A program made the translations under genes and the position numbers. Below the pieces are notes generated by a model. That model saw only the letters and a program-made list of their open reading frames with translations. It did no database searches and was not told the DNA's origin. From Candidatus Thorarchaeota archaeon (lineage in GTDB: Archaea > Asgardarchaeota > Thorarchaeia > Thorarchaeales > Thorarchaeaceae), in the NCBI GenBank assembly GCA_016933575.1, contig JAFGAR010000028.1, positions 220,530-284,529 on the forward strand: a stretch of 64,000 nucleotides of DNA, in the 5' to 3' direction. This document shows, piece by piece, positions 1 through 64,000 of the stretch (positions within the stretch are counted from its first letter, which is position 1; each line of letters opens with the position of its first letter).

Positions 1-765
1 GAGGGATTGTTTTACATTGGAATTGACTCCGAGATTGCTGACAAGTGGAACTCACGAATATCAGTGTTGATTGATGCGGACGGGGATAGTATCTGGGATG
101 TTGATATATCCACACTCTTTCAAGATATTCGTATCTCCGTGGGAACACCGAGTGCATTTGCGGCATATACAGGAATCTACACGCCACTAGGTCAAGAATT
201 ATCTAATATCCAATTTCCAAGACTAACAATGGCTAGCTCTAACACAGTAGACGGACTATCTGCAGAGTTTATTTTGAATCTGGAATGTCTAAATGGTAAT
301 GCAACCAGTGGAATCGGAATTGGCGTTATTCTGTCTAGAGGAGGTTACGATTCTGTTTATCCATCACATTTGAGCTATGGATGCTATTCGAATCTAATCC
401 TGATACAAAACTCGGGTGTATATAATCCAGATTTCGTAAGTCAATTTATCATAGTGAGTGGGAGTACGATAATAAGCTTAGTTGCTGTTTTTGGAGTAGT
501 TAGAACAATCATTGCACAGAGGTCAATTTCACTTCATAGAAACCTTGATGATGAATATCTTGAGCGGATTAAGGTACTCCTCTACTCATATGATAGAATA
601 TCAATAGAAAGACTCACTCAACTCACAGGGATTGAGAAGAAAAAAGTCATCGAGTTGGTTCGGAAACTAATTGATAGAGGTTTTGAAGATATCAATGTCA
701 TACAAGTTGAGCAAGATATCATACGAAATCTTACGGAAATCAAAAAGAAAGAAAAGGTAGGATGA
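1..765 (+). CDS. Membrane protein with extracellular CBM9/DOMON-like segment, one TM and C-terminal winged-helix (5' end probably truncated by window)
   Basis: ORF open from window start (TTG at 7 is an arbitrary start); FYIGIDS motif, TM IIVSGSTIISLVAVFGVV, C-terminal HTH-like YLERIKVLLYSYDRISIERLTQLTGIEKKKVIELVRKL. Confidence 0.6.
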   Translation, partial: EGLFYIGIDSEIADKWNSRISVLIDADGDSIWDVDISTLFQDIRISVGTPSAFAAYTGIYTPLGQELSNIQFPRLTMASSNTVDGLSAEFILNLECLNGNATSGIGIGVILSRGGYDSVYPSHLSYGCYSNLILIQNSGVYNPDFVSQFIIVSGSTIISLVAVFGVVRTIIAQRSISLHRNLDDEYLERIKVLLYSYDRISIERLTQLTGIEKKKVIELVRKLIDRGFEDINVIQVEQDIIRNLTEIKKKEKVG

Positions 766-784
766 GAATCCAAAAAGGAGAGGA

Positions 785-2692
785 GTGGTATTGAAAATAT
801 CGAGTAGAGTAATCATTTTTCTGACCATGATTTTGCTAATTGCACCTTCTGGTCTTAACAAAGCAATACCCCGGCCAAATCAAAGTGATACGATGATAGT
901 ATTTGAGACGTGCAATCAAAATCCTGTTTTTACCCACAGCTCTGAAGAACCAGTGCTCTATGATGGATTTGATGAGTTTCCGGGTTATAATCAATCATTG
1001 TGGAACTTTGAATCCTATGGAGAGGGGTGTGTGAGTTGGTTAGTAGGCGATCAATTTGAGATGAATGCATCCAGACATTCATATCGAACACTATCATCAA
1101 TCCAAACATTTGAGGTCGGTCATGAAGCTGTAATCCGGATGAAACTGCAAGAAGAGGAAGCTGTTGTCTGTGTAGGATGGACCAATCACACCGCAATTAC
1201 TGAATGGAATTATCTGTTTGGTGGTGATTCAATTTTGCTTCAAGGCGCACTATCAACAGTCCTGTTAGAGAGAGTCGTGACAGAGTATTCCCAGCGAACA
1301 TCCAGAATGTTATCTGGACTAGACCCATCTGTCTTTCATGATTATCGAATAGTATGGAATTCGTCAGTGATTATTGCTTATGTTGATGATGTAAGATTGG
1401 GTGCAATAGGCGATACGATGCCTTCAGGACCGTTTCACTTCAAGATAGCAATCACAGAATTCAGGAATGTTACAACGCAAGGTGGTGTGATAATCGATAG
1501 TGTAACAATTCGTGAACATCACTCGATGATATCAGAGTTTTCTCCGTTCATATCGCTTGGCAGTCCGGGTAATAGCACAATCAATCTGGGAAGTGATGTA
1601 ATCGACATAATTCCTGTTGGACATGATGGATTATTATATTGGTCATGGGACGGTGCCCTCAATAGCTCAAGTGAGAGCCCATATGATATTCGTCTGCCAC
1701 TAGTTTCAGGTCAACATATTCTTGATGTCTATTGTCGTGATGGATATGGATATGATAATTGGGCTAGAGAGAGATTCGTTTTCATCACAATGGGAGATCC
1801 ACCTGAATTAAATGCTGCTTGGATGTCTACTCCACCAACAATTGATGGTATTTTTCTAGAGAATGAATGGCCTGAAATCTCATTGATTATGCTAAACTTA
1901 GTTAGAACTGATGGTCTAATCATCGATGTCAATGTCATGATAGGAAGTGATGAGAGATTCATCTATTTTGGAATTGATTCACCAGTTGCATCAGGTCATG
2001 ATTCACGTGCTGCTTTAATTATCGATGAAACCTTCGATGGAGTGTACAAAGGACATAATGGTACACCTACTAGGGCCATCTGGTATATCAAAGGCTCTCC
2101 AGATGCTTGGAAAGGTTATGATGAGATTCAAGTATTGAATCAATCAGCTCAAGGAGTAATATCTAATTTTAAACTTACACCAATTCCAAGTGGCTTTTTA
2201 TCAGACTCTTCTGTAACATCTACTGGAGTACATTATGAATTTAGAGTACCCATGGAGGAATTTAATGCAGTTCCTGGTACATCTCTGGGAATTTCAGTAA
2301 TGCTCTATCCTTCCGGGATGGGAGTTCATAATCTATTCTACCCACTCACATATCCATGGGAAAATGCATCAAGACTCGCCATACTGCATCTAGCGACAAC
2401 TTTGGATATTTCAGTACTAATTGTGGGCAGTTCTTTAGGAATTGGATTTATAGCATTAGTAACCTATTTTGGATGGAGGAGAAGAGTCTCTGGTATATCG
2501 ACATATATTGAGACCGAAGATTCAATGCGAATTGTTGAGTTAATCAAATCATACGATCAGATTACTTTAGAGAGATTGTCAAGGATGATAGGGACATCTG
2601 AGAATGAATTACGAAACAGGATTGGAGAGCTACAGAGTCAAAATGCTATTGATGTTAAAATTAGTGATAATGGAACAATCAAGCGTAGATAA
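785..2692 (+). CDS. Secreted/membrane protein: signal peptide, LamG-like and CBM9-like segments, TM, C-terminal winged-helix
   Basis: 635 aa ORF, GTG start (TTG at 791 possible); FDEFPGYNQSLWNFES region, DERFIYFGIDS, TM near the C-terminus, wHTH RIVELIKSYDQITLERLSRMIG parallel to the preceding gene. Confidence 0.7.
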   Translation: MVLKISSRVIIFLTMILLIAPSGLNKAIPRPNQSDTMIVFETCNQNPVFTHSSEEPVLYDGFDEFPGYNQSLWNFESYGEGCVSWLVGDQFEMNASRHSYRTLSSIQTFEVGHEAVIRMKLQEEEAVVCVGWTNHTAITEWNYLFGGDSILLQGALSTVLLERVVTEYSQRTSRMLSGLDPSVFHDYRIVWNSSVIIAYVDDVRLGAIGDTMPSGPFHFKIAITEFRNVTTQGGVIIDSVTIREHHSMISEFSPFISLGSPGNSTINLGSDVIDIIPVGHDGLLYWSWDGALNSSSESPYDIRLPLVSGQHILDVYCRDGYGYDNWARERFVFITMGDPPELNAAWMSTPPTIDGIFLENEWPEISLIMLNLVRTDGLIIDVNVMIGSDERFIYFGIDSPVASGHDSRAALIIDETFDGVYKGHNGTPTRAIWYIKGSPDAWKGYDEIQVLNQSAQGVISNFKLTPIPSGFLSDSSVTSTGVHYEFRVPMEEFNAVPGTSLGISVMLYPSGMGVHNLFYPLTYPWENASRLAILHLATTLDISVLIVGSSLGIGFIALVTYFGWRRRVSGISTYIETEDSMRIVELIKSYDQITLERLSRMIGTSENELRNRIGELQSQNAIDVKISDNGTIKRR

Positions 2693-2706
2693 TTCATCCA
2701 AGATTC

Positions 2707-3957
2707 TTATTCATAGAATCGGCAAAGTTTGCATACAATAATTTCGGGTTCGTTAACTAAGCTTTTGAACAAATCAACAGGAGGGGTAGTAGGCAGGAGT
2801 TGCATCGGAGGTCTTCCGGGTTTTCTATTCTTACGAGAACCTGATAATTTGACAGGTGTTGGTTTAAAGTCATTTGCTAGATTGACGATTCCAGAAAGAT
2901 GTTCTCGCCAAGTCCTGTCACTGCCCAAACCAGCTAGTGGCTCATATCCACCATAGCCTGTAATCATATCGAGATACCCAGTGAGACCTCGAGCAGGATT
3001 GAAACAGATGACCAAGCCTGTTAGTATGATAGCACGAGAACAGTGGTCAGATACTCTTTGTCCAGTACAGCCAACTACCTCAAGACCTCTGCAGAAATCA
3101 AGGAACAACATTCTTGTTTTATCAGAATTGAAATCATCATCAATGTTGAGATGCTTTGAGAGTTCTGTGAAGCCTGTAAATCTTATGCCCTCATCTAGGT
3201 GATTCTCTATCTGATGAATTAGAGCATCTCTCCAGGAAAACTGGATTCGATGGTAATTATCAATTGATTTCCATTCAGCATCACTGACATAGATAATGAT
3301 GTAAGGATCATCCAGATTCCCGTTCCATGAGGCTTTCCTGTTGACTAGATCAATAGCAACTGATACACGTTCATTACCAAGTGGAAAACTAGTTCTAAAT
3401 CGTTCGGTCATAACACCTTGATAATCAACAAAGAACAGAATATCTTCATCACGTAAATTGGTATCAGTCTCCTTTGAAGTTAATTCAACGACCAATTGAG
3501 TTTGATTATCATCAATCCTAACGAGATGCCATGATACAGCAATCGCTTGATATTGCGGTAAAACCTTTCCAAGAGATGTTCCTTGGATAAGATAGAGAAT
3601 TCCTGTGTGAATATTATCAATTGCACACCAAATATCAAGTGAGACTCGAGTCACTCCCTTGTTGACTGCTGAATCTAAAACCATTAGCACATATTTTGAT
3701 TCTATCATTCCAGCAAGCCAAGAAGTCCTAGATGTTGAAGTATTTCGATCAAGTACGACACCCATCCTGATCTCACTCAGGATTTCAACGAGCACCTCAT
3801 CAAAGCTACTACTGACCTTTGCGTTATCAAGAATTATGGAATGTTTTAGAGTTGTTTGCTCATGTTGGAATTCAGAAGGGGACATTACCCTTGTACAGAT
3901 GTTCTTTACTAATTTGACTGATGTCTCTAGTTGGTTTTCAAAGGGATTAGATATCAT
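2707..3957 (-). CDS. Hypothetical protein with AT-hook-like KNRKPGRPP and C-terminal CxxC
   Basis: 416 aa uninterrupted ORF; no recognised family. Confidence 0.65.
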   Translation of the reverse strand: MISNPFENQLETSVKLVKNICTRVMSPSEFQHEQTTLKHSIILDNAKVSSSFDEVLVEILSEIRMGVVLDRNTSTSRTSWLAGMIESKYVLMVLDSAVNKGVTRVSLDIWCAIDNIHTGILYLIQGTSLGKVLPQYQAIAVSWHLVRIDDNQTQLVVELTSKETDTNLRDEDILFFVDYQGVMTERFRTSFPLGNERVSVAIDLVNRKASWNGNLDDPYIIIYVSDAEWKSIDNYHRIQFSWRDALIHQIENHLDEGIRFTGFTELSKHLNIDDDFNSDKTRMLFLDFCRGLEVVGCTGQRVSDHCSRAIILTGLVICFNPARGLTGYLDMITGYGGYEPLAGLGSDRTWREHLSGIVNLANDFKPTPVKLSGSRKNRKPGRPPMQLLPTTPPVDLFKSLVNEPEIIVCKLCRFYE

Positions 3958-4176
3958 TGTTTATTTCCTGTACTCTATTTCTAATCAAATCTTTGCAAAT
4001 ACACGAGAAAATAGAATACGATATGCAACTCATTAATGATAGGGTTTGTCCCGTATTTGTTCAGTACTAACATCGGAATTTTGGCAACGAACTAAAACTC
4101 GACCGTAAAAAAATCTTATCATATCATTTTAACATTCATTTTTCGCTTGCGTGCATCACTTAGGATGGTGTAATGA

Positions 4177-4620
4177 TTGATTGATTTACCAATTCTAAGT
4201 ATTGACTTAGAGGGAGCTCCAGTAGAATATCTCCTAGACCAAGTTCTATCGCCAACAGATGCAAGTATTATAAATGCTGTGACTAAATTTAAGGAAAAGA
4301 AAAGTAAATTTCCTTCAGCAATGGAGATTCTTGAAGAATTATCTTCAACATCTAGCTTGAAGAAAACACAACTATATGATAGACTTAGTAGGCTTTCTGC
4401 TAGAGGATTCATTACTGTAAAACTACTACCTAGACCACGACGGTATCAAGTCAATCTTGAAACTATCATAGGTGGCGTAAAGAACTGGGTAGAAGAACAA
4501 AGGGTTTCCTTAGAAGGCATAACAAATGAGTTGCAATCAATTCAAAATTTCCTGAATCAGATGGATACCAAAATCTTAGCTTGTGCAATAGCAGAAAAGC
4601 TATCTGTTAGAAATACCTAG
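4177..4620 (+). CDS. Winged-helix DNA-binding protein
   Basis: 147 aa; SAMEILEELSSTSSLKKTQLYDRLSRLSARGFITVKLLPRPRRYQVN resembles wHTH plus wing; TTG start. Confidence 0.6.
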   Translation: MIDLPILSIDLEGAPVEYLLDQVLSPTDASIINAVTKFKEKKSKFPSAMEILEELSSTSSLKKTQLYDRLSRLSARGFITVKLLPRPRRYQVNLETIIGGVKNWVEEQRVSLEGITNELQSIQNFLNQMDTKILACAIAEKLSVRNT

Positions 4621-4622
4621 TA

Positions 4623-4682
4623 CCTTGGGGGCAAGGAGAACAAGACTTCTGTCTGGTTGGAAAGGAGGGGGGGACCCCTCCT
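4623..4682. terminator. Two GC-rich hairpins between convergent genes
   Basis: CCTTG-GGGG-CAAGG (4623..4636) and AGGAGGGG-GGGA-CCCCTCCT (4663..4682), between the stops of a + gene and a - gene. Confidence 0.4.
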
Positions 4683-4697
4683 CAATATTTGAACAAA

Positions 4698-5135
4698 CTA
4701 CTCTTCTTTCTCAAGGTGAATTGCTATGTTACCTCCTCCTAAATAGCCAATGGGGGCAAAACCTATCTCATGGAATACGAGTCCATTTTTGTCCAAGACA
4801 CGAATCTGATAGACATCAATACCACCGGATTCATCAACATCCCAGACATCTACTCGAAACTGATAATTCCCGACATCCCAGAGAAGTTCTCCGGTTTCAG
4901 AGTTGTACTTCTGAATAGTACATCTACCTTCAAAGAATGCATGGTCCTCCTCAATTGCCATTCCAATCCATGCATTACTCTTGATGATTGATAGCCAATC
5001 CCCTTCTCGGAAGGTGTAGATGGATTGACCCTTAGGAAGACCTTTCTTTGTATACTTCACATTAAAGCCAAAGTTACTCTTACTACCAGAGGGTCCAATA
5101 ATCCATCCACCTCCTGTAACGAAATCTCCAGTTGG
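4698..5135 (-). other. C-terminal GGGWI/post-COAP-1-like domain of giant protein
   Basis: DFVTGGGWIIGPSGSKSNFGFNVKYTKKGLPKGQ...DVYQIRVLDKNGLVFHE. Confidence 0.5.
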
Positions 5136-8100
5136 TTCAAAGATTGTCAAAATTACAGGATCCGAATCTGGTCCGTTATAGTAGGGATTATCACCAGATT
5201 CAATTGACACAATGATAATGTAACCATTCTCAGATAGATTGTCAATCTCGAGTGTGATAACTCCTACACCATCCACACTACTCTCCTCCAAGTACACTGG
5301 TCCGAAAACCAAGACTGGAGCATTCAAATCAATTGGCACATTGTAGATTCTGAATGTCACCTGTATCCTTGTGATATCCCCATAGAAACCGTCATCCTCA
5401 TCGAAGACAGTGACTCTGATTGTTATCTCATCAGAAGTAGTAGGAACAACTGTTGAGCCAGTGTACTCTGGAATAGCAGTCTCTTTCTCTATTGTGTAAG
5501 ATGCGGAATCATCACAGAACGAAAATTCAGAATCTGCATTGAATGTAGAAACCACAGTATAGACTCCTGCTGGTTGATTGATGATCATAGATGCCGTGGC
5601 AATTCCAAATTCATCTGTTACAGCAGAGGTAGATTGGGCACCCAGAATGAAGTAGATGACCTTTCCAGAAATTAGCTCTTGAGTCGCTATATCAACTAGT
5701 TGTGCCTGTAACTGAGTTGGGTCAGAATAGTCTCCTACAACTTCTCCGATGTAGGTGAGTTCCACTGCATTGACAATCACGTCAAAGCTATGATAGTCTT
5801 CCAGATTACCAGCAACATCTATACTGCGATAGTTTATAGTGTGATAACCGAATTCAGTGATATAGAATGGAATTAAATATTCAATCCAGACTCCCATGTT
5901 AATTCGATACTCTGTTCTTGCAACTCCTGCAAGATTATCAACAGCCTCCAATGTGATTGGAGTGACTGTCTTGATATAGGTTGGATCGATACTGAACTTC
6001 GGTTCACAAATAGAGTGAGATGTAATGGGAGATGTCTGATCAAGTGTGAAAGAAACTGATTGTGTTGATTCTTGGTTTCCTGCAAAATCACTAGACCAGA
6101 ACTCCAATAGATACACTCCGTCCTCGATAAATGACAATCCTGATTCGTATTTGATCCACGCAGCACCATTCACACGGTAATATGTTTCACAGACGCCAGA
6201 AGTATCATCACTGAAGGAGAGAACAACACCAATCGGTGAGATGTACCAGTTAGCCAATCCATTTGGTATTGCGGGTGTAAGACTGGCAATTGATTCAGGT
6301 GCAACTGTATCAATCTTGAAGTCTGCAGATTTTTGTGGAGCTTCTACATTTCCAAGGTTATCAACTACCCAGTATTCAAGATTATGGAATCCCTCAACCG
6401 TCACATCAAATGATCCGACATATTCTGTTGCAGGACCAGCATCCAATGAATAGAAGATTGCTGATACTCCGCTACCTGCATCACTTGATGAAAGCTCAAC
6501 AGCTACAATTGAAACGAACCAGTCGTTATCACCCATATTACCAATGAAGGTATGGATGGATGAAGGAGCAGTGTTGTCTAAGATGTAGGTCTCTGAAATG
6601 ATATCCTCTTGAGCACCAAGATAATCTACGCTGTAGTATTCAATAATGTATTGACCATCAGGACCAACAAGATAGAATGATGATGAGTACAGCACCCAAG
6701 CACCCTCGTCTATTCTGTAGAAGATTGAGTCAACTCCAACCCCCTCGTCAATCGCACTTAAACTGAGTGAAGTTGCAGAGGTGATGTAAGAATTGAATAT
6801 TGGGCTTCCTTCAATAATCGAGGTCACTGGTGAAGTATCGTCAACAACAAATTGCTCAGTCACTGATGTTTCCATATTACCAAGATTATCGATTCCATAG
6901 TAGGATATTGAATGCAATCCATCAACAGAGGGTAGTGTGAATGGACCAATATATGGAACATAGAGTCCAGAATCAATACTATAGAATAACGCAGCCACGC
7001 CAGAGCCGCCATCAGCAACATTGATTGAAATCTCAGTGAACGATGTCAGATATGGATCTGAGTAGGGTGTTCCAATCACTAGAGATGATATCGGTGCAGA
7101 GTTATCGAGATTGATTACAATGGAGAGCACATCTTCTGTGTTACCTAAGTAATCAATGCTATAGTACTCGATCAGATACGTATCATCGGGACCAAGAACT
7201 GTAAATGAACCACTATAGGTCTCCCATCCACCACCGTTGATACAATAGAAAATCGAATCAACGCCAACACCCAAACCATCATTTGCAGCAAGTGAGATTG
7301 GAGTAACTGATGTGATGTAATCGCCAGATATGGGTTCACCAAAGCTCAAGACGGTTTCAGGGGGTGTATTATCCAGCCTGTGTACTTGTGACTGGAAAAT
7401 CTCCTCATTCGCCACGAAGTCAACTGAGTAAAACTCGATAGTGTATTCACCATCAGGTCCAAGTAGGCTAAATGGATCGCTATACTCTATCCAGGAACCA
7501 CCATTAATACGATAGAAAGTCCAAAAGTACCCAATACCAGCATCAACACTTGTGAGAGCGAACACTGTTTCAGTTGTCACAAATTCACCAACGGTTGGAG
7601 AACCAATAGATTTCGTAGTAACAGGAGCAGTATTGTCCAAGAAGAACCATACTGTTGTTTCTAGTTCACAGTTGCCAGCTGTATCAATTGAGTAGAATCC
7701 TAGTGTGTGATATCCATCAGACCCAAAGATGTAGAATGGATCATCGTATTCAATCCAAGATCCTCCATCAATTCGATAAAATGATAACGAAACTCCGGAA
7801 ATGTCATCTGAGAAAGTAAGATAGAATTCAGACCAGGAGGTAATATAGAATTCGAAAATAGGACCCCCTGTTAAGTAGTAAGTGAATGGGCAACTCTTGT
7901 CAATGTAGATATCAATCTGATTTATAGTTTCAATATTCTCTGCAATGTCAATAGAATAGAAGTAGAATGTTGTGAGACCTTCATTCTGAATCAATTCTGG
8001 TGAAGTATAGGTAAACCATGTGACTCCATCAACACTGTAGTATATGTTTTCGATTTCTGAAACCGTGTCAACTGCAGTCAGTTCAACGAAGACATCAGAC

Positions 8101-11100
8101 ACAAACCAACCATTCAATCCTTCAGTACCACTCAAACTATGATGAGTTGTTGGAGGTGCATTATCCTCCATGGCTCCAAATATCGAGAGATGAGTGACCT
8201 CTCCATAGATGATATTGTTGACTTCATCAACCCAGGTCGTACAGTCCTGCCAACCAGCAGGTTCAGCCCAATGCCAGAGTTTGAGATTCTTCTCAAGACC
8301 ATGAACTAGAGTCGCATCGTATGGTAGTGCCACTATAATCACACCATCAAATACAGCAGTTGTAGTGATGTTGTAATAGAGCCCCATTAATCTGAAATCA
8401 TCAGGTGGATGTGGACCAGTTTCAGTAATCTCAACTTCAGTTGTTCCGGGAACCGAGGTTTCATCAAAGGTCAATGAAATTCCAGTTTCAGGATCTATGA
8501 CTTCAATGTCAGAGCCAGCAGGAGTGTTTCCTTCAACGGTTAGCCATGCTGTATCTGAAGCCTGATTTCCATAAGCATCGAACGCTACGAAAGTGAAGTT
8601 ATAGGTTCCAGGATTGAGCAAGTCTACACTGATACTAATGTCAGAACCAATCCAAAGTCCAGAATCAACTTGAGTGCCATTTCTCAAGATGATATAGGAA
8701 TCCGGATAGAGATCTGAAAAGCTCCAAGTTAATGAGTGGCCAGGTACGCCAGCCTCATAGACAAGGTCATCAGGACCTATGATATCAGGAGGTGTCGTAT
8801 CTTCAACAATAACAGTCACTTGATGTGAACCAGCATTGTTGAATACATCCCAACAAGTCAGGATGTAGTAATACGTTCCAGGATCATTACCATCAATGTT
8901 GTAACTGATAGTGGTTCCACCCCATAGACCCAATCGAACAGGTACACCATTGAGTGAAATCTCATAATCGAATGGATGCAGATCAAATACATCCCAGACG
9001 ATTTGATTTCCAGTACTACCAGCCTCATAGATGATTTCAGAGGGTCCGCTGACCGATGGTGGTGTAGTGTCCTCAACAATTACTGTTACTTGATGTGATG
9101 CTGAATTGCCAGATTCATCATAACATATCAGAGTGTAGTGGTATGTTCCAGCTGTGTGTCCATCGATATTGTATTCAATTGTACCGCTGGTCCAATCATC
9201 CGAAAATACAGGACCACCATTGAGGGTAACCTCATAGGTAGTTGGGTACAGATCGGTTGCAGTCCAGACAATTGTATGCCCGGTAGTACCATCTTCATAG
9301 ACAATCTCTAACGGTCCATCAATGGATGGTGGAGTAGTATCTACAATGTATACCCATACAGAATCGGATGCCCAATTGCTGTTTGCATCAAAGAATGTTA
9401 TCGAGTGATTGTATGCACCAACACCTCGATCGATAATCGTGATCGTCAATGAGGTGCCAGTCCAAGGTCCTTCTCTTGTTTCCACACCATCCCAGAGGAT
9501 ATACCTGTCAGGATATAGATCGAAACAATACCATGTGATTGTATTTCCTGAAGAGCCAGCTTCGACATAGATATCATCTAGAGGTGATGTGATCAATGGT
9601 TTGGTTGTGTCTTCTACAACTACAGTTACTTCGTGCGACCCTTCATTATTGAAAACATCCCAACAGGTTAGAGTGTAATAATAGGTCCCTGGATTATGGC
9701 CATCAATATTGCGTTGTATATCGTTGCCGCTCCACAGACCAAGAACTATTGGTTCACCATCGAGAGAAATCATATACCGTAGAGGATGAGGTTCAGAAGC
9801 AGTCCAGAATATCTGATTACCCAAACTACCTGCTTCATATTCGATTTGGGTTGGTCCATCAACTGCTGGCGGAGTGGTATCCACAACTATTGCAGTTACC
9901 TGATGTGATGCTGAATTACCAGAGGTATCATAACAAGTCACTGTGTAGTAATAGGTACCAGGGCTATGTCCATCGATACTGTATTCGATAGTGTTTCCAA
10001 CCCATAAATCTGCAAATACAGGTACGCCATTAAGAGTAATCTCGTAGTTAGATTGGAATAAATCTGTTGCAGTCCAAACGATTACATTTCCAGTACTTCC
10101 TTCCTCGTAAGTAATCGATGATATCCCATCAACATCTGGATTAACTGTATCCACAACTGTAATTGTGAACTCAGTGTAAGCAACATTGTCGTAAGCATCA
10201 TAGCAATAGAACTCGTAAGTGAAGACTCCAACCAGAGAAGCATCAAAAATGAATTGAATTGGTGTTATGCCATCCCACTCACCTGAAGCGACTAATCCAC
10301 CTTCATAATAGATCTCATATGTTCCAGGATAGAGGTCAAATGGTTGGATTTCACCAACATTGCCTATACTTCCACCCTCAGCATTAAATGAAATCCCAGG
10401 TAGAACAGGAGGAGTAAGATCAACTACAGTCACTATGACAGTGCTAGATGATGATAGTCCTACTTGGTCATAGACTTGTATTCTAAATTCGTAGACACCG
10501 GGGTCAAGACCATCAATGGCTATAGTAATTGTACCACCAAACCAATCACCAGACGTATATTCCACATTGTCAAGATAGACTATGAATGAGATTGGACAGA
10601 AATCATCAGGAGACCATGTGATAGTATGCCCTGTGGTTCCTGCTTCATATGGATCAACTATCGGATTATCGATAGAAGGTGGTGTTGCAGGTTCGACGAT
10701 TACGACAACAGCATCTGCAATCCAGTTGTTGTATATATCAAAGACTTGAATGATGAAGTAGTAATTACCAGCGACTAAGCCATCGAGCGAAACTTCAACT
10801 GGACCTCCACTCCAGCTACTAACTTCAAACAATGCTCCGTCTAAGAATATCTTGTAGTATTGAGGATTTGCCTCAACGGGAGCCCACACTATATTCTCAC
10901 CAGTTATTCCTTCTTCAAATATGATGTCTTCAGGATTATCAATACTGGGTGGCAGGTACTCCCTAACCACATCAATATATTCGTCATTACTCCAATAGCT
11001 ATGTGAACCAGTGTCGTCGATAGCCCGCACTCTGAGGTAACATTCTCCATATGGTAGTGCAGTCAGTGATATTTGCAAGTCTGTTGTAGTAAACTCACCC

Positions 11101-14100
11101 TGTATTATCGAAAATATCGGACTTGCACTATATTGGACTTGGTAGTATGAGATGCTTCCCAGAGAAGATACACTTAAGGTCCAAGACAATGAAACACTCC
11201 CATCAGTACTTATTGTGCCAGGATTATTCAAAACTGGTCGAGTGACATAGACTACCAAAGGAGTTGGATTAAATATAGTGACACCAGTAGAGTATACTAC
11301 CATACTACCAGCTGAAAATCCTGCATGATATCCAACTGCAAAATCTGCGATACCATTAAAATCAAAATCGCCATAGTAGAAAGATATTACGGAATTTGTG
11401 GATGTCCTTTGGAAAATAATACTATTAGTTTCCCAATCTATTATTTGGAATTCCCCGGTCCATGCACCATTAGCATAACCAATACCTACTGCAATCTCAA
11501 AATTCTGATCAGAATCGAAGTTTGCAGCTTTTACGATATTCGGGCAGATATTAGTGCCTAATGTATATGACCACAATAGATCCAAATTGTTATCATACAT
11601 ATTCACATAGTTGATAGTAGCATCTTGTTCTCTTAATCCTGCAATAATACGCAAACTACCATTTGACGCAATTGTTGCAGTTTGTATTGATGTGACTAGA
11701 AACGGACCTAATGATATGGAATCTTGGACTTCATGAGAAGCTCCATCTACAATGAAGAGAGTTCCTTCGAAGGGTGCATAAAGAGAATCTCTGCTACCAA
11801 AAATAAGTTCTAACGCCGGATCGGAATCGATATTCGCAAGACTATGATAGCCGCCTAAACAGAGCCCATATTCTGAAGATCGCCACTCTTCCGAATGTGT
11901 CTTTCCATTATACACGAGGACGAGTCCGTTAATCATATTACTGCCATCCCGTTCAAAATCCGTGATGCCAATGATTTCTTGTTCACCATCTGCGTCTATA
12001 TCTTCGACCCAGAGACTATACACACCATTATTGATAGGACTCAACCATTCTAGTGCACCGGTTAATCCATTATAGACAGCAATACCAGCAATAGGACCAG
12101 TTTGCCACCATCCGCATGTACCAACTAATATCTCAATCTGTCCATCTTCATCAGGATCACCCAAGGCAACAACGCGGGCATATCCAGCACTTAGATAGAT
12201 TGTCCGTTCTAAAGAGTGAGTTATCCCATTGTATATCTGAATGTAACCTGTCGAACCATATCCTGGTTCTATTGCAACTATGGTTTCAGGTACACCATCA
12301 GCATCAACATCACCAGATACGATATCATGAACGATTCCAATATTCCCAGTTTCCCAGAGGAATTCCAACGAGGGATTCGTGGGTGCTGGAACCCCAGTAT
12401 CATACACTTCCATACAACCCGAGGAAAATCCTGCATGATATCCAATTGCTAGTTCTGTAAATCCATCTCCGTTGATATCCTCCACACATACCACCAGACC
12501 GGCATTCTTGTTCGGTCTTGTGTATAGCAGCGACTGGGATACAGCATCAATGATTCGAAAATGCCCGTACCAATTCCCTGAAGCATCAGCAATACCTGCA
12601 GCGATTTCAAGCGTTGGATCAGTATCAAGGTTAGCCATTGTGATACTGTAGGAATAGAGACCAGTACCAATGAAATATTCCCAATTGAAATTCAAACTTG
12701 TATCATAAGCACGGAGAAAGCCTGTGCCAGCCGCTTGGTCTATGAATCCAACTACGAGATCGAGAGAACCATCAATATCATAATCAGCAGCATCGAAACA
12801 CATAGTGTGCAGTGCGCCAACTACAAGTGAGTCCTGAACGGTATGAGTAGCACCATCTACAATCCAGATTGTGTTGGTATATGGTAGGTCGTTAGCGGTA
12901 CGACCACCGAAAACTAACTCCAATGCCGGATCATCGTCGAGGTTCCCTATCCAACTATAGTCACCAATTCCAAACCCGAAGCTACTGGTTTCCCATTCTA
13001 TTGCCTTCGTTTGACCATCAATTATCATTACAGTTCCAGGAGTCCTGATGTTGTTTACACGTTCAGTGATCACCATTCCAATGATTTCCATTGCACCATC
13101 CGCATCGATATCTTCAACTCCAACTGTATGGAACGCTTCATGCCGCACAGTTTCCCACTCTAACGCGCCAGTCGTTCCAGAAAAGACTCTGATCCTCCCG
13201 ATAGGTCCTGATTGCCAAGTACCCACAGTTCCAACCACAATTTCTATTGTTCCATCATGATCACAATCACCTAGGGCAAGGCTTCTTGCGTAACCATCAG
13301 CCATATAGATGATTCTCTCGAGTGAATGAGTCAGTCCATCGTATACACGTACATGGCCTACACCATAGGATGATTCGATGGCAAGAACGATTTCATTTCG
13401 CCCGTCAGCATCAACATCGCCAACACGGATATCATGTACGATTCCGATATTGCCAGTGTCCCAAGTCAATGATAGTGAAACTGGACCAGATTCATAGTTT
13501 ATCACTTCAAATTCTATGCTTTGGACTACTTCACAATTACCAGCCATATCTACAGAATAGCATTCGAATAGATAGAAACCAGATTGAGCAATTGTGAGAG
13601 TTTGATCATACCGGTGCCATGGACCACCATTTAGACGATATTCAACATAGTTCGGTCCGCTTTCTTGATCCTCGCAGGATAGAGAGATATCAATAGATTC
13701 TATGTACTGCCCATTAAGATTCTGTGTTCCACCTCTGGAAATGCTTGTTGATGGTCGAGTCTTATCGATTGAGAATATCAGATGTTTTTCCAACGACGGA
13801 TTACCAAGATTGTCCACTCCATAATATCGGATATCATAGGAATACTCATACTCCAAAGTGAACATCTCAAGGTAAGTGCAATATGTTACTCCATCTAAAC
13901 TATACATGATGTAATCGAGACCTGTAGGCAAATCAAACCCCCATATGACCACATCTACTGAACTGAGGTAGTAGTTATTCTGACCGACTACACCAAGAGC
14001 TGAAGCATAGACATTAGGCAATGTGTCATCAATCCTGAATGCACCAATATGGTACGCACTGAATGCCCAATTTCCTGCAACATCACTAGTCCTAATATGA

Positions 14101-17100
14101 AGATACCAGATTCCTGATTCGAGAGTTGTAGTGAGACTTGTTGAGGTCGTATCGAGAATTGTATCTGGAAGAGTATCAATTTCGTGGCTCCACTCGTACG
14201 AATATCCATACACTCCACTGAACGCATCCGATGCACCAAACCATTCAATGAACACTTCATCAATGGATGACCATGTATTGACAATGTGGGTAGAAGTGAA
14301 ACTAATCGGATTCTGTGGGAACGGTGAAGGTTGATCAATAAGAATCTCGATTGGTGGATTAGTTTCGACATTGCCATTTCGGTCTGTAGATCTATAGTAG
14401 AACCAATTCTGACCATTATTGTGGATTGTTACTGGTATGGAATACTCAATCCAGGTCACACCGTCAAAGCTGAATTCTGTAGAATAAATACCAGAGAACT
14501 CATCATTAACTTCCAAGGAAATAGTAACGGGAGAGGTGTACCAAGGTGCATTTACGACATCACCAGATGGAAAAGCCTCTGTAATCGGAGCAGTCGTATC
14601 AATCTTAATGGTAATTATCTGGTAGGGTTCAATATTTCCAGCATTGTCGATTGATCGATAGTACAATATGTTAATTCCATTAGCAGAAACCACAATGGGA
14701 TTCGAGTAGGTAATCCAGTCTATTCCATCATAGCTGTATTCAATTCTAGCGACACCAGACACATCATCGATCGCATTAAGACTGAATTCGACATAGGTGC
14801 TATACCAGTCATCAAAACCAATTGTACCATCAAGAGTTACAGTGGTCTGAGGATATGGTTGATCCACATGTTTAAACATTGACCAGTAGTATGCCTCAAT
14901 TCCAGGAACATCACCAATTTTTGTCAGGGTTCCATCATACGATGCTTTCATTAGATTCATATTTTTATCTACGAAAATGAGGTCCCTCTTTCCATCACCA
15001 TCATAGTCAATGAACTGATTCAGATTATCATAGCAGTCCTCCGAATAATACAATCGTCGTGATACATCATAGGTCCAAAGATTGGTCCCGGTTGCTAGAT
15101 CCCAAAGATGGATGCGTGCATTCGTCTCAGTCCAATCATATAGTGCAACCTCGTAGAATCCATCACCATTTAGGTCGAAAATATCAATTGTGAATGAACC
15201 CCGACCCCAGAGTGGAAGTGGTGGGAGGACATCAGCGCCCGTTGTCATGTTAATATAATAAGCGTAGAGAGTTACTTCGGAATATGAAGTGGTACAAACT
15301 ATTCCTGTACCGAGTGATATGAGACCAAGGTACGTCTTTATGTTTCTATCAGCATTTCCTCCAGGGAAACTTCTTTGCCACAAAAATGTACCATCGTGAT
15401 CATAAGCAACGACTGGAGGTCCCCATCCCGCCACAAAGAATTCCGGTTGTGGATCTGCATCTATATTCACTACTTCAAAATCTGTCATTCCTCCACTATA
15501 AGAGTCTTGGAAGTAAAGTAATTGTGTCATAGCGAAGTTTCGTAAATCAACAACTTGTACTCGTGGTTGTCCTTGAGGATAGATTGCTGCACCAGCCATC
15601 AAGTATGCATCACGTACTCCATCGCCATTATAGTCTGCAAGGAAACCTCTATCGACTCGCCATCCAGGATTGTACTGAGCAAGAAGATTTCCATCACTAT
15701 CATGAATGAATAATGTAGGTGCAACTTGTCTTGGTAGATGTTGAGTTACAATCTCCTTTATTCCATCATTATTGAGATCCTCAAAATACATCCCAAAAAT
15801 GAAGGCACAGCTCACCTCAGCAGGAACCTGCCATGACCAGAGAAGACTTCCATCTTCATAGTCGAATCTCATAAGTCTGATGTAGGTTTCATATCCAGAC
15901 ACATACAATTCCAAATGGCCATCATTGTTTGTATCATTTAAAGCGAAAGTATGGAAGATGTATGCGGGCATGTAGGTGTCCCAAATCAAATCGAAAGCAC
16001 CAGTTATGGGATTGTAGTCCTGTCTCATCACGTGACCATCACGTGTGGTGATGATTAGAGCATTATCTGAATCTGTATACGGGAGATCAATCTTGAAATC
16101 ATCTGATTTTGTAACCTCTGGATTACCTGCTACATCTGTAGCATTGAAGTAGATTGTGAATTCACCCTGCTCAGAGAATGTGAAGGGGCCAGTATACTCA
16201 ATCCAGTTGACTTCATCAAAGCTGTATGCAATTGTTTCAACACCCAATCCTTCATCGGTGGATGTGAGGGTTATAGTGACTCCAGAAGTGAACCAATCAT
16301 TATCTCCCGGGGTTCCATCAATATCGATAACAGTTACTGGTGGAGTATCGTCTTCAAGTACAGCAAACCATGAAAGTGAATTGACTTCACCGTATGCAAT
16401 ATTATTTACTACATCAATCCAAAGTGTAACATCGATCCATTCACCATTCTCTAAGTGTTTGAGCTTCAGATTGGATTCTCCGGCATCATTTTGTTTGCCT
16501 TCATATGGAAGTGCAATTGTGATTGTTCCTATGTATGTTGCAGTAGTTGTAATGTCGTAGTAGTAATTACCACCAAGTTTGAAACCGGTATGTGGATGTG
16601 GTGGTGTTGTACTTGCGATGATAGTAGTTATGCCAGCTGTCAAAGTTTCATCAAATACTATAGAAACTCCAGTTTCGGAATCAACAACCTCCACATCAAT
16701 TCCATACGGAGTATTTCCGAAAACCTCCACAGTAACATCCATGCTACTAGGATTGTTATAAGCATCATTAGCCCAAAGAGTAAATACATACAAACCTGGA
16801 TTTAGTCCATCAATTGCGATACTGATGGTTTCAGATTCGATTTGACCTGAATAAATAGGATTCCCATCTTTGAGAATTTCATAGGTTCCAGGATAGGGTT
16901 CAATGATATTCCAATCGAGGAAATGACCTAGTGTTCCAGCATCATATGGATAGTAAATTTGTCCAGATATTTGAGGTCCAATGTCGTCATAGATTTCCAA
17001 AGAAATGATTTCACTAATTGCACTCCAATATTGTGGATCTCCATCCCATCTCGAACGAATATAGTAAGTTCCCGGATCATAAATCCATGATGCAATGAAT

Positions 17101-20100
17101 TTACCATTTGAACCTGTATTGCCAGCTGAAATCTCCTGCCAATCCAGACCATCAACAGAGTACTCGATGACAACATACTTCAAATCAAGAATGGGACTAA
17201 TTGTAACATTAATTGTCGCACTTGTATCGTATCGAATTGAGGTAGAAGAAATCTCTGTTATCAATGTTGTCGGATATCTCTCACTTATAGTTAATTCAAG
17301 ATGATTACTGATACTGCCATAATAATGAGCATCACCAAAATAGACACACATTATATAGTAATCTCCAGAAAGTGTGGGAGTCCAGTCAATTGTAAAAACT
17401 CCATTTGAGCTAATGGCTTCACCAAATTTCTGCCATGATTCATCATCGTAGCTCCAGTAGAATTCTGCTATATGATTATCAAGTGAAGGTGTTAACCAAC
17501 CATTAATCAAGACAGTATCATCCAATATCAAGAAACTTGTTGATGAAACAATAGATAGTTGAGTTTGTATTTTATCGACTTCCAATTCGATTTCATCACT
17601 TGTACCTGATTTGTAATTGGAATCACTTTCTATTATTGCTCTTAGATAATAATTACCTGGCTCTGGACTCAGAAGATTGTACTGAATTGCACCTAAAACA
17701 GTATTGTCAGAGAAAAGCTCAATCCAAGTTACACCGTCATTACTTATTTGTAGTATAATTTCTCTTCCATCAACAGCTGGAATGATGGTAGATGAAATAA
17801 GAACACTTTGAGGATACACGATTGAGGAATCTGAGATTGCAATAGTTAGGGTGACACTAATTCTATTATCGATGGTAAATACACCTGTGAATTCTGATCC
17901 AGCTCCTCCATTATTATCATTAAAAGCGATAAGAACAATGCAATTGGTGCTTAATAGAATATCATCAGTATGTATTGGTAGACCCAAAGAATGCCCTGTT
18001 GGAGAGCAAAGAAAATCAAACGACTGAAAGGATTCAACCCAAGTTAAACCGCCGTCAATCGATATGAAAATTTTAAAATGAACCCAATCGTAATCATCAT
18101 CAAAGCAATCAAAGAATAAACCAAAAACATCCTCACATATTTGACCCTCAATAGGTCCTGTTATTGAGATGATTGGTTGTCGATTAGGGAGATTGTCAAT
18201 CTCAAAAGTACCAGATACAATTACACCTGTTCCGCCCCATTCGTCATCATAATGAAGCCTAAACTTCATGTTTTTAGAATCAGGAAGATCAGTCGAATCG
18301 AAAAGATACTCATGATAATAACCTTTAGCGTATTCGTATGTTGTGAAAAATGGATACCAAGTCTGTCCCAAATTAGGGGAATACTCAGCAGTATACCAAA
18401 TTCTATCATAATTTGAATCACTTACATCCCAAATGAAATACCACTCACCCGAAATTACAAGTCCCTCAGAAGGTGTAATGATAGAAACAGATGGTTCGGA
18501 ATTTACTTGATTTGGATGATGTAGGTAGTTGTGGAATCCCCAAACAAATTCATCCCACGAGTAAGTAATCGAACAATCAAGTCCATCATATGGCTTATTG
18601 TAGGAAATTACGTGTTGAGGGAAATAGATTGCAATCCCGTGGGAATCTGGGTGTGCGGATTTATAGCAATGATTGATGTACGAAGCTGAATACGAGTCTA
18701 GCACAACCTGAATAGCATATTGAATCTCACTATTAGTAATCCTCAATTGGAGTTTTTCTAGGAAATCCACTAAATCCACACCACTCCCAGGATATTGGTC
18801 AGCAGTTATTCGTGCATCATATATCATAGATTCATATGAAGCGATGTTATCTAACAGTAATTGAGCTAAGTTATCTAAAGCTGGAACTAAATATTGTACG
18901 ATCTCAAATATTTTGAACGCTCCCATTGTGGCGGTTGCCTCAGGGGCGAAAATATAATACTCATCAACCATAAGTGATGCGAAATCTTGTGAACTGATAG
19001 TCCCACTTGTTTCAAGAGCTGTTTGTAAACCGCTTAGTATCAAATGGTAAGGCCAACCGCCCACATAATTGATAAAAGGTGGTAATATTGATAGTTCTGG
19101 TCGTCCTTGTTCATTGTCTTCAGATGCTACAAGAATCTCCGCAGAGTTTCGTAATTGATATGCAATCTCAACCATACCCATTATACAAGCATCAAACCCA
19201 ACTATATCCAATTCAATCGCTGTGTCTTCCAGAGCTTGTCCAAATTCACTCACACTCATACCTATATTGTCATTTGTACCATCTTGGAGAAGAATATTAT
19301 CTGCTCCACCTCCATGATCCATAACGATAAGTGCGTAATGTTGAGCTTGAAATGTTGAAGCTGACCATTCCACGAAATTAGTGAGTGTGCGTGGATTAGC
19401 CATATCAAGCTCCGATTCTAACCATGGCACATACAACGGATCTCCTTGGAAACTTGATGATGTTTCATATTCAATGTAATAATATACCCAGAGAAGATAT
19501 TCTAATCCAATAAATATGCCAGGCATATAGAACCGGAGAAATGTATCACCATCGGACGCACCATCTTTGAGACAGATAACACTCATTTCACTATTGGAAC
19601 CTATCTGTCCGATTTCCTCAAGATCATTATCAGCGAAGACATCTAGATTATTGTCACCATCAAGATAGATAATTACAGTCCATTCAGCAGCCCATATATA
19701 TGGAGAGTATCCAGAATCTTGGTTATCTTCACCAGTCCCTATTCCACAAGTTGTTAGTTTATTAGCTTCACCAACTTGCTGATAATAATCAACAATGATA
19801 TCAATCGAATGCATTCCAATATTAGAAAACACAAAAGTTTCAGATATATGAAATGAAGTTCCTAATAGTGGTACATCCCTCAAAAGATATCTGCTATATC
19901 CTTCATCAACAATAATTGCGATAGTGTAGACCTGATCAATCCAGTAATCACCACCGTTTCGGACATCAAATTCCAAAGTAAATGGCTGTCCAGAAGCTAA
20001 TTTTCCAAAGAGATTATTGTAAACATCATATACTTTGATGTTTTCAAGAATAAGATCAGGACTTTTGAACCAATTTTTATCCCACCACCAATTTTGGTCT

Positions 20101-22202
20101 TCATCTGATTCAATTACCTCATCAGCACAATCTACATGTATCTCAAGAATATGATATCCAGGTCCTACATCATCACAGGGATAATAGAAGTGATGATACC
20201 CACCTGCGACGATTGTCACATCTTGGATAGTATAAAGAAGGTTTAGAGCAATCAGTTGATTTTGATCATCCCTATAATCACTCCATATCTCGATATCAAA
20301 GTTGGATGCTACAGAACCTCCAACATTGAAAACATCGAATGAAATCGAAAAGGACTCCCATCCAATTAGATTTGATGAGACCACAATATTGTCAATTGTC
20401 AAATCTGGCAGAGCAAGAATTTTCAGCGCATTATCTATCCATATAGAATCAACCTGTTGCCATATCCCATCCACCTGATACCAAAGTCCCCAAACGACAC
20501 CATAATTGCCTGGACTAAGACCATTAAGATCGAAATATCGTTCTTGCCATTCCGGATAGCTTGGAATCCAGAGCGTAACATCATTTTCAGGGTCATCAAA
20601 TGTACCGCTAGCATTGAAAAGAGATGCACCTAAACCAACGCAAATTGAAGAACCAAATGGGTTATTTATGTAGTAATTGAATTTTATGATTCCGCCTTCT
20701 ACTGCAGATGTTGCATCAAGACTAACATCAAGCAAAGAGGGGAGAGGTGGATTCACTTTTACCTTGACTACACCACTCTCTCTTATGTTACCCCCTACAT
20801 CCCAAACTTTCGCTTTAAAGAAATATACACCCTCCGTAAGGTCGCCAATAGGATAAGAAAATGATGATCCATCCCAAGTAGTATCAATATCCTTTACATA
20901 CCAAGGCTCGGTACTACTCGAACTCTCAAAAATCACGTATGTGCTAGGATACATATCATAAGCAGTCCAAACAATCGAATAGGAACCAGAACCCTCAACG
21001 AATTCAATATCAGGAGGTGTAATTAGGATGGGAGGTGTAGTATCTGGAGGAACATCAAGATATTTCCAATCCCAGTTATTATCTTCTTCAACTTCCCATG
21101 AACTACCAGGTATCCATGGAGATCCGGGGGTATGATCAGCATGAATATCAAGTGAAGGAGTTCCACTTGGAATAGAATATGTTACGAAATTACTACTCCA
21201 AGTTAGACCAGCTCCAAGATAACTCCTAGTCAAATCCTTTATGCATGACCCATAATCGCCATTTCTCCAGTTCTTCCAAAAAGAAAGATGAAAATTAGTT
21301 GCAGCCAAATTACCCATATTCTGAACTGAAAAGGAAACTGTTGTAGGACCACCCCCTACTGTTGTATTTACTAAGAAAGCAGTAACCTTAAGGTCTGGAC
21401 CTCTGATTGTTATTGGTTCATCCTCATAATCAAGAGCTGTGTATCCCTCAAAAGGACCATCCCATATTGCAAAGCGAATCATCTTAGATCCACCTATATT
21501 GTAGTTCTCTGGGTCGCCAAATTGGTCATATTGAACTCTAAATAATCTTGAATCAGTCGCTGCATCATTTGCGTGAATTATTATTGATAGCTTGTCGTGA
21601 TCTGGATCACTAAGCCAAACTCCAGGATTAATCACAACCGAAGCGCCTAGCCATACTCGTATATCAAAGTCTTCATGATTAATAATACGATACCATATTG
21701 TGAAAGTTTCTCCGACTGCAACATCATTATCACTGATATAAGATAATGAATAGTCTAATTCAGCATCATATAGTCCTTCACCATATTCTCCAGCATGATA
21801 TCCATCTGGACTAGTAAGGGAAAATTCTTCGAGCTCGAACTGCGGGAAATCTTGATTATAATGAGTTATCAAGGCTGGATTTTTGTAATCACCTGATTTT
21901 GTATCAGAGTCGCTTGTGATTTGGAAAGGAGATAATACTTCATCTAGAGAAGGATAGGTAACAAGCATAGATTCAGGTTGTGTATATAAACTTCTATCAA
22001 TTGAGTTGATGATTTTATCACTCAGATATACTTCATCGTTATTCAAAATCGTAGATGATACAGGTATTTTAGAATCTTCTAAACTTTCCCAATCAACAAT
22101 CTTCGACACATCGATTGCCACCGAAAACATCGGAGCAACCATCAGTACAATCATCACTACAGAAATAATTCGCATTCCCACTGACCTATTCATGACACCC
22201 AT
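4698..22202 (-). CDS. Giant secreted multidomain surface protein with C11-like peptidase, FG-GAP propellers, Ig-like and OmpL47-like repeats
   Basis: Single 5,834 aa ORF; signal peptide MRIISVVMIVLMVAPMFSVA; domain motifs read directly in the translation. Confidence 0.9.
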   Translation of the reverse strand: MGVMNRSVGMRIISVVMIVLMVAPMFSVAIDVSKIVDWESLEDSKIPVSSTILNNDEVYLSDKIINSIDRSLYTQPESMLVTYPSLDEVLSPFQITSDSDTKSGDYKNPALITHYNQDFPQFELEEFSLTSPDGYHAGEYGEGLYDAELDYSLSYISDNDVAVGETFTIWYRIINHEDFDIRVWLGASVVINPGVWLSDPDHDKLSIIIHANDAATDSRLFRVQYDQFGDPENYNIGGSKMIRFAIWDGPFEGYTALDYEDEPITIRGPDLKVTAFLVNTTVGGGPTTVSFSVQNMGNLAATNFHLSFWKNWRNGDYGSCIKDLTRSYLGAGLTWSSNFVTYSIPSGTPSLDIHADHTPGSPWIPGSSWEVEEDNNWDWKYLDVPPDTTPPILITPPDIEFVEGSGSYSIVWTAYDMYPSTYVIFESSSSTEPWYVKDIDTTWDGSSFSYPIGDLTEGVYFFKAKVWDVGGNIRESGVVKVKVNPPLPSLLDVSLDATSAVEGGIIKFNYYINNPFGSSICVGLGASLFNASGTFDDPENDVTLWIPSYPEWQERYFDLNGLSPGNYGVVWGLWYQVDGIWQQVDSIWIDNALKILALPDLTIDNIVVSSNLIGWESFSISFDVFNVGGSVASNFDIEIWSDYRDDQNQLIALNLLYTIQDVTIVAGGYHHFYYPCDDVGPGYHILEIHVDCADEVIESDEDQNWWWDKNWFKSPDLILENIKVYDVYNNLFGKLASGQPFTLEFDVRNGGDYWIDQVYTIAIIVDEGYSRYLLRDVPLLGTSFHISETFVFSNIGMHSIDIIVDYYQQVGEANKLTTCGIGTGEDNQDSGYSPYIWAAEWTVIIYLDGDNNLDVFADNDLEEIGQIGSNSEMSVICLKDGASDGDTFLRFYMPGIFIGLEYLLWVYYYIEYETSSSFQGDPLYVPWLESELDMANPRTLTNFVEWSASTFQAQHYALIVMDHGGGADNILLQDGTNDNIGMSVSEFGQALEDTAIELDIVGFDACIMGMVEIAYQLRNSAEILVASEDNEQGRPELSILPPFINYVGGWPYHLILSGLQTALETSGTISSQDFASLMVDEYYIFAPEATATMGAFKIFEIVQYLVPALDNLAQLLLDNIASYESMIYDARITADQYPGSGVDLVDFLEKLQLRITNSEIQYAIQVVLDSYSASYINHCYKSAHPDSHGIAIYFPQHVISYNKPYDGLDCSITYSWDEFVWGFHNYLHHPNQVNSEPSVSIITPSEGLVISGEWYFIWDVSDSNYDRIWYTAEYSPNLGQTWYPFFTTYEYAKGYYHEYLFDSTDLPDSKNMKFRLHYDDEWGGTGVIVSGTFEIDNLPNRQPIISITGPIEGQICEDVFGLFFDCFDDDYDWVHFKIFISIDGGLTWVESFQSFDFLCSPTGHSLGLPIHTDDILLSTNCIVLIAFNDNNGGAGSEFTGVFTIDNRISVTLTIAISDSSIVYPQSVLISSTIIPAVDGREIILQISNDGVTWIELFSDNTVLGAIQYNLLSPEPGNYYLRAIIESDSNYKSGTSDEIELEVDKIQTQLSIVSSTSFLILDDTVLINGWLTPSLDNHIAEFYWSYDDESWQKFGEAISSNGVFTIDWTPTLSGDYYIMCVYFGDAHYYGSISNHLELTISERYPTTLITEISSTSIRYDTSATINVTISPILDLKYVVIEYSVDGLDWQEISAGNTGSNGKFIASWIYDPGTYYIRSRWDGDPQYWSAISEIISLEIYDDIGPQISGQIYYPYDAGTLGHFLDWNIIEPYPGTYEILKDGNPIYSGQIESETISIAIDGLNPGLYVFTLWANDAYNNPSSMDVTVEVFGNTPYGIDVEVVDSETGVSIVFDETLTAGITTIIASTTPPHPHTGFKLGGNYYYDITTTATYIGTITIALPYEGKQNDAGESNLKLKHLENGEWIDVTLWIDVVNNIAYGEVNSLSWFAVLEDDTPPVTVIDIDGTPGDNDWFTSGVTITLTSTDEGLGVETIAYSFDEVNWIEYTGPFTFSEQGEFTIYFNATDVAGNPEVTKSDDFKIDLPYTDSDNALIITTRDGHVMRQDYNPITGAFDLIWDTYMPAYIFHTFALNDTNNDGHLELYVSGYETYIRLMRFDYEDGSLLWSWQVPAEVSCAFIFGMYFEDLNNDGIKEIVTQHLPRQVAPTLFIHDSDGNLLAQYNPGWRVDRGFLADYNGDGVRDAYLMAGAAIYPQGQPRVQVVDLRNFAMTQLLYFQDSYSGGMTDFEVVNIDADPQPEFFVAGWGPPVVAYDHDGTFLWQRSFPGGNADRNIKTYLGLISLGTGIVCTTSYSEVTLYAYYINMTTGADVLPPLPLWGRGSFTIDIFDLNGDGFYEVALYDWTETNARIHLWDLATGTNLWTYDVSRRLYYSEDCYDNLNQFIDYDGDGKRDLIFVDKNMNLMKASYDGTLTKIGDVPGIEAYYWSMFKHVDQPYPQTTVTLDGTIGFDDWYSTYVEFSLNAIDDVSGVARIEYSYDGIDWITYSNPIVVSANGINILYYRSIDNAGNIEPYQIITIKIDTTAPITEAFPSGDVVNAPWYTSPVTISLEVNDEFSGIYSTEFSFDGVTWIEYSIPVTIHNNGQNWFYYRSTDRNGNVETNPPIEILIDQPSPFPQNPISFTSTHIVNTWSSIDEVFIEWFGASDAFSGVYGYSYEWSHEIDTLPDTILDTTSTSLTTTLESGIWYLHIRTSDVAGNWAFSAYHIGAFRIDDTLPNVYASALGVVGQNNYYLSSVDVVIWGFDLPTGLDYIMYSLDGVTYCTYLEMFTLEYEYSYDIRYYGVDNLGNPSLEKHLIFSIDKTRPSTSISRGGTQNLNGQYIESIDISLSCEDQESGPNYVEYRLNGGPWHRYDQTLTIAQSGFYLFECYSVDMAGNCEVVQSIEFEVINYESGPVSLSLTWDTGNIGIVHDIRVGDVDADGRNEIVLAIESSYGVGHVRVYDGLTHSLERIIYMADGYARSLALGDCDHDGTIEIVVGTVGTWQSGPIGRIRVFSGTTGALEWETVRHEAFHTVGVEDIDADGAMEIIGMVITERVNNIRTPGTVMIIDGQTKAIEWETSSFGFGIGDYSWIGNLDDDPALELVFGGRTANDLPYTNTIWIVDGATHTVQDSLVVGALHTMCFDAADYDIDGSLDLVVGFIDQAAGTGFLRAYDTSLNFNWEYFIGTGLYSYSITMANLDTDPTLEIAAGIADASGNWYGHFRIIDAVSQSLLYTRPNKNAGLVVCVEDINGDGFTELAIGYHAGFSSGCMEVYDTGVPAPTNPSLEFLWETGNIGIVHDIVSGDVDADGVPETIVAIEPGYGSTGYIQIYNGITHSLERTIYLSAGYARVVALGDPDEDGQIEILVGTCGWWQTGPIAGIAVYNGLTGALEWLSPINNGVYSLWVEDIDADGEQEIIGITDFERDGSNMINGLVLVYNGKTHSEEWRSSEYGLCLGGYHSLANIDSDPALELIFGSRDSLYAPFEGTLFIVDGASHEVQDSISLGPFLVTSIQTATIASNGSLRIIAGLREQDATINYVNMYDNNLDLLWSYTLGTNICPNIVKAANFDSDQNFEIAVGIGYANGAWTGEFQIIDWETNSIIFQRTSTNSVISFYYGDFDFNGIADFAVGYHAGFSAGSMVVYSTGVTIFNPTPLVVYVTRPVLNNPGTISTDGSVSLSWTLSVSSLGSISYYQVQYSASPIFSIIQGEFTTTDLQISLTALPYGECYLRVRAIDDTGSHSYWSNDEYIDVVREYLPPSIDNPEDIIFEEGITGENIVWAPVEANPQYYKIFLDGALFEVSSWSGGPVEVSLDGLVAGNYYFIIQVFDIYNNWIADAVVVIVEPATPPSIDNPIVDPYEAGTTGHTITWSPDDFCPISFIVYLDNVEYTSGDWFGGTITIAIDGLDPGVYEFRIQVYDQVGLSSSSTVIVTVVDLTPPVLPGISFNAEGGSIGNVGEIQPFDLYPGTYEIYYEGGLVASGEWDGITPIQFIFDASLVGVFTYEFYCYDAYDNVAYTEFTITVVDTVNPDVDGISSITYEEGSTGNVIVWTATDLFQSNYEITLNGVPVFADLWVGNTIEYSIDGHSPGTYYYTVTCYDTSGNSASHQVTAIVVDTTPPAVDGPTQIEYEAGSLGNQIFWTASEPHPLRYMISLDGEPIVLGLWSGNDIQRNIDGHNPGTYYYTLTCWDVFNNEGSHEVTVVVEDTTKPLITSPLDDIYVEAGSSGNTITWYCFDLYPDRYILWDGVETREGPWTGTSLTITIIDRGVGAYNHSITFFDANSNWASDSVWVYIVDTTPPSIDGPLEIVYEDGTTGHTIVWTATDLYPTTYEVTLNGGPVFSDDWTSGTIEYNIDGHTAGTYHYTLICYDESGNSASHQVTVIVEDTTPPSVSGPSEIIYEAGSTGNQIVWDVFDLHPFDYEISLNGVPVRLGLWGGTTISYNIDGNDPGTYYYILTCWDVFNNAGSHQVTVIVEDTTPPDIIGPDDLVYEAGVPGHSLTWSFSDLYPDSYIILRNGTQVDSGLWIGSDISISVDLLNPGTYNFTFVAFDAYGNQASDTAWLTVEGNTPAGSDIEVIDPETGISLTFDETSVPGTTEVEITETGPHPPDDFRLMGLYYNITTTAVFDGVIIVALPYDATLVHGLEKNLKLWHWAEPAGWQDCTTWVDEVNNIIYGEVTHLSIFGAMEDNAPPTTHHSLSGTEGLNGWFVSDVFVELTAVDTVSEIENIYYSVDGVTWFTYTSPELIQNEGLTTFYFYSIDIAENIETINQIDIYIDKSCPFTYYLTGGPIFEFYITSWSEFYLTFSDDISGVSLSFYRIDGGSWIEYDDPFYIFGSDGYHTLGFYSIDTAGNCELETTVWFFLDNTAPVTTKSIGSPTVGEFVTTETVFALTSVDAGIGYFWTFYRINGGSWIEYSDPFSLLGPDGEYTIEFYSVDFVANEEIFQSQVHRLDNTPPETVLSFGEPISGDYITSVTPISLAANDGLGVGVDSIFYCINGGGWETYSGSFTVLGPDDTYLIEYYSIDYLGNTEDVLSIVINLDNSAPISSLVIGTPYSDPYLTSFTEISINVADGGSGVAALFYSIDSGLYVPYIGPFTLPSVDGLHSISYYGIDNLGNMETSVTEQFVVDDTSPVTSIIEGSPIFNSYITSATSLSLSAIDEGVGVDSIFYRIDEGAWVLYSSSFYLVGPDGQYIIEYYSVDYLGAQEDIISETYILDNTAPSSIHTFIGNMGDNDWFVSIVAVELSSSDAGSGVSAIFYSLDAGPATEYVGSFDVTVEGFHNLEYWVVDNLGNVEAPQKSADFKIDTVAPESIASLTPAIPNGLANWYISPIGVVLSFSDDTSGVCETYYRVNGAAWIKYESGLSFIEDGVYLLEFWSSDFAGNQESTQSVSFTLDQTSPITSHSICEPKFSIDPTYIKTVTPITLEAVDNLAGVARTEYRINMGVWIEYLIPFYITEFGYHTINYRSIDVAGNLEDYHSFDVIVNAVELTYIGEVVGDYSDPTQLQAQLVDIATQELISGKVIYFILGAQSTSAVTDEFGIATASMIINQPAGVYTVVSTFNADSEFSFCDDSASYTIEKETAIPEYTGSTVVPTTSDEITIRVTVFDEDDGFYGDITRIQVTFRIYNVPIDLNAPVLVFGPVYLEESSVDGVGVITLEIDNLSENGYIIIVSIESGDNPYYNGPDSDPVILTIFEPTGDFVTGGGWIIGPSGSKSNFGFNVKYTKKGLPKGQSIYTFREGDWLSIIKSNAWIGMAIEEDHAFFEGRCTIQKYNSETGELLWDVGNYQFRVDVWDVDESGGIDVYQIRVLDKNGLVFHEIGFAPIGYLGGGNIAIHLEKEE
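5770..8165 (-). repeat. Nine tandem ~88-aa OmpL47-like repeats (block B)
   Basis: DNTAPVT..GSP..G.YITS.T.ISLSA.D.G.GV..IFYRIDGG.W..Y..PF.L.GPDG.Y.IEYYS.D..GN.E repeated. Confidence 0.8.
8523..10952 (-). repeat. Nine tandem 90-aa Ig-like repeats
   Basis: PPSIDGP.EIxYExGxTGxxIxW..DLxPxxYxIxLxG..W.G..I.xxIDGxxPGTYxYTxxCxDxxxNxxSHxVTVxVxDTT; 2430 bp = 9 x 270 bp. Confidence 0.85.
11280..13475 (-). repeat. Two tandem seven-bladed FG-GAP-like propellers, near-duplicate of each other
   Basis: Each starts W(D/E)TGNIGIVHDI..GDVDADG and ends VGYHAGFS.G.M.VY.TGV; seven DxDxxxE-type blade motifs per copy (one degenerate in copy 2). Confidence 0.75.
13490..14870 (-). repeat. OmpL47-like repeat block A (about five units)
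   Basis: DTTAPIT..WYTSPVTISLEVNDEFSGIYSTEFSFDGVTWIEY..FYYRSTDRNGN-type units. Confidence 0.6.
14880..16080 (-). other. FG-GAP/VCBS-like propeller 1 of giant protein
   Basis: DTNNDGHLELYVSG, DLNNDGIKEIVTQ, DYNGDGVRDAYLMAG, NIDADPQPEFFVAG, DLNGDGFYEVALYD, DYDGDGKRDLIFVD; about seven units. Confidence 0.7.
18515..19690 (-). other. Clostripain-like (C11) cysteine peptidase domain of giant protein
   Basis: WTVIIYLDGDNNLD start; YALIVMDHGGG (His codon 19314..19316); IVGFDACIMGMVEIAYQL (Cys codon 19185..19187); SHGIAIYFP. Confidence 0.85.
19780..21420 (-). other. CARDB-like domains (three units) of giant protein
   Basis: DLKVTAFLVN..VSFSVQNMGN, PDLTIDNIVVSS..FDVFNVGGSVAS, PDLILENIKVYD..FDVRNGG. 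Confidence 0.6.
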
Positions 22203-22356
22203 CCTCTCATTCTCGAATTAGTAAACGAGATTCAATAGCGTCATAAGCGATTCAGAGGTAGAATAAGAACCGTCTGTTTTTCCGAGATATCTATCGGAAA
22301 TCTGAAGTGCATGCAGAATTTTGCTCAAATGTGAATTTCCTGTCATCAACGAAGGC

Positions 22357-22377
22357 CATATATAGGCGAAAATTCGC
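22357..22377 (+). promoter_or_regulatory. Candidate archaeal TATA element (CATATATA) and GCGAA-aa-TTCGC dyad upstream of kbl-like gene
   Basis: CATATATA at 22357..22364, ~80 bp before the ATG; dyad 22366..22377 adjacent. Confidence 0.4.
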
Positions 22378-22442
22378 GGCCCAGAATAGACACGCCCTAC
22401 ACTTTGGGCGTTGAAAGACCGTTTTTGGTTACGGTGAAAATC

Positions 22443-23630
22443 ATGAGAGACCCAACAGGTTGGATGCGCGACGAGTACAACACACTTGTCGAGCAGAATT
22501 TAAACTGGAGAATTCGAGAACTTCAGGGTCCCAGCACCCCGAAGGCAAAGATTGATGGCAAAGAGGTCATCATGCTTTGCTCTAACAATTATCTGAACCT
22601 CAGTAATCACCCAAAACTGAAAGAGGCTGCTCTTAAGGCTATCAAATCACATGGCGTTGGTTCAGGCTCTGTCCGTGCCATTGCGGGTACCATGGACCTC
22701 CATTTAGAATTGGAACGACGTCTAGCTAAGTTCAAAGGAGCAGAGGCGTCACTTACCTATAGTGCTGGATTTACCTGCAATGAGGGACTCATCCCACAGC
22801 TTGTTGACAAAGAAGATGCTATCATCTCAGATGAATTGAATCACGGTTCTATCATCGATGGTGTTCGGCTTACAAAGGCCACACGTTATGTCTACAAGCA
22901 CAATGATGTCGCAGATCTTGAGAGAGTCCTCAAAGAGGCTGAGAAAGAGAAGCCTAGAAGGATGCTCCTTATTACTGATGGTGTCTTTTCTATGGATGGA
23001 GACATTGCGCCTTTGGATGGTATCGTGAAAGCTGCAAAACCATATGGTGCAATGATTTATGTGGACGATGCTCACGGGGAGGCCGTCTTAGGAAAGGGCG
23101 GTCGAGGTATTGTTTCGCACTTCAATCTCACCCATAAGGATGTCCACTTCGAGATGGGTACTTTCTCAAAGGCTTTTGGAGTCATGGGAGGGCACGTGTC
23201 AGGAAGTCGTGACATGGTGAATTACGCATTGAACAAGAGCCGTTCCTGGTTGCTTAGCGCTTCGCACCCACCAGCCACCGCAGCTGCCTGTATTGCAGCA
23301 ATCGATGTCCTTGAGACCGAGGAGAAACATGTGAAAACACTCTGGGAGAATCGAGAGTATTTCATTAAGGGTCTCCAACAGATGGGATTTGACACTGGCA
23401 ATAGCATGACACCAATTATTCCTGCAATGTGTGGTGAGAGCTCAAAGGCTGTTGCACTCAGTGATGGTCTTGTACAAGAGGGTATCCTCGCACTACCAAT
23501 AGTCTTCCCAATGGTTTCCCGTGACAAAGCAAGAATCAGGAACATAATGAATTCTGGTCTAACAAAAGCCCAATTGGATACTGCTTTAGCAGCCTACGAG
23601 AAAGTCGGAAAACGAGCTAAAATCATCTAG
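22443..23630 (+). CDS. kbl: Glycine C-acetyltransferase / 2-amino-3-ketobutyrate CoA ligase-like PLP enzyme
   Basis: alpha-oxoamine synthase signatures CSNNYLNLSNHP, GSGSVRAIAGT, DDAHGEAVLGKGGRG, GTFSKAFGVMGGHV; ATG 22443 preferred over the GTG-type upstream start at 22404. Confidence 0.85.
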   Translation: MRDPTGWMRDEYNTLVEQNLNWRIRELQGPSTPKAKIDGKEVIMLCSNNYLNLSNHPKLKEAALKAIKSHGVGSGSVRAIAGTMDLHLELERRLAKFKGAEASLTYSAGFTCNEGLIPQLVDKEDAIISDELNHGSIIDGVRLTKATRYVYKHNDVADLERVLKEAEKEKPRRMLLITDGVFSMDGDIAPLDGIVKAAKPYGAMIYVDDAHGEAVLGKGGRGIVSHFNLTHKDVHFEMGTFSKAFGVMGGHVSGSRDMVNYALNKSRSWLLSASHPPATAAACIAAIDVLETEEKHVKTLWENREYFIKGLQQMGFDTGNSMTPIIPAMCGESSKAVALSDGLVQEGILALPIVFPMVSRDKARIRNIMNSGLTKAQLDTALAAYEKVGKRAKII

Positions 23631-23642
23631 TGGATTATCCTA

Positions 23643-23680
23643 GGACATCTCGATATGAGATGTCCACTTCTCGTTTTTTC
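23643..23680 (+). terminator. Hairpin plus T-tract after kbl-like gene
   Basis: GGACATCTC-GATAT-GAGATGTCC (9-bp perfect stem, 23643..23665) followed by a CGTTTTTTCC tract. Confidence 0.65.
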
Positions 23681-23799
23681 CTCTTTAATTTGTAAGATAT
23701 CATATGTAGAAGAGTATGATGTACACGGTCCTACTTCTATCTCCTTTTTTGTCCTTCGAGAGCTAATGCTTATCACTATCAATTACATTATGTAAGCCC

Positions 23800-24036
23800 A
23801 TGTCTGAAGTCCAGAAAGATTACACACTCAGAAGTATCTTGCAGAATGCATCAAAGAGTGGCGACCGTCTAAGATTTTTTGGACCAGGAATGATGATTGT
23901 AGCTGAAGGTCGTGTTGCTTTCGTTGGGAAAGAGGTTGTTGCCATCAGACATGGTGATACCGACGATCCTGACGAATTCGTTAACCTAGAATGCATCATC
24001 AAGGTCCAGGTATTGGGTGAATACCGTCATTATTGA
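23800..24036 (+). CDS. Small hypothetical protein, possibly small beta-barrel
   Basis: 78 aa ORF MSEVQKDYTLRSILQNASKSGDRLRFFGPGMMIVAEG. Confidence 0.6.
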   Translation: MSEVQKDYTLRSILQNASKSGDRLRFFGPGMMIVAEGRVAFVGKEVVAIRHGDTDDPDEFVNLECIIKVQVLGEYRHY

Positions 24037-24059
24037 TGATAGTGCATCTTAGATGGTGA

Positions 24060-25229
24060 TCATATTCCACCATAGACTAGTAGAATATAGAGCATCATCA
24101 CGAACACTGCAATCATCGCGACTGACTCTAATGCATTGATCTTTGCATCATCTGTGATCATGACCCGTAGTATGAACATTGTCGGGAAGGCAAAGAGCAA
24201 CAAGACAACTGAATAGAGTTCAATGGGCAATATCTCAAGACCAAGATGCAGTGGGTCAAAGAAACCAATGATACCGGATGCTATCATTGTAAACCCAAAT
24301 ATGACAAAGAATACCTGAACGATACCCCCAAAGGCATTACTTAGTGCAATCTCAAGCTCCTTCTTTCGATGACTGCTTGCAACGATGATATATTCAGGGG
24401 TTCCACCGAAGATAACAAGCAAAAGAGCGGCATGGATGATAGGTAATCCAATCTCATCGATGGCAAAATGTGCAAATGATGAGAGTGCCTCACCCCCAAG
24501 CAGTGCACCGATAGAGGCAATGACTAGATAGACTCCGACAGTTGACTTTGGTAATTGTTCATGTTCAATCTCGCATGCAATATGAGGGTCTTGAGATGAT
24601 GAATCGCAGTGCCCATAGTATTTGGTGATGCGATAGAGATAAGCGATGAAGACAACAACTAGACATACACCAAAGAGGAGTAACTCGCCGCTATCAAGAA
24701 ATTGCGGAATTAAGATATTTGTTGATGACATTGGGAATAGGTGAACAAGCATCATCGACAGACCTACAGAGAGTGATATGACTGAACCCATGCTGAGTAG
24801 GTCTGATCCCACATGTTGAATTGCATCTGGAAGTTGATAGTTGCCATACTCATCCTTTGGAAGGACTAGTGTGTAGAGAGCAAATACGAGGGAGTTCGTA
24901 AAGATAGTTGCAAGAGCAAGAATCCAAGCCATTTCATACTGTCCGCTAAGGATCAGAAAAGTAAGCACAGAGAGTTCAGGGATGGTACTTGCGATGCTTG
25001 CGTAAATTCCTGAAACATAATCGGTCAAGTGCATGTTATGAGCAATGCCTTCAACAGATAAGACAAAAGCTTCGCAGGCTCCAGCAATTATCATGATACC
25101 TCCAATCAATTCAAGGTAGGGAACAATGGCTTCCGGAAGGATATGTAGACTAAGTGATTCGAGGAGGAGTAATGGAGCTACAATAGCTATTCCAATGACA
25201 TATGATAGTTGCCAGAGTTTGAGTTTCAC
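24060..25229 (-). CDS. Na+/Ca2+ exchanger (CaCA) superfamily membrane protein
   Basis: alpha-repeat-like ACEAFVLSVEGIAHNMHLTDYVSGIYASIASTIPELSV and GTPEYIIVASSHRKKELEIALSNAFGGI; multiple TM. Confidence 0.75.
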   Translation of the reverse strand: MKLKLWQLSYVIGIAIVAPLLLLESLSLHILPEAIVPYLELIGGIMIIAGACEAFVLSVEGIAHNMHLTDYVSGIYASIASTIPELSVLTFLILSGQYEMAWILALATIFTNSLVFALYTLVLPKDEYGNYQLPDAIQHVGSDLLSMGSVISLSVGLSMMLVHLFPMSSTNILIPQFLDSGELLLFGVCLVVVFIAYLYRITKYYGHCDSSSQDPHIACEIEHEQLPKSTVGVYLVIASIGALLGGEALSSFAHFAIDEIGLPIIHAALLLVIFGGTPEYIIVASSHRKKELEIALSNAFGGIVQVFFVIFGFTMIASGIIGFFDPLHLGLEILPIELYSVVLLLFAFPTMFILRVMITDDAKINALESVAMIAVFVMMLYILLVYGGI

Positions 25230-25295
25230 AATCTCACACCAACTCTGAGGCGGGGATTACCCATAATTAAACTTCACTCATGTTTCAATATTATT

Positions 25296-25874
25296 CTAAA
25301 TATCCTCAGCAAGGACCTTACGAATTATGGTTGTTGCAGTCCTGCCTAGTGTAGCAATAATGACTTGAATCAAGAATGATATTATGAGAATCCCTAGAGA
25401 TACTGCGATTCCAAAGAAGCTCAGAGAAGTAAGAGCCAATGCTGCAAAGAAGTATTTGTAGACAAGCCAATAACCATACACACCCATTATCAGGATGAGT
25501 CCTACTGCAAGCCCATAGATTATTACGACCGTCTTTACTCCAGGTCGATTCAGGTCCACCTCTCCAATTCCTTCACCAATCACACTTTTGCCAATCTTCC
25601 TGTTGAATCGAACGAAAAATCCGATTGCGCCAAGAAAGAGAAAGAGTGTGAGCATCGCACCTCCAAGTAGAAGGAATACTGCTACATCAAACTCAATTGC
25701 ATCAATAAGTCCAGAGCGACTGATTACATATGCTGCACCAGAACCTAGTAACATAATAGCTGCCACAATCTCACCTACTAGAGTAAGTGTGGCAGTCCCT
25801 CTGAAGAGAGAGCCAACATCGAGCATTTCTATATCTTCAGCAACATCTTCAGTTCTTGGAGTATCATCAGACAT
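25296..25874 (-). CDS. Hypothetical multi-TM protein
   Basis: 192 aa, four predicted hydrophobic spans. Confidence 0.65.
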   Translation of the reverse strand: MSDDTPRTEDVAEDIEMLDVGSLFRGTATLTLVGEIVAAIMLLGSGAAYVISRSGLIDAIEFDVAVFLLLGGAMLTLFLFLGAIGFFVRFNRKIGKSVIGEGIGEVDLNRPGVKTVVIIYGLAVGLILIMGVYGYWLVYKYFFAALALTSLSFFGIAVSLGILIISFLIQVIIATLGRTATTIIRKVLAEDI

Positions 25875-26001
25875 ACATATTCCCTCTGCATCAATTTGTA
25901 AGTGATACTAAAAAGTGAGGCTCATAAAAGCTTGTAGTTTCATTATTTCAACATTGCGACAAATTCAAAATGAATCTTTTAGGATTGGAACATGAAGTAC
26001 A

Positions 26002-26523
26002 ATGCCAAACTACCTTAATGACCTGCCTTCAGGACCAAATCCACCAAGTGAAATCTATGTAATAGTAGAATTAACAAGAGCTAGTAAGAATAAATACGAA
26101 TATGATAGTGAGAAGAATGTATTCAAACTAGATAGAGTTCTCTACACATTTGCTCCCTTTGACTACGGATTCATACCTCGAACTCTTGACCAAGATGGCG
26201 ATCCACTTGATGTAGTCCTTTTAATTTCAGAACCCACCTTTACAGGATGCCTTGTGAAAGCGAGACCAATTGGTGTGATGGAGATGGATGATTCAGGCCA
26301 TATTGATGATAAGATAATTGCAGTTCCAATGAATGAGCCATATTACCGTGATGTCAAGAATCTCATGGATCTCCCTCGAAGTAGAATAGACGAACTCAAA
26401 CACTTCTATGCGACCTATAAGATTCAAGAAGGTGGACATACAGAGATAAAGGAATTCAGAGAATTAGGAGATGCGTACACGACAATAAATCGGTGTATCG
26501 CAGATTATGAGAAACAGGACTGA
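26002..26523 (+). CDS. ppa: Inorganic pyrophosphatase, class I
   Basis: KNKYEYD, FDYGFIPRTLDQDGDPLDVVLLI, DDKIIAVP, HFYATYKI. Confidence 0.9.
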   Translation: MPNYLNDLPSGPNPPSEIYVIVELTRASKNKYEYDSEKNVFKLDRVLYTFAPFDYGFIPRTLDQDGDPLDVVLLISEPTFTGCLVKARPIGVMEMDDSGHIDDKIIAVPMNEPYYRDVKNLMDLPRSRIDELKHFYATYKIQEGGHTEIKEFRELGDAYTTINRCIADYEKQD

Positions 26524-26602
26524 TGCTCGAAGCAGCCGGACCAAAACTGTCTAAAGAGCTTTCAAAATTCCTTGGAGAACCAATTTGAATGAGTGATTTC
26601 AC

Positions 26603-27256
26603 ATGACTATGAAGATTAAATGCAGGGCAGTAATTTTTGATTTCGATGGAACATTAGCAGATAGCATGCCCTTCTTAGAGAGTATTGGCGTAGAGGTCAT
26701 GATGAAGTACTTCAAGGTCTCAAGACAAGAAGCCACTGAGTGCTATAGGTCCACAACAGGTCTACCATATGAACATCAGATTAAGATGAACTTTCCAAAT
26801 CACTCGAAAAATGTAGAAGCAATTGAAGAGTTCGAGAAGATGAAGATAGAGCGTATCTTCGAGCAGCAGTTATTTCCGGATGCAATAGACACAGTCAAAG
26901 AACTGAATGCAAGAGGACTTGACATCTTTGTTTCTTCATCTACTTTCCAACCCACGATTGAGGAGTATTTCAGACGACGAGGCATTCTGGAATTATTCAG
27001 AGGCATACTAGGGTATAGACCGGGATTTGAGAAGGGAGCAGACCATTTCCGTCACATCGAAAAGGAATACAATGTGCCATTCAAGGATATGGTATTTGTA
27101 GGTGACTCATTGAAAGACTATGAACGTTCGAAGGGATTCTGTAAATTCATTGCACTTAGTAGGATGTTCACTCTAGAGGATTTCGAGAAACTGGGGTATA
27201 AGGGACCTGTTGTCTTTCAACTATCAGAAATTCCAAGCAACCTTCAAACAGGATAA
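26603..27256 (+). CDS. HAD-superfamily hydrolase
   Basis: AVIFDFDGTLADS motif I; SSSTFQP motif II; FVGDSLKDYE motif IV. Confidence 0.85.
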   Translation: MTMKIKCRAVIFDFDGTLADSMPFLESIGVEVMMKYFKVSRQEATECYRSTTGLPYEHQIKMNFPNHSKNVEAIEEFEKMKIERIFEQQLFPDAIDTVKELNARGLDIFVSSSTFQPTIEEYFRRRGILELFRGILGYRPGFEKGADHFRHIEKEYNVPFKDMVFVGDSLKDYERSKGFCKFIALSRMFTLEDFEKLGYKGPVVFQLSEIPSNLQTG

Positions 27257-27370
27257 TTTAGGAAACTTATCTCAGAGCATCTAGATTGCTTCATTGCCTT
27301 ATATTTCTTGGAACAGAGGGTTTTTCTTCATAAGCACCAATGATAGCTAGAATAATTTGGAGTCAGGCGG

Positions 27371-28231
27371 ATGATGCATTCCAAAGGAGTAATCCTTGGT
27401 GCTATGATTTTCCTCGCTGCAGTTGTTTCTTCACTATCACATGCACCAGCGGTTAGTGCAGACATGATTATCATGACGAGTTTGTATGAGGGATCATCTA
27501 TCCATAATGGTACTCATGTTTACATGCCTGAAGCCAATGTGAGTATTTTCATAAAGAACCAAGGTTCTATTTTCACAAATCTGCAAGCTGAATTTCAACT
27601 AGTGACGAACACGACTCAGAATGTAACTCTCGGATTTGTCCTTCCGCGAATATCAAGTTACACAGTTAATGGTCCGTCAAATCTCACAATAAGTGCAAAT
27701 AGCACAGAGAGGTATTATACCGTCATGCAATGGGATGATCTGGTTTCAAGTCAAGGCTTTTCTACTGAGTGCATTGATATCTATGGAACATGGCTAGAGC
27801 AAGCAGAATTCGCTATCTTTAATCTAGAGATGGAAGCTGATCATACAGTTGTATTGACTGTTGTTTCGGATACAGAAATAACGCCTGAATATGCACATGT
27901 ATTTGAGTATTCATACACAATAGCCAGTGCGCGAACATTTGAAAATGATACGCATGAAGTAGTCCATATAGAAGTGCTTGAGAACGAACCATTCCTAAAT
28001 GTAACATTCAGTCCACAAAACTATCTCACGCTATCTAAGGAAGATATTCGATCTAATGCTCGTTGGGAGTTCGACGTATCAGATTTCAGTACTGATACTG
28101 TATCAATGTGGGCTACCATTAGAGAGTATCAACCTTGGGGATTAGGACCAAGAAACCTATCCTGGCTAATTTTTCCTGCTGTTGGTATTGTAGTAATTAT
28201 CACAGCATTGGCAATAAAGAAATGGAGATAA
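27371..28231 (+). CDS. Secreted protein with C-terminal TM anchor
   Basis: Signal peptide, N-glycosylation-rich body, TM WLIFPAVGIVVIITALAIKKWR. Confidence 0.65.
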   Translation: MMHSKGVILGAMIFLAAVVSSLSHAPAVSADMIIMTSLYEGSSIHNGTHVYMPEANVSIFIKNQGSIFTNLQAEFQLVTNTTQNVTLGFVLPRISSYTVNGPSNLTISANSTERYYTVMQWDDLVSSQGFSTECIDIYGTWLEQAEFAIFNLEMEADHTVVLTVVSDTEITPEYAHVFEYSYTIASARTFENDTHEVVHIEVLENEPFLNVTFSPQNYLTLSKEDIRSNARWEFDVSDFSTDTVSMWATIREYQPWGLGPRNLSWLIFPAVGIVVIITALAIKKWR

Positions 28232-28323
28232 TAACTCTAGAAATTGCACTTGGTGTAGTCACTATCTCGATTTTCTAGTATGAATACTATCATTCTTTGA
28301 TGAAATCAATGCAATTAAACGAG

Positions 28324-29292
28324 CTAACTAGCCTCAGCTGTAACTGCAGTAGCAGGACCTTGCCCCTTCACCTTATTCATCTGCTCAAGTATCTGTCGAA
28401 TGTGAGGTACATATTCTTCAGGTACAGTCACCAGATTCTCTTCAGGGCGTTCTTCCAATACATAAAGTATTTTTTCAAGAGTGTGCTTCTTCATCTGTCT
28501 GCACACTGCACCTTCGAAAATGGGAATGATCTTTTTGTCAGGATGGTTCTTCTGGAGCTGCTGAATCATACCCATCTCAGTAGCAATTAGAATGACCTTA
28601 GACTTGGTCTCTGCTACGGTCTTCGCCATCATACCCGTCGAGCCAATCATGTCTGCAGCCGTTTGGACCTCAAGTGGACACTCTGGATGCGCGATTGCAA
28701 GTGAGTTGGGATATTTTGCTTTCAGCTCCTTCAACATGTCAGTGTCGAATTTGTCATGGACATAGCAGTGACCTTCCTCATCAAGATCGATAATCTCCAC
28801 ATTGGTATGAGTACGAACATAATCAGCAAGATTTGCGTCTGGCCCAAAGATTACTCGATTCACGCCGAGCGATTCTACGACTTCTACAGCACTTCCAGAT
28901 GTACAGATGTAATCAGCCTCTGATTTCGCTGCAGCTGTAGTATTGACGTAGACTACGACAGGGACTCCAGGATATTCTTTTTTCTTAGCACATATCTTCT
29001 CAGCATCAAGATAGGCAGCAAGAGGACAGAGTGCTCGGGGATCTGGAATATAGACAGGAACTTCAGGCGAGAGTATCGCTGCCATCTCAGCCATAAATTT
29101 GACACCTGCAAAGATAATCATTTCATAACCATTAGGTTCAGCAGATTTCCTTGCCAATTGTAGAGAATCACCTACGAAGTCTGCAATCTCCTGAATGTCT
29201 ATGGTCTGATAATTGTGAGCGAGGATGAGAGCTTTCTTCTCTTTCTTTAATCGAAGTATTTTCTTCTGAAGCTCGCTGAAGTTTTGGGTCAC
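28324..29292 (-). CDS. nadA: Quinolinate synthase
   Basis: LAHNYQ, DSLQLA, FAGVKFMAE, three cluster Cys contexts (RALCPLA, AHPECP, GAVCRQMKKH). Confidence 0.93.
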   Translation of the reverse strand: MTQNFSELQKKILRLKKEKKALILAHNYQTIDIQEIADFVGDSLQLARKSAEPNGYEMIIFAGVKFMAEMAAILSPEVPVYIPDPRALCPLAAYLDAEKICAKKKEYPGVPVVVYVNTTAAAKSEADYICTSGSAVEVVESLGVNRVIFGPDANLADYVRTHTNVEIIDLDEEGHCYVHDKFDTDMLKELKAKYPNSLAIAHPECPLEVQTAADMIGSTGMMAKTVAETKSKVILIATEMGMIQQLQKNHPDKKIIPIFEGAVCRQMKKHTLEKILYVLEERPEENLVTVPEEYVPHIRQILEQMNKVKGQGPATAVTAEAS

Positions 29293-29456
29293 TATTCACA
29301 CCTGCTCAAACGTCGAAAATACTACTTTTAATGAAAGCTTAATCGGCAAATAGCGACTTCCGTTCAAAGCGATGGCAACTTTTGCCGTATTCACAGGCGG
29401 GTCATTTAAGTGGCCTAATAGTTTTTGAACACCATCTCAAATCAAAGGAGATACCA

Positions 29457-30509
29457 ATGACGAGAATAGGGGTTATGTCTGGTCAAGAGGCAGGTATGCT
29501 TGAAGATGCGCGAAGCATTGTAGATACTCTGAAGGCAAATGGTACCGACTATGTCATTGATGATAAGCTAGCTGATACCCTAGGTCAAAAAGGTATTCCA
29601 GTAAAAAAAATGGATGTAGAAATCCTTGCCATTGTTGGATCAGACAGATTCCTTCTCAAGACTCTCCTTGAACTTGGACAGACAGATATTCCTATTCTCC
29701 CAGTGGCATCAAAAGGACAGCCAGATTTCCTATTTGATGTACTAGTGAATAATTTTGAAACTGTGATTGATGACTTGATGGAAGGACATTGGACACGTGA
29801 AGAAAAGACTAGACTTGTCGCAGAGATATCAGGGAAAGATACTCCCCCTCTTCTGAATGATATTGGAATATTTGCTAGACGTAGTGCTACTCTAATACGA
29901 TACTCGCTCCTTATCGATGGTGAGCATTTTTGGAAAGATGGAAGCGATGGTCTTATTGTTGCAACTCCTACCGGAAGCACTGCATATTCTCTAAGTGTTG
30001 GAGGTCCTATTGTTCTCAATTCTGCACCGGTCTTCTCAATAATACCAGTGAATAGTGTTAATCCTTCAAGAAGACCTCTAGTTGTACCTGAAGATCTGAT
30101 ATTAGAGATTCAGGAACTAACCAGTTCTGTAGCAATAGAAGCAGTGTTAGATGGGCAGATAAGAAAGAAGATAGATAGCAAGCCAATTAAAATCCGCAAG
30201 GCAGATCAAAGTGCGGTCTTCGTAAAATTTGAACTTGAGCGAGTCGCTGCATTGAGAGGGAAATTGCTAAAGAAATCTGAAACCTCAGAGGACCAAGCTT
30301 ACGAACTGCCGCCAAGTGCTAAACTTGTATTGAAAGTTCTTGAATATCAGGAACAACTAAGCCAAAAGGAAATAATAGAGGAAACTATGCTGCCTGCTCG
30401 AACTGTACGCTATGCACTATCTCTCTTGATGAGCGAAGGACTCGTTATTAAACGTCTATCCTTAAGAGATAGTCGCCAGGGTATCTACCAAGTTAAAAAG
30501 AAGACATGA
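29457..30509 (+). CDS. NAD-kinase-fold protein with degenerate GGDGT motif fused to C-terminal wHTH
   Basis: DGLIVATPTGSTAYSLSVGGPIV (NADK signature) retained; GGDGTFL position reads VGSDRFL; C-term SAKLVLKVLEYQEQLSQKEIIEETMLPARTVRYALSLLMSEGLVIKR is wHTH; ATG 29457 with AAAGGAGAT RBS. Confidence 0.8.
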   Translation: MTRIGVMSGQEAGMLEDARSIVDTLKANGTDYVIDDKLADTLGQKGIPVKKMDVEILAIVGSDRFLLKTLLELGQTDIPILPVASKGQPDFLFDVLVNNFETVIDDLMEGHWTREEKTRLVAEISGKDTPPLLNDIGIFARRSATLIRYSLLIDGEHFWKDGSDGLIVATPTGSTAYSLSVGGPIVLNSAPVFSIIPVNSVNPSRRPLVVPEDLILEIQELTSSVAIEAVLDGQIRKKIDSKPIKIRKADQSAVFVKFELERVAALRGKLLKKSETSEDQAYELPPSAKLVLKVLEYQEQLSQKEIIEETMLPARTVRYALSLLMSEGLVIKRLSLRDSRQGIYQVKKKT

Positions 30510-30539
30510 GTCATAATAACAGCTTACGCTAATAAAGGA

Positions 30540-32678
30540 GTGAATGTATTGAAAGGACCCCCAAAAACGAAACATAAGGAAATCAAAGATATCTTTGACA
30601 AAGCATCCGAAGATTTGAAGAATTTATCCAAGGGAAAGAAGATATCTGCGGGAGAAGGTCCTTTTGGAGAATCACAAGAATACATCATCTTTGAGTTGGC
30701 CAAGGCAACAAATCAATCGACTGAGAATCTAGCTATTGCTTCAATAGCCAATGACCTGCTCCTAGAAATCTATAGAGATATTCGAGATGAACCCAAACCT
30801 GAGGATATTATTTCTGCAATGAACCTGTGTCTCTATGGTTTGATCTTTGGTAACTACGACGAGGAAGATTTCCGATATGTCTACAGATATTCACTGAGAT
30901 ATGTAAGAAATCAAGCTCCAATAGAGAAGTGGTTACGAAAAGCTTTGCTCTTCTTAGCAGCGGTCAATAATGACGGGTTATCCGATATTCTCAAAGAGGC
31001 CCGTTTCTGGATTCAATTCCTCGGAGCGCCGCTATTTGGTACAGCGTCATTTGTTGAGCCAGGCTCCGAACTCGGATTCGATATCCAATCAATAGTGGAC
31101 TCAGAAGAATATCGGCTTGTTGATGCAGTAACTCGACATCCACAGTACCTCAAAGAAGCAATACAGAATAGGTCATTCTTTGATGCATATCAGGCTTTAG
31201 AAGAATGGGCACCTGATGTGATTCTCCAGCAACTCCTAAAAACCAAAAGAGAAGAAGTATACAGTAAGGGACAGGATGATATCACTCCTGCTATGTCAGT
31301 AGAAGATGCAGTCAAATCAATGACCAAGGTATTTGAAAAAGAAGAATTCAGAACCAGCAAACAGACAGTCCTTCCAGTGAAACTACAAGAACTCTCGAAA
31401 CCACCACCGGGAGAAGCTGTTGATCCTGTCATTTTCGAACTCATACCTCAAAAGCTCAGAATGGGATTGCTACCAGCTGTAGCTTATTCAACGAAGACTA
31501 AACAGATCGAGATCATCTTTCTTGGAGGACCTCGAATAGGAAGAAGCGGGATTCTGATCAAAACAGACACGAGCGGCATATTGCTTGACTTTGGGCTCTC
31601 CGTTGCAAATCATCGAATTCCTGAATGGGTTCCCGAACTTGAGATGGTCGATACTATCTTGATAAGTCATGCACATCTTGATCATGTCGGTGGACTTCCG
31701 GTTCTGTACGAAGATTTCGTAGGAAAATGGTGCTCTGTGGGGCCAACTGGAGGAATCACAAAAGTCCTACTTGACGATGCTTTGAAAGTGGGTACTCCTT
31801 TTCCTCCGCGAAAACACAATCCTCTTGATCTCATTTCGAGATACAACGAAACCAATATACAGAAAGTGATGAAGAATCATGTCAAGCTTGAGTATGGAAT
31901 AAGCAGTGAGGTAGGACCGGGGATTGTGGTCACTCCCATTGATGCATGTCATATTCCAGGTAGTGCAGTCTATTCTATTGACATAGAAGGCGTTAAAATC
32001 CTATACACAGGTGATTTCAATATCGATAAGTCAATCTTGTTCTCTGGAGCAAATCTACCAACAGATGCAGACTATGTCATCTTTGATGGAACATACTATG
32101 GCAGAGAGGACTTCAATAGAGAAAAAGTTGCAGACCGATTGAGTAAGACCATTGCAACACATGGTCCCATTGTCATCCCAAGCTTTGCGGTGGGAAGATC
32201 GCAAGAGATCCTGATGATACTAGATGAGCTTGGGATAACTAAGAATAGGAATGTTATGGTCACCGGTATGGCTGAACAGGTCACCAAATTAGTGGGGGTC
32301 TCTGGAAACTGGGACAGCATGAAGAAGAATCAGATTCATCTTGAAGATGATGATGTTCTAGTAGCAGGAGGCGGGATGATGAGTGGAGGGCTTGCAAGAC
32401 AGCACTTCAATGAACAGCGAGACAATCCAAAAGCTGCGATCATTCTGTGTGGGTATCTAGCACCAAGAACATCGGGATGGAATCTTCTCCATGGATATGA
32501 ACCTCATGAGTGTGCTGTTGAATATGCTAGACTAAGCGCACATTCATCCTCATCAAATTTGGAGGCATATGTCGATTCTTGCAAAGGAAAACGCTACATG
32601 GTCCATACGCCAGTCTTTTCTCAACCAAAGGGAATTACTATTCCAGATTATAAAGAGAGAGTTGTTATACAAACTTGA
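30540..32678 (+). CDS. Beta-CASP metallo-beta-lactamase (CPSF-like) with ~300-aa uncharacterised N-terminal domain
   Basis: ILISHAHLDHVGGLP, ILYTGDFN, DGTYYGR, IPSFAVGRSQE, SAHSSSSNLEAYV; N-terminal 300 aa without visible KH motif. Confidence 0.85.
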   Translation: MNVLKGPPKTKHKEIKDIFDKASEDLKNLSKGKKISAGEGPFGESQEYIIFELAKATNQSTENLAIASIANDLLLEIYRDIRDEPKPEDIISAMNLCLYGLIFGNYDEEDFRYVYRYSLRYVRNQAPIEKWLRKALLFLAAVNNDGLSDILKEARFWIQFLGAPLFGTASFVEPGSELGFDIQSIVDSEEYRLVDAVTRHPQYLKEAIQNRSFFDAYQALEEWAPDVILQQLLKTKREEVYSKGQDDITPAMSVEDAVKSMTKVFEKEEFRTSKQTVLPVKLQELSKPPPGEAVDPVIFELIPQKLRMGLLPAVAYSTKTKQIEIIFLGGPRIGRSGILIKTDTSGILLDFGLSVANHRIPEWVPELEMVDTILISHAHLDHVGGLPVLYEDFVGKWCSVGPTGGITKVLLDDALKVGTPFPPRKHNPLDLISRYNETNIQKVMKNHVKLEYGISSEVGPGIVVTPIDACHIPGSAVYSIDIEGVKILYTGDFNIDKSILFSGANLPTDADYVIFDGTYYGREDFNREKVADRLSKTIATHGPIVIPSFAVGRSQEILMILDELGITKNRNVMVTGMAEQVTKLVGVSGNWDSMKKNQIHLEDDDVLVAGGGMMSGGLARQHFNEQRDNPKAAIILCGYLAPRTSGWNLLHGYEPHECAVEYARLSAHSSSSNLEAYVDSCKGKRYMVHTPVFSQPKGITIPDYKERVVIQT

Positions 32679-32690
32679 TTCAAGATTGGA

Positions 32691-34643
32691 TTAGGATACT
32701 ATTTGGAGTACGCCATCTAGGACCAATTTTGTTGCAACAAATTTCATTGCAGGAAGACTGACATTAAGTTTCCTCACAACATCCTCCAGTGAGGTCAATC
32801 CATCACACAAGTCAACAAATTTTAAAACAACCGGTCCATAGGCTTTCTCGGTCTCTTCATCCACACGACCAATCTTCTTGAGATAGCTCGTAGGTCCAAT
32901 CTCGACTTTGAAATCAATCCAACCGTAAAAGTTTAGGATCTGAAGGCTTCCAATCACAGTTTCACGAGGAAGATCAAGACTACGTACTAGACCACCAACA
33001 GTATCGTTCTGTTCAATTGCGCTCTGAACTTCTACAACTGCAGACCCAACTTTTCGATTATTGAATGGCAATGGTCTGCCAGCCTCACGCGCACGAACAA
33101 TATAGTCAAGACTAACAGGGCGTAGAGGTACCTTTGATAGGACATCAAAGATGGACGACTCAAAGATGGACTGGTCTCCATTCCAGGTCTCCCAAACATC
33201 ATCAAACTGGTGTTCAATATCGATAAGCAGTGAATTCAAGATACTGCGTTGTTCTTTTTCCTCGCTGTCATTAGTCACAATCAGAGCCATCACGAGATGC
33301 TTGGATTTCTCAACCATAACGAGATTTCCTTCATGTTCGATGGTCTCCAGCGCATTTGTTGAGATGCCATCAGTCTCTCTACCATCGATGCCACCAAAGG
33401 AGTCGAGTGCGGAGATAAGAGATGCAATAGCATTCTTGTCAATCTCCTCATCAGAATAATTGAGGTGATATACGACCTCTGGGAGACCTTCTTTTGTAAC
33501 AATAAGCATTAGATGAAGGACCTCAGAATGCTCAGGTACGACTTCAGCTACAAGACCAGCATCAGTGGACACCACAGTATCAGTGGTCGGATTGGTCTTG
33601 GTAGTTGTCTGTTTTGTTCCTTGTGCCATCTCTGTCGATGTGCTTCCGGGTTTTAGTCCTGTGGGATCGTACGGTACATCTTCAAAACCAGTCTCTTGAG
33701 CCTGAGCTTGTTTCTCGGCTGTTCCGGGTTGCCCCATCTCCTCGGTACCCCTTCGGACTGTGATCATCTCACTAATAGGTAGGTCAGGAAGAGTGACTCC
33801 AACGGTCTTTGCAGCAACTTCAAGCATTAACCTGATGAACTCTTCACGACGGGTCTTATCTGTTGCAACCATCTGGAACGTTGGTGCTCCAAGCAGTCGT
33901 TTGATCTTCTCTGCCTTCATCGACTCAGGAAGGTCCTGTTTGTTCGCAATAATGAAGAGGGGTACTGCTGGTGCTTCTTTCTTGATATTTCGTAAGAGGG
34001 ATTTGGTCTGCATGACATTTCTGAAGCTTGAATCAGTGACCAAGAAGATAACGTCAGTCCCAGAGAAGTAGAAACTCCAGAGATCTTGAAAAACAGCCTG
34101 TCCAGCGAAGTCCCAGATTGTTACAAGAAAAGTGCCGAACTGTATCGTTTCAGACGAGTCTACGGCCACATTGATGGTGGGAGTGTATCCGCCGGGGGCT
34201 GGTTCTTTACCGAATAATAGACGTAGCAGAGTAGACTTGCCAACACCACCAGAGCCTACAAAGGATATCTTGAACCTTGTGAAGATGAGCTCTCCAAGGA
34301 TGTCGTCAAGATTGTCGCGAATGTACCCAATACTGTTACCACGTAAAGCAATGGAGATTCTTGCAGCACCTTCGCGTACACGATGCTGTATGACTCGGTC
34401 CTCATCACGACCATCAGTGACAAAGAGAAGTAGCATCTCACCATCCACTTCAGCATGAAAGACCTTGTGTTTTTCAGCGACAAAGACAGGTATATCAGAA
34501 GCAAGACCTTCAGTAGTAGTAAGGTCTCGATAGCCTGCAAGGAAATCACTGATGTCATGTTCAAGAAAGTCGATCTTCCAGAACCTAGTTCGCACTACAA
34601 CGTTGCCATCATCTTTGCCAATCAGCAATACGTTGTGAATCAT
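32691..34643 (-). CDS. Longin-like / Arf-Rab-like GTPase / longin-like / wHTH multidomain protein
   Basis: G1 GSGGVGKST, G3 WDFAGQ, G4 NKQD; flanking longin-like segments MIHNVLLIGKDDGNVVV.. and HLMLIVTKEGLPEVVYHLNY..; C-terminal helical HTH-like tail. Confidence 0.8.
   Translation of the reverse strand: MIHNVLLIGKDDGNVVVRTRFWKIDFLEHDISDFLAGYRDLTTTEGLASDIPVFVAEKHKVFHAEVDGEMLLLFVTDGRDEDRVIQHRVREGAARISIALRGNSIGYIRDNLDDILGELIFTRFKISFVGSGGVGKSTLLRLLFGKEPAPGGYTPTINVAVDSSETIQFGTFLVTIWDFAGQAVFQDLWSFYFSGTDVIFLVTDSSFRNVMQTKSLLRNIKKEAPAVPLFIIANKQDLPESMKAEKIKRLLGAPTFQMVATDKTRREEFIRLMLEVAAKTVGVTLPDLPISEMITVRRGTEEMGQPGTAEKQAQAQETGFEDVPYDPTGLKPGSTSTEMAQGTKQTTTKTNPTTDTVVSTDAGLVAEVVPEHSEVLHLMLIVTKEGLPEVVYHLNYSDEEIDKNAIASLISALDSFGGIDGRETDGISTNALETIEHEGNLVMVEKSKHLVMALIVTNDSEEKEQRSILNSLLIDIEHQFDDVWETWNGDQSIFESSIFDVLSKVPLRPVSLDYIVRAREAGRPLPFNNRKVGSAVVEVQSAIEQNDTVGGLVRSLDLPRETVIGSLQILNFYGWIDFKVEIGPTSYLKKIGRVDEETEKAYGPVVLKFVDLCDGLTSLEDVVRKLNVSLPAMKFVATKLVLDGVLQIVS
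33790..34277 (-). other. Arf/Rab-like GTPase domain
   Basis: aa ~123-285 of the 650-aa protein, G1-G4 motifs intact. Confidence 0.85.
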
Positions 34644-34726
34644 CTATTTCTCACGCTCTATGTTCAAGAATTCCTCATTATTCTAGGTTATCTATCTTTC
34701 TCGCTCGTTTCAAGCTTATTATGTTA

Positions 34727-36430
34727 TCATTTCTCCTTTAGAGAAACAAATCCTCGTTTATGCAACTCAGCGAAGACTTTGACAAGCACGCTGGGCTGCA
34801 CTCCCATTGCATTTGATATACTCTGGATAGTTACTTCACCATCAACGAACTTCAATATTTCTTCTAGGTTGGCATAGAGTGCCAGTGTTTCTTCATCAGT
34901 CTCCTTGATTAATGTTGGTACGTCATCTATTGAAACTCTAAGCTGGCAATCGATTGCATCCAATCTCTTGAGAAGATGAATGGCTCCAAGGATTAATTCG
35001 GGACCTTTTCCAGGTGCCAGACGAGCCATCGTAATTGACCCATCCAATCGGGTCCACACAGCTTCGAGGAAATCCCCAACAGAAGCGTGTTCAAACCTGT
35101 CCCAGACAAGAGCTCGTTTTTGCCGTGGGGCTACTCTTTTTGGTATGTCTTCTGGAGGAAGTGTTGCCAGTAATTTTATGGTGAAGAGAGGCGACCTGAA
35201 CAGGTCAGTCGGATCTTCCGAGACCTCAGGAACCTCATCAGTGAACAACTCTGGGAGGAATGAGAATCGTGTACGAAGAGACTCTACATCAGCATCCTTT
35301 CCAGTGATTAGAGTAAAGACATATTCATCACGTTCAATCGTAATATAGCTCAGATCACCCGTTCTGAAGACCGAGGTCTCTGCGGATTTAGAGGTATCAA
35401 TCCTGAAGGAGGTTATAGCGGCGACAATGTTTGGGGACATTTCAAGAAATCGTGAACGCTCCTGATAGTAGTAGCTATACGCAGCTTCACCAGTTCGTTT
35501 ATCCACAACAAAGAAGGCTTGATGTCCGATGTCTTCTTCGACCTCTTCTTTTTCCTCTAGCAGTTCGCTCTCCAGGTCCTCAAGTATCCACTTCTCACGG
35601 GCAAGTTCAGGATGTACATCACTGAAACCACCGTAAGCCATCACCGAGAGAAGAAGCGACATGGGTTTGGGTGAAACAGAATCGCACAGATCAACACCAT
35701 AACGTATCTCAAGGTCACGTGTAGTATCAAGATCCCTATCAGAACCAGGTACAACAATGATTCTTGCAGCAGACTCACTTCGAAGGCGCAAGACTACTTC
35801 TTGGATTGTATCACCCGCAGACATCTTAGAGTTCACAACTAGTGCAAATACATCCACTGATGACAGAAGTTCATTCCAGGCGATTTTGATAAGTTCTTTG
35901 AACGACATTTGGATTGCCTTGACTGAGAAGGGACCGATAGCTATAGAGTCAGTCAGTACACTTCCGTTAGGCCGCTTGATGGACATTAGAGAATCAACTG
36001 CAATTGCTGACATGTTATCAGCAAATGATTCTGATTGTGTCACGAAACAGATTCTCAAGGGAGTTCGCAACTCAGCCTCAGCGTCTTCAATAAAATCACC
36101 TTTGAAATCTCGAACTGAAGAGGTGTCTACTTCCTTTGTCACAATTTTCTGTACAGATTGAATTCTAGTTATCTCATCATCAGAAAAAACATCAGAGTCA
36201 CTTATAGTAATGATAATCGTTACATCATTTATCTTACCAATTGCTACTGCGTGTTGATGTACCTTGGTGAGTATGAATGGTTGAGTTGATTCTTCTTGGA
36301 CTAATGTGTAGTATTCTTCAACTACTGTCAGTAGAAAATCTTCTGACAATTCCTCTTTCATGAATGATAGTGATGCAAGTACCTTAGACCCAAGCAAGTC
36401 ATAGAGGAGTGTACTAGCTATCACGACCAT
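34727..36430 (-). CDS. Probable pseudo-GTPase paralog: longin-like / degenerate G domain / longin-like / wHTH
   Basis: Order of segments parallels the 650-aa neighbour; QAFFVVDKRTGEAAYSYYYQE..SYITIERDEYVFTLIT longin-like; RICFVTQSESFADN in place of P-loop; C-term VTIQSISNAMGVQPSVLVKVFAELHKRGFV wHTH. Confidence 0.6.
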   Translation of the reverse strand: MVVIASTLLYDLLGSKVLASLSFMKEELSEDFLLTVVEEYYTLVQEESTQPFILTKVHQHAVAIGKINDVTIIITISDSDVFSDDEITRIQSVQKIVTKEVDTSSVRDFKGDFIEDAEAELRTPLRICFVTQSESFADNMSAIAVDSLMSIKRPNGSVLTDSIAIGPFSVKAIQMSFKELIKIAWNELLSSVDVFALVVNSKMSAGDTIQEVVLRLRSESAARIIVVPGSDRDLDTTRDLEIRYGVDLCDSVSPKPMSLLLSVMAYGGFSDVHPELAREKWILEDLESELLEEKEEVEEDIGHQAFFVVDKRTGEAAYSYYYQERSRFLEMSPNIVAAITSFRIDTSKSAETSVFRTGDLSYITIERDEYVFTLITGKDADVESLRTRFSFLPELFTDEVPEVSEDPTDLFRSPLFTIKLLATLPPEDIPKRVAPRQKRALVWDRFEHASVGDFLEAVWTRLDGSITMARLAPGKGPELILGAIHLLKRLDAIDCQLRVSIDDVPTLIKETDEETLALYANLEEILKFVDGEVTIQSISNAMGVQPSVLVKVFAELHKRGFVSLKEK

Positions 36431-36486
36431 GAGACCTCTCGAAAGTTCCCTAATACTGTATGCTATTCTATGGAGCTGCGTATTGA

Positions 36487-37782
36487 TTAATCAACCTTGT
36501 TTGCCTTTCTCCTTTTCACTAGCTCTTCAAATGGAATCATCCCTCTCATGAAACACTGATAATCGGATGTAGTCCATGAGGAATTATAATCCATGACATC
36601 AGAGCCTCCACCTGATGAGATCTTAGGGAGATCAGAAATGGCTTCGAACACACTGATTGGATGAGAGAGACCATTCTCTTCAGGCTGGGCACTCTCTCTT
36701 GTTTTCCGTGACACAATTCGAGCGAAGCAGCTATCCGGTTTCTCAATAACTTCATTATTCCTATTTGCTAGAATGAATACACGCTTTCTACGTTGAGGTA
36801 CTCCGTATTCTTCTGCATGTAAGAGGAATGCTCTGGTCCGGTATCCTTCCTTCTCAAATGAATCTAATAGAGACTCCAATACTCTTCCGTGTTGCATCCA
36901 TCGTATACCTGGAACATTCTCTAGGATCACATTCTCAGGTTGCAGAGTATGGATTAACTCTATCATTTTAAACACGAGAGAATTACGTGAATCTGTGTGA
37001 TTCCACTTTCCTGCAGTCGAGAAGCCTTGACAAGGGGGACCACCTGCTAGTAAGTTCAATGTCCGTCCATGCAGTTCTGTTTCAATGATGTGGATAAGTT
37101 CTATAATGCCTTCTATGCTTGAGAGGTCGAGTTGTTTAGTCAATGTGTGTGGATGATTATATCGATACGTCTCGCACATGTGGGCATTGAAATCGGAAGC
37201 TAGAACAATTCGATGACCTGTTGCCTGCAGACCTTCGGATAGACCCCCAGCTCCACAAAAGACATCAACGCTCAAACCTTTCTTTCTAATCCTGTCGCTA
37301 ACCGCTCTTGCAAGAAGAGGCGGTACTGCATTCCCTATCTGTTTGAACCGCGAACTAAAACTTCCAAGGAATCTATATGAATCAGGAAAGGACTGTAACC
37401 GCGCAGCCTCTCGTTGAGATATTAGTCGGTCTTGCATTGGGTGAATAAAGGAACCGTTCCCAGGTCTGTTGAAATAGGTATTTACCGTGTAGGAGGGCAG
37501 GTTACCATCCAGTCGCCCGTAGTAGGTGGTACGTCCACCAGAATTTTTAATTTGAGTAAGGCGAGCTGATTTTGCGATAGTTGCTTCAGGTATGTCCTTC
37601 CAATTGCCGCCAGATGGTACAGATTGTAAAATCTCCATATCAAGTTCGCTGAGTGTAGAGCAAATGTGATTGAATAGAATCTTCTCTAGTTCAAGTTTCT
37701 GTTCAGAAGTAGAGATAGTACCATTATTCACACACAGTGTTTTACGACATGCTTTGAAAGTCTTTCCACAACAGATCTTCAA
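36487..37782 (-). CDS. C5-cytosine DNA methyltransferase, circularly permuted
   Basis: Motif IX/X (REAARLQSFPDSYRF, QIGNAVPPLLA) precede motif I (VDVFCGAGGLSEG), IV (GGPPCQGFS), VI (ENVPG), VIII (QRRKRVF) in one ORF; TTG start. Confidence 0.88.
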   Translation of the reverse strand: MKICCGKTFKACRKTLCVNNGTISTSEQKLELEKILFNHICSTLSELDMEILQSVPSGGNWKDIPEATIAKSARLTQIKNSGGRTTYYGRLDGNLPSYTVNTYFNRPGNGSFIHPMQDRLISQREAARLQSFPDSYRFLGSFSSRFKQIGNAVPPLLARAVSDRIRKKGLSVDVFCGAGGLSEGLQATGHRIVLASDFNAHMCETYRYNHPHTLTKQLDLSSIEGIIELIHIIETELHGRTLNLLAGGPPCQGFSTAGKWNHTDSRNSLVFKMIELIHTLQPENVILENVPGIRWMQHGRVLESLLDSFEKEGYRTRAFLLHAEEYGVPQRRKRVFILANRNNEVIEKPDSCFARIVSRKTRESAQPEENGLSHPISVFEAISDLPKISSGGGSDVMDYNSSWTTSDYQCFMRGMIPFEELVKRRKANKVD

Positions 37783-37797
37783 TATCTAAACTTCAAA

Positions 37798-40014
37798 CTA
37801 GGATAGTTCAGAAAAAGCTCTAAGGATTCGACGGCATTCCTCATCGGGGGCTCTACGGTATCGAAGTATCAATTCTACTTCTTTATTATTGAATCCATAG
37901 AGGGAGAAGACAACAGCTTCCAAATTTGGAGAGGGACGGGTCGGATCGGATTTCTGTTTAGCTACTTCTTTTAACATCAAATTTCGGAGACCTCGTTGTT
38001 CTCTCCACGGTAGTATGATTGGGAGATTCTGGAGTTCGCGAATGGACACATGGTTATTGGAATTACTGACCTGAAATCTCCAATTCAATAATTCCGAATT
38101 CAAAAGACCGAGGACAAAGTCAAGCGTTTTAGCATCAGGAGGTGTTACAAGGAGATAGTTACATGAATTAGCCAAGATGGTAGGAGGCGAAATGGATGCA
38201 AATTTCAGTCGCCATCTCTGACCCATATTTGAAACCTGTTGACACGCAATTCGATTCATCCCTATGTGATTGGCACGTTCAGAACTATTAAGGCGGTTAA
38301 GAAATTCATCAAGATTAACAAATTGAGATTCATGAGTGCTTTCTAGTTGAGTAAAACGTGAGATATTAGATCCACGGACTAATCTAATACCTGTGTTATT
38401 CGAAGTCATGAACTTCTTATCAATAGTAAGGTCCAATTCTCCACGACGAATAAGCACTGATTCCAGAGAGAGCAAGCTGGGATGAGTGTGCATTTTTCTT
38501 AGGAGCTTAAACCCAGAGGCATCAATCCGGGGAATTACTAGGGATGCTCCCATAGACCTTGAGATGTCATCTAGAGATATCTTGAAACTATCGCGTTTCG
38601 TAGAAACCCGACAAATAGGCTGGTTGAATCCAATATCAATGGACTCTGTCGTACCACCTCTTGTAAAGGTGAGAATTGAAACGGATTGTGTCACATTGGG
38701 GAAGATTCGGGATGTTTCGGGAAATTCATCAATACTCTCTAATGAATTGTGTAAGAGGAGGTTTCTTCTGAGAGCTTGAGCTGAAATATCACATAGGATG
38801 TTAGAAGGCACAATGCAGCCAATTTTGCCACCTTCTTTTATGAGTTGCAAAGCTCGCTCAATGAAGAGCTGGTAGGTATTTACAGTGTAGCTGGTGGAAA
38901 GTGGGTATTCGTTAGATTTTCGAAAGAAGTGGAGGAGTCTCTTTATTTCATCCTTGTATGCGACATAAAGATCTGTATGAATCTCTTTGTCCCCTTGAAG
39001 GAGACGTTCTCTCATGAACTCTGCAAGGTTTGGCTTTAACCGTTCATAAGGTGGATTCATGATAATGAAATCGAAACCACCATTATCTCTATTGAAGACC
39101 TCTGGAAATTCCTCCTTCCACTCAAAGGGATACCTGTTTTTAAGATTCGTGAAGTATTTCTGATTCTCAGAAAGTCCATCTAGACCGTATCTTGAAATTA
39201 GCGAGTTCCCATTCCTAAGTGCGGCTTTCAAATGAATTCTACTGAGTGACGAGGATTTTGGGGCATTTATTAATTTCAACGAAATATTCGCTACTTCTAT
39301 TGCACCAGAATCAAGATCGACACCATAGAGTGATGGTCCAACATTCTCAAAGAGATTATTCAAATCGGGTACGGATGAGCCAGTAGTTGTAGCTACTTTA
39401 ATTCCCTGTTCCACTGCATCTTGAAGAGCTAAGGATGTTGATATTAGAAATGCCCCAGTACCACAGGCGGGATCTAGAATTTTAAGCGACAAGATGTCTT
39501 GAATTGCTGGAAGACCTTTTTTCTTAATCTTCGAAATAAAGGTCTTTAATCGTGGTTCCAGTGTCAATGATACAATGTAATCCGCAACGATGAATGGTGT
39601 GTAGTATGCTCCAAGTGACCTCTGTCTGGATGGCTTCTTTTGAGATACTGGCAGTCGATACGATCCAATAGAGTGAAGCCTTCCTAAAAGATCAACAAAG
39701 TCCCGAATTGAGAGACCTTCAATTTGCGCTCGTATATCCAGAGTGGTATTGTTGATCATCTCCTGAACAAGATCAATGACCTGGTTTTTGTCAAGGCCTC
39801 TTCGCTCTCCTTCATAGGATAGAGATGTACATGCCAGCTCCTCAGATTCAGGCCCGGAGTGACTGCGTTCTAATCTGCCTCTTAAGACCCAATTCAAGGC
39901 GGAAAGTCTAGATGCGTCGATTGTCATTCTTGTGTCATCAGACGAAATGCTTGTAGCATAATGATGGAAACCACTAATAATTGCCCATGCAAGAGTATCC
40001 AAATCGGTTTCCAT
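37798..40014 (-). CDS. Adenine-specific DNA methyltransferase (Eco57I/TaqI-like, with specificity domain)
   Basis: LGAYYTPFIVADYIV, ILDPACGTGAFLIS, FIIMNPPYERLK; TaqI-like C-terminal domain; ATG 40014 preceded by AGGAG preferred over 40035. Confidence 0.85.
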   Translation of the reverse strand: METDLDTLAWAIISGFHHYATSISSDDTRMTIDASRLSALNWVLRGRLERSHSGPESEELACTSLSYEGERRGLDKNQVIDLVQEMINNTTLDIRAQIEGLSIRDFVDLLGRLHSIGSYRLPVSQKKPSRQRSLGAYYTPFIVADYIVSLTLEPRLKTFISKIKKKGLPAIQDILSLKILDPACGTGAFLISTSLALQDAVEQGIKVATTTGSSVPDLNNLFENVGPSLYGVDLDSGAIEVANISLKLINAPKSSSLSRIHLKAALRNGNSLISRYGLDGLSENQKYFTNLKNRYPFEWKEEFPEVFNRDNGGFDFIIMNPPYERLKPNLAEFMRERLLQGDKEIHTDLYVAYKDEIKRLLHFFRKSNEYPLSTSYTVNTYQLFIERALQLIKEGGKIGCIVPSNILCDISAQALRRNLLLHNSLESIDEFPETSRIFPNVTQSVSILTFTRGGTTESIDIGFNQPICRVSTKRDSFKISLDDISRSMGASLVIPRIDASGFKLLRKMHTHPSLLSLESVLIRRGELDLTIDKKFMTSNNTGIRLVRGSNISRFTQLESTHESQFVNLDEFLNRLNSSERANHIGMNRIACQQVSNMGQRWRLKFASISPPTILANSCNYLLVTPPDAKTLDFVLGLLNSELLNWRFQVSNSNNHVSIRELQNLPIILPWREQRGLRNLMLKEVAKQKSDPTRPSPNLEAVVFSLYGFNNKEVELILRYRRAPDEECRRILRAFSELS

Positions 40015-40116
40015 AATGACTCCTCTATAGGTCATAACGAGTCCCAGAAAGATGTTGTGTTTGAAAGGTCTGTCTATGCCAGCGGAAATAATAGGAAGCT
40101 TGTACTTCTACAGAGT

Positions 40117-40905
40117 ATGGTTTCAGAGAGTGAGATTGCAGAGTATGAACTAATGGCTTCAGACTTCTGGCCTGCTAAAGAAGTGCACATGTATCGCAGA
40201 TGGATTCTCTTTTGGGATAATGGTATCACTTGGAGGGCTAATAGTGTACTACCATATGGAGGCTTAGATGGCATTACGCTTGATGAAGCAATAGAGTATG
40301 TTATCGAATTCTACCAGACAAGACGCACTCCTCCAGCATTCAAATTAACAGATGCCTGCCGTCCAGAAGGATTGGATGCAGCCCTCACTCAAAAAGGATT
40401 TACGAAACATATGATCACTCTTTTTCAAACAGCTCAAATCGGTGAAATTTCCTGTTCAATCCCCCGCATTGAAGTTGATATCTTTCAAGTGACTGAGCAA
40501 TCTCTTACAGACCTGTTCTACAAAACTGGCTTTGAAAAGAAGATGATAGATGTAAGAAGAGGCATTATTGAGAGAATCGAGGGTCACAAGTGCATTGCAA
40601 GAGTGAAAATACACGGGAATATTGCAGGGTTAGGTCTGGGGGTTGTTCAGGATGAATGGCTGGGTCTATTTTCAATAAGGACACTCCCTGAGTATCGAGG
40701 AAAGGGTGTTGCTTGGTCTGTGACATGTGCCCTTGCTATCTGGGCAGAGGATCTCGGTGCAAAGAATGCCTTCCTTCAAGTTGAAGCAGAAAACAAACCA
40801 GCAATTGCCTTGTACGAATCTATGGGTTTTGAAACCCTGTATGAGTACTGGTATCGAATCTTAGAGAATGAACCGGGTAGTCACATCACGAGTACTCACT
40901 GCTAG
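40117..40905 (+). CDS. GNAT-family acetyltransferase
   Basis: IRTLPEYRGKGVAWSVTCALAIWAEDLGAKNAFLQVEAENKPAIALYESMGFE; start inferred (ORF open from 39961). Confidence 0.8.
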   Translation: MVSESEIAEYELMASDFWPAKEVHMYRRWILFWDNGITWRANSVLPYGGLDGITLDEAIEYVIEFYQTRRTPPAFKLTDACRPEGLDAALTQKGFTKHMITLFQTAQIGEISCSIPRIEVDIFQVTEQSLTDLFYKTGFEKKMIDVRRGIIERIEGHKCIARVKIHGNIAGLGLGVVQDEWLGLFSIRTLPEYRGKGVAWSVTCALAIWAEDLGAKNAFLQVEAENKPAIALYESMGFETLYEYWYRILENEPGSHITSTHC

Positions 40906-40990
40906 AGTCAGTCTTTAAAGGAAATTAGAATGTATCTTGAGTACAAAGGATGAACATGGAATCATACCTTGTGATAAATGATTGACAATT

Positions 40991-41040
40991 TGGTCACTGT
41001 GATGGTCATTATTGACCAGAAAGTCAATAGATAGTGACCA
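40991..41040. promoter_or_regulatory. Nested operator-like element of four TGGTCA/TGACCA half-sites upstream of tldD
   Basis: TGGTCA 40991, TGGTCA 41003, TGACCA 41013, TGACCA 41035; inner palindrome TGGTCA-TTAT-TGACCA; outer TGGTCACT..AGTGACCA. Confidence 0.6.
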
Positions 41041-41085
41041 GTTGAGGATAGTATAGATTATAAAATTGACAGAGGTTTCAGACTA

Positions 41086-42513
41086 ATGTTAGACAATCTA
41101 CATGAATGTGTCCGCATTGGAGAAGATCTTGGTGCTGATTTTGTCGAAGCTCGATTTGACGATCTCACATTGAGAACACTCCAACGGATCAATGATATCT
41201 GGCAAGATATCCAGTTCAAATCGCGTATGGGATTTGCAGTCACAGCATATGTCGACGGAATATCTGGATTTTCGTTTACGCCAAGCTCTGACAAGAAGGA
41301 TATCCGCTTAGCTGCAGAGAATGCATACAAAATGGCTAAAGCATCCTCACGTGCTGCAAAGCTGAAGTTGCCTTTTGATGGCAGAGATCCTGTAAAGAGT
41401 AAGAAATCAGATACTCTATCAGTAAAAGTGCACCCAAAGGATAGGGACTTAACACACAAAATCGATATTGTCAATAGAGAGATCGATGCTGCACGGGAAT
41501 ATGGAGAAAACATTCGAAACGTGAGAGGACTATGGGGAGAGCTCTATGGACCAAAGATGTTTGTGAATAGTGATGGCTCAGAAATTGACTGGGAATTTCT
41601 TGTTACAGATTTGCGGATCATGGTAACCTCAAAGACAGATTCTGGTGCAATGGTAATTGGTGCAGAATCTTATGGAGGTACTGTTGGACTAGAGGCCTAT
41701 GAAACAGGAGAACATACACCAGAGGTTATGGGAGAGAAAGCTGGGAAGAATGCAAAAGAGCAGCTACAGGCAAAAGCATGCCCAGCAGGCAAATTCAAAG
41801 CCCTAGTTGAAGAGGAGCTTGTTGGTGTACTAGCACACGAATCTTTTGGGCACTTGAGTGAAGCGGACTTCATTGTCACGGGATCATCGCCTCTTTCTGA
41901 ACGATTGGGTCAAACTCTTGGGACTGAACATGCTTCTATCATTGATGGTGGTATTCCAGATATTAAGAAATACGGAGGCCTCTGGCTTCCCTACGACGAT
42001 CAGGGAACACCCTCAAATCAAACAACCGTACTTGATAGAGGTGTAGTACGTCATTTTCTACATAACCGAGGAACTGCAAAGAAACTCAATCAAGAACCAA
42101 CCGGTAATGCAAGAGCTGTGAGTTTTGTGTTTCCGCCAATTCCACGAATGACAAACACCTACTTTCTCCCGGGAGAACTTACTGAAGACGAAGCTATTGA
42201 ACAACTTGGAACAGGTGTTTTCGCGATTCAATCATCTGGTGGACAGGTCGAAGGAGATGGTAGTTTTCTATTCAAAGCAATCAGAGGGTATTGGGTAGAG
42301 AACGGTGAGATAAAATATCCAATAAGAGAAGTCGCATTGTCTGGGAATATCATCGAGTTGCTATCACATGTAGAGGGAGCAACAAAAGAACTGAAACTCT
42401 CAGCTGGATACTTCGGTGGATGTGGAAAAGGAGAGCAATTCCCACTCCCAGTTGGAGACGGAGGACCAAAGCTTGTCATTGATAATGTCACATTTGGAGG
42501 AGAAGCGCAGTAA
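41086..42513 (+). CDS. tldD: TldD-like metalloprotease
   Basis: LAHESFGHLSEADFI metal motif; full TldD-like length; followed by tldE. Confidence 0.85.
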   Translation: MLDNLHECVRIGEDLGADFVEARFDDLTLRTLQRINDIWQDIQFKSRMGFAVTAYVDGISGFSFTPSSDKKDIRLAAENAYKMAKASSRAAKLKLPFDGRDPVKSKKSDTLSVKVHPKDRDLTHKIDIVNREIDAAREYGENIRNVRGLWGELYGPKMFVNSDGSEIDWEFLVTDLRIMVTSKTDSGAMVIGAESYGGTVGLEAYETGEHTPEVMGEKAGKNAKEQLQAKACPAGKFKALVEEELVGVLAHESFGHLSEADFIVTGSSPLSERLGQTLGTEHASIIDGGIPDIKKYGGLWLPYDDQGTPSNQTTVLDRGVVRHFLHNRGTAKKLNQEPTGNARAVSFVFPPIPRMTNTYFLPGELTEDEAIEQLGTGVFAIQSSGGQVEGDGSFLFKAIRGYWVENGEIKYPIREVALSGNIIELLSHVEGATKELKLSAGYFGGCGKGEQFPLPVGDGGPKLVIDNVTFGGEAQ

Positions 42514-42528
42514 AGGAGTTGATCATGA

Positions 42529-43923
42529 ATGAACTATGATGAAATAAAAGACGAATTACTTGCTGCGACAGATTCAGGTCTCAAATACGCAAAATCCCTT
42601 GACAGTAAGTCTGATTTTGAAATTTTTGTGTTCTTCCAGAATAAAATTAGTGCGAATATCAATCAAGGAATTGTAACCGCAAAGGATGGAGCAGTGGCAG
42701 GTACAGCAGTACGTGCCAACAATGGAAAGCGAGTCGGATTTGCTGTAGCCAGTGGCGTAGGAGTAGACAGAGTAAAACTTGTAGCGAAAGAGGCACTGTC
42801 AATCATACAATCGGTAAAGGTTGAGGATGATAGATTCGAAAGTTTTGCTGAACCAAAATCTCCTGGAAAAGAAGGAGCGCGCTCTGATGATATTTTCGCG
42901 CTTGAAACTGGAGATCTCATCAAAAGCTGTGAATCTATGATTGATGAGGCACGTGCTGTTGATGAGAGGGTCAAGGTTGTATCAGCTGAAGTAGAAGCCG
43001 AATGGGGCGGCTATGCTGTAGGTAATACTCAAGGCATCTTGCAAGCAACAAGAAGCTGCGTGAACGACTGCCAAGTAAGTGTCTATGCAATCGAAGGAGA
43101 AGAACGTAGAGGAGCATCTGATTTTGATATTTCAAGGGATCGACTCTATGACATTAAAGGATTGGGTGAGAATGCAGCTAAATATGCAGTTAGTCTGCTA
43201 GGGGCAAAGAAGCTGGACATTACAGCAAAGATGCCAACAATTTGGACTGAACTCCCGGCAGGCTTGTACATTCTATCTAGCTTAGCACAATCTGCAGTTG
43301 GTAGACCAGTGGTAGACGGCGTTTCACCTCTATGCGATAGAATTGGAGATTCAATTGCACACAAGGACCTCACAATCATAGATGATGGACAGAGTCCAAA
43401 AAGCCCAGGAACGCAATCAATAGATGCCGAAGGTCTACCACAAAGAGTGAATCCAATCATCGAAAAAGGTGTATTGAAGAATTTCTTATTTGATAGCTAC
43501 TTCGGCAAAGCATTTGGCCTGGAATCAACTGGAAATTGCGCTCGTGGCGGTGGTGCATTTGGAGGTTCAACTCCATATGAGAATAGACCTAGCGTTTCAA
43601 CTAAATGGTTAGAGGTCAATGCTGGAAAGAAATCTGAAGAGAATATCATTTCATCAATCGATGGTAAAGCAATCCTGATTAGAGACTTTCCACTTGGTAT
43701 CTTCCATTCAAGTGTCGAGACTGGTGAATTCTCGTGTGTCGCTGGTTCTGCATATCTCGTAGAGAATGGTGAATTGAAGGGATCTGTTCAACCAGTTTCA
43801 ATTGCAGGTAACTACTATGAGGGTTTCAAGAATCTCAGAGAGATTGCAAGCAATCAGACAATGCTTCCTTGGGGAATCTCTGTGCCAACTCTGGTCTTCG
43901 ATGGCTTCTCTGTGGTTGGGTAG
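42529..43923 (+). CDS. tldE: TldE/PmbA-like protein
   Basis: Adjacent to tldD; ARGGGAFGGSTPYENRPSV and EFSCVAGSAYLVENGEL PmbA-like segments. Confidence 0.85.
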   Translation: MNYDEIKDELLAATDSGLKYAKSLDSKSDFEIFVFFQNKISANINQGIVTAKDGAVAGTAVRANNGKRVGFAVASGVGVDRVKLVAKEALSIIQSVKVEDDRFESFAEPKSPGKEGARSDDIFALETGDLIKSCESMIDEARAVDERVKVVSAEVEAEWGGYAVGNTQGILQATRSCVNDCQVSVYAIEGEERRGASDFDISRDRLYDIKGLGENAAKYAVSLLGAKKLDITAKMPTIWTELPAGLYILSSLAQSAVGRPVVDGVSPLCDRIGDSIAHKDLTIIDDGQSPKSPGTQSIDAEGLPQRVNPIIEKGVLKNFLFDSYFGKAFGLESTGNCARGGGAFGGSTPYENRPSVSTKWLEVNAGKKSEENIISSIDGKAILIRDFPLGIFHSSVETGEFSCVAGSAYLVENGELKGSVQPVSIAGNYYEGFKNLREIASNQTMLPWGISVPTLVFDGFSVVG

Positions 43924-44012
43924 TTCAAGACGAATGGGGGCTCGTTTTGAGTCTCCAATTCTCTTTATTGTCCATGAGTCAGAAGAATGGCGTTAAACAA
44001 TTGCCTAATATT

Positions 44013-45122
44013 ATGGAACTAATCGTACTCTTTGATATGATAAGGACAAAACCATTTGTTCTGGTATCGTTAGTTATCATGTTAGTAATTTTTTCATCAA
44101 GTCCAACTTTGGTTCCATGTGTTGAAGCACAGGAGATTGGAGATATCAAGGTCTTGATGTTGATTGCAGATTACTTTGGTTGGAATTATTTTGATGCAAA
44201 AGAGCTGCTTGAGTCCTGGGGCGTCAATGTCACAACGATTGCTCACTCATTGGACTATGAGGTTCCATCATGCCTGAATAGAGAGCCCAGAGGCACAACA
44301 GCAGATCTATTGCTACAGGATGTAGATTTTGGAATTATTAATGAGTTTGATGCACTCTTCATTCCAGCAGGAGGCCACTGGTCATCACTCATTGCAAGCA
44401 ATCGAGCCCTAAATTTCACAGCATATGCATATAGTCAGGGACTCATTGTTGCAGCTGTATGTATTGGCAATAGAATCATCTCAGATGCATTTGATATTGT
44501 TAATGGTTCAAGTGTCGTCAGTTATCTAATGAGTAACATTAACATGAGAGCAGCAGGAGCAACAACAAGATCAGGCTACCGGGTTGTTGCAGATAATCGA
44601 ATAATTACAGGTGGAACCGGTGGTGGCGTAAGTGATGGAGGATATATAGAGGCTCCAACAAGTGAAGTATGCAAGGCTCTTGTCCGAGAGGCGATGGAAT
44701 ATTCACAGGTCCAAGATGCCAATCTAGTATCGAGTTCTACTGATTCTGTAACCAATATTACAATTAGCGCAGAGGTTTCAGATCTCGATAGTATCTTAGG
44801 CGATCTAGCCTCTGTTGATACAAATATTTCCGAAGTCACCGCAATGATCTACACAAAACAAAACCGAACGCTTGTTGACTCAGTTCAATTGTTTGATAGC
44901 GAACAAGATGGTACCTTTACTGGTTCCTATGAAACCTCAATAAATGGAGAATATGTCATTGACATTGAGGTAGAAGACACAAACTCAACTCTTGAGATAG
45001 AACACGAAGCGCTTAGTTTCGTTGTTGGACCAGTATTTATCATTGATCCAATTATCTTTGGAATTGTTGGTGCTGGTGCGTTGGTGGTTGTTGCTGTAGT
45101 AGTCGTAATCAAGAAAAGATAG
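44013..45122 (+). CDS. Secreted, TM-anchored DJ-1/PfpI-like protein
   Basis: Signal peptide; IKVLMLIADYFGWNYFDAKELLESWG, DALFIPAGGHWSSLI, LIVAAVCIGNRIISDA (nucleophile-elbow-like Cys); C-terminal TM; start chosen after tldE stop. Confidence 0.75.
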   Translation: MELIVLFDMIRTKPFVLVSLVIMLVIFSSSPTLVPCVEAQEIGDIKVLMLIADYFGWNYFDAKELLESWGVNVTTIAHSLDYEVPSCLNREPRGTTADLLLQDVDFGIINEFDALFIPAGGHWSSLIASNRALNFTAYAYSQGLIVAAVCIGNRIISDAFDIVNGSSVVSYLMSNINMRAAGATTRSGYRVVADNRIITGGTGGGVSDGGYIEAPTSEVCKALVREAMEYSQVQDANLVSSSTDSVTNITISAEVSDLDSILGDLASVDTNISEVTAMIYTKQNRTLVDSVQLFDSEQDGTFTGSYETSINGEYVIDIEVEDTNSTLEIEHEALSFVVGPVFIIDPIIFGIVGAGALVVVAVVVVIKKR

Positions 45123-45153
45123 GAAATCGCGTTAAAATAATCAGTTTCATTAT

Positions 45154-45789
45154 CTAATAACCATATTTGCGGACATTGGTTTCAGCTAGTCTAAGACTGA
45201 GGAGTAAGAATTCAGGTCCACGAGAACGTAGAATTTGACCAACCTCAATCAAAATACCAGGAGTCTGAGTCCGGATGTATTCAAAGAGATCTTCCTCGGA
45301 CTTGCTTAATGCATGATGCATGTTCCTCATGTGCTCATAGACCGCGCCTTTACTTATCCGACCGGTCTCTCGCAACATCCAGTTTTCTAGAGTAGCTTGT
45401 ATTGCTTTTGCGACGCTCTCAGACATCGAGAGAAGATCCTTCGTCACTTTTGTGGGTTCCTTACTCTTCTCAATCCTTGGTTTGGCTCGCATACTACCTA
45501 CTGCAAGACGAATCTCATCCAGAGGAACGTTTGGATAGATAGATTTCCCAATGGTCTTATCAGCAAGAAGACGTTTGTATGCTTTGACACCATGAAGACG
45601 TATCGGCGAAATGAATCCTTTTGCTTCCATTTCACGGAGATGTGTCTGGAACTCATCACGAGGAACTAGAGATCGAATTGATGAGAGGTGAAGAAATCGT
45701 TCGTATAGGGTCTCTTCTACTTCGACCAATGACCATCCAAATGAGCGTATAATGTCCAATTCAACCTCGTTTGGTGGTGTCTCGGGCAT
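45154..45789 (-). CDS. Hypothetical winged-helix-like protein
   Basis: ORF to 45804 (GTG); ATG 45789 preferred; wHTH-like N-terminal half. Confidence 0.55.
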   Translation of the reverse strand: MPETPPNEVELDIIRSFGWSLVEVEETLYERFLHLSSIRSLVPRDEFQTHLREMEAKGFISPIRLHGVKAYKRLLADKTIGKSIYPNVPLDEIRLAVGSMRAKPRIEKSKEPTKVTKDLLSMSESVAKAIQATLENWMLRETGRISKGAVYEHMRNMHHALSKSEEDLFEYIRTQTPGILIEVGQILRSRGPEFLLLSLRLAETNVRKYGY

Positions 45790-45804
45790 CCCTCTCTCTG
45801 ACAC

Positions 45805-45842
45805 AATATTACCTCGAATAGACCTAATATTATTACGAATAG
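45805..45842. promoter_or_regulatory. 21-bp-spaced direct repeat AATATTA-N3-CGAATAG x2
   Basis: AATATTAcctCGAATAG (45805..45821) and AATATTAttaCGAATAG (45826..45842). Confidence 0.5.
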
Positions 45843-45960
45843 TATTCTAATAAAACTAATCAATTAGTACAATATTTTATGTTTTGATTTATTAAACATA
45901 AACACTTCATGAGTCTATTATCTTGAAATATGATGTACGAACAATTTTGAAAGTAATTCT

Positions 45961-46725
45961 TCAAAGACCGGGAATTTTAACACGCATATAGAATCGATCT
46001 AAAAGCAAAGAGATTGTTGTGATTAGAATCAAGAATATGATTGCGACTAATGCATAAACCTGCAATGCAAGATATGTACGTGATACTACTAATTTTGCAG
46101 CCCCGAAGATATCAGGTACTCCAACAAAATACGCAATAGTTGTGTATTTCGGAAGATAGACGGCTTCATTTGACCAAGCGGGTATTGCTCGTCTAAGGCT
46201 TTGTGGGAGGGCAATGTGCCGAATCTCTTGCCGTTTTGTCATTCCCATTGACATAGCTGCAAGTGTCTGTCCTGCTGGAAGTGATTCTAACGAACCACGG
46301 AAGAACTCTGCCTGATATGCCCCACTGTTCAATCCCAGAGTAATTGCACAGAGAAGAATTGTGGTATTGAGAATTGTTCGTGGGACCCCAACAATATCTG
46401 GAAAGATGACTCGCCACGAAATATCAATTGGCGCAATCCCTTGAGACTCAAGCCAAGCATTCAGCACTGCGGGAAGGATTGAAACAGCAAGAATCTGTGC
46501 TAGTAGAGGGGTCCCTCTCATAAATTCAATAAAAGCAGTAGAGATTCTGGACGTGACTGGACCACCATAATGACGACCAATAGCTAGGAGAATTCCCAAA
46601 CCCAGTCCAAAGAACAAAGCGAAGAAATACAGACCCATGGTCATGAAGAATCCACTGACAAGATCAGGATAATACTGATCAATCTGAAGAATTCCAAAGT
46701 ACCGATTTGGTGAGATAGTCGTCAA
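45961..46725 (-). CDS. Polar amino-acid ABC transporter permease
   Basis: EFMRGTPLLAQI, GAYQAEFFRGSLESLPAGQTLAAMSMGMTK (EAA loop). Confidence 0.88.
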   Translation of the reverse strand: MTTISPNRYFGILQIDQYYPDLVSGFFMTMGLYFFALFFGLGLGILLAIGRHYGGPVTSRISTAFIEFMRGTPLLAQILAVSILPAVLNAWLESQGIAPIDISWRVIFPDIVGVPRTILNTTILLCAITLGLNSGAYQAEFFRGSLESLPAGQTLAAMSMGMTKRQEIRHIALPQSLRRAIPAWSNEAVYLPKYTTIAYFVGVPDIFGAAKLVVSRTYLALQVYALVAIIFLILITTISLLLDRFYMRVKIPGL

Positions 46726-46739
46726 TAGAATTCCTCCAG

Positions 46740-47510
46740 CTATATTATTTCGTTTTGAAACTCCGCTTGTCCATACAGGACTTCTAACTTGTGGAGGAAA
46801 TCTATTGCTCTCTTTGATTGAGGATTCTGGAAGAAGTGTTGTGGAGTTCCAGTTTCAACAATCACTCCGCCATCCATGAAAATCATCTCATCAGATACTG
46901 CACGGGCAAATCCCATTTCATGAGTTACAACAATCATTGTTGTTCCTTCTTTCGCAATGTCGAGCATAACTTGGAGAACCTCTCCTATCAATTCGGGGTC
47001 AAGCGCACTTGTAGGTTCATCAAAGAGGATAACATCGGGATTCATGGCTATAGACCTAGCAATTCCGATACGTTGTTGCTGACCTCCACTTAGCTCTGCA
47101 GGATAATGATGACTCCAATCAGCCATCCGAACCTTCTCCAGTGCTCTGTGCGCGACTTCATGCGCTTCTTCCTTTGTCATGCCAAGTACCAAACGAGGCC
47201 CAATACTAACATTGTCTATTGCTTTCAGATGTGTAAATAGATTGAACTGCTGAAACACAAAACCGATTCGGGAACGCATTGTACTTAGATCACCTTTGGC
47301 TTTCGTCAGACTCTCTCCACGAAGAAAGACCTCACCTTTATCTGGAGGTGTTAGCATATTTATGACTCTAAGCAGAGTACTCTTTCCAGAACCACTTGGC
47401 CCGAAAACAACCTTTACTTCACCTTCACTGACATTAAAAGATATACCTTTCAATACTTCGAGTTTATCGTATGCTTTCCATACGTCACATACCTCAATGA
47501 CATTCGTCAT
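46740..47510 (-). CDS. Polar amino-acid ABC transporter ATP-binding protein (GlnQ-like)
   Basis: [44 protein letters not shown]. Confidence 0.93.
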
Positions 47511-48202
47511 TAACGACCACCTCCAAGTCCGAGCTGTCTAAGTTTCACACTCATACTCGCACCTACATATCTCGTGATAGGATATGTAAAAACAAAATAG
47601 ATTATTGAGATTACTAGAATGATTCCAAGAAATAGTGCAGGATAGGTGTTTGTAAAAGCCTGAGCTTGATATAGCATTTCTGTGACGCCTATTGCACTTA
47701 CCAAGGACGAGTCTTTGATAACAACCGCATATTCATTTGTCCACCCAGGTAGAGAGAGACGAAATGCTTGAGGGAGGATAATATGACGAGTTGCCTGGCT
47801 TTCGGTCATTCCCATTGAACGAGCAGCCATCATCTGTCCAGGGTCAACAGACATTATTGCTCCTCTGAATATCTCAGATTGATATGCAGCACTTCTTAGT
47901 GCAAGTGCAAATGCTCCTGCTGTAAATAGAGCATTGGAAACAGACCCGGCCCACATGAACCCGCTCAGCAATGCGGCTCCAAAAATGAAAAGTAGTACGA
48001 GTAATGGAATTGATCTAAATATTTTCTCATACCCGATAGCAATCCATCGAAGTTCTACTACTCCGTATACTCTCATAAGCGCAAGTGCGGTTCCTACGAC
48101 AAAACCAATTGCTAAAGAAATAAGGGTGAGAGCAAGAGTAGTTGAGAGACCTCTTACTGCAATCAAATATAGAATATCTAAGAGTCCCTCAACCTCTTGC
48201 AC
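47510..48202 (-). CDS. Polar amino-acid ABC transporter permease
   Basis: [44 protein letters not shown]. Confidence 0.88.
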
Positions 48203-48208
48203 TCAGTA

Positions 48209-49003
48209 TCACCCAAACCATTTAGCTATGAGAGCATCTACAGTACCATCTTCAAAGCCTTCGGCAATGGCACTGTTTATTGCTGCAGAGAGCCTATCAC
48301 TTCCATATCTAATGTAGAATGCTGTTGGTGGAGCAGTCACTGTAAAGATTATTTTGACGCTATAGACAGTACTATAGAGACCAACAATTGGCTCATCAAC
48401 ATAAATAGCATCAAGAGTACCAGCATCAAGTGCCTGAAACATAGTTTCAACAACAGGATACCTGGTCAGTGTTGCTTCCATACCAGTAATGGCGGATAGT
48501 TCTTCATCTTCAACAGTACCAGTCTGAACTCCAACATCGTACCCAACAAGGTCTTCTAACTCATCAATGACGAGAGTTGAATTGGCTTTGGTTACAATGA
48601 CTTCATTCGTTCTAATATACCAGCACAGTGGTTGAAGAACTGCACAACGAGCAGAAGTGATGAATGTGGCTGAAGCAATCATATCGATTGTTCCTGCTTG
48701 ACATGCACCAACTAAATTATCAAAGTCCATGTCAATCCATTGGACGGTTACGTTCAGATAATCAGCTACCATTTCTGCAAGATCAATATCAAACCCTTCA
48801 AGTTGATTAGAGGTTGTATTGAATATTTCAAATGGTGGCCAATTTGTATTAGTTCCAACAATAATACTCCCACGCGCCTGAATCATGTCATAGTCATCAC
48901 TAACGACTAATGCGGGTGTTAAATAACCAACGCCAAAACCGATAACTACGCCGATGATCAAGAAGGCAATGAGTTTTATTGAACCGGAACTTCCTGATTC
49001 CAT
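48209..49003 (-). CDS. Amino-acid ABC transporter substrate-binding protein, N-terminally anchored
   Basis: RGSIIVGTNTNWPPFEIFN..LEGFDIDLAEMVADYLNVTVQWIDMDFDNLVGA; N-terminal TM. Confidence 0.9.
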   Translation of the reverse strand: MESGSSGSIKLIAFLIIGVVIGFGVGYLTPALVVSDDYDMIQARGSIIVGTNTNWPPFEIFNTTSNQLEGFDIDLAEMVADYLNVTVQWIDMDFDNLVGACQAGTIDMIASATFITSARCAVLQPLCWYIRTNEVIVTKANSTLVIDELEDLVGYDVGVQTGTVEDEELSAITGMEATLTRYPVVETMFQALDAGTLDAIYVDEPIVGLYSTVYSVKIIFTVTAPPTAFYIRYGSDRLSAAINSAIAEGFEDGTVDALIAKWFG

Positions 49004-49101
49004 TTTGCTATATTCCTCCTTTCATGCGAATCCCTTGATTCACTTGGGTAACAGTCTCAAATCTACCTGAAAAGGTTTGTGAATAACTTCATTTGAATTG
49101 A

Positions 49102-49908
49102 GTGTTTGTAATTACTAAAATGGAAGAGTTTGCAGAACGACTAAAGGACTATTTTGCTCAAGACGATATTCCATCAATAAAATCATTGATTGAAAAAACC
49201 ATTAATGAGTATGAATGGAAAAATCTAGTAAATGTCCTTAGGAATGTTACAAAATCTCTGTATGGACAGCATCTTCTAAAAACGAATTATATGATTCTAT
49301 CGATTTTTGGCTTTCGAGAGCTGATAGGAGTAGACTGCGATATATTCTCAGAACTTGCATCAATTCAACATCCAATTAGTCTTGACTATGTATCGGATGT
49401 ATTTTTTGATAATCTAATTCAAGTCATAAGGACTCAATTCAAGTCAGGCGGTTCAACACTATTCTTCGATATTGATAAAATCAGTAAAACAAAATCGGCC
49501 ATCATAGCTAATGATCTTCTTGAAGCAAGATACAGAGAGACCATCTTCATTCTTGCAGAGTTTGATGAGAAACTCCCATCATTGACAAATGAGTGGGTCA
49601 ATGTAGCTCGCCTGTGGCGTATAGGTTATGGACTTCGAATTCTAAAAGCACGCAATCATGGAATGATGATTCATGTTAATGAATACAAGGAGATTAGAAA
49701 TCGTATAATGAATGAGCTTGGAATCAATCCGGAAAGACTCATCGAAGAACGCGACCGATTGAAGATGGAGGATAATTTACAGTATCTTCAGCTGTCGGAC
49801 ACTCTCGATAATTTTGTCTTGAGCTACATCATGTCTTTGGGAGTTAGAGGAAGATTCGAACCTCATTACAAATCACTGATAAATCATGAAGGTCTCGATG
49901 AATTCTAA
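49102..49908 (+). CDS. Hypothetical protein
   Basis: 268 aa ORF, predominantly helical. Confidence 0.55.
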   Translation: MFVITKMEEFAERLKDYFAQDDIPSIKSLIEKTINEYEWKNLVNVLRNVTKSLYGQHLLKTNYMILSIFGFRELIGVDCDIFSELASIQHPISLDYVSDVFFDNLIQVIRTQFKSGGSTLFFDIDKISKTKSAIIANDLLEARYRETIFILAEFDEKLPSLTNEWVNVARLWRIGYGLRILKARNHGMMIHVNEYKEIRNRIMNELGINPERLIEERDRLKMEDNLQYLQLSDTLDNFVLSYIMSLGVRGRFEPHYKSLINHEGLDEF

Positions 49909-49974
49909 GAATTCTGCTATCATTCTTGCTGATTTTAAAGAAAAGGTAATGACATATCGTTTAGTATAAGGACT

Positions 49975-50271
49975 ATGGATTGCACTGAAATATCAAAGTT
50001 ACACAGAACATTCTTCAATCTCAAGAGAGAGTTTATAGGTCTTCTAAAGTCACAGGTACGAAATTCAAAGGTTGGATTCGAGATGTCAAGAATAGGAGCC
50101 AAGGATGTATTAACTGGAAAAATTCCAGAAGTCAATTATCTTATCGTACACGACAAAGGTCTAGCAGATGACTTTGGCGTAGCAATCAATATTCTAACAA
50201 GTCAGGGATGGAGTATTGAGCATATCTGGGCTGCGGGATCATTCCATTTTGGGTTGTTCAAACGAAAATGA
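49975..50271 (+). CDS. Small hypothetical protein
   Basis: 98 aa ORF, ATG start, between two unknown + strand genes. Confidence 0.5.
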   Translation: MDCTEISKLHRTFFNLKREFIGLLKSQVRNSKVGFEMSRIGAKDVLTGKIPEVNYLIVHDKGLADDFGVAINILTSQGWSIEHIWAAGSFHFGLFKRK

Positions 50272-50288
50272 TGGTAGAGCGTATCTAG

Positions 50289-50663
50289 GTGATAAAAGTG
50301 ATAGATAGAAAACAGTTAGAGACCCGTGTCAAGATACTCAAAGAAACTAGAAAGATTCTGTACAAGCTATCAAAGCAATCAAGTCCCAGAGGATTGTCAA
50401 CACCTGAGAAAGCAGAATTGAAGAGATATGATTCATGGCTGGGCATAGCCTGTAAGGAACTTGATAACTTAACAAGACATGGCGAGAAACTGCTTAAACT
50501 AAAAGATAGTTCTGGTGCTTCAGAGATGCAACAATCATTCAATCTACAATATCTCCAGCTTCAGCAAAATATGCAGCAACAAAATCTTCAATTCACCGTG
50601 GTTTCAAATATAATGAAAGTCAAACATGATACTGCAAGGTCAGCAATCAACAATATCAGATAA
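50289..50663 (+). CDS. Hypothetical protein with Q-rich C-terminal helix
   Basis: 124 aa ORF; FNLQYLQLQQNMQQQNLQFTVVSNIMKVKHDTARSAINNIR. Confidence 0.55.
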   Translation: MIKVIDRKQLETRVKILKETRKILYKLSKQSSPRGLSTPEKAELKRYDSWLGIACKELDNLTRHGEKLLKLKDSSGASEMQQSFNLQYLQLQQNMQQQNLQFTVVSNIMKVKHDTARSAINNIR

Positions 50664-50669
50664 GAAAGT

Positions 50670-50745
50670 GGAGCCGGCCTTGGGATTTGCACCCAAGTAG
50701 AACAGCTCTGCAGGCTGTCGCGTAAGCTTCTCCGCCAGACCGGCT
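50670..50745 (-). tRNA. tRNA-Cys (GCA), CCA encoded
   Basis: GCCGGTC TG GCG GAGAAGCTTA CGC G ACAGC CTGCAGA GCTGT TCTAC TTGGG TGCAAAT CCCAA GGCCGGC T CCA; 7-bp acceptor, 5-bp anticodon and T stems, discriminator U73. Confidence 0.92.
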
Positions 50746-50924
50746 CGCTAAATTCTTGGGCGATGATTTTTGTTTTAAGGATGTCGGCAAAAGTGGCAAT
50801 CATTTCGTGCTGAACCACTTCTCGCAGCTTAAGCCTTCGGACTATTTTTAAGTTGCATGGAAGAATTGAAAATTTTAATATCGTCAGATTACAAACCGCA
50901 ATGTTCACCATCAAATTGAACATT

Positions 50925-51830
50925 CTATCTATGCACTCTTCGATAGAGGACAGCAACTGCTAATACAGCTATAATTCCTCCAGATGACACAACAGCAATC
51001 AAAGTGAAATCATTTGGTGACTCAACATAAGAGGTTTCGACCAACCATTTTGACACCCGAAACATAAGCTCCCACTCTGAATCTGGATCAGTAAGATCAT
51101 CACCAAATGTGGTATCATCTCGATCATCGTCTTCCTCATATTCAGGATGGGGACTTGAGAGAAAGACGGTCCCATTTCCATACGGGAATGCAATCATTCC
51201 AGCTCTGCCATTAGATTCGTAAGTTGCGATGGTCTGAATCGAACTCTCAAATCCATATCTAGGAGAGAAGTACTGAGAATTATAATACATAGTTGTGAAA
51301 TTCTCAGTCAGATTAGAGAGATCGGGTCCAGTAGAAGAGAGATTGACGTGCATGAGTGTTGAATGTATTATCAGACCTGGTTCATCCACTGGACTAATAA
51401 AACCGTTGAAGAGCCGAAGGTATGTCACTCCAAATGTTGAACCACCGCATATACCAAAGTATGAACCACCACCTGCAACGAAATCCTTTATTTTCTGTTT
51501 TCCATCACTATCAAGTTCGGTACTCGCAGTACCTTCCGATCCTCCTGGAATAACAAAGATATCATATTGACTAAGCTGGTCCGCGAGGATTTCAGATGCT
51601 GTGATATTGGCAACTGTCGCATTCATCCACTCATACATTCTTGTAAGTGCGATTCGGCTGGATCCCATCACACCATTGCCATTGTATATTGCCACTCTAA
51701 CACCTGCAAGGTCATCAAGTTCCAATTGAGCAGTGGATGATATTGGTGACATAAAGAGCAGGAACAGAGTTGAGAGTATACACAAACATAGAATACTTCG
51801 ACTGCGAAACTCTCTCATTCTCCACCTCAT
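50925..51830 (-). CDS. Secreted, TM-anchored class I GATase-like / BPL_N-like protein
   Basis: Signal peptide; VRVAIYNGNGVMGSS, YDIFVIPGGSEGTAS, GGGSYFGICGGSTFG; TM VVSSGGIIAVLAVAVLY. Confidence 0.8.
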   Translation of the reverse strand: MRWRMREFRSRSILCLCILSTLFLLFMSPISSTAQLELDDLAGVRVAIYNGNGVMGSSRIALTRMYEWMNATVANITASEILADQLSQYDIFVIPGGSEGTASTELDSDGKQKIKDFVAGGGSYFGICGGSTFGVTYLRLFNGFISPVDEPGLIIHSTLMHVNLSSTGPDLSNLTENFTTMYYNSQYFSPRYGFESSIQTIATYESNGRAGMIAFPYGNGTVFLSSPHPEYEEDDDRDDTTFGDDLTDPDSEWELMFRVSKWLVETSYVESPNDFTLIAVVSSGGIIAVLAVAVLYRRVHR

Positions 51831-52054
51831 GACAAATCACCTTATTGATAATAGTAATCTGATGATGTTTGAAATATAACGTTACATTTCCACGCAGGAA
51901 CTAGCTCAAAAAGGATTGAAGCAAACAAAAGAAAGATGGACGGAAAAGATCTACTTTCAGAAATGAATCTAGGACTGATACTAATGTCCGACTTAGAATT
52001 GCTTTCGGAAAATAAATAAGAAAGCTAAACTATCTTTTATACTAATATTGGAGC

Positions 52055-52444
52055 GTGGTTAAGATAGCTGATATACCGAAAATTGCAAAGTATGTATTCT
52101 TGCTACACTTCATCGCCGCCTTAGTATTTGGAGCCCTATGGTTCCTTATGCCTGAATATTGGAACACATTGACTGGATGGCCAAATGAGGTCGCATCAGG
52201 TAGGATAGTAGGAATGGCTACACTCATGGTGAGTATTGGCTCATTTCTAGCCTATCAGAAGACGACCTGGGAACAGGTAGAGATCTATGTCATCATGGAA
52301 CTTGTCTACAACATACTGGGTGCAATAGCTATGTTGTGGAACATGCTTACTATATCATTACCGATAGTTGGTTGGATGCTCATCGGACTCCTTGCACTCT
52401 TCTCAGTCTTATTCCTGTATGTCTTCTTTACTGCAAGAGGATAG
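52055..52444 (+). CDS. Hypothetical small four-TM protein
   Basis: 129 aa, GTG start, four hydrophobic spans. Confidence 0.6.
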   Translation: MVKIADIPKIAKYVFLLHFIAALVFGALWFLMPEYWNTLTGWPNEVASGRIVGMATLMVSIGSFLAYQKTTWEQVEIYVIMELVYNILGAIAMLWNMLTISLPIVGWMLIGLLALFSVLFLYVFFTARG

Positions 52445-52557
52445 AAACATTAGTGTAGTAAGGGGCAATGGCGAATATACGCCAATTAAGAGGATAGACC
52501 ATATTTTATCAGGCTAAGATTCAAAAATTACAATTCACTATTGATCGCAAATGAATC

Positions 52558-53922
52558 TCAATGTCGTTTTATGCATTCAAAGATTATGAAGTGAGTCCAC
52601 CTATCTGCATCAAATGATAGGTGACGAGGATTCTGTTGAATGACCTCTGGAGTAGGGCGTGGCTCTAAAATCTCAGAGATTACAAAGCCTGCACTCTTCA
52701 GAGCCTTGCTGTATTCCTCAAGAGTACGCATGAACTGCCAAGTAGGATTCTCCATCCAGTCGATCCGTTCGCCACCAGAATCAAAGTAGCGGTCTATCAT
52801 CTTGAGATATCTCTCTTCATTTCTTGGTGAATCCCTCGGCAATCTAGGATCTATGGCACCAGCTGTACGACCAAACACAGGATGAACATTTGACCAGATG
52901 AATCGACCATCATCCTTCAGAACCCGTGCTATTTCTTTGAAAGCAGTTTTGTAGTCTAAAACATCCACCATCACAACATTCGATATAACAATGTCGAACA
53001 TTTTGGACTCGAAGTTGTTCATATCAGTCAACGACATCTCATAGAAATCACATCCGAGGTTTAGCTCAGATTCGACCCTCTTGCAGTATTTTATGAACGG
53101 CCTCGAATAGTCAACTCCAACTGCATTTGCACCCTTAGAAGCCAGCTTCCTCGTAAAATATCCATTGCCACATCCAGCATCAAGAACATGTAGATCTTTT
53201 ACATCCCCAAGTAGAGACCACAGAGCTGGATCGATGATTAGCTGTCGATTGAGATCCCCTTCAGTTAGCTGAGTCCATTGTTCAGTATTCGTTTCCCAGG
53301 ACTCCCTCGCTTCAGGCAGATCTATTTCTTCATCAGGAACAGCACTCCTAAGTACCTTGAATTGCGTGATTTTCAAGTCTTCTCTGAGTTGTAAGACCCG
53401 GCTAGGTAGCTTGAGAGCTTCAACAAGTTCCAGCTTGATCCCAGCCCTTTGCTTCGTTGGCGACCAGATTGGCGTCCAAGGTTTTTGTGCATCAATGCAT
53501 GATCTTACCGTTTGATGTCCCAACTGCCAGGGATGTTGACCTTGAAATTCTGCATAGAAAAGGTCAACATGGTGTTCTCCACATTCTTCGCAGTAGAACT
53601 CGTATGCATAGGTTCGATCCCAGAATGCAACGGGTTTCAGTGTGGGCTTGTTGCAGTCACCACACACTAGTTCTTCTTTTTGAGGGCACCAGTAGAGCCA
53701 GCTAAAGTGATGTTGGTTCCCACATCTCGAACAGGAAAATCGAGAATGCCACGCGCATCGAAAAATATACTTCTCAAATGTGTAGATACCATCTCTTGTT
53801 GGGTATCCTTGCTCTTTTTCCACAGCACTAATCCTCTCACAATAGTAGCAGGGTTGACGTTCAGCAGGCTTGTAGAATCGCATAGCTGATAACACATGCA
53901 TTATCTTTTCAGTGTTTACCAT
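52558..53922 (-). CDS. SAM-dependent methyltransferase with N-terminal multi-zinc-ribbon region
   Basis: LHVLDAGCGNGYFTRKLASKGANAVGVDYS; N-terminal CYYC, CSRC, CGDC, CEEC pairs. Confidence 0.85.
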   Translation of the reverse strand: MVNTEKIMHVLSAMRFYKPAERQPCYYCERISAVEKEQGYPTRDGIYTFEKYIFRCAWHSRFSCSRCGNQHHFSWLYWCPQKEELVCGDCNKPTLKPVAFWDRTYAYEFYCEECGEHHVDLFYAEFQGQHPWQLGHQTVRSCIDAQKPWTPIWSPTKQRAGIKLELVEALKLPSRVLQLREDLKITQFKVLRSAVPDEEIDLPEARESWETNTEQWTQLTEGDLNRQLIIDPALWSLLGDVKDLHVLDAGCGNGYFTRKLASKGANAVGVDYSRPFIKYCKRVESELNLGCDFYEMSLTDMNNFESKMFDIVISNVVMVDVLDYKTAFKEIARVLKDDGRFIWSNVHPVFGRTAGAIDPRLPRDSPRNEERYLKMIDRYFDSGGERIDWMENPTWQFMRTLEEYSKALKSAGFVISEILEPRPTPEVIQQNPRHLSFDADRWTHFIIFECIKRH

Positions 53923-54019
53923 TCATGATAGTTCAGTTGGTTTTTATCTCCGATTTCATTATTGGTACAATGCATATTGACTAAGGTTTCAAAAAGAGTA
54001 CAATAGTTGGTAGCCAAAA

Positions 54020-55504
54020 ATGACGGAGACAGATGATAGTTTCAATGATGAGTTCCCTGCTAATTTCGATGAACGATTACCTGTCAAGTCAAAACTAGCC
54101 TTTGGTCTATCTCAGGCCTCGATGAACCTTCTTCAAATGATTGCCCTAGGGTCAGCTATCACGTTCTACTATAACATAAAACTTGGTCTAAGCGAAGAAT
54201 GGATCTCCCTTGCTTGGTTGATATTCGCATTTTGGAATGCTCTCAATGATCCCCTCTTTGGCATTCTTCAAGAGAGAATCGATACAGAGATGGGTAGACG
54301 TATCCCTGTCTTGCGATTTGGCTCTCTCTTCTATGCACTTACTTTCATCATCTGCTGGTTTCCATTTATGGGGAATACACAAATTGCGTTATTCTGGAAT
54401 TTAGTGCTGGTTCTGTTTTTGTTTGATTCGATGTTTACAATGCTTGGATTAGTCCAGACAGCTTTACCCGCGGAGATGTGCATCACTCAAGAAGCAAGAT
54501 CGAATCTCAGTCTGTACAATGTTATTCTCGGTTCACTCGGAGGCATGGTTGCAATGGTTCTACCATTAATCTTGCTAACCGATGAAACATCGACTGAGCT
54601 CAATCCGTTCTTCCAACCTGCAATGGTGTTTCTCGCAGTAGTTGCTGGCTCTGTTCTATTCGTAGCAAGTTTTGCATTGACTGAGAATGAATATGCAAGA
54701 AAAGAGGAATCATTTGGTTTCATTGAATCTATGATTAAGACAATCAAGAACAAGGAATTTCTGGCATTTGAAGCCATGAACTTCTTCCATGAAATGGCAT
54801 TTACTATTGTCACAGGTTCTATGATATACTACGTACAATACGTAGTCGTGTTACGGGGACTTTTGGCTTCTATTCCATTAATCATTGTTTTTCTCTTTAT
54901 GCTGATCTTTAGTTTCCTGGCTGATAGGATGGTGAAAAAACGGGGTTTAAAGCAGGTCTATATTCTTGGACTGATAATATCCAGTATAGGGTTGATTATT
55001 CTCTTCTTTGCTGGAGATTGGTTACCTCTGGTCATTATTAGCCTTGTAGTAGTAGGAATAGGCTTTGGTCCTGTAACATTGATATGGTCGCCATTGTTAG
55101 CAGACGTAATAGATTATGATGAAATTTCGACTGGGAAGAGACGTGAAACAACATATGCTGGCATGAACGCTTTACTTACAAAGCCAGCAATCTCAATAGC
55201 GAATGCAATATTCTTGCTTGTCATCAGCGGATATGGATTTGATAATACCCTAATTATCCAACCCGATTCAGCAATATTTGGGATACGACTAGGATTCACG
55301 TTGTTCACTGCATTATATTTCATAATCAGCACATTTGCATTCTGGAAATGGTATAATCTAGATGGGGAAGAGTGGCTAGCTAAAAAGACTGAATTAGGAA
55401 AAATCCACATTCAGAAAGAGAAGGAATATATTGCCAAGCTGCAGAATGAAGGGAAGATATCAAAGGTGTACCAAAAGCTCTATCGAGAGCAGCAAGAGTC
55501 CTAA
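54020..55504 (+). CDS. MFS/GPH-family (glycoside-Na+ symporter-like) transporter
   Basis: LAFGLSQASMNLLQ, NALNDPLFGILQERIDTEMGRRIPVLRFGS, PLLADVIDYDEISTGKRRETTYAGM. Confidence 0.85.
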   Translation: MTETDDSFNDEFPANFDERLPVKSKLAFGLSQASMNLLQMIALGSAITFYYNIKLGLSEEWISLAWLIFAFWNALNDPLFGILQERIDTEMGRRIPVLRFGSLFYALTFIICWFPFMGNTQIALFWNLVLVLFLFDSMFTMLGLVQTALPAEMCITQEARSNLSLYNVILGSLGGMVAMVLPLILLTDETSTELNPFFQPAMVFLAVVAGSVLFVASFALTENEYARKEESFGFIESMIKTIKNKEFLAFEAMNFFHEMAFTIVTGSMIYYVQYVVVLRGLLASIPLIIVFLFMLIFSFLADRMVKKRGLKQVYILGLIISSIGLIILFFAGDWLPLVIISLVVVGIGFGPVTLIWSPLLADVIDYDEISTGKRRETTYAGMNALLTKPAISIANAIFLLVISGYGFDNTLIIQPDSAIFGIRLGFTLFTALYFIISTFAFWKWYNLDGEEWLAKKTELGKIHIQKEKEYIAKLQNEGKISKVYQKLYREQQES

Positions 55505-55564
55505 TATGGATCTTTCACTCATAATCCTAGAAAAAGAACTGGATTACTGAGAAAAACTACATCT

Positions 55565-56473
55565 TCACTTTTGGGACGGAATTACTGTAATAGCAATGTT
55601 CCCTTTCTTGTGACCTGTATCAGCATATGAATGAGCATCAGTAATTTGATTAAATGTATATATTCTATCGATAATAGGTCTGATCTTTCCCCTTTCAATT
55701 AGGTCCTTTAGTAATAATAGATTCTCTTGTGTTTCCTTTGTTGTAGACCTTACGGTGAGAAATGCGCCATTTTCTCTCAATACATTTTTACAGAGTGATC
55801 GTGAAATTTTTCCAACTGCATCAAAAATGACATCATAAGACTTTCCATTCTTGGTAAAGTCATCTTGGGTATAATCAATTGTTTCATCAGCCCCAATCTC
55901 TTTCACCCATTTTAGATTTCTAGTACTGCATACTCCTGTTACATTTGCGCCAAAGTACTTTGCAAGCTGCACTGCATACGAACCTACACTACCAGATGCT
56001 CCATAGATCAACACATTCTGCTCCGCTTGAAGACTCCCAGTTTTTAGAATATGTAAAGCTGTATTTCCACCAATGGGAATTGCTGCAGCTTCCTCAAAGG
56101 TCAGATTCGCTGGCATCATAGCAATCATGCTGTCTTCAGAAACGCAGATGAACTCCGCATATGCACCTCCTTTCATTCCTGTAGATCCAAAGACTTGATC
56201 TCCTGGTTGATATTGAGATACTTCATCACCAACAGATTCCACGACACCAGCAAACTCATGGCCTAATACCTTGTTTTTACCCAATCCACCCATAAACAGA
56301 CCCATTATCCATCTGAGAGGTAACTTCATTCTTCGAAGCATTGCGTCTCCTGCAGTTACGCTTGTAGCATGTATTCTAACACAGACCTCATTTTCTTTTG
56401 GAATGGATTTGTCTAGATCTACAAATTTGAGTCCTTCAGGGGGACCGTATCTGGAAACAACAATGGCTTTCAT
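55565..56473 (-). CDS. MDR-superfamily NAD(P)-dependent alcohol/quinone oxidoreductase
   Basis: MKAIVVSRYGPPEGLKF, LGHEFAGVVESVG, VLIYGASGSVGSYAVQLAKYFGA. Confidence 0.88.
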   Translation of the reverse strand: MKAIVVSRYGPPEGLKFVDLDKSIPKENEVCVRIHATSVTAGDAMLRRMKLPLRWIMGLFMGGLGKNKVLGHEFAGVVESVGDEVSQYQPGDQVFGSTGMKGGAYAEFICVSEDSMIAMMPANLTFEEAAAIPIGGNTALHILKTGSLQAEQNVLIYGASGSVGSYAVQLAKYFGANVTGVCSTRNLKWVKEIGADETIDYTQDDFTKNGKSYDVIFDAVGKISRSLCKNVLRENGAFLTVRSTTKETQENLLLLKDLIERGKIRPIIDRIYTFNQITDAHSYADTGHKKGNIAITVIPSQK

Positions 56474-56491
56474 AGCAAAACGCAACTACCT

Positions 56492-56989
56492 TCAGTTCTC
56501 AGAAAATACAGTCTGACCTTTATCAGTGTATTCGACGAGACCTAACTGTCTAAGGAACTCGATAGAGTCATCTACTTCTCGCCCCTCAACTAACTTTCCA
56601 TCGATAACTCGCCAGATGAAGACCATCTCCATCTCGACTTTGTTACCTGTTGGAGGTAGAGGAACCCCGAATAGATTCCAATCGCCATTATGTGTCCCAG
56701 TAGCCTTCACTCGAACCCAAACTCTATCATCTTCAGCGATCATCTCTTGAATCTCCTCGTACCAATCTGGAAACCCTTCGAAAGCCATGGTGAACAAACG
56801 CTTGAAATCCTCTCGACCCTTCGTTTGATGTGTATGATCAATGTAATCAGGTATTACTAATTCATCAAACACGTCCAGGTCTCTGTTATTATAAGCCTCA
56901 ATGAATTTGCGGATTACTGCTTTATTCATATCTGACGAATTCAAAAGTTCTTCTTTATTTGTATCAACAACTGTCAATAAAACACCCAA
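56492..56989 (-). CDS. SnoaL-like ester-cyclase-fold protein
   Basis: VIRKFIEAYNNRDLDVFDELVIPDYIDHTHQTKGREDFK..DRVWVRVKATGTHNG. Confidence 0.8.
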   Translation of the reverse strand: MGVLLTVVDTNKEELLNSSDMNKAVIRKFIEAYNNRDLDVFDELVIPDYIDHTHQTKGREDFKRLFTMAFEGFPDWYEEIQEMIAEDDRVWVRVKATGTHNGDWNLFGVPLPPTGNKVEMEMVFIWRVIDGKLVEGREVDDSIEFLRQLGLVEYTDKGQTVFSEN

Positions 56990-56992
56990 TAT

Positions 56993-57006
56993 TTAACTAT
57001 AGTTAA
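56993..57006. promoter_or_regulatory. Perfect 14-bp palindrome TTAACTATAGTTAA in promoter of SnoaL-like gene
   Basis: Adjacent to AT-rich TATA-like ATTATATAATTA; just upstream of ORF 56492..56989. Confidence 0.45.
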
Positions 57007-57199
57007 TATTATATAATTATTTGGTTCGTGGCGGATTAAAGGTGTCACAATTAATCAATAGATTAAGAGGAATATCGAAACTACAACATAGGTTCTGTCC
57101 GGATGGGTACGAGAATACATAGAAACAATGTTTCTGTTGATTAATTCGGATGCGATAGCTCATTATTCTCATATCTTCGATCTATATAGAAATTGATCC

Positions 57200-57290
57200 T
57201 TACCTTATTTTCTCAACAAATGCTTCAAGATCAGTCTGCTTCAGAGCTTGAGTGAAGCATCTCATTATTCCTTGAATCAGACCAGAGTCA
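57200..57290 (-). pseudogene. Possible flavodoxin C-terminal remnant
   Basis: Minus-strand translation ..FTQALKQTDLEAFVEKIR* resembles SADLQAFIEKVK* of the intact flavodoxin at 57843; no N-terminal half seen. Confidence 0.35.
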
Positions 57291-57293
57291 ATA

Positions 57294-57791
57294 CTATCCT
57301 TGGAGTAGAATGTAAACAATGTAACTAAGAATGCCAAGAGCAGAGATAGAGAGAATGGTGATAGGTAAGCCTGAATCTTTTGCTACAATATAGCTCCATA
57401 TTGCTTTGAAAAAGAATCCAAAAATAAGAATAGCAGCACCTAATATCAAATCCTGAAACCAGAGTACCCAGGTGAAGATACCTAGAAAGACAAAAATCAT
57501 GCCAAATGGAACTACCTTTTTGTAAGTCCAAGGTGGTGTTACATACTCCTTCTCAATTTCAAGAAACTTTAGTACCCATCTGGGAGATTCCTTCGGTTCA
57601 GGAAACCAGAACCAACTTGTCGCTAAACCAAAGACACAGAACAAAACAATCCAGATGTTTTGAATCCACGCACCATAGAACCACACAATACCAAAGACGG
57701 GTCTAAGAACCCAACTAATTGGGTTTCTGTGACGTTTCCACAATTTTTCGAAAAGACCGTCTGCATCCATTGAAATCAATTCACCAATCAA
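57294..57791 (-). CDS. Hypothetical membrane protein
   Basis: 165 aa, several TM; internal ATG MDADGLFEKLWKRHRNPISW possible. Confidence 0.6.
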   Translation of the reverse strand: MIGELISMDADGLFEKLWKRHRNPISWVLRPVFGIVWFYGAWIQNIWIVLFCVFGLATSWFWFPEPKESPRWVLKFLEIEKEYVTPPWTYKKVVPFGMIFVFLGIFTWVLWFQDLILGAAILIFGFFFKAIWSYIVAKDSGLPITILSISALGILSYIVYILLQG

Positions 57792-57842
57792 TTTGTTTCC
57801 GAAGCAATGAAGATATGGTAATATAACACTGTTCAGATATAA

Positions 57843-58310
57843 CTACTTGACCTTCTCAATAAAAGCTTGAAGATCAGCACTATAGTCCTCATTCTTGAAG
57901 CGGTCCTCTCGAATACCAAAATTCCCGATATGCTCAGAATTTGGAATCAAAGCAACTTGCTGAGGAAACACCTCATTGAATCCATCACTTTTGGCACAGA
58001 TGAAGAATGCAACACGTTTTCCAGACAGGTCAACATTTTGCAGATATGTACGAATTGGTGGAATAGGATTGCCAGCCCAAATGGGAGCTCCGATGATTAT
58101 TGTATCATAATCCTGTGGATTCTTTTTGAACTCGATCTCTGTGAGATTCCCACTCATTGAGTCTCGTCCAGCTAGAAGCCAGCCAACTTTTCCCTGACGT
58201 TTCTTCTTATCAATAATCTCATCAATATCAGCAGAAAGCAACTTAGCAATTTGCTCTGCAATAGCTCTATTATTACCAGTTCTAGAATAGTATGCAACAA
58301 GATAGGTCAT
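57843..58310 (-). CDS. Flavodoxin
   Basis: YLVAYYSRTGNNRAIAEQIA, DTIIIGAPIWAGNPIPPIRTYL, VAFFICAKSDG. Confidence 0.88.
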   Translation of the reverse strand: MTYLVAYYSRTGNNRAIAEQIAKLLSADIDEIIDKKKRQGKVGWLLAGRDSMSGNLTEIEFKKNPQDYDTIIIGAPIWAGNPIPPIRTYLQNVDLSGKRVAFFICAKSDGFNEVFPQQVALIPNSEHIGNFGIREDRFKNEDYSADLQAFIEKVK

Positions 58311-58423
58311 ATAATCACAAGAGGATTTCTATGAATATAGCTATAAAAATTAGTTGACATCATCTAGCTGATAATGTTGCTTTGATATCGGAGCTTATTA
58401 TCTGGATTCGATTGATTTTTCCT

Positions 58424-58861
58424 ATGAAAAAAACATACCCTGAAAAAATGACATTTTCTGAAGTCTGGCCGCTGTTTGAGAAGGGGGGACTGATTCATCT
58501 CTCAACAGTTGATGGAAACCATCCACGAGTGAGGATAGTGTCTGTGAATGTCTTTGACAAGAAACTCTGGGTTGTTACTCGATCAGGAGATGATAAAGTC
58601 ACTCAAATCCGTAAGAATCCTAACATCGAGTTTACACTTGCAGTTCAAGGAAAAGAACGAACAGGATGTCTAAGAGTGACTGGTACGGCAAGTATTATAG
58701 AAGACCAACAGGTTCGTAATGATGTCGCGTCTTCAGTGCCCTGGTTTTCAGGATATTGGGAATCTTGTGAAGATCCAAATTTTACTCTCATCAGACTTGA
58801 TATGAAAAAGGTACTCTTCGACCATCATGAAACTAGTTCCAAGTATACTATAGCAATATGA
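58424..58861 (+). CDS. Pyridoxamine 5'-phosphate oxidase-like FMN-binding protein
   Basis: GLIHLSTVDGNHPRVRIVSV..LWVVTRSGDDKVTQIRKNPNIEFTL; ATG 58424. Confidence 0.8.
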   Translation: MKKTYPEKMTFSEVWPLFEKGGLIHLSTVDGNHPRVRIVSVNVFDKKLWVVTRSGDDKVTQIRKNPNIEFTLAVQGKERTGCLRVTGTASIIEDQQVRNDVASSVPWFSGYWESCEDPNFTLIRLDMKKVLFDHHETSSKYTIAI

Positions 58862-58923
58862 AATGAAATAACCAGTATTTGCTTTGTTATTACGGGATTA
58901 ATTGAGGGTAAAAAATGTGAAGA

Positions 58924-59922
58924 TCAGTTCGCGTCACCGATATCATGATTCACGGAAATGACAACATTTCCAATTTTTTCCCCACTCTCAACATAGATAT
59001 GAGCAGCAGCCACCTGTTCAAGAGGGAAGGTTCTATCGATAATGACTTTTAGCTTTCCAGACTCGATTGACTCCTTAAGGAAGATAAGATCAGCAGTATC
59101 GTAGTCTGCTGAACCTCCTACTATTCTCTTACTACTACTTATCCTTGTCCATAGCATGCGGAGGCTTTTAGATAGGTTGAGATTCCCTAACAAATAAACT
59201 CCATCCTCCATTAGAGACCTCATACAACCAGAATATGATGCTTTGCCAACAATGTCGAAAATTGCATCGTACTTTTTACCACTCTTGGTGAAGTCTACTT
59301 GAGTATAATCAATAACAAAATCGGCTCCAATTGAACGTAGCATATCCAGTTTGTTTGTACTATCTACAGCTGTTACCTCAACTCCTAGCGATTTGGCAAG
59401 CTGAATTGCTATAGTTCCAATACTACCGCCAGCACCATTTATCAATAATGTCTGACCACTCTGGAGATTACCTTGTTTGATAAAATGCAGTGCATTTAAG
59501 CCCCCCACAGGAACTGCAGCAGCCTCTTCAAATGTTAAATTGTTGGGTTTCATTGCTAAGGGTCCATCTTCAGGTAGTGAGATGTACTCGGCATATGTGC
59601 CAAATTGAAAATCCTCAGTAGCACCAAAGACGAGGTCACCCTTCTTAAACAGGGTCACATCATTTCCAACTTCTTCTATTTCGCCAGCTAATTCTTGTCC
59701 CAATATCGTCACTCGTTTAGGTTTTCTCAGACCAGTGTAGAGCCGTATGAAGAACCCTAGACCAAATGGAAACGTAAGTGTTCGCATCTCACAGTCCCCT
59801 GCTGTGACTGTAGTTGCATGAATTTTTACTAAGACCTCGTTAGCTTTGGGTTGCGGTCGTTCAACCTCTCCCATCTGAAGACCATCTGGGGGTCCATACT
59901 TTGTCCAAACAACTGCTTTCAT
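58924..59922 (-). CDS. MDR-superfamily NAD(P)-dependent alcohol/quinone oxidoreductase
   Basis: MKAVVWTKYGPPDGLQM, LGQELAGEIEEVG, LLINGAGGSIGTIAIQLAKSLG. Confidence 0.88.
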   Translation of the reverse strand: MKAVVWTKYGPPDGLQMGEVERPQPKANEVLVKIHATTVTAGDCEMRTLTFPFGLGFFIRLYTGLRKPKRVTILGQELAGEIEEVGNDVTLFKKGDLVFGATEDFQFGTYAEYISLPEDGPLAMKPNNLTFEEAAAVPVGGLNALHFIKQGNLQSGQTLLINGAGGSIGTIAIQLAKSLGVEVTAVDSTNKLDMLRSIGADFVIDYTQVDFTKSGKKYDAIFDIVGKASYSGCMRSLMEDGVYLLGNLNLSKSLRMLWTRISSSKRIVGGSADYDTADLIFLKESIESGKLKVIIDRTFPLEQVAAAHIYVESGEKIGNVVISVNHDIGDAN

Positions 59923-60070
59923 GATATTCAAAACCTTCCTGTTATGTATAGAGTTTTGTATTTAATCTGGTCGCGAAACAGATTATAACAAATCATACAA
60001 CCATTTCTGTATCTATACCAAAAAATACAAGGAAAAGAAGGGGAACCAATAAGGTTCCCTGATAATGATT

Positions 60071-60439
60071 TCATTGTTCAGATTCTAATAGAAGACCTGG
60101 TAGAAGTATGAGTAAACCAAGCAGGTTAAACCCTACTAGAAGTTGTATTATGCCAAGAAATGTGAATCCAGTTCTATGGTTCATTGGATTCTTTCTCCAC
60201 ATGAAGATGATGGCAAAATAGATAATCTCGATAATCGCAATAGCCCAGATAACGCTAGGGATGACAAGCGGATAGGCTTGAAGGAATGCTAGAGCTGTAG
60301 GATCGGAAATGAATGATCCTAGGTCAATGAATTCGAATGCGAGTGTGAAAGCAATCGCACCTGCAACTGTTGCAATAATCATAAGGACTATGAAGATCAG
60401 AGCAAACCACAGAATTCTTTGTGCAGTTTCTGTTCTCAT
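60071..60439 (-). CDS. Small hypothetical multi-TM protein
   Basis: 122 aa, ATG start, three or four hydrophobic spans. Confidence 0.65.
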   Translation of the reverse strand: MRTETAQRILWFALIFIVLMIIATVAGAIAFTLAFEFIDLGSFISDPTALAFLQAYPLVIPSVIWAIAIIEIIYFAIIFMWRKNPMNHRTGFTFLGIIQLLVGFNLLGLLILLPGLLLESEQ

Positions 60440-60459
60440 TTTTCTCTCTCCGTTTATGA

Positions 60460-60508
60460 GTTACATTTTGTAACCCATTCATACAGGGTTATGATAACTG
60501 TATCATAA
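60460..60508. promoter_or_regulatory. Two operator-like inverted repeats upstream of 60071..60439
   Basis: GTTACA-TTT-TGTAAC (60460..60474) and TTATGATA-ACTG-TATCATAA (60489..60508). Confidence 0.5.
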
Positions 60509-60588
60509 GTATTCCTAAAGGGGATGCGAATTCAGGAAGTTTGTGAGATATTATTCACGTGAAATTCGCTAAGTATTATCTTATTTCA

Positions 60589-60905
60589 CTAATTTTCATG
60601 TTCCATTTGTATGACAACCTTGCCTAATGCTAATCCATCCTCAAGATACCGCAATGCTTCCGGAGTCTTATGCAGTGGACAGCGTCTGTCAATAACGGGT
60701 CTGACTGCTCCAGATTCGAATAACTCTTCTAAAAAACCCATATCCTCTTTATTGTAAGGTTCTCCCCATAAATTGAAACCTAAGTGTTTGCCATCCTCTC
60801 ATGAATAACGTGGACCCAAAAAGACTGATTGAAAGATAGCAGATCTGGAGCCGCCAATCATTACAAAGAGACCATTGGGCTTAAACCGTAGTCTGTTGTC
60901 ACAAT
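60589..60905 (-). pseudogene. Decayed C-terminal fragment of MDR dehydrogenase
   Basis: Minus-strand LRFKPNGLFVMIGGSRSAIFQSVFLGPRYS* then, in another frame, EDMGFLEELFESGAVRPVIDRRCPLHKTPEALRYLEDGLALGKVVIQMEHEN*. Confidence 0.85.
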
Positions 60906-61016
60906 TGCTTTCATTTGAAAATATATCCGTAATTTTCAAAGGAGGATTGGGTTCTATTTTATGTGTCTTGACTACTTTGGAAGAGGAGTAAAAATAACTG
61001 CATTTTGCGAGTTTGG

Positions 61017-61652
61017 TTAGAGAGAAAATCTGTCCTGTAAGAGCGATTCTAGCTCCTGCAATCGTCTCTCATACTCAACTCTCTTTGAATCAGTAATATT
61101 GGTCAAGGCGGCAAACTTACGTATTGCTTCAAGAAACTCAGGGTTCTGCTGCATCAACTCAGTATCCAATTCTTTTACTCCTCGTGAGTGGGATTTGCTC
61201 TTCGTGTAGGCAATTCCTCCCAGTATCGCCATCAAAATAAACGAGGTTACAATTAGTGGTGGATAGAAGGAGTATGTCTGAAACTCAGGAATTATGAAAT
61301 AGAGAACTATAGAGCTAAGGAAGAGAGCTGCGAAGAAGCACGCAAATAACATCCAATTCTCCACTGGATTTGGTCTTCGACTAGTCTTGATTGTCACAGT
61401 GACATATGACAACAACTCAGAATCATCTAGTGAGTCTATCTCCCACTCATTCAACCACATCATATTTTCTTCTTCTTTCTCATTGATAATGAAGTATGGA
61501 TCCTGAGTTTGTTCTTCTTCGATTCTATATCGTTTCACTTTATACTCAGCAAAATCTGAATCCAGTCGTAGAATGCTTTCCAATTTCTTACAACGTTCAT
61601 CTCTATAGAACGAATCAATTGGTATATCTGCAATATCAACTTCAAAGCTCAC
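61017..61652 (-). CDS. Hypothetical protein with two TM segments
   Basis: 211 aa ORF, central two-TM hairpin. Confidence 0.6.
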   Translation of the reverse strand: MSFEVDIADIPIDSFYRDERCKKLESILRLDSDFAEYKVKRYRIEEEQTQDPYFIINEKEEENMMWLNEWEIDSLDDSELLSYVTVTIKTSRRPNPVENWMLFACFFAALFLSSIVLYFIIPEFQTYSFYPPLIVTSFILMAILGGIAYTKSKSHSRGVKELDTELMQQNPEFLEAIRKFAALTNITDSKRVEYERRLQELESLLQDRFSL

Positions 61653-61807
61653 ATATATCTACTCCAAAATGAAACAGGCAATACATCCACTATCTCTCGT
61701 TGAAGTTGAGGGCCTATAAACTTTAATTTTATTGAGAGAAATCTCCCTCTGTTAATCAATTGAAAACGATGAGCAAGTTTTAAGGCATCAACGAAGAAAA
61801 GAAGGCT

Positions 61808-62299
61808 ATGATAGCCTCAGCAGAGATTTTGGAATTCCTTCATAATAGGGGATTCTCTTATGCATCTGGAGTTCCCTGTTCATACTTTTCTCGTTTGATA
61901 AGTGAATTGGAGAAGGCAGACTATGTGAGATATATTCCTGCGACAAGAGAGGATGAGGCAATAGGGATAGCGTCAGGTATAGCATTTGGTGGAAAACTAT
62001 CCTTTGTTCTTATGCAAAACTCAGGATTCGCAACAATTGGAGATGCACTTACTTCACTTGCACAACTATACAGGCTGCCAATGCTACTTATGATTAGTTG
62101 GCGAGGACTTGAAGCAGATCGTGATTTTCCAGAGCACTCTATTATGGGAGAAGTGACAGAAGGAACTCTGACTAGCTATCGTATCCCCTATTGGGAGTTA
62201 AAACAGGATAACTGGCAGAAGATAATCCAATCTGCAGTAGATAAAATGAAAGAAACATCAAGACCTGTTGCATTATTAGTCAAACAGGAGGTGCTGTGA
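61808..62299 (+). CDS. comD: Sulfopyruvate/phosphonopyruvate decarboxylase alpha-like subunit
   Basis: SGVPCSYFSRLI, ATREDEAIGIASGIAFGGK, QNSGFATIGDALTSL, SWRG. Confidence 0.8.
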   Translation: MIASAEILEFLHNRGFSYASGVPCSYFSRLISELEKADYVRYIPATREDEAIGIASGIAFGGKLSFVLMQNSGFATIGDALTSLAQLYRLPMLLMISWRGLEADRDFPEHSIMGEVTEGTLTSYRIPYWELKQDNWQKIIQSAVDKMKETSRPVALLVKQEVL

Positions 62300-62865
62300 T
62301 TTTGGAGGGTCATGAGTTAATCCAGCAACTTTCATCGTTCCTGACTGGAGATGAGATAATTGTCAGCAGTAATGGGAACATTAGCAGGCAGGTCTACCAC
62401 TATTTGCCGCACCCACAGATTTACCTACGAGGAAGCATGGGATTACCAATTTCAGTTGGTCTAGGATTGTCACTTGCGAAACCTGAACGAAAAGTCTTGA
62501 CAGTGGTTGGCGATGGTAATCTTCTGATGGGATTAGGATCGTTAGCTACGATCTCTTTTGTCAGACCATCTAATCTCAAGATTATGATACTCGATAATAA
62601 TGCGTATGCAACTACTGGAAACCAGCCGACCACTTCTGGAATTTTAAATTATCCTCAATTGCTTGATGGATTTGGATTACCAAATGTTGTACCAGTCCTT
62701 CGAGAAGACACTCTTGATGATGCTAAGGAAAAGATTCAGCTATGGATTGAATCTCCTGAACTCTGTGTTCTTCCTGCAATGGTCGATTCCAATCCACCAA
62801 AATTGAGTAACATACCTCTACATCCTGAAGAGATCACATCTTCACTATATGCCTCGATGAAATGA
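62296..62865 (+). CDS. comE: Sulfopyruvate/phosphonopyruvate decarboxylase beta-like subunit (TPP-binding)
   Basis: GSMGLPISVGLGLSLA, VVGDGNLLMGLGSLATI..ILDNNAYATTGNQPT; GTG start overlapping comD stop by 4 nt. Confidence 0.8.
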   Translation: MILEGHELIQQLSSFLTGDEIIVSSNGNISRQVYHYLPHPQIYLRGSMGLPISVGLGLSLAKPERKVLTVVGDGNLLMGLGSLATISFVRPSNLKIMILDNNAYATTGNQPTTSGILNYPQLLDGFGLPNVVPVLREDTLDDAKEKIQLWIESPELCVLPAMVDSNPPKLSNIPLHPEEITSSLYASMK

Positions 62866-62911
62866 AACCCACTGATACTATGTTTGAAGACAAAGTAATC
62901 CTAGATATGTA

Positions 62912-63940
62912 CTATTGGACACCTTCAGGAAGATGAATTGCAAACTCACAATAATCATCACCTTTAGTCAAAGCTTTTGTCACTTCGATTTTTAACGGGG
63001 TCTCTAAAATTCCCTCAAGAAGACGTCTTGGCCAGCCTGCTGCACAATAGCAGAATGTCCCTGGCATTTCATCCCAAACATCTTTGAGAAGAGGGCAGAA
63101 ACAGATTGCACGCTGTCTTTCTAGCCTTGTTTCAGCCTTTTCAAAGGCTTCCTTTCTGGCTGGACCTTTTCTATCATATATGATACGACCTTCTCTGCGG
63201 AGCTTTGGAAAGAAGTAGTGTCCCTCCTTCATAGCTTGAATCACCGTATCAATACTCTTGGTCGCCCTGTAGAGGTCTCGCATCTCTTCAATTAATTCAG
63301 TAGGAAACTCGTGACCGCACCGTGAGAGAGCTTCATATTTTTGGTCCTCAGTGGCAACTTCATTAAGTTTCTCTAGGGCATCTCTAATGATTGATGCGCG
63401 CTGGGGTTGTTCAGTTTCGAGTGTCAGGTCTCTGAATCCACCTAGAGCATAGTCCTTCTTTTCCTTGCCAAGAACTCGTTCTACGTGATTTTCAACCCTA
63501 TTCTCCCAATCGATAATCATAGCCTGAATCTCGACAACCGTGTTCTCAGGTTTCTCAAGATCTAAGTTCTGAAATTCTTCTCTTCCATTCTCTTGGATTG
63601 GATGCCCATGTTTGTATACCTCAGGGACCAGTTTGCGATACGAATCCATGATTGTATCATAAGGACCCCTATGAATTGTAGTTGCTGCGATTCCTCCTTC
63701 CAAGTAAATTACCTTGAAGTCTTTGTTATGAATCGTTTTTGATAGGGGGAGGCAGACATCCATTGTCATTCCTTTTTCATCAGTAAGGGGGTAGTGGAGT
63801 ACCACAAACGGAAAACCATCTGCTGCATTACCTGCGGCTCCTCTTAATTTCTCGAATACAACAGGAAGATCCTTTACATCTCCATGGATACGGTGGGTTA
63901 ATACAAGATTATCCTTGATTTTCTTATAAGCCACTGTCAT
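62912..63940 (-). CDS. GyrI-like effector-binding domain fused to Cys-containing C-terminal domain
   Basis: N-term VIYLEGGIAATTIHRGPYDTIMDSYRKL GyrI-like; C-term AICFCPLLKDVWDEMPGTFCYCAAGWPRRLLEGIL; ATG 63940. Confidence 0.65.
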   Translation of the reverse strand: MTVAYKKIKDNLVLTHRIHGDVKDLPVVFEKLRGAAGNAADGFPFVVLHYPLTDEKGMTMDVCLPLSKTIHNKDFKVIYLEGGIAATTIHRGPYDTIMDSYRKLVPEVYKHGHPIQENGREEFQNLDLEKPENTVVEIQAMIIDWENRVENHVERVLGKEKKDYALGGFRDLTLETEQPQRASIIRDALEKLNEVATEDQKYEALSRCGHEFPTELIEEMRDLYRATKSIDTVIQAMKEGHYFFPKLRREGRIIYDRKGPARKEAFEKAETRLERQRAICFCPLLKDVWDEMPGTFCYCAAGWPRRLLEGILETPLKIEVTKALTKGDDYCEFAIHLPEGVQ

Positions 63941-64000
63941 TTTTGGCACCCAATATTGATTGCTGATGAAACATCGCAACTAATTAAGGATGGATTTCAA

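What the first reader, a model, noticed from the sequence alone, without database searches (positions are those of the whole stretch)
4698..22202. 5,834-aa secreted protein joining a C11 (clostripain-like) protease to integrin-like propellers and long repeat stalks
Seen: signal peptide, three CARDB-like units, a C11-like domain with His (MDHGGG) and Cys (FDACIMG) in place, three seven-unit FG-GAP-like propellers, nine Ig-like 90-mers and nine OmpL47-like 88-mers, with a C-terminal GGGWI domain and no TM or sortase-like anchor. Inference: an exported adhesin/protease fibre for cell-cell or substrate contact; propellers carrying DxDxxxE motifs suggest Ca2+-dependent folding.
Basis: partly seen in the sequence, partly recalled or inferred. 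Interest (0 to 1): 0.72.

Follow-up and report, generated by a model that had tools for sequence, protein, structure and literature searches.

The report
Giant archaeal surface protein carrying protease
A Thorarchaeota (Asgard archaeon) genome encodes one 5,834-residue exported protein that carries a clostripain-type protease near the front of a long, probably calcium-stiffened rod, and a relative keeps the same rear half but carries a different front, which suggests an extracellular fibre whose working heads can be exchanged.

Summary
Window 4698-22202 encodes 5,834 aa without interruption. It has a signal peptide, CARDB domains, a real C11 (clostripain) domain with His963, Cys1006 and S1 Asp1004 in place, three seven-bladed VCBS/FG-GAP-type propellers, exactly nine Ig-like and nine OmpL47-like units in the two long arrays (more elsewhere), and a C-terminal post-COAP-1 domain. 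It has no membrane anchor. Repeat collapse is unlikely: the longest exact internal DNA repeat is 22 bp. "Integrin-like" is too strong, since the integrin Cage motif is all but absent.

The organism is a Candidatus Thorarchaeota archaeon. The last 320 aa define a tail found strongly in 15 of 47 Thorarchaeia genomes, nearly always once, with only weak partial matches beyond that class. A relative in another genus keeps aa ~2480-5834 (41-51% identity) at the same locus, but its N-terminal part is a peptide-binding SBP_bac_5 domain instead of CARDB/C11. A same-genus genome has the locus without the giant gene. Best reading: a secreted, rod-like surface protein with exchangeable heads, here a protease, attached by an unknown route. 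Asgard giants and C11 enzymes are each known; the arrangement is a new variant.

The parts
4698..22202 (-). giant secreted protein, 5,834 aa (~647 kDa, pI ~4.05)
22110..22202 (-). signal peptide, aa 1-31 (approximate end)
   Evidence: sequence; hydropathy 2.72 at aa 12-30
21054..21398 (-). CARDB-like unit 1, aa 269-383
   Evidence: self-HMM
20754..21041 (-). Ig-like unit, aa 388-483
20064..20408 (-). CARDB unit 2, aa 599-713
   Evidence: PF07705 E 8.8e-12
19758..20060 (-). probable third CARDB-like unit, aa 715-815
   Evidence: by eye from sequence; not detected by HMM
18513..19691 (-). C11 (clostripain-family) peptidase domain, aa ~838-1230
   Evidence: PF03415 E 1.1e-31; PDB 9cip; fold match
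19314..19316 (-). catalytic His963 (MDHGGG)
   Evidence: invariant in 17 aligned sequences
19185..19193 (-). Asp1004 (S1 site) to catalytic Cys1006 (FDACIMG)
   Evidence: Cys invariant, Asp in 15 of 17; roles from PMC4850288 and PMC11296011
17889..18497 (-). twin 95-aa units after C11, aa 1236-1438
17025..17861 (-). three Big_3_5-like units, aa 1448-1726
16719..16982 (-). Ig-like unit, aa 1741-1828
16086..16340 (-). OmpL47-like unit, aa 1955-2039
14853..16076 (-). propeller 1, aa ~2043-2450
   Evidence: FG-GAP_3; Ca motifs
14334..14852 (-). two OmpL47-like units, aa 2451-2623
13503..14018 (-). two OmpL47-like units, aa 2729-2900
12378..13472 (-). propeller 2, aa ~2911-3275
11268..12374 (-). 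propeller 3, aa ~3277-3645
8532..10955 (-). nine Ig-like 90-mers, aa 3750-4557
5769..8153 (-). nine OmpL47-like 88-mers, aa 4684-5478
   Evidence: NF047446
4701..5660 (-). conserved 320-aa tail: Ig/Big-type sandwiches plus post-COAP-1 domain
   Evidence: alignment
4716..5123 (-). post-COAP-1 domain, aa 5694-5829
   Evidence: NF041523 41.3 bits, cut-off 40
4177..4620 (+). 147-aa probable winged-helix protein, conserved neighbour
   Evidence: 49%, 49% and 33% identity in three relatives at the same place; weak HTH matches
2707..3957 (-). 416-aa protein of unknown family, conserved neighbour
   Evidence: 42-47% identity
785..2692 (+). 635-aa protein: signal, ectodomain, one TM (~aa 542-560), C-terminal winged-helix-like end
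22404..23630 (+). glycine C-acetyltransferase-like gene (kbl) bounding the locus
   Evidence: PF00155; 86% identical in the empty-site genome

Best explanation
This is an exported, rod-like extracellular protein of a Thorarchaeota archaeon. A C11 cysteine protease sits near its N-terminus, some 40 or more beta-rich modules including three Ca2+-motif propellers form the stalk and contact sites, and a lineage-specific C-terminal tail most likely holds it at the cell envelope. Shown: export signal, C11 fold with intact dyad residues and S1 Asp, module map, conserved tail, and a different N-terminal part in a homologue at the same locus. Inferred: that the protease is active on proteins with Arg or Lys at P1, that the propellers bind Ca2+ and perhaps surface glycans, that the tail is the cell-proximal end, and that the purpose is cutting proteins at a distance from the cell or on neighbouring cells or particles.
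For: C11 family score and dyad; clostripain is the best PDB sequence and fold match. 14 DxDxDG-type loops. A relative in another genus keeps aa 2480-3688 at 41%, 4153-4856 at 43% and 5302-5834 at 51%, but has SBP_bac_5 (193 bits) at its front, with flanking genes shared. Tail conserved in proteins of very different size and content. C11 proteins of other Asgards often end in a C-terminal TM after an N-terminal or central protease, which by analogy puts the protease distal and the C-terminus proximal.
Against: No anchor of any known kind was found, and neither the tail's function nor a binding partner is known. The tail model has only weak Ig-type fold matches. The segment between His963 and Cys1006 has no Lys or Arg, so the usual self-cleavage activation site is missing. 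The loop after the Cys carries an extra ~20 aa, and the Asp of the relatives' 'DGWPY' is Gly here. No other sampled Thorarchaeia giant carries C11.
Confidence: 0.6

Rival explanations
1. A freely released scavenging exoenzyme: the modules only bind detrital substrate, and the protease feeds peptides to the cell. Not a surface fibre.
For: No anchor. C11-like proteases of sediment archaea have been linked to detrital protein breakdown (Lloyd et al. 2013 as cited in PMC10315481). The relative carries a peptide-binding SBP_bac_5 domain at its front, which fits nutrient capture.
Against: A single freely diffusing 647-kDa chain is a costly way to make one enzyme; C11 proteins of 419-425 aa with no C-terminal TM exist in the same genus. 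A long conserved stalk and tail suggest fixed placement.
Confidence: 0.25
2. The C11 domain processes the giant itself or its partners, for maturation or shedding, not external substrates.
For: C11 enzymes self-process (PMC4850288, PMC10315481).
Against: No Lys or Arg between His963 and Cys1006; the relative with the same body has no C11, so the body does not need it.
Confidence: 0.08
3. A mobile-element giant of the aloposon kind (Wu et al. 2022, PMC8813620).
For: Size range; patchy presence; one genome has the same neighbours without the gene.
Against: No second giant in tandem, the only tRNA in the window is ~28 kb away, and no MinD/ParA gene among the near neighbours scanned.
Confidence: 0.03
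4. Assembly artefact joining separate genes.
For: The genome is a draft bin: 85.5% complete, 6.9% contamination, 215 contigs.
Against: One open frame, no N, diverged repeats, lies within a 295,671-bp contig, and a homologue with the same order of modules over the rear half.
Confidence: 0.02

Closest known systems
Clostripain family (MEROPS C11, Pfam PF03415), e.g. clostripain 9cip, PmC11, globupain
   Same: Fold, His/Cys dyad residues, S1 Asp two residues before Cys
   Different: Embedded at aa 838-1230 of a 5,834-aa protein; no Lys/Arg in the usual activation segment; ~20-aa insertion in the loop after Cys
Giant proteins of Asgard archaea (Wu et al. 2022, PMC8813620, Extended Data Fig. 7)
   Same: Proteins over 3,000 aa in Asgards, including Thorarchaeota
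   Different: Not in an aloposon setting; the figure's individual architectures could not be read here, so overlap with this protein was not tested
VCBS/FG-GAP-type beta-propellers
   Same: Pfam FG-GAP_3, DxDxDG loops, seven-blade spacing
   Different: Integrin-type Cage motif all but absent
post-COAP-1 domain proteins (NF041523)
   Same: C-terminal domain over cut-off in this and six other Thorarchaeia genomes
   Different: Here part of a longer 320-aa lineage-specific tail
Giant Ig-array bacterial adhesins (SiiE/Bap-like)
   Same: Long Ig-like arrays, Ca2+ motifs, acidic, secreted (general knowledge)
   Different: No type I secretion signal expected in an archaeon; protease domain in the chain

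Membership tests
Peptidase C11 (clostripain) | Score over curated family cut-off | tested here: met
   110.6 bits against 25.8
Peptidase C11 (clostripain) | His/Cys dyad and Asp two before Cys | tested here: met
   His963, Asp1004, Cys1006
Peptidase C11 (clostripain) | Clan CD fold like solved C11 structures | tested here: met
   All 10 matches with E<=0.001 are C11 enzymes; best 9cip TMq 0.66. Dyad distances in the model were not measured
Peptidase C11 (clostripain) | Lys/Arg self-cleavage site between His and Cys | tested here: not met
   0 Lys/Arg in that segment. Not universal: one other Asgard homologue also has none, so this is not treated as excluding membership
Peptidase C11 (clostripain) | Arg/Lys cleaving activity | not testable with these tools
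   needs an assay
Integrin-type propeller | Cage motif in each blade | tested here: not met
   1 match in three propellers; definition from PMC3192720
Integrin-type propeller | Ca2+ motif in blades | tested here: met
   14 DxDxDG-type motifs; binding itself untested
post-COAP-1 domain | Score over NCBIfam cut-off | tested here: met
   41.3 against 40, (marginal); 43.0
OmpL47 barrel domain (NF047446) | Score over cut-off | tested here: met
   237.8, 152.4 and 267.9 bits in three segments against 40. In an archaeon an outer-membrane barrel role is not implied
Aloposon giant | Tandem giant genes next to a tRNA, with MinD/ParA gene | tested here: not met

The most novel reading that the evidence does not exclude
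A dedicated exchangeable-head surface system: one locus in Thorarchaeota holds a giant rod with a conserved body and tail whose N-terminal working part is swapped (protease in one genus, peptide-binding protein in another, absent or different in others), next to single-pass membrane proteins with an outside domain and a winged-helix-like inside end that may sense the fibre or its target, and a small winged-helix protein that may regulate it.
Probability: 0.2. Interest if true: 0.75.

Novelty: new variant of a known kind. Interest (0 to 1): 0.52.

Why it matters
Asgard archaea are the closest known prokaryotic relatives of eukaryotes, and how they contact and feed on their surroundings is largely unknown. 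A conserved extracellular rod with interchangeable protease or peptide-binding front parts would be a testable molecular route for contact and feeding at a distance. It also gives a defined locus in which head exchange can be followed between genera.

Tried and rejected
Repeat collapse: rejected. Integrin relationship: rejected by the Cage motif test; a sequence search of propeller 2 against PDB gave nothing. Aloposon: not supported. The first genome-contig scan, with C11 alone, found no relatives; the second, with the tail alignment, did. Origin of the C11 domain: the tree keeps it outside the well-supported clade of three small Thorarchaeota C11s (100/100), but its own placement is weak (80/75) and many branches are long, so no donor is claimed. 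Tail fold search gave only Ig-like and other weak matches with query TM below 0.3. The whole-protein search failed for length and several calls failed on reading frame. CARDB unit 3 was not recovered by HMM.

Full report
Observation. Window 4698-22202 is one open frame of 5,834 aa on the minus strand. The window lies in a draft bin of 3.47 Mb in 215 contigs, 85.5% complete with 6.9% contamination, inside a contig of 295,671 bp. There is no N in the window and codon-position GC is similar throughout the ORF.

Organism. The tail of the protein, searched in named genomes, gave 12 loci, all labelled Candidatus Thorarchaeota. An Arf/Ras-like GTPase gene in the window fits an Asgard archaeon. The assignment of the window to Thorarchaeota rests on this kinship, not on a named record of the window itself.

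Anatomy. In order: signal peptide; an unnamed beta region; CARDB (269-383), Ig (388-483), CARDB (599-713) and a probable third CARDB (by eye); C11 (~838-1230); twin 95-mers (1236-1438); three Big_3_5-like units; Ig (1741-1828); OmpL47-like (1955-2039); propeller 1; OmpL47-like pairs on either side of an fn3-like stretch (by eye); propellers 2 and 3; nine Ig-like units (3750-4557); nine OmpL47-like units (4684-5478); and a tail of Ig-type sandwiches and a post-COAP-1 domain. A similar unnamed ~120-aa module at about 1832-1950 and 4561-4682 was noted by eye. The chain is acidic, about 647 kDa with pI about 4.05.

Protease. The C11 model matches at E 1.1e-31. The nearest solved sequence is clostripain 9cip, which is also the nearest fold (E 1.6e-18, TMq 0.66). 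His963 and Cys1006 are invariant among 17 Asgard sequences, and Asp1004 is present in 15. In PmC11 and clostripain the equivalent Asp lines the S1 pocket for Arg/Lys (PMC4850288, PMC11296011). Two departures deserve a test: no Lys or Arg lies between His963 and Cys1006, where known enzymes cut themselves, and a ~20-aa insertion sits in the loop after Cys, with Gly in place of the Asp of 'DGWPY'. Calcium need varies in the family: clostripain and globupain need it, PmC11 does not (PMC10315481).

Propellers. Pfam FG-GAP_3 matches strongly, and 14 DxDxDG-type loops occur. The integrin Cage motif as given in PMC3192720 occurs once in all three. They are VCBS-type propellers, and nothing specific ties them to integrins.

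Relatives. The last 320 aa align with nine relatives at 37-61% identity. A search of 47 Thorarchaeia genomes finds matches in 17, of which 15 are strong (over 150 bits), almost always one per genome. A search of 228 genomes of the phylum finds only weak partial matches outside this class. The proteins with this tail differ greatly in length, from about 600 aa to 5,834 aa. Some carry OmpL47 units only, some carry cadherin/tandem-95 arrays, one adds a NosD-type beta-helix and one a Laminin_G domain.

Same locus, different head. The relative G036 (record CP070658) keeps the giant's aa 2480-3688, 4153-4856 and 5302-5834 at 41-51% identity, but carries SBP_bac_5 (193 bits) at its front. Its record has a run of N near the very start of the ORF, so the extreme N-terminus is unknown. 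Two genes on the 3' side, the 635-aa membrane protein and the 416-aa protein, are shared at 43-45%, as is the small winged-helix gene (33%). In G008, same genus, the same genes and kbl (86%) lie next to each other without any giant gene between them. In G012 the same genes border a different giant end that runs off the contig and shows one in-frame stop. The locus is rare: the 416-aa protein is found strongly in 5 of 47 genomes.

Mechanism. I commit to a secreted, rod-like surface protein with a proteolytic head. The C-terminus is taken as the cell-proximal end because it is the conserved part and because many other Asgard C11 proteins end in a C-terminal membrane helix. No anchor was found, so the mode of attachment is the weakest step. 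The main rival is a free scavenging enzyme.

Novelty. Asgard giant proteins have been reported (PMC8813620), and C11 proteases are known from archaea (PMC10315481). A search of the held library for Thorarchaeota together with clostripain found one paper, on another archaeal group. What is new here is the fusion, the lineage-specific tail and the change of head at one locus. I rate it a new variant of a known kind.

Noticed in passing
window 1-2692: Two adjacent single-pass membrane proteins with an outside domain and a winged-helix-like C-terminal end (one matches PCI weakly). The pair recurs beside the giant in G036 and G012, and beside the empty site in G008. The first is cut by the window start.
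   Followed up: partly
L133 5794-9109 compared with window 2707-23630: Same-genus genome with the same gene order (416-aa gene, winged-helix gene, kbl) but no giant gene between.
   Followed up: yes
L134 1-2451: Different giant protein end at the same locus in G012, with Ig-like repeats, no post-COAP-1 tail and one in-frame TAG.
   Followed up: partly
L057, L058, L059, L060 C-termini: Short tail-family proteins of the genus end in His/Arg/Lys-rich stretches after the post-COAP-1 domain, unlike the giant; possible metal or polymer binding.
   Followed up: no
L011: Asgard C11 homologue with Ser in place of the catalytic Cys (FDASFMG), a membrane helix and a zinc-ribbon-like C-terminus.
   Followed up: no
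window 32691-34643: 650-aa protein with an Arf/Ras-like GTPase domain at aa 122-263 and a long remainder without Pfam match.
   Followed up: no
window 36487-40035: C-5 cytosine methylase next to an Eco57I/N6 adenine methylase, a possible restriction-modification cluster.
   Followed up: no

Follow-up and report, generated by a model that had tools for sequence, protein, structure and literature searches.

Rag GTPases and NPRL2/3 are partners in eukaryotic nutrient sensing, and the Asgard archaea are the microbes closest to eukaryotes. The Rag/Gtr proteins (RagA/C, Gtr1/2) form an unequal paralogous pair with a dimerization fold of the longin/roadblock class after the G domain, while NPRL2-NPRL3 of GATOR1/SEACIT are a second paralogous pair, in which a longin is followed by a C-lobe with winged helices. 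NPRL2 carries an arginine finger in a longin loop (Arg78) and has GAP activity on RagA (PMC8534245, PMC9646525). For Asgard archaea, the excerpted account of Tran et al. (2024, PMC10933270) describes longin-GTPase and longin-GTPase-roadblock proteins and, in MK-D1, an operonic Rag-like pair predicted from its paired genes to form a heterodimer. Finally, the Alw26I/Eco31I/Esp3I restriction-modification (R-M) systems, with a GTCTC core, combine an N6-adenine methyltransferase with a C5-cytosine methyltransferase that is circularly permuted (PMC5944983).

The locus considered here lies in a window of 64,000 nucleotides from a Candidatus Thorarchaeota archaeon and is a conserved four-gene unit encoding, in order, an N6-adenine methyltransferase (MN6), a C5-cytosine methyltransferase (MC5), protein B and protein A (Table 1). 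The coordinates, strand and lengths that a first-pass annotation had given for A and B were exact, as was the 83-bp gap between the upstream B and A. The reading that we favor, with a probability of roughly 0.6, is that A and B associate as an obligate heterodimer in which a Rag-like pair of GTPases is joined to a pair resembling NPRL2/NPRL3 of GATOR1, and which is encoded behind orphan methyltransferases.

Table 1. Features of the four-gene unit (positions are those of the window; domain limits in residues)
Feature	Residues	Positions	Strand	Length	Remarks
N6-adenine DNA methyltransferase (MN6), probable Alw26I/Eco31I/Esp3I type		37798..40035	(-)		TIGR02987 E 2e-76
Circularly permuted C5-cytosine DNA methyltransferase (MC5)		36487..37782	(-)		GNAVPP (motif X) lies before FCGAGG (motif I)
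Protein B		34727..36430	(-)	567 aa	longin1 - pseudo-G domain - short linker - longin2 - wHTH1 - wHTH2
B longin 1	1-121	36068..36430	(-)		AF2
B pseudo-G domain	122-283	35582..36067	(-)		no P-loop; PGSD at NKxD position
B longin 2	304-430	35141..35521	(-)		AF2
B tandem winged helices	431-567	34730..35140	(-)		AF2
Protein A		32691..34643	(-)	650 aa	longin1 - GTPase - variable linker - longin2 - wHTH1 - wHTH2
A longin 1	1-121	34281..34643	(-)		bbabbbaa by AF2/DSSP
A active G domain	122-285	33789..34280	(-)		GSGGVGKST, WDFAGQ, NKQD
A longin 2	371-509	33117..33533	(-)		NPRL2-like module; AF2
A tandem winged helices	510-650	32694..33116	(-)		AF2

Full-length orthologs of A are 64-79% identical to it. 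Residues 122-263 match the Pfam families Arf (6e-19), Roc (4e-17) and Ras (4e-14), and the P-loop, the switch II DxxGQ and the NKxD of a Ras-superfamily small GTPase are all intact. The G domain had been called intact on the basis of this single protein, and the claim extends to the family: GSGGVGK(S/T), WDFAGQ and NKQD are kept in all A orthologs checked, and the mean identity of the domain over 14 loci is 91%. Unlike the Rag/Gtr chains, it scores higher in Pfam as Arf (68.6 bits) than as Gtr1_RagA (26.7 bits, cut-off 22), so that Gtr1/RagA is not its best family. The AF2 model of A is of modest confidence (pLDDT 70), and the G-domain assignment rests on sequence.

Over their whole length, the profiles of the A and B families align with each other (hhalign probability 97.5%, E 6.6e-12), in agreement with the segment order proposed earlier for both proteins, and the longins 1 (E 6.7e-5) and the winged helices (E 1.6e-11) of the two chains also match each other by hhalign. 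In the AF2 secondary structure, all four flanking domains have the longin order beta-beta-alpha-beta-beta-beta-alpha-alpha. Of the former description of these flanks as longin/roadblock-like, only the first half stands, as the AF2 models of A and B have no C-terminal roadblock domain of the Rag/Gtr kind, the longin order being followed by two wHTHs; similarly, the wHTH-like tail is a winged helix, although not a single one, since each protein ends in two in tandem. Foldseek ranks Rag/Gtr chains first for both models; the model of B further matches chains of the SEA/GATOR1 complex and, at an rmsd of 2.8-2.9 Å, the longins of VAMP7 and zeta-COP.

A and B are adjacent in 20 of the 21 loci with upstream DNA, so the predicted conservation of adjacency holds, but not "across Asgard", because the pair is restricted to one Thorarchaeota family. 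One apparently B-less genome (G214) was set aside: the N-terminus of A is cut, B was not found and the assembly contains runs of N, which makes a wrong join likely. Furthermore, once the species signal is removed, A and B co-vary in evolutionary distance (partial r 0.58), and this result, the profile comparisons and the AF2/Foldseek matches support the active/inactive GTPase pair with a Rag-like unequal partnership that had been suggested. A/B differs from Rag/Gtr by an additional N-terminal longin, by a C-terminal fold that is a longin with wHTHs, and by the lack of a nucleotide site in B. Compared with the proteins in the excerpted account of Tran et al. (PMC10933270), A/B shares the position of the GTPase between longin/roadblock-type domains and, with the MK-D1 pair, the paired genes predicted to yield a Rag-like heterodimer; both chains are described there as GTPases, whereas B would be a pseudo-GTPase, and that account does not describe a tandem wHTH tail, DNA methyltransferases or a pseudo-GTPase partner. 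A PADLOC search of A/B gave no meaningful match, and a literature search (preprints outside it) on Asgard and pseudoGTPase found no papers.

The catalytic motifs of both methyltransferases are intact (PPCQG in MC5, NPPY in MN6), and in MC5 motif X comes before motif I, as expected of a circular permutation. MN6, whose true start may be a few codons inside the called one, matches TIGR02987 with 257.7 bits, short of the curated cut-off of 353.5. A type IIG-style nuclease in its N-terminus was considered and rejected, as the first 140 positions hold no invariant residue. Of the 32 genomes with a C5 gene, 30 have it immediately 5' of B, and the four genes remain together, co-directional and with short gaps, though the upstream flanks of the unit vary between genera. 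This cohesion and the weak co-variation of B distances with both methyltransferases (0.32, 0.29) argue against the alternative that A/B is a GTPase heterodimer with its own cellular role (in membrane or nutrient signalling, like that of Rag) and that the methyltransferases are neighbours without functional contact. The alternative is nonetheless a serious one, if short of probable, since A is found wherever the locus is assembled, the genes downstream are likewise syntenic, A shows no co-variation in distance with either methyltransferase (partial r -0.11 with MN6, -0.27 with MC5), and at least one genus (g12) lost the methyltransferases and kept A/B. The absence of all four genes from three MAGs (G193, G203, G212) was dropped as a case of joint loss: the neighbouring beta-CASP gene is missing too, so these MAGs lack the whole region.

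GTCTC ranks with the most strongly depleted 5-mers, and GTTTC, its deamination product, is enriched, in seven of seven data sets that include the C5 enzyme, whereas none of the three genomes lacking it shows this pattern. Because both signals track the C5 gene, the methyltransferase pair is, or recently was, active at GTCTC; recognition of this site is deduced indirectly, from the depletion and deamination signature. In two genomes without methyltransferases (G218, G219), the O/E of GTCTC is back to 0.92-0.94. The literature search on DNA methylation in Thorarchaeota (Asgard), with preprints outside it, returned nothing relevant.

The C-terminal half of A and B, a longin and two wHTHs, is a widespread Asgard "NPRL2-like" module. 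The same genome also encodes this module as a separate adjacent gene pair, which matches the A/B C-half with 99.8% and E 8.7e-29 (hhalign); against the C138 family, longin 2 of A gives E 1.4e-10 and its tandem winged helices E 6e-23. The N-half of A/B, in turn, has its homologs in a longin-GTPase pair of adjacent, separate genes, and in a distinct Asgard family (L133) longin-GTPase and NPRL2-like genes are near neighbours. Neither the unfused NPRL2-like pair nor the methyltransferase link had been noticed in the first-pass annotation. The C-halves share with NPRL2/NPRL3 the layout of a longin followed by a winged-helix C-lobe, in paralogous pairs; they differ in being fused to a GTPase half, and the sequence likeness is not significant alone (E 0.18-0.37 for two profiles), although the weak matches of the B and C138 profiles fall on one and the same part of NPRL2 (residues 171-236), and HTH_NPRL3 matches the wHTHs at 1.8e-4, below the cut-off.

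A GTPase-controlled transcription switch, in which the wHTHs of A/B bind DNA and perhaps sense its methylation state, would account for the tandem wHTHs in both chains, for their weak similarity to the wHTHs of Rrf2 and CodY and for the DNA methyltransferases in the same unit. It appears unlikely, and the transcriptional output proposed earlier is not upheld: the wHTHs carry almost no net charge (+1/-2 in A, +2/-3 in B), no significant match to a DNA-binding family was found, and their nearest named relatives, by weak matches, are those of NPRL2/NPRL3, which points to protein-binding winged helices. The winged helices of NPRL2/NPRL3 are not known as DNA binders.

Still less probable is an R-M-like defence, in which A/B would replace the endonuclease and act GTP-dependently on DNA unmethylated at GTCTC. 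The methyltransferases do appear to belong to a true R-M family, B and MN6 are fast-evolving, and two related genomes (G201, G188) carry a methyltransferase pair of this kind with, in place of A/B, a TIGR02986 endonuclease. The unit itself lacks the cognate endonuclease and has B and A in that position; within the family, the endonuclease occurs in only 2 of the 47 genomes, at separate loci without A/B. However, G218 and G219 kept A/B after losing both methyltransferases, and their unmethylated GTCTC sites would be attacked, which largely refutes A/B as a restriction arm. In addition, Foldseek found no nuclease fold in the models of A and B, the unit has a fixed chromosomal place and is inherited vertically, unlike the Alw26I/Eco31I/Esp3I systems, and the recognition domain is the best-conserved part of MN6.

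As for B, whose best-conserved part is longin 2, a Pfam search gave no GTPase family match, and the earlier statement that its centre lacks a P-loop and NKxD proved correct, with no P-loop at any of the approximately 36 loci checked, a set that includes overlapping copies from one and the same genome. Comparison of this centre with small GTPases, proposed with the first description, found the broad Asgard longin-GTPase G-domain profile with 93.8% and E 1.7e-7 (hhalign; seven control segments, all <=1.5%), and Foldseek aligned the modelled domain with Rab2A (TMt 0.54), so that B has a small-GTPase fold by descent from which the nucleotide-binding motifs are gone. That B is instead another longin-Rossmann protein (DENN-like), not a degenerate GTPase and not paired with A, is hardly credible, for the missing P-loop and the weak match to A's own G domain as a single segment (10.7%, hhalign) would fit it, but the broader profile, the strand/helix order shared with A in the AF2 models and the full-length collinearity speak against it.

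According to the preferred reading of a fused heterodimer, A would bind and hydrolyze GTP and pair obligately with B, a pseudo-GTPase acting as a fixed structural partner, with the longins and tandem winged helices pairing between the chains. The NPRL2-like half may sense or stimulate the nucleotide state of A in cis, possibly as a GAP, and the output of A/B would be carried by protein contacts through this half, while the orphan Alw26I-type pair would modify both strands of GTCTC/GAGAC. A/B may be in functional contact with the methyltransferases; yet, as A distances do not co-vary with theirs and two genomes have A/B alone, this connection could be weak or non-existent. Most likely, A/B is a housekeeping GTP switch that is associated with, and not strictly dependent on, chromosome-wide DNA modification. 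The stronger proposal, that A/B controls or reads the chromosome-wide, sequence-specific methylation made by a domesticated restriction-system methyltransferase pair, is doubtful, and we put it forward tentatively.

Rag-like and NPRL2/3-like pairs joined in single Asgard chains support, independently, the view that the two have an old functional link, and a pseudo-GTPase partner can be studied in A/B as a natural experiment. The conserved position behind a methylation pair that appears to be active on both strands makes control of archaeal DNA modification by a Ras-like GTPase testable. If true, this would be GTPase-to-epigenome signalling in the lineage nearest to eukaryotes, by a eukaryote-type switch in an Asgard archaeon.

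The genes of the 650-aa longin-GTPase-longin-wHTH protein (A) and of its 567-aa collinear paralog (B) lie exactly at the positions first assigned to them, and the intact GTPase domain proposed for A is an unmistakable Ras-superfamily match (Arf, 6e-19; Roc, 4e-17; Gtr1_RagA, 4.5e-06). AF2 models (pLDDT 83.8 for B and 70.0 for A) bear out the claim of a common segment order, which is longin, G or pseudo-G domain, linker, longin and two winged helices, with a linker of about 80 aa in A versus about 20 aa in B. The first-pass annotation described the flanks as longin/roadblock-like; the strand and helix order of all four flanking domains is that of longin, not roadblock. The winged-helix end ascribed to A is likewise present, but it consists of two such domains, in A and B alike. 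Foldseek matches hold only at the domain level, because full-chain TM-scores are low and the rmsd is about 17 Å: B retrieved Rag/Gtr chains first from the PDB, followed by SEA/GATOR1, Fuzzy-Inturned and Mon1-Ccz1 chains, with Rab2A (TMt 0.54) and the single longins of zeta-COP (97 columns, 2.9 Å) and VAMP7 (102 columns, 2.8 Å) also matched, and A retrieved Rag/Gtr and Arf/Arl chains, Asgard ArfR structures among them.

By its sequence, B is a pseudo-GTPase, as had been suspected. When the family profiles of A and B are aligned with each other, the match runs the full length of the two proteins (97.5%, E 6.6e-12), and the centre of B aligns with G domains from a wide range of Asgard longin-GTPases (93.8%, E 1.7e-7), the seven control segments all scoring 1.5% or less. 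None of the B sequences checked has a P-loop; every A has one. Mean pairwise identity across 14 loci is 70% for A, 91% for its G domain and 45% for B.

The two halves also occur as separate genes. The same genome encodes adjoining longin-GTPases of about 300 aa, both with intact P-loops (pair C57), and adjoining longin-wHTH proteins of about 280 aa (pair C138), which are neighbours in most genomes of f1, the Thorarchaeota family holding A and B, and have relatives across the phylum. Against the profile of C138 relatives, the C-terminal half of A gives 99.8% (E 8.7e-29). Longin-GTPase and NPRL2-like genes are near neighbours in another Asgard family (locus L133), and one Asgard signature class is annotated as 'NPRL2-like longin domain' (PMC9834061). 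A kinship with NPRL2/3 is suggestive: the C138-family and B-family profiles both touch NPRL2 residues 171-236, significantly in neither case (E 0.18-0.37), and the first wHTH of C138a matches HTH_NPRL3 below the cut-off (1.8e-4). In further paralogs of about 605 aa, the N-half is a longin-GTPase resembling that of A, and the C-half itself matches no Pfam family. A conserved protein of 350-525 aa, starting like MPVALLLIDWDSKIGAVLKAKVP and matching no Pfam family at cut-off, recurs in several Asgard families, where its gene adjoins longin-GTPase genes or lies close to them.

Coordinates of the features discussed (window positions unless a locus is named)
Feature	Position	Strand	Remarks
Single ORF, 5834 aa	4698-22202	-	
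NAD kinase fused to C-terminal MarR-like wHTH	29382-30509	+	syntenic in many relatives
beta-CASP metallo-hydrolase, ~330-aa N-terminal extension	30540-32678	+	convergent with A; syntenic in relatives
A	32691-34643	-	Ras-superfamily G domain, aa 122-285
B	34727-36430	-	no GTPase family match
GGTCTC site	36431-36436	-	immediately before B start codon
~605-aa paralogs	L064:4876-6693, L070:5175-6989		
MPVALLLIDWDSKIGAVLKAKVP-type protein	L064:7161-8318, L070:2700-3836, L072:9624-10760, L073:3276-4469, L133:6306-7358, L068:11519-13093		
Further small GTPase gene, genus g8	L142:2550-3143, L071:3-497		directly upstream of N6 gene

A search of genome contigs gave 25 loci, nearly all from Candidatus Thorarchaeota, with A and B confined to f1; gene absence in MAGs was counted only where the region is assembled. 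The adjacency of the two genes is kept within this family: of the 21 loci that include upstream DNA, 20 have B immediately before A, and only L027 of genome G188 does not. Nearly every genus has them in a co-directional unit with short gaps, in the order N6-adenine methyltransferase, C5-cytosine methyltransferase, B, A. Of the 228 genomes from the phylum, 32, all f1, carry the C5 gene (E below 1e-60), and in 30 of these it lies directly 5' of B; of the remaining two cases, one is a distinct R-M system and the other is truncated by the end of its contig. The flanking DNA on the upstream side of the N6 gene varies between genera, and genus g8 has a further small GTPase gene there; downstream, the beta-CASP and NadA genes are syntenic, and the NAD kinase gene usually so. 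With the species signal removed, A and B distances co-vary (partial r 0.58), as do those of the two methyltransferases, strongly (0.71); B co-varies weakly with the methyltransferases (0.32, 0.29) and A with neither.

The NPPY motif is intact in all N6 sequences but one, and PPCQG in all C5 sequences. The C5 enzyme carries motif X before motif I, a permutation shared with the Alw26I/Eco31I/Esp3I systems, where it is known for M.Alw26I, M2.Eco31I and M.Esp3I (PMC5944983). Only 2 of 47 family genomes have the Alw26I-family endonuclease TIGR02986, and in each it occupies a separate locus that has a methyltransferase pair of its own and lacks A/B. It was never found at the A/B-linked methyltransferases, which are therefore orphans.

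GTCTC, the recognition site of Alw26I, was predicted from the methyltransferase family before 5-mers were counted. It is depleted in all seven data sets in which the C5 gene is present (O/E 0.46-0.70, rank 2-4 of 1024), and GTTTC, the C-to-T product at its inner C, reaches 1.12-1.35 there; the three genomes lacking the C5 gene (G186, G218, G219) give 0.92-0.94 (rank 60-207) and 0.99-1.05, respectively. Within one genus, GTCTC stands at 0.92 in G186 versus 0.47 in G187, which has the C5 gene. G188, with an R-M type methyltransferase pair, is depleted too (0.60). This correlational but specific signature indicates that the A/B-linked methyltransferases are active, or recently were. The N6 protein is best conserved in its recognition domain (56% versus 49% for the catalytic domain), which fits a fixed specificity.

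GGTCTC is spared or over-represented (third-order O/E about 0.85-1.35) in most genomes depleted of other xGTCTC sites, and GGTTTC is also enriched there; G184, G218 and G219 lack this pattern. In several relatives, the N6 gene is closely preceded by GTCTC sites. In the genome studied here, CCAGG/CCTGG is depleted as much as GTCTC, a depletion present also in G218, which has neither methyltransferase gene.

That A and B serve as a restriction arm is largely ruled out, since G218 and G219, which have near-normal GTCTC and neither methyltransferase, keep both genes and could not tolerate a dimer that attacks this site when it is unmethylated; in the G218 copies, which were read, the motifs of A are intact. 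The transcriptional output first proposed for the winged helices loses ground, as these domains are not basic and protein contacts are the likelier output. A and B would form a dimer, in which GTP cycling and GAP action in cis may take place, and which may contact the methyltransferases. Because G218 and G219 retain A and B, and A distances do not follow those of the methyltransferases, the favoured reading is that A/B would be a self-standing GTPase switch of the Rag-plus-NPRL2/3 type, with which GTCTC methylation is usually associated but which does not require it.
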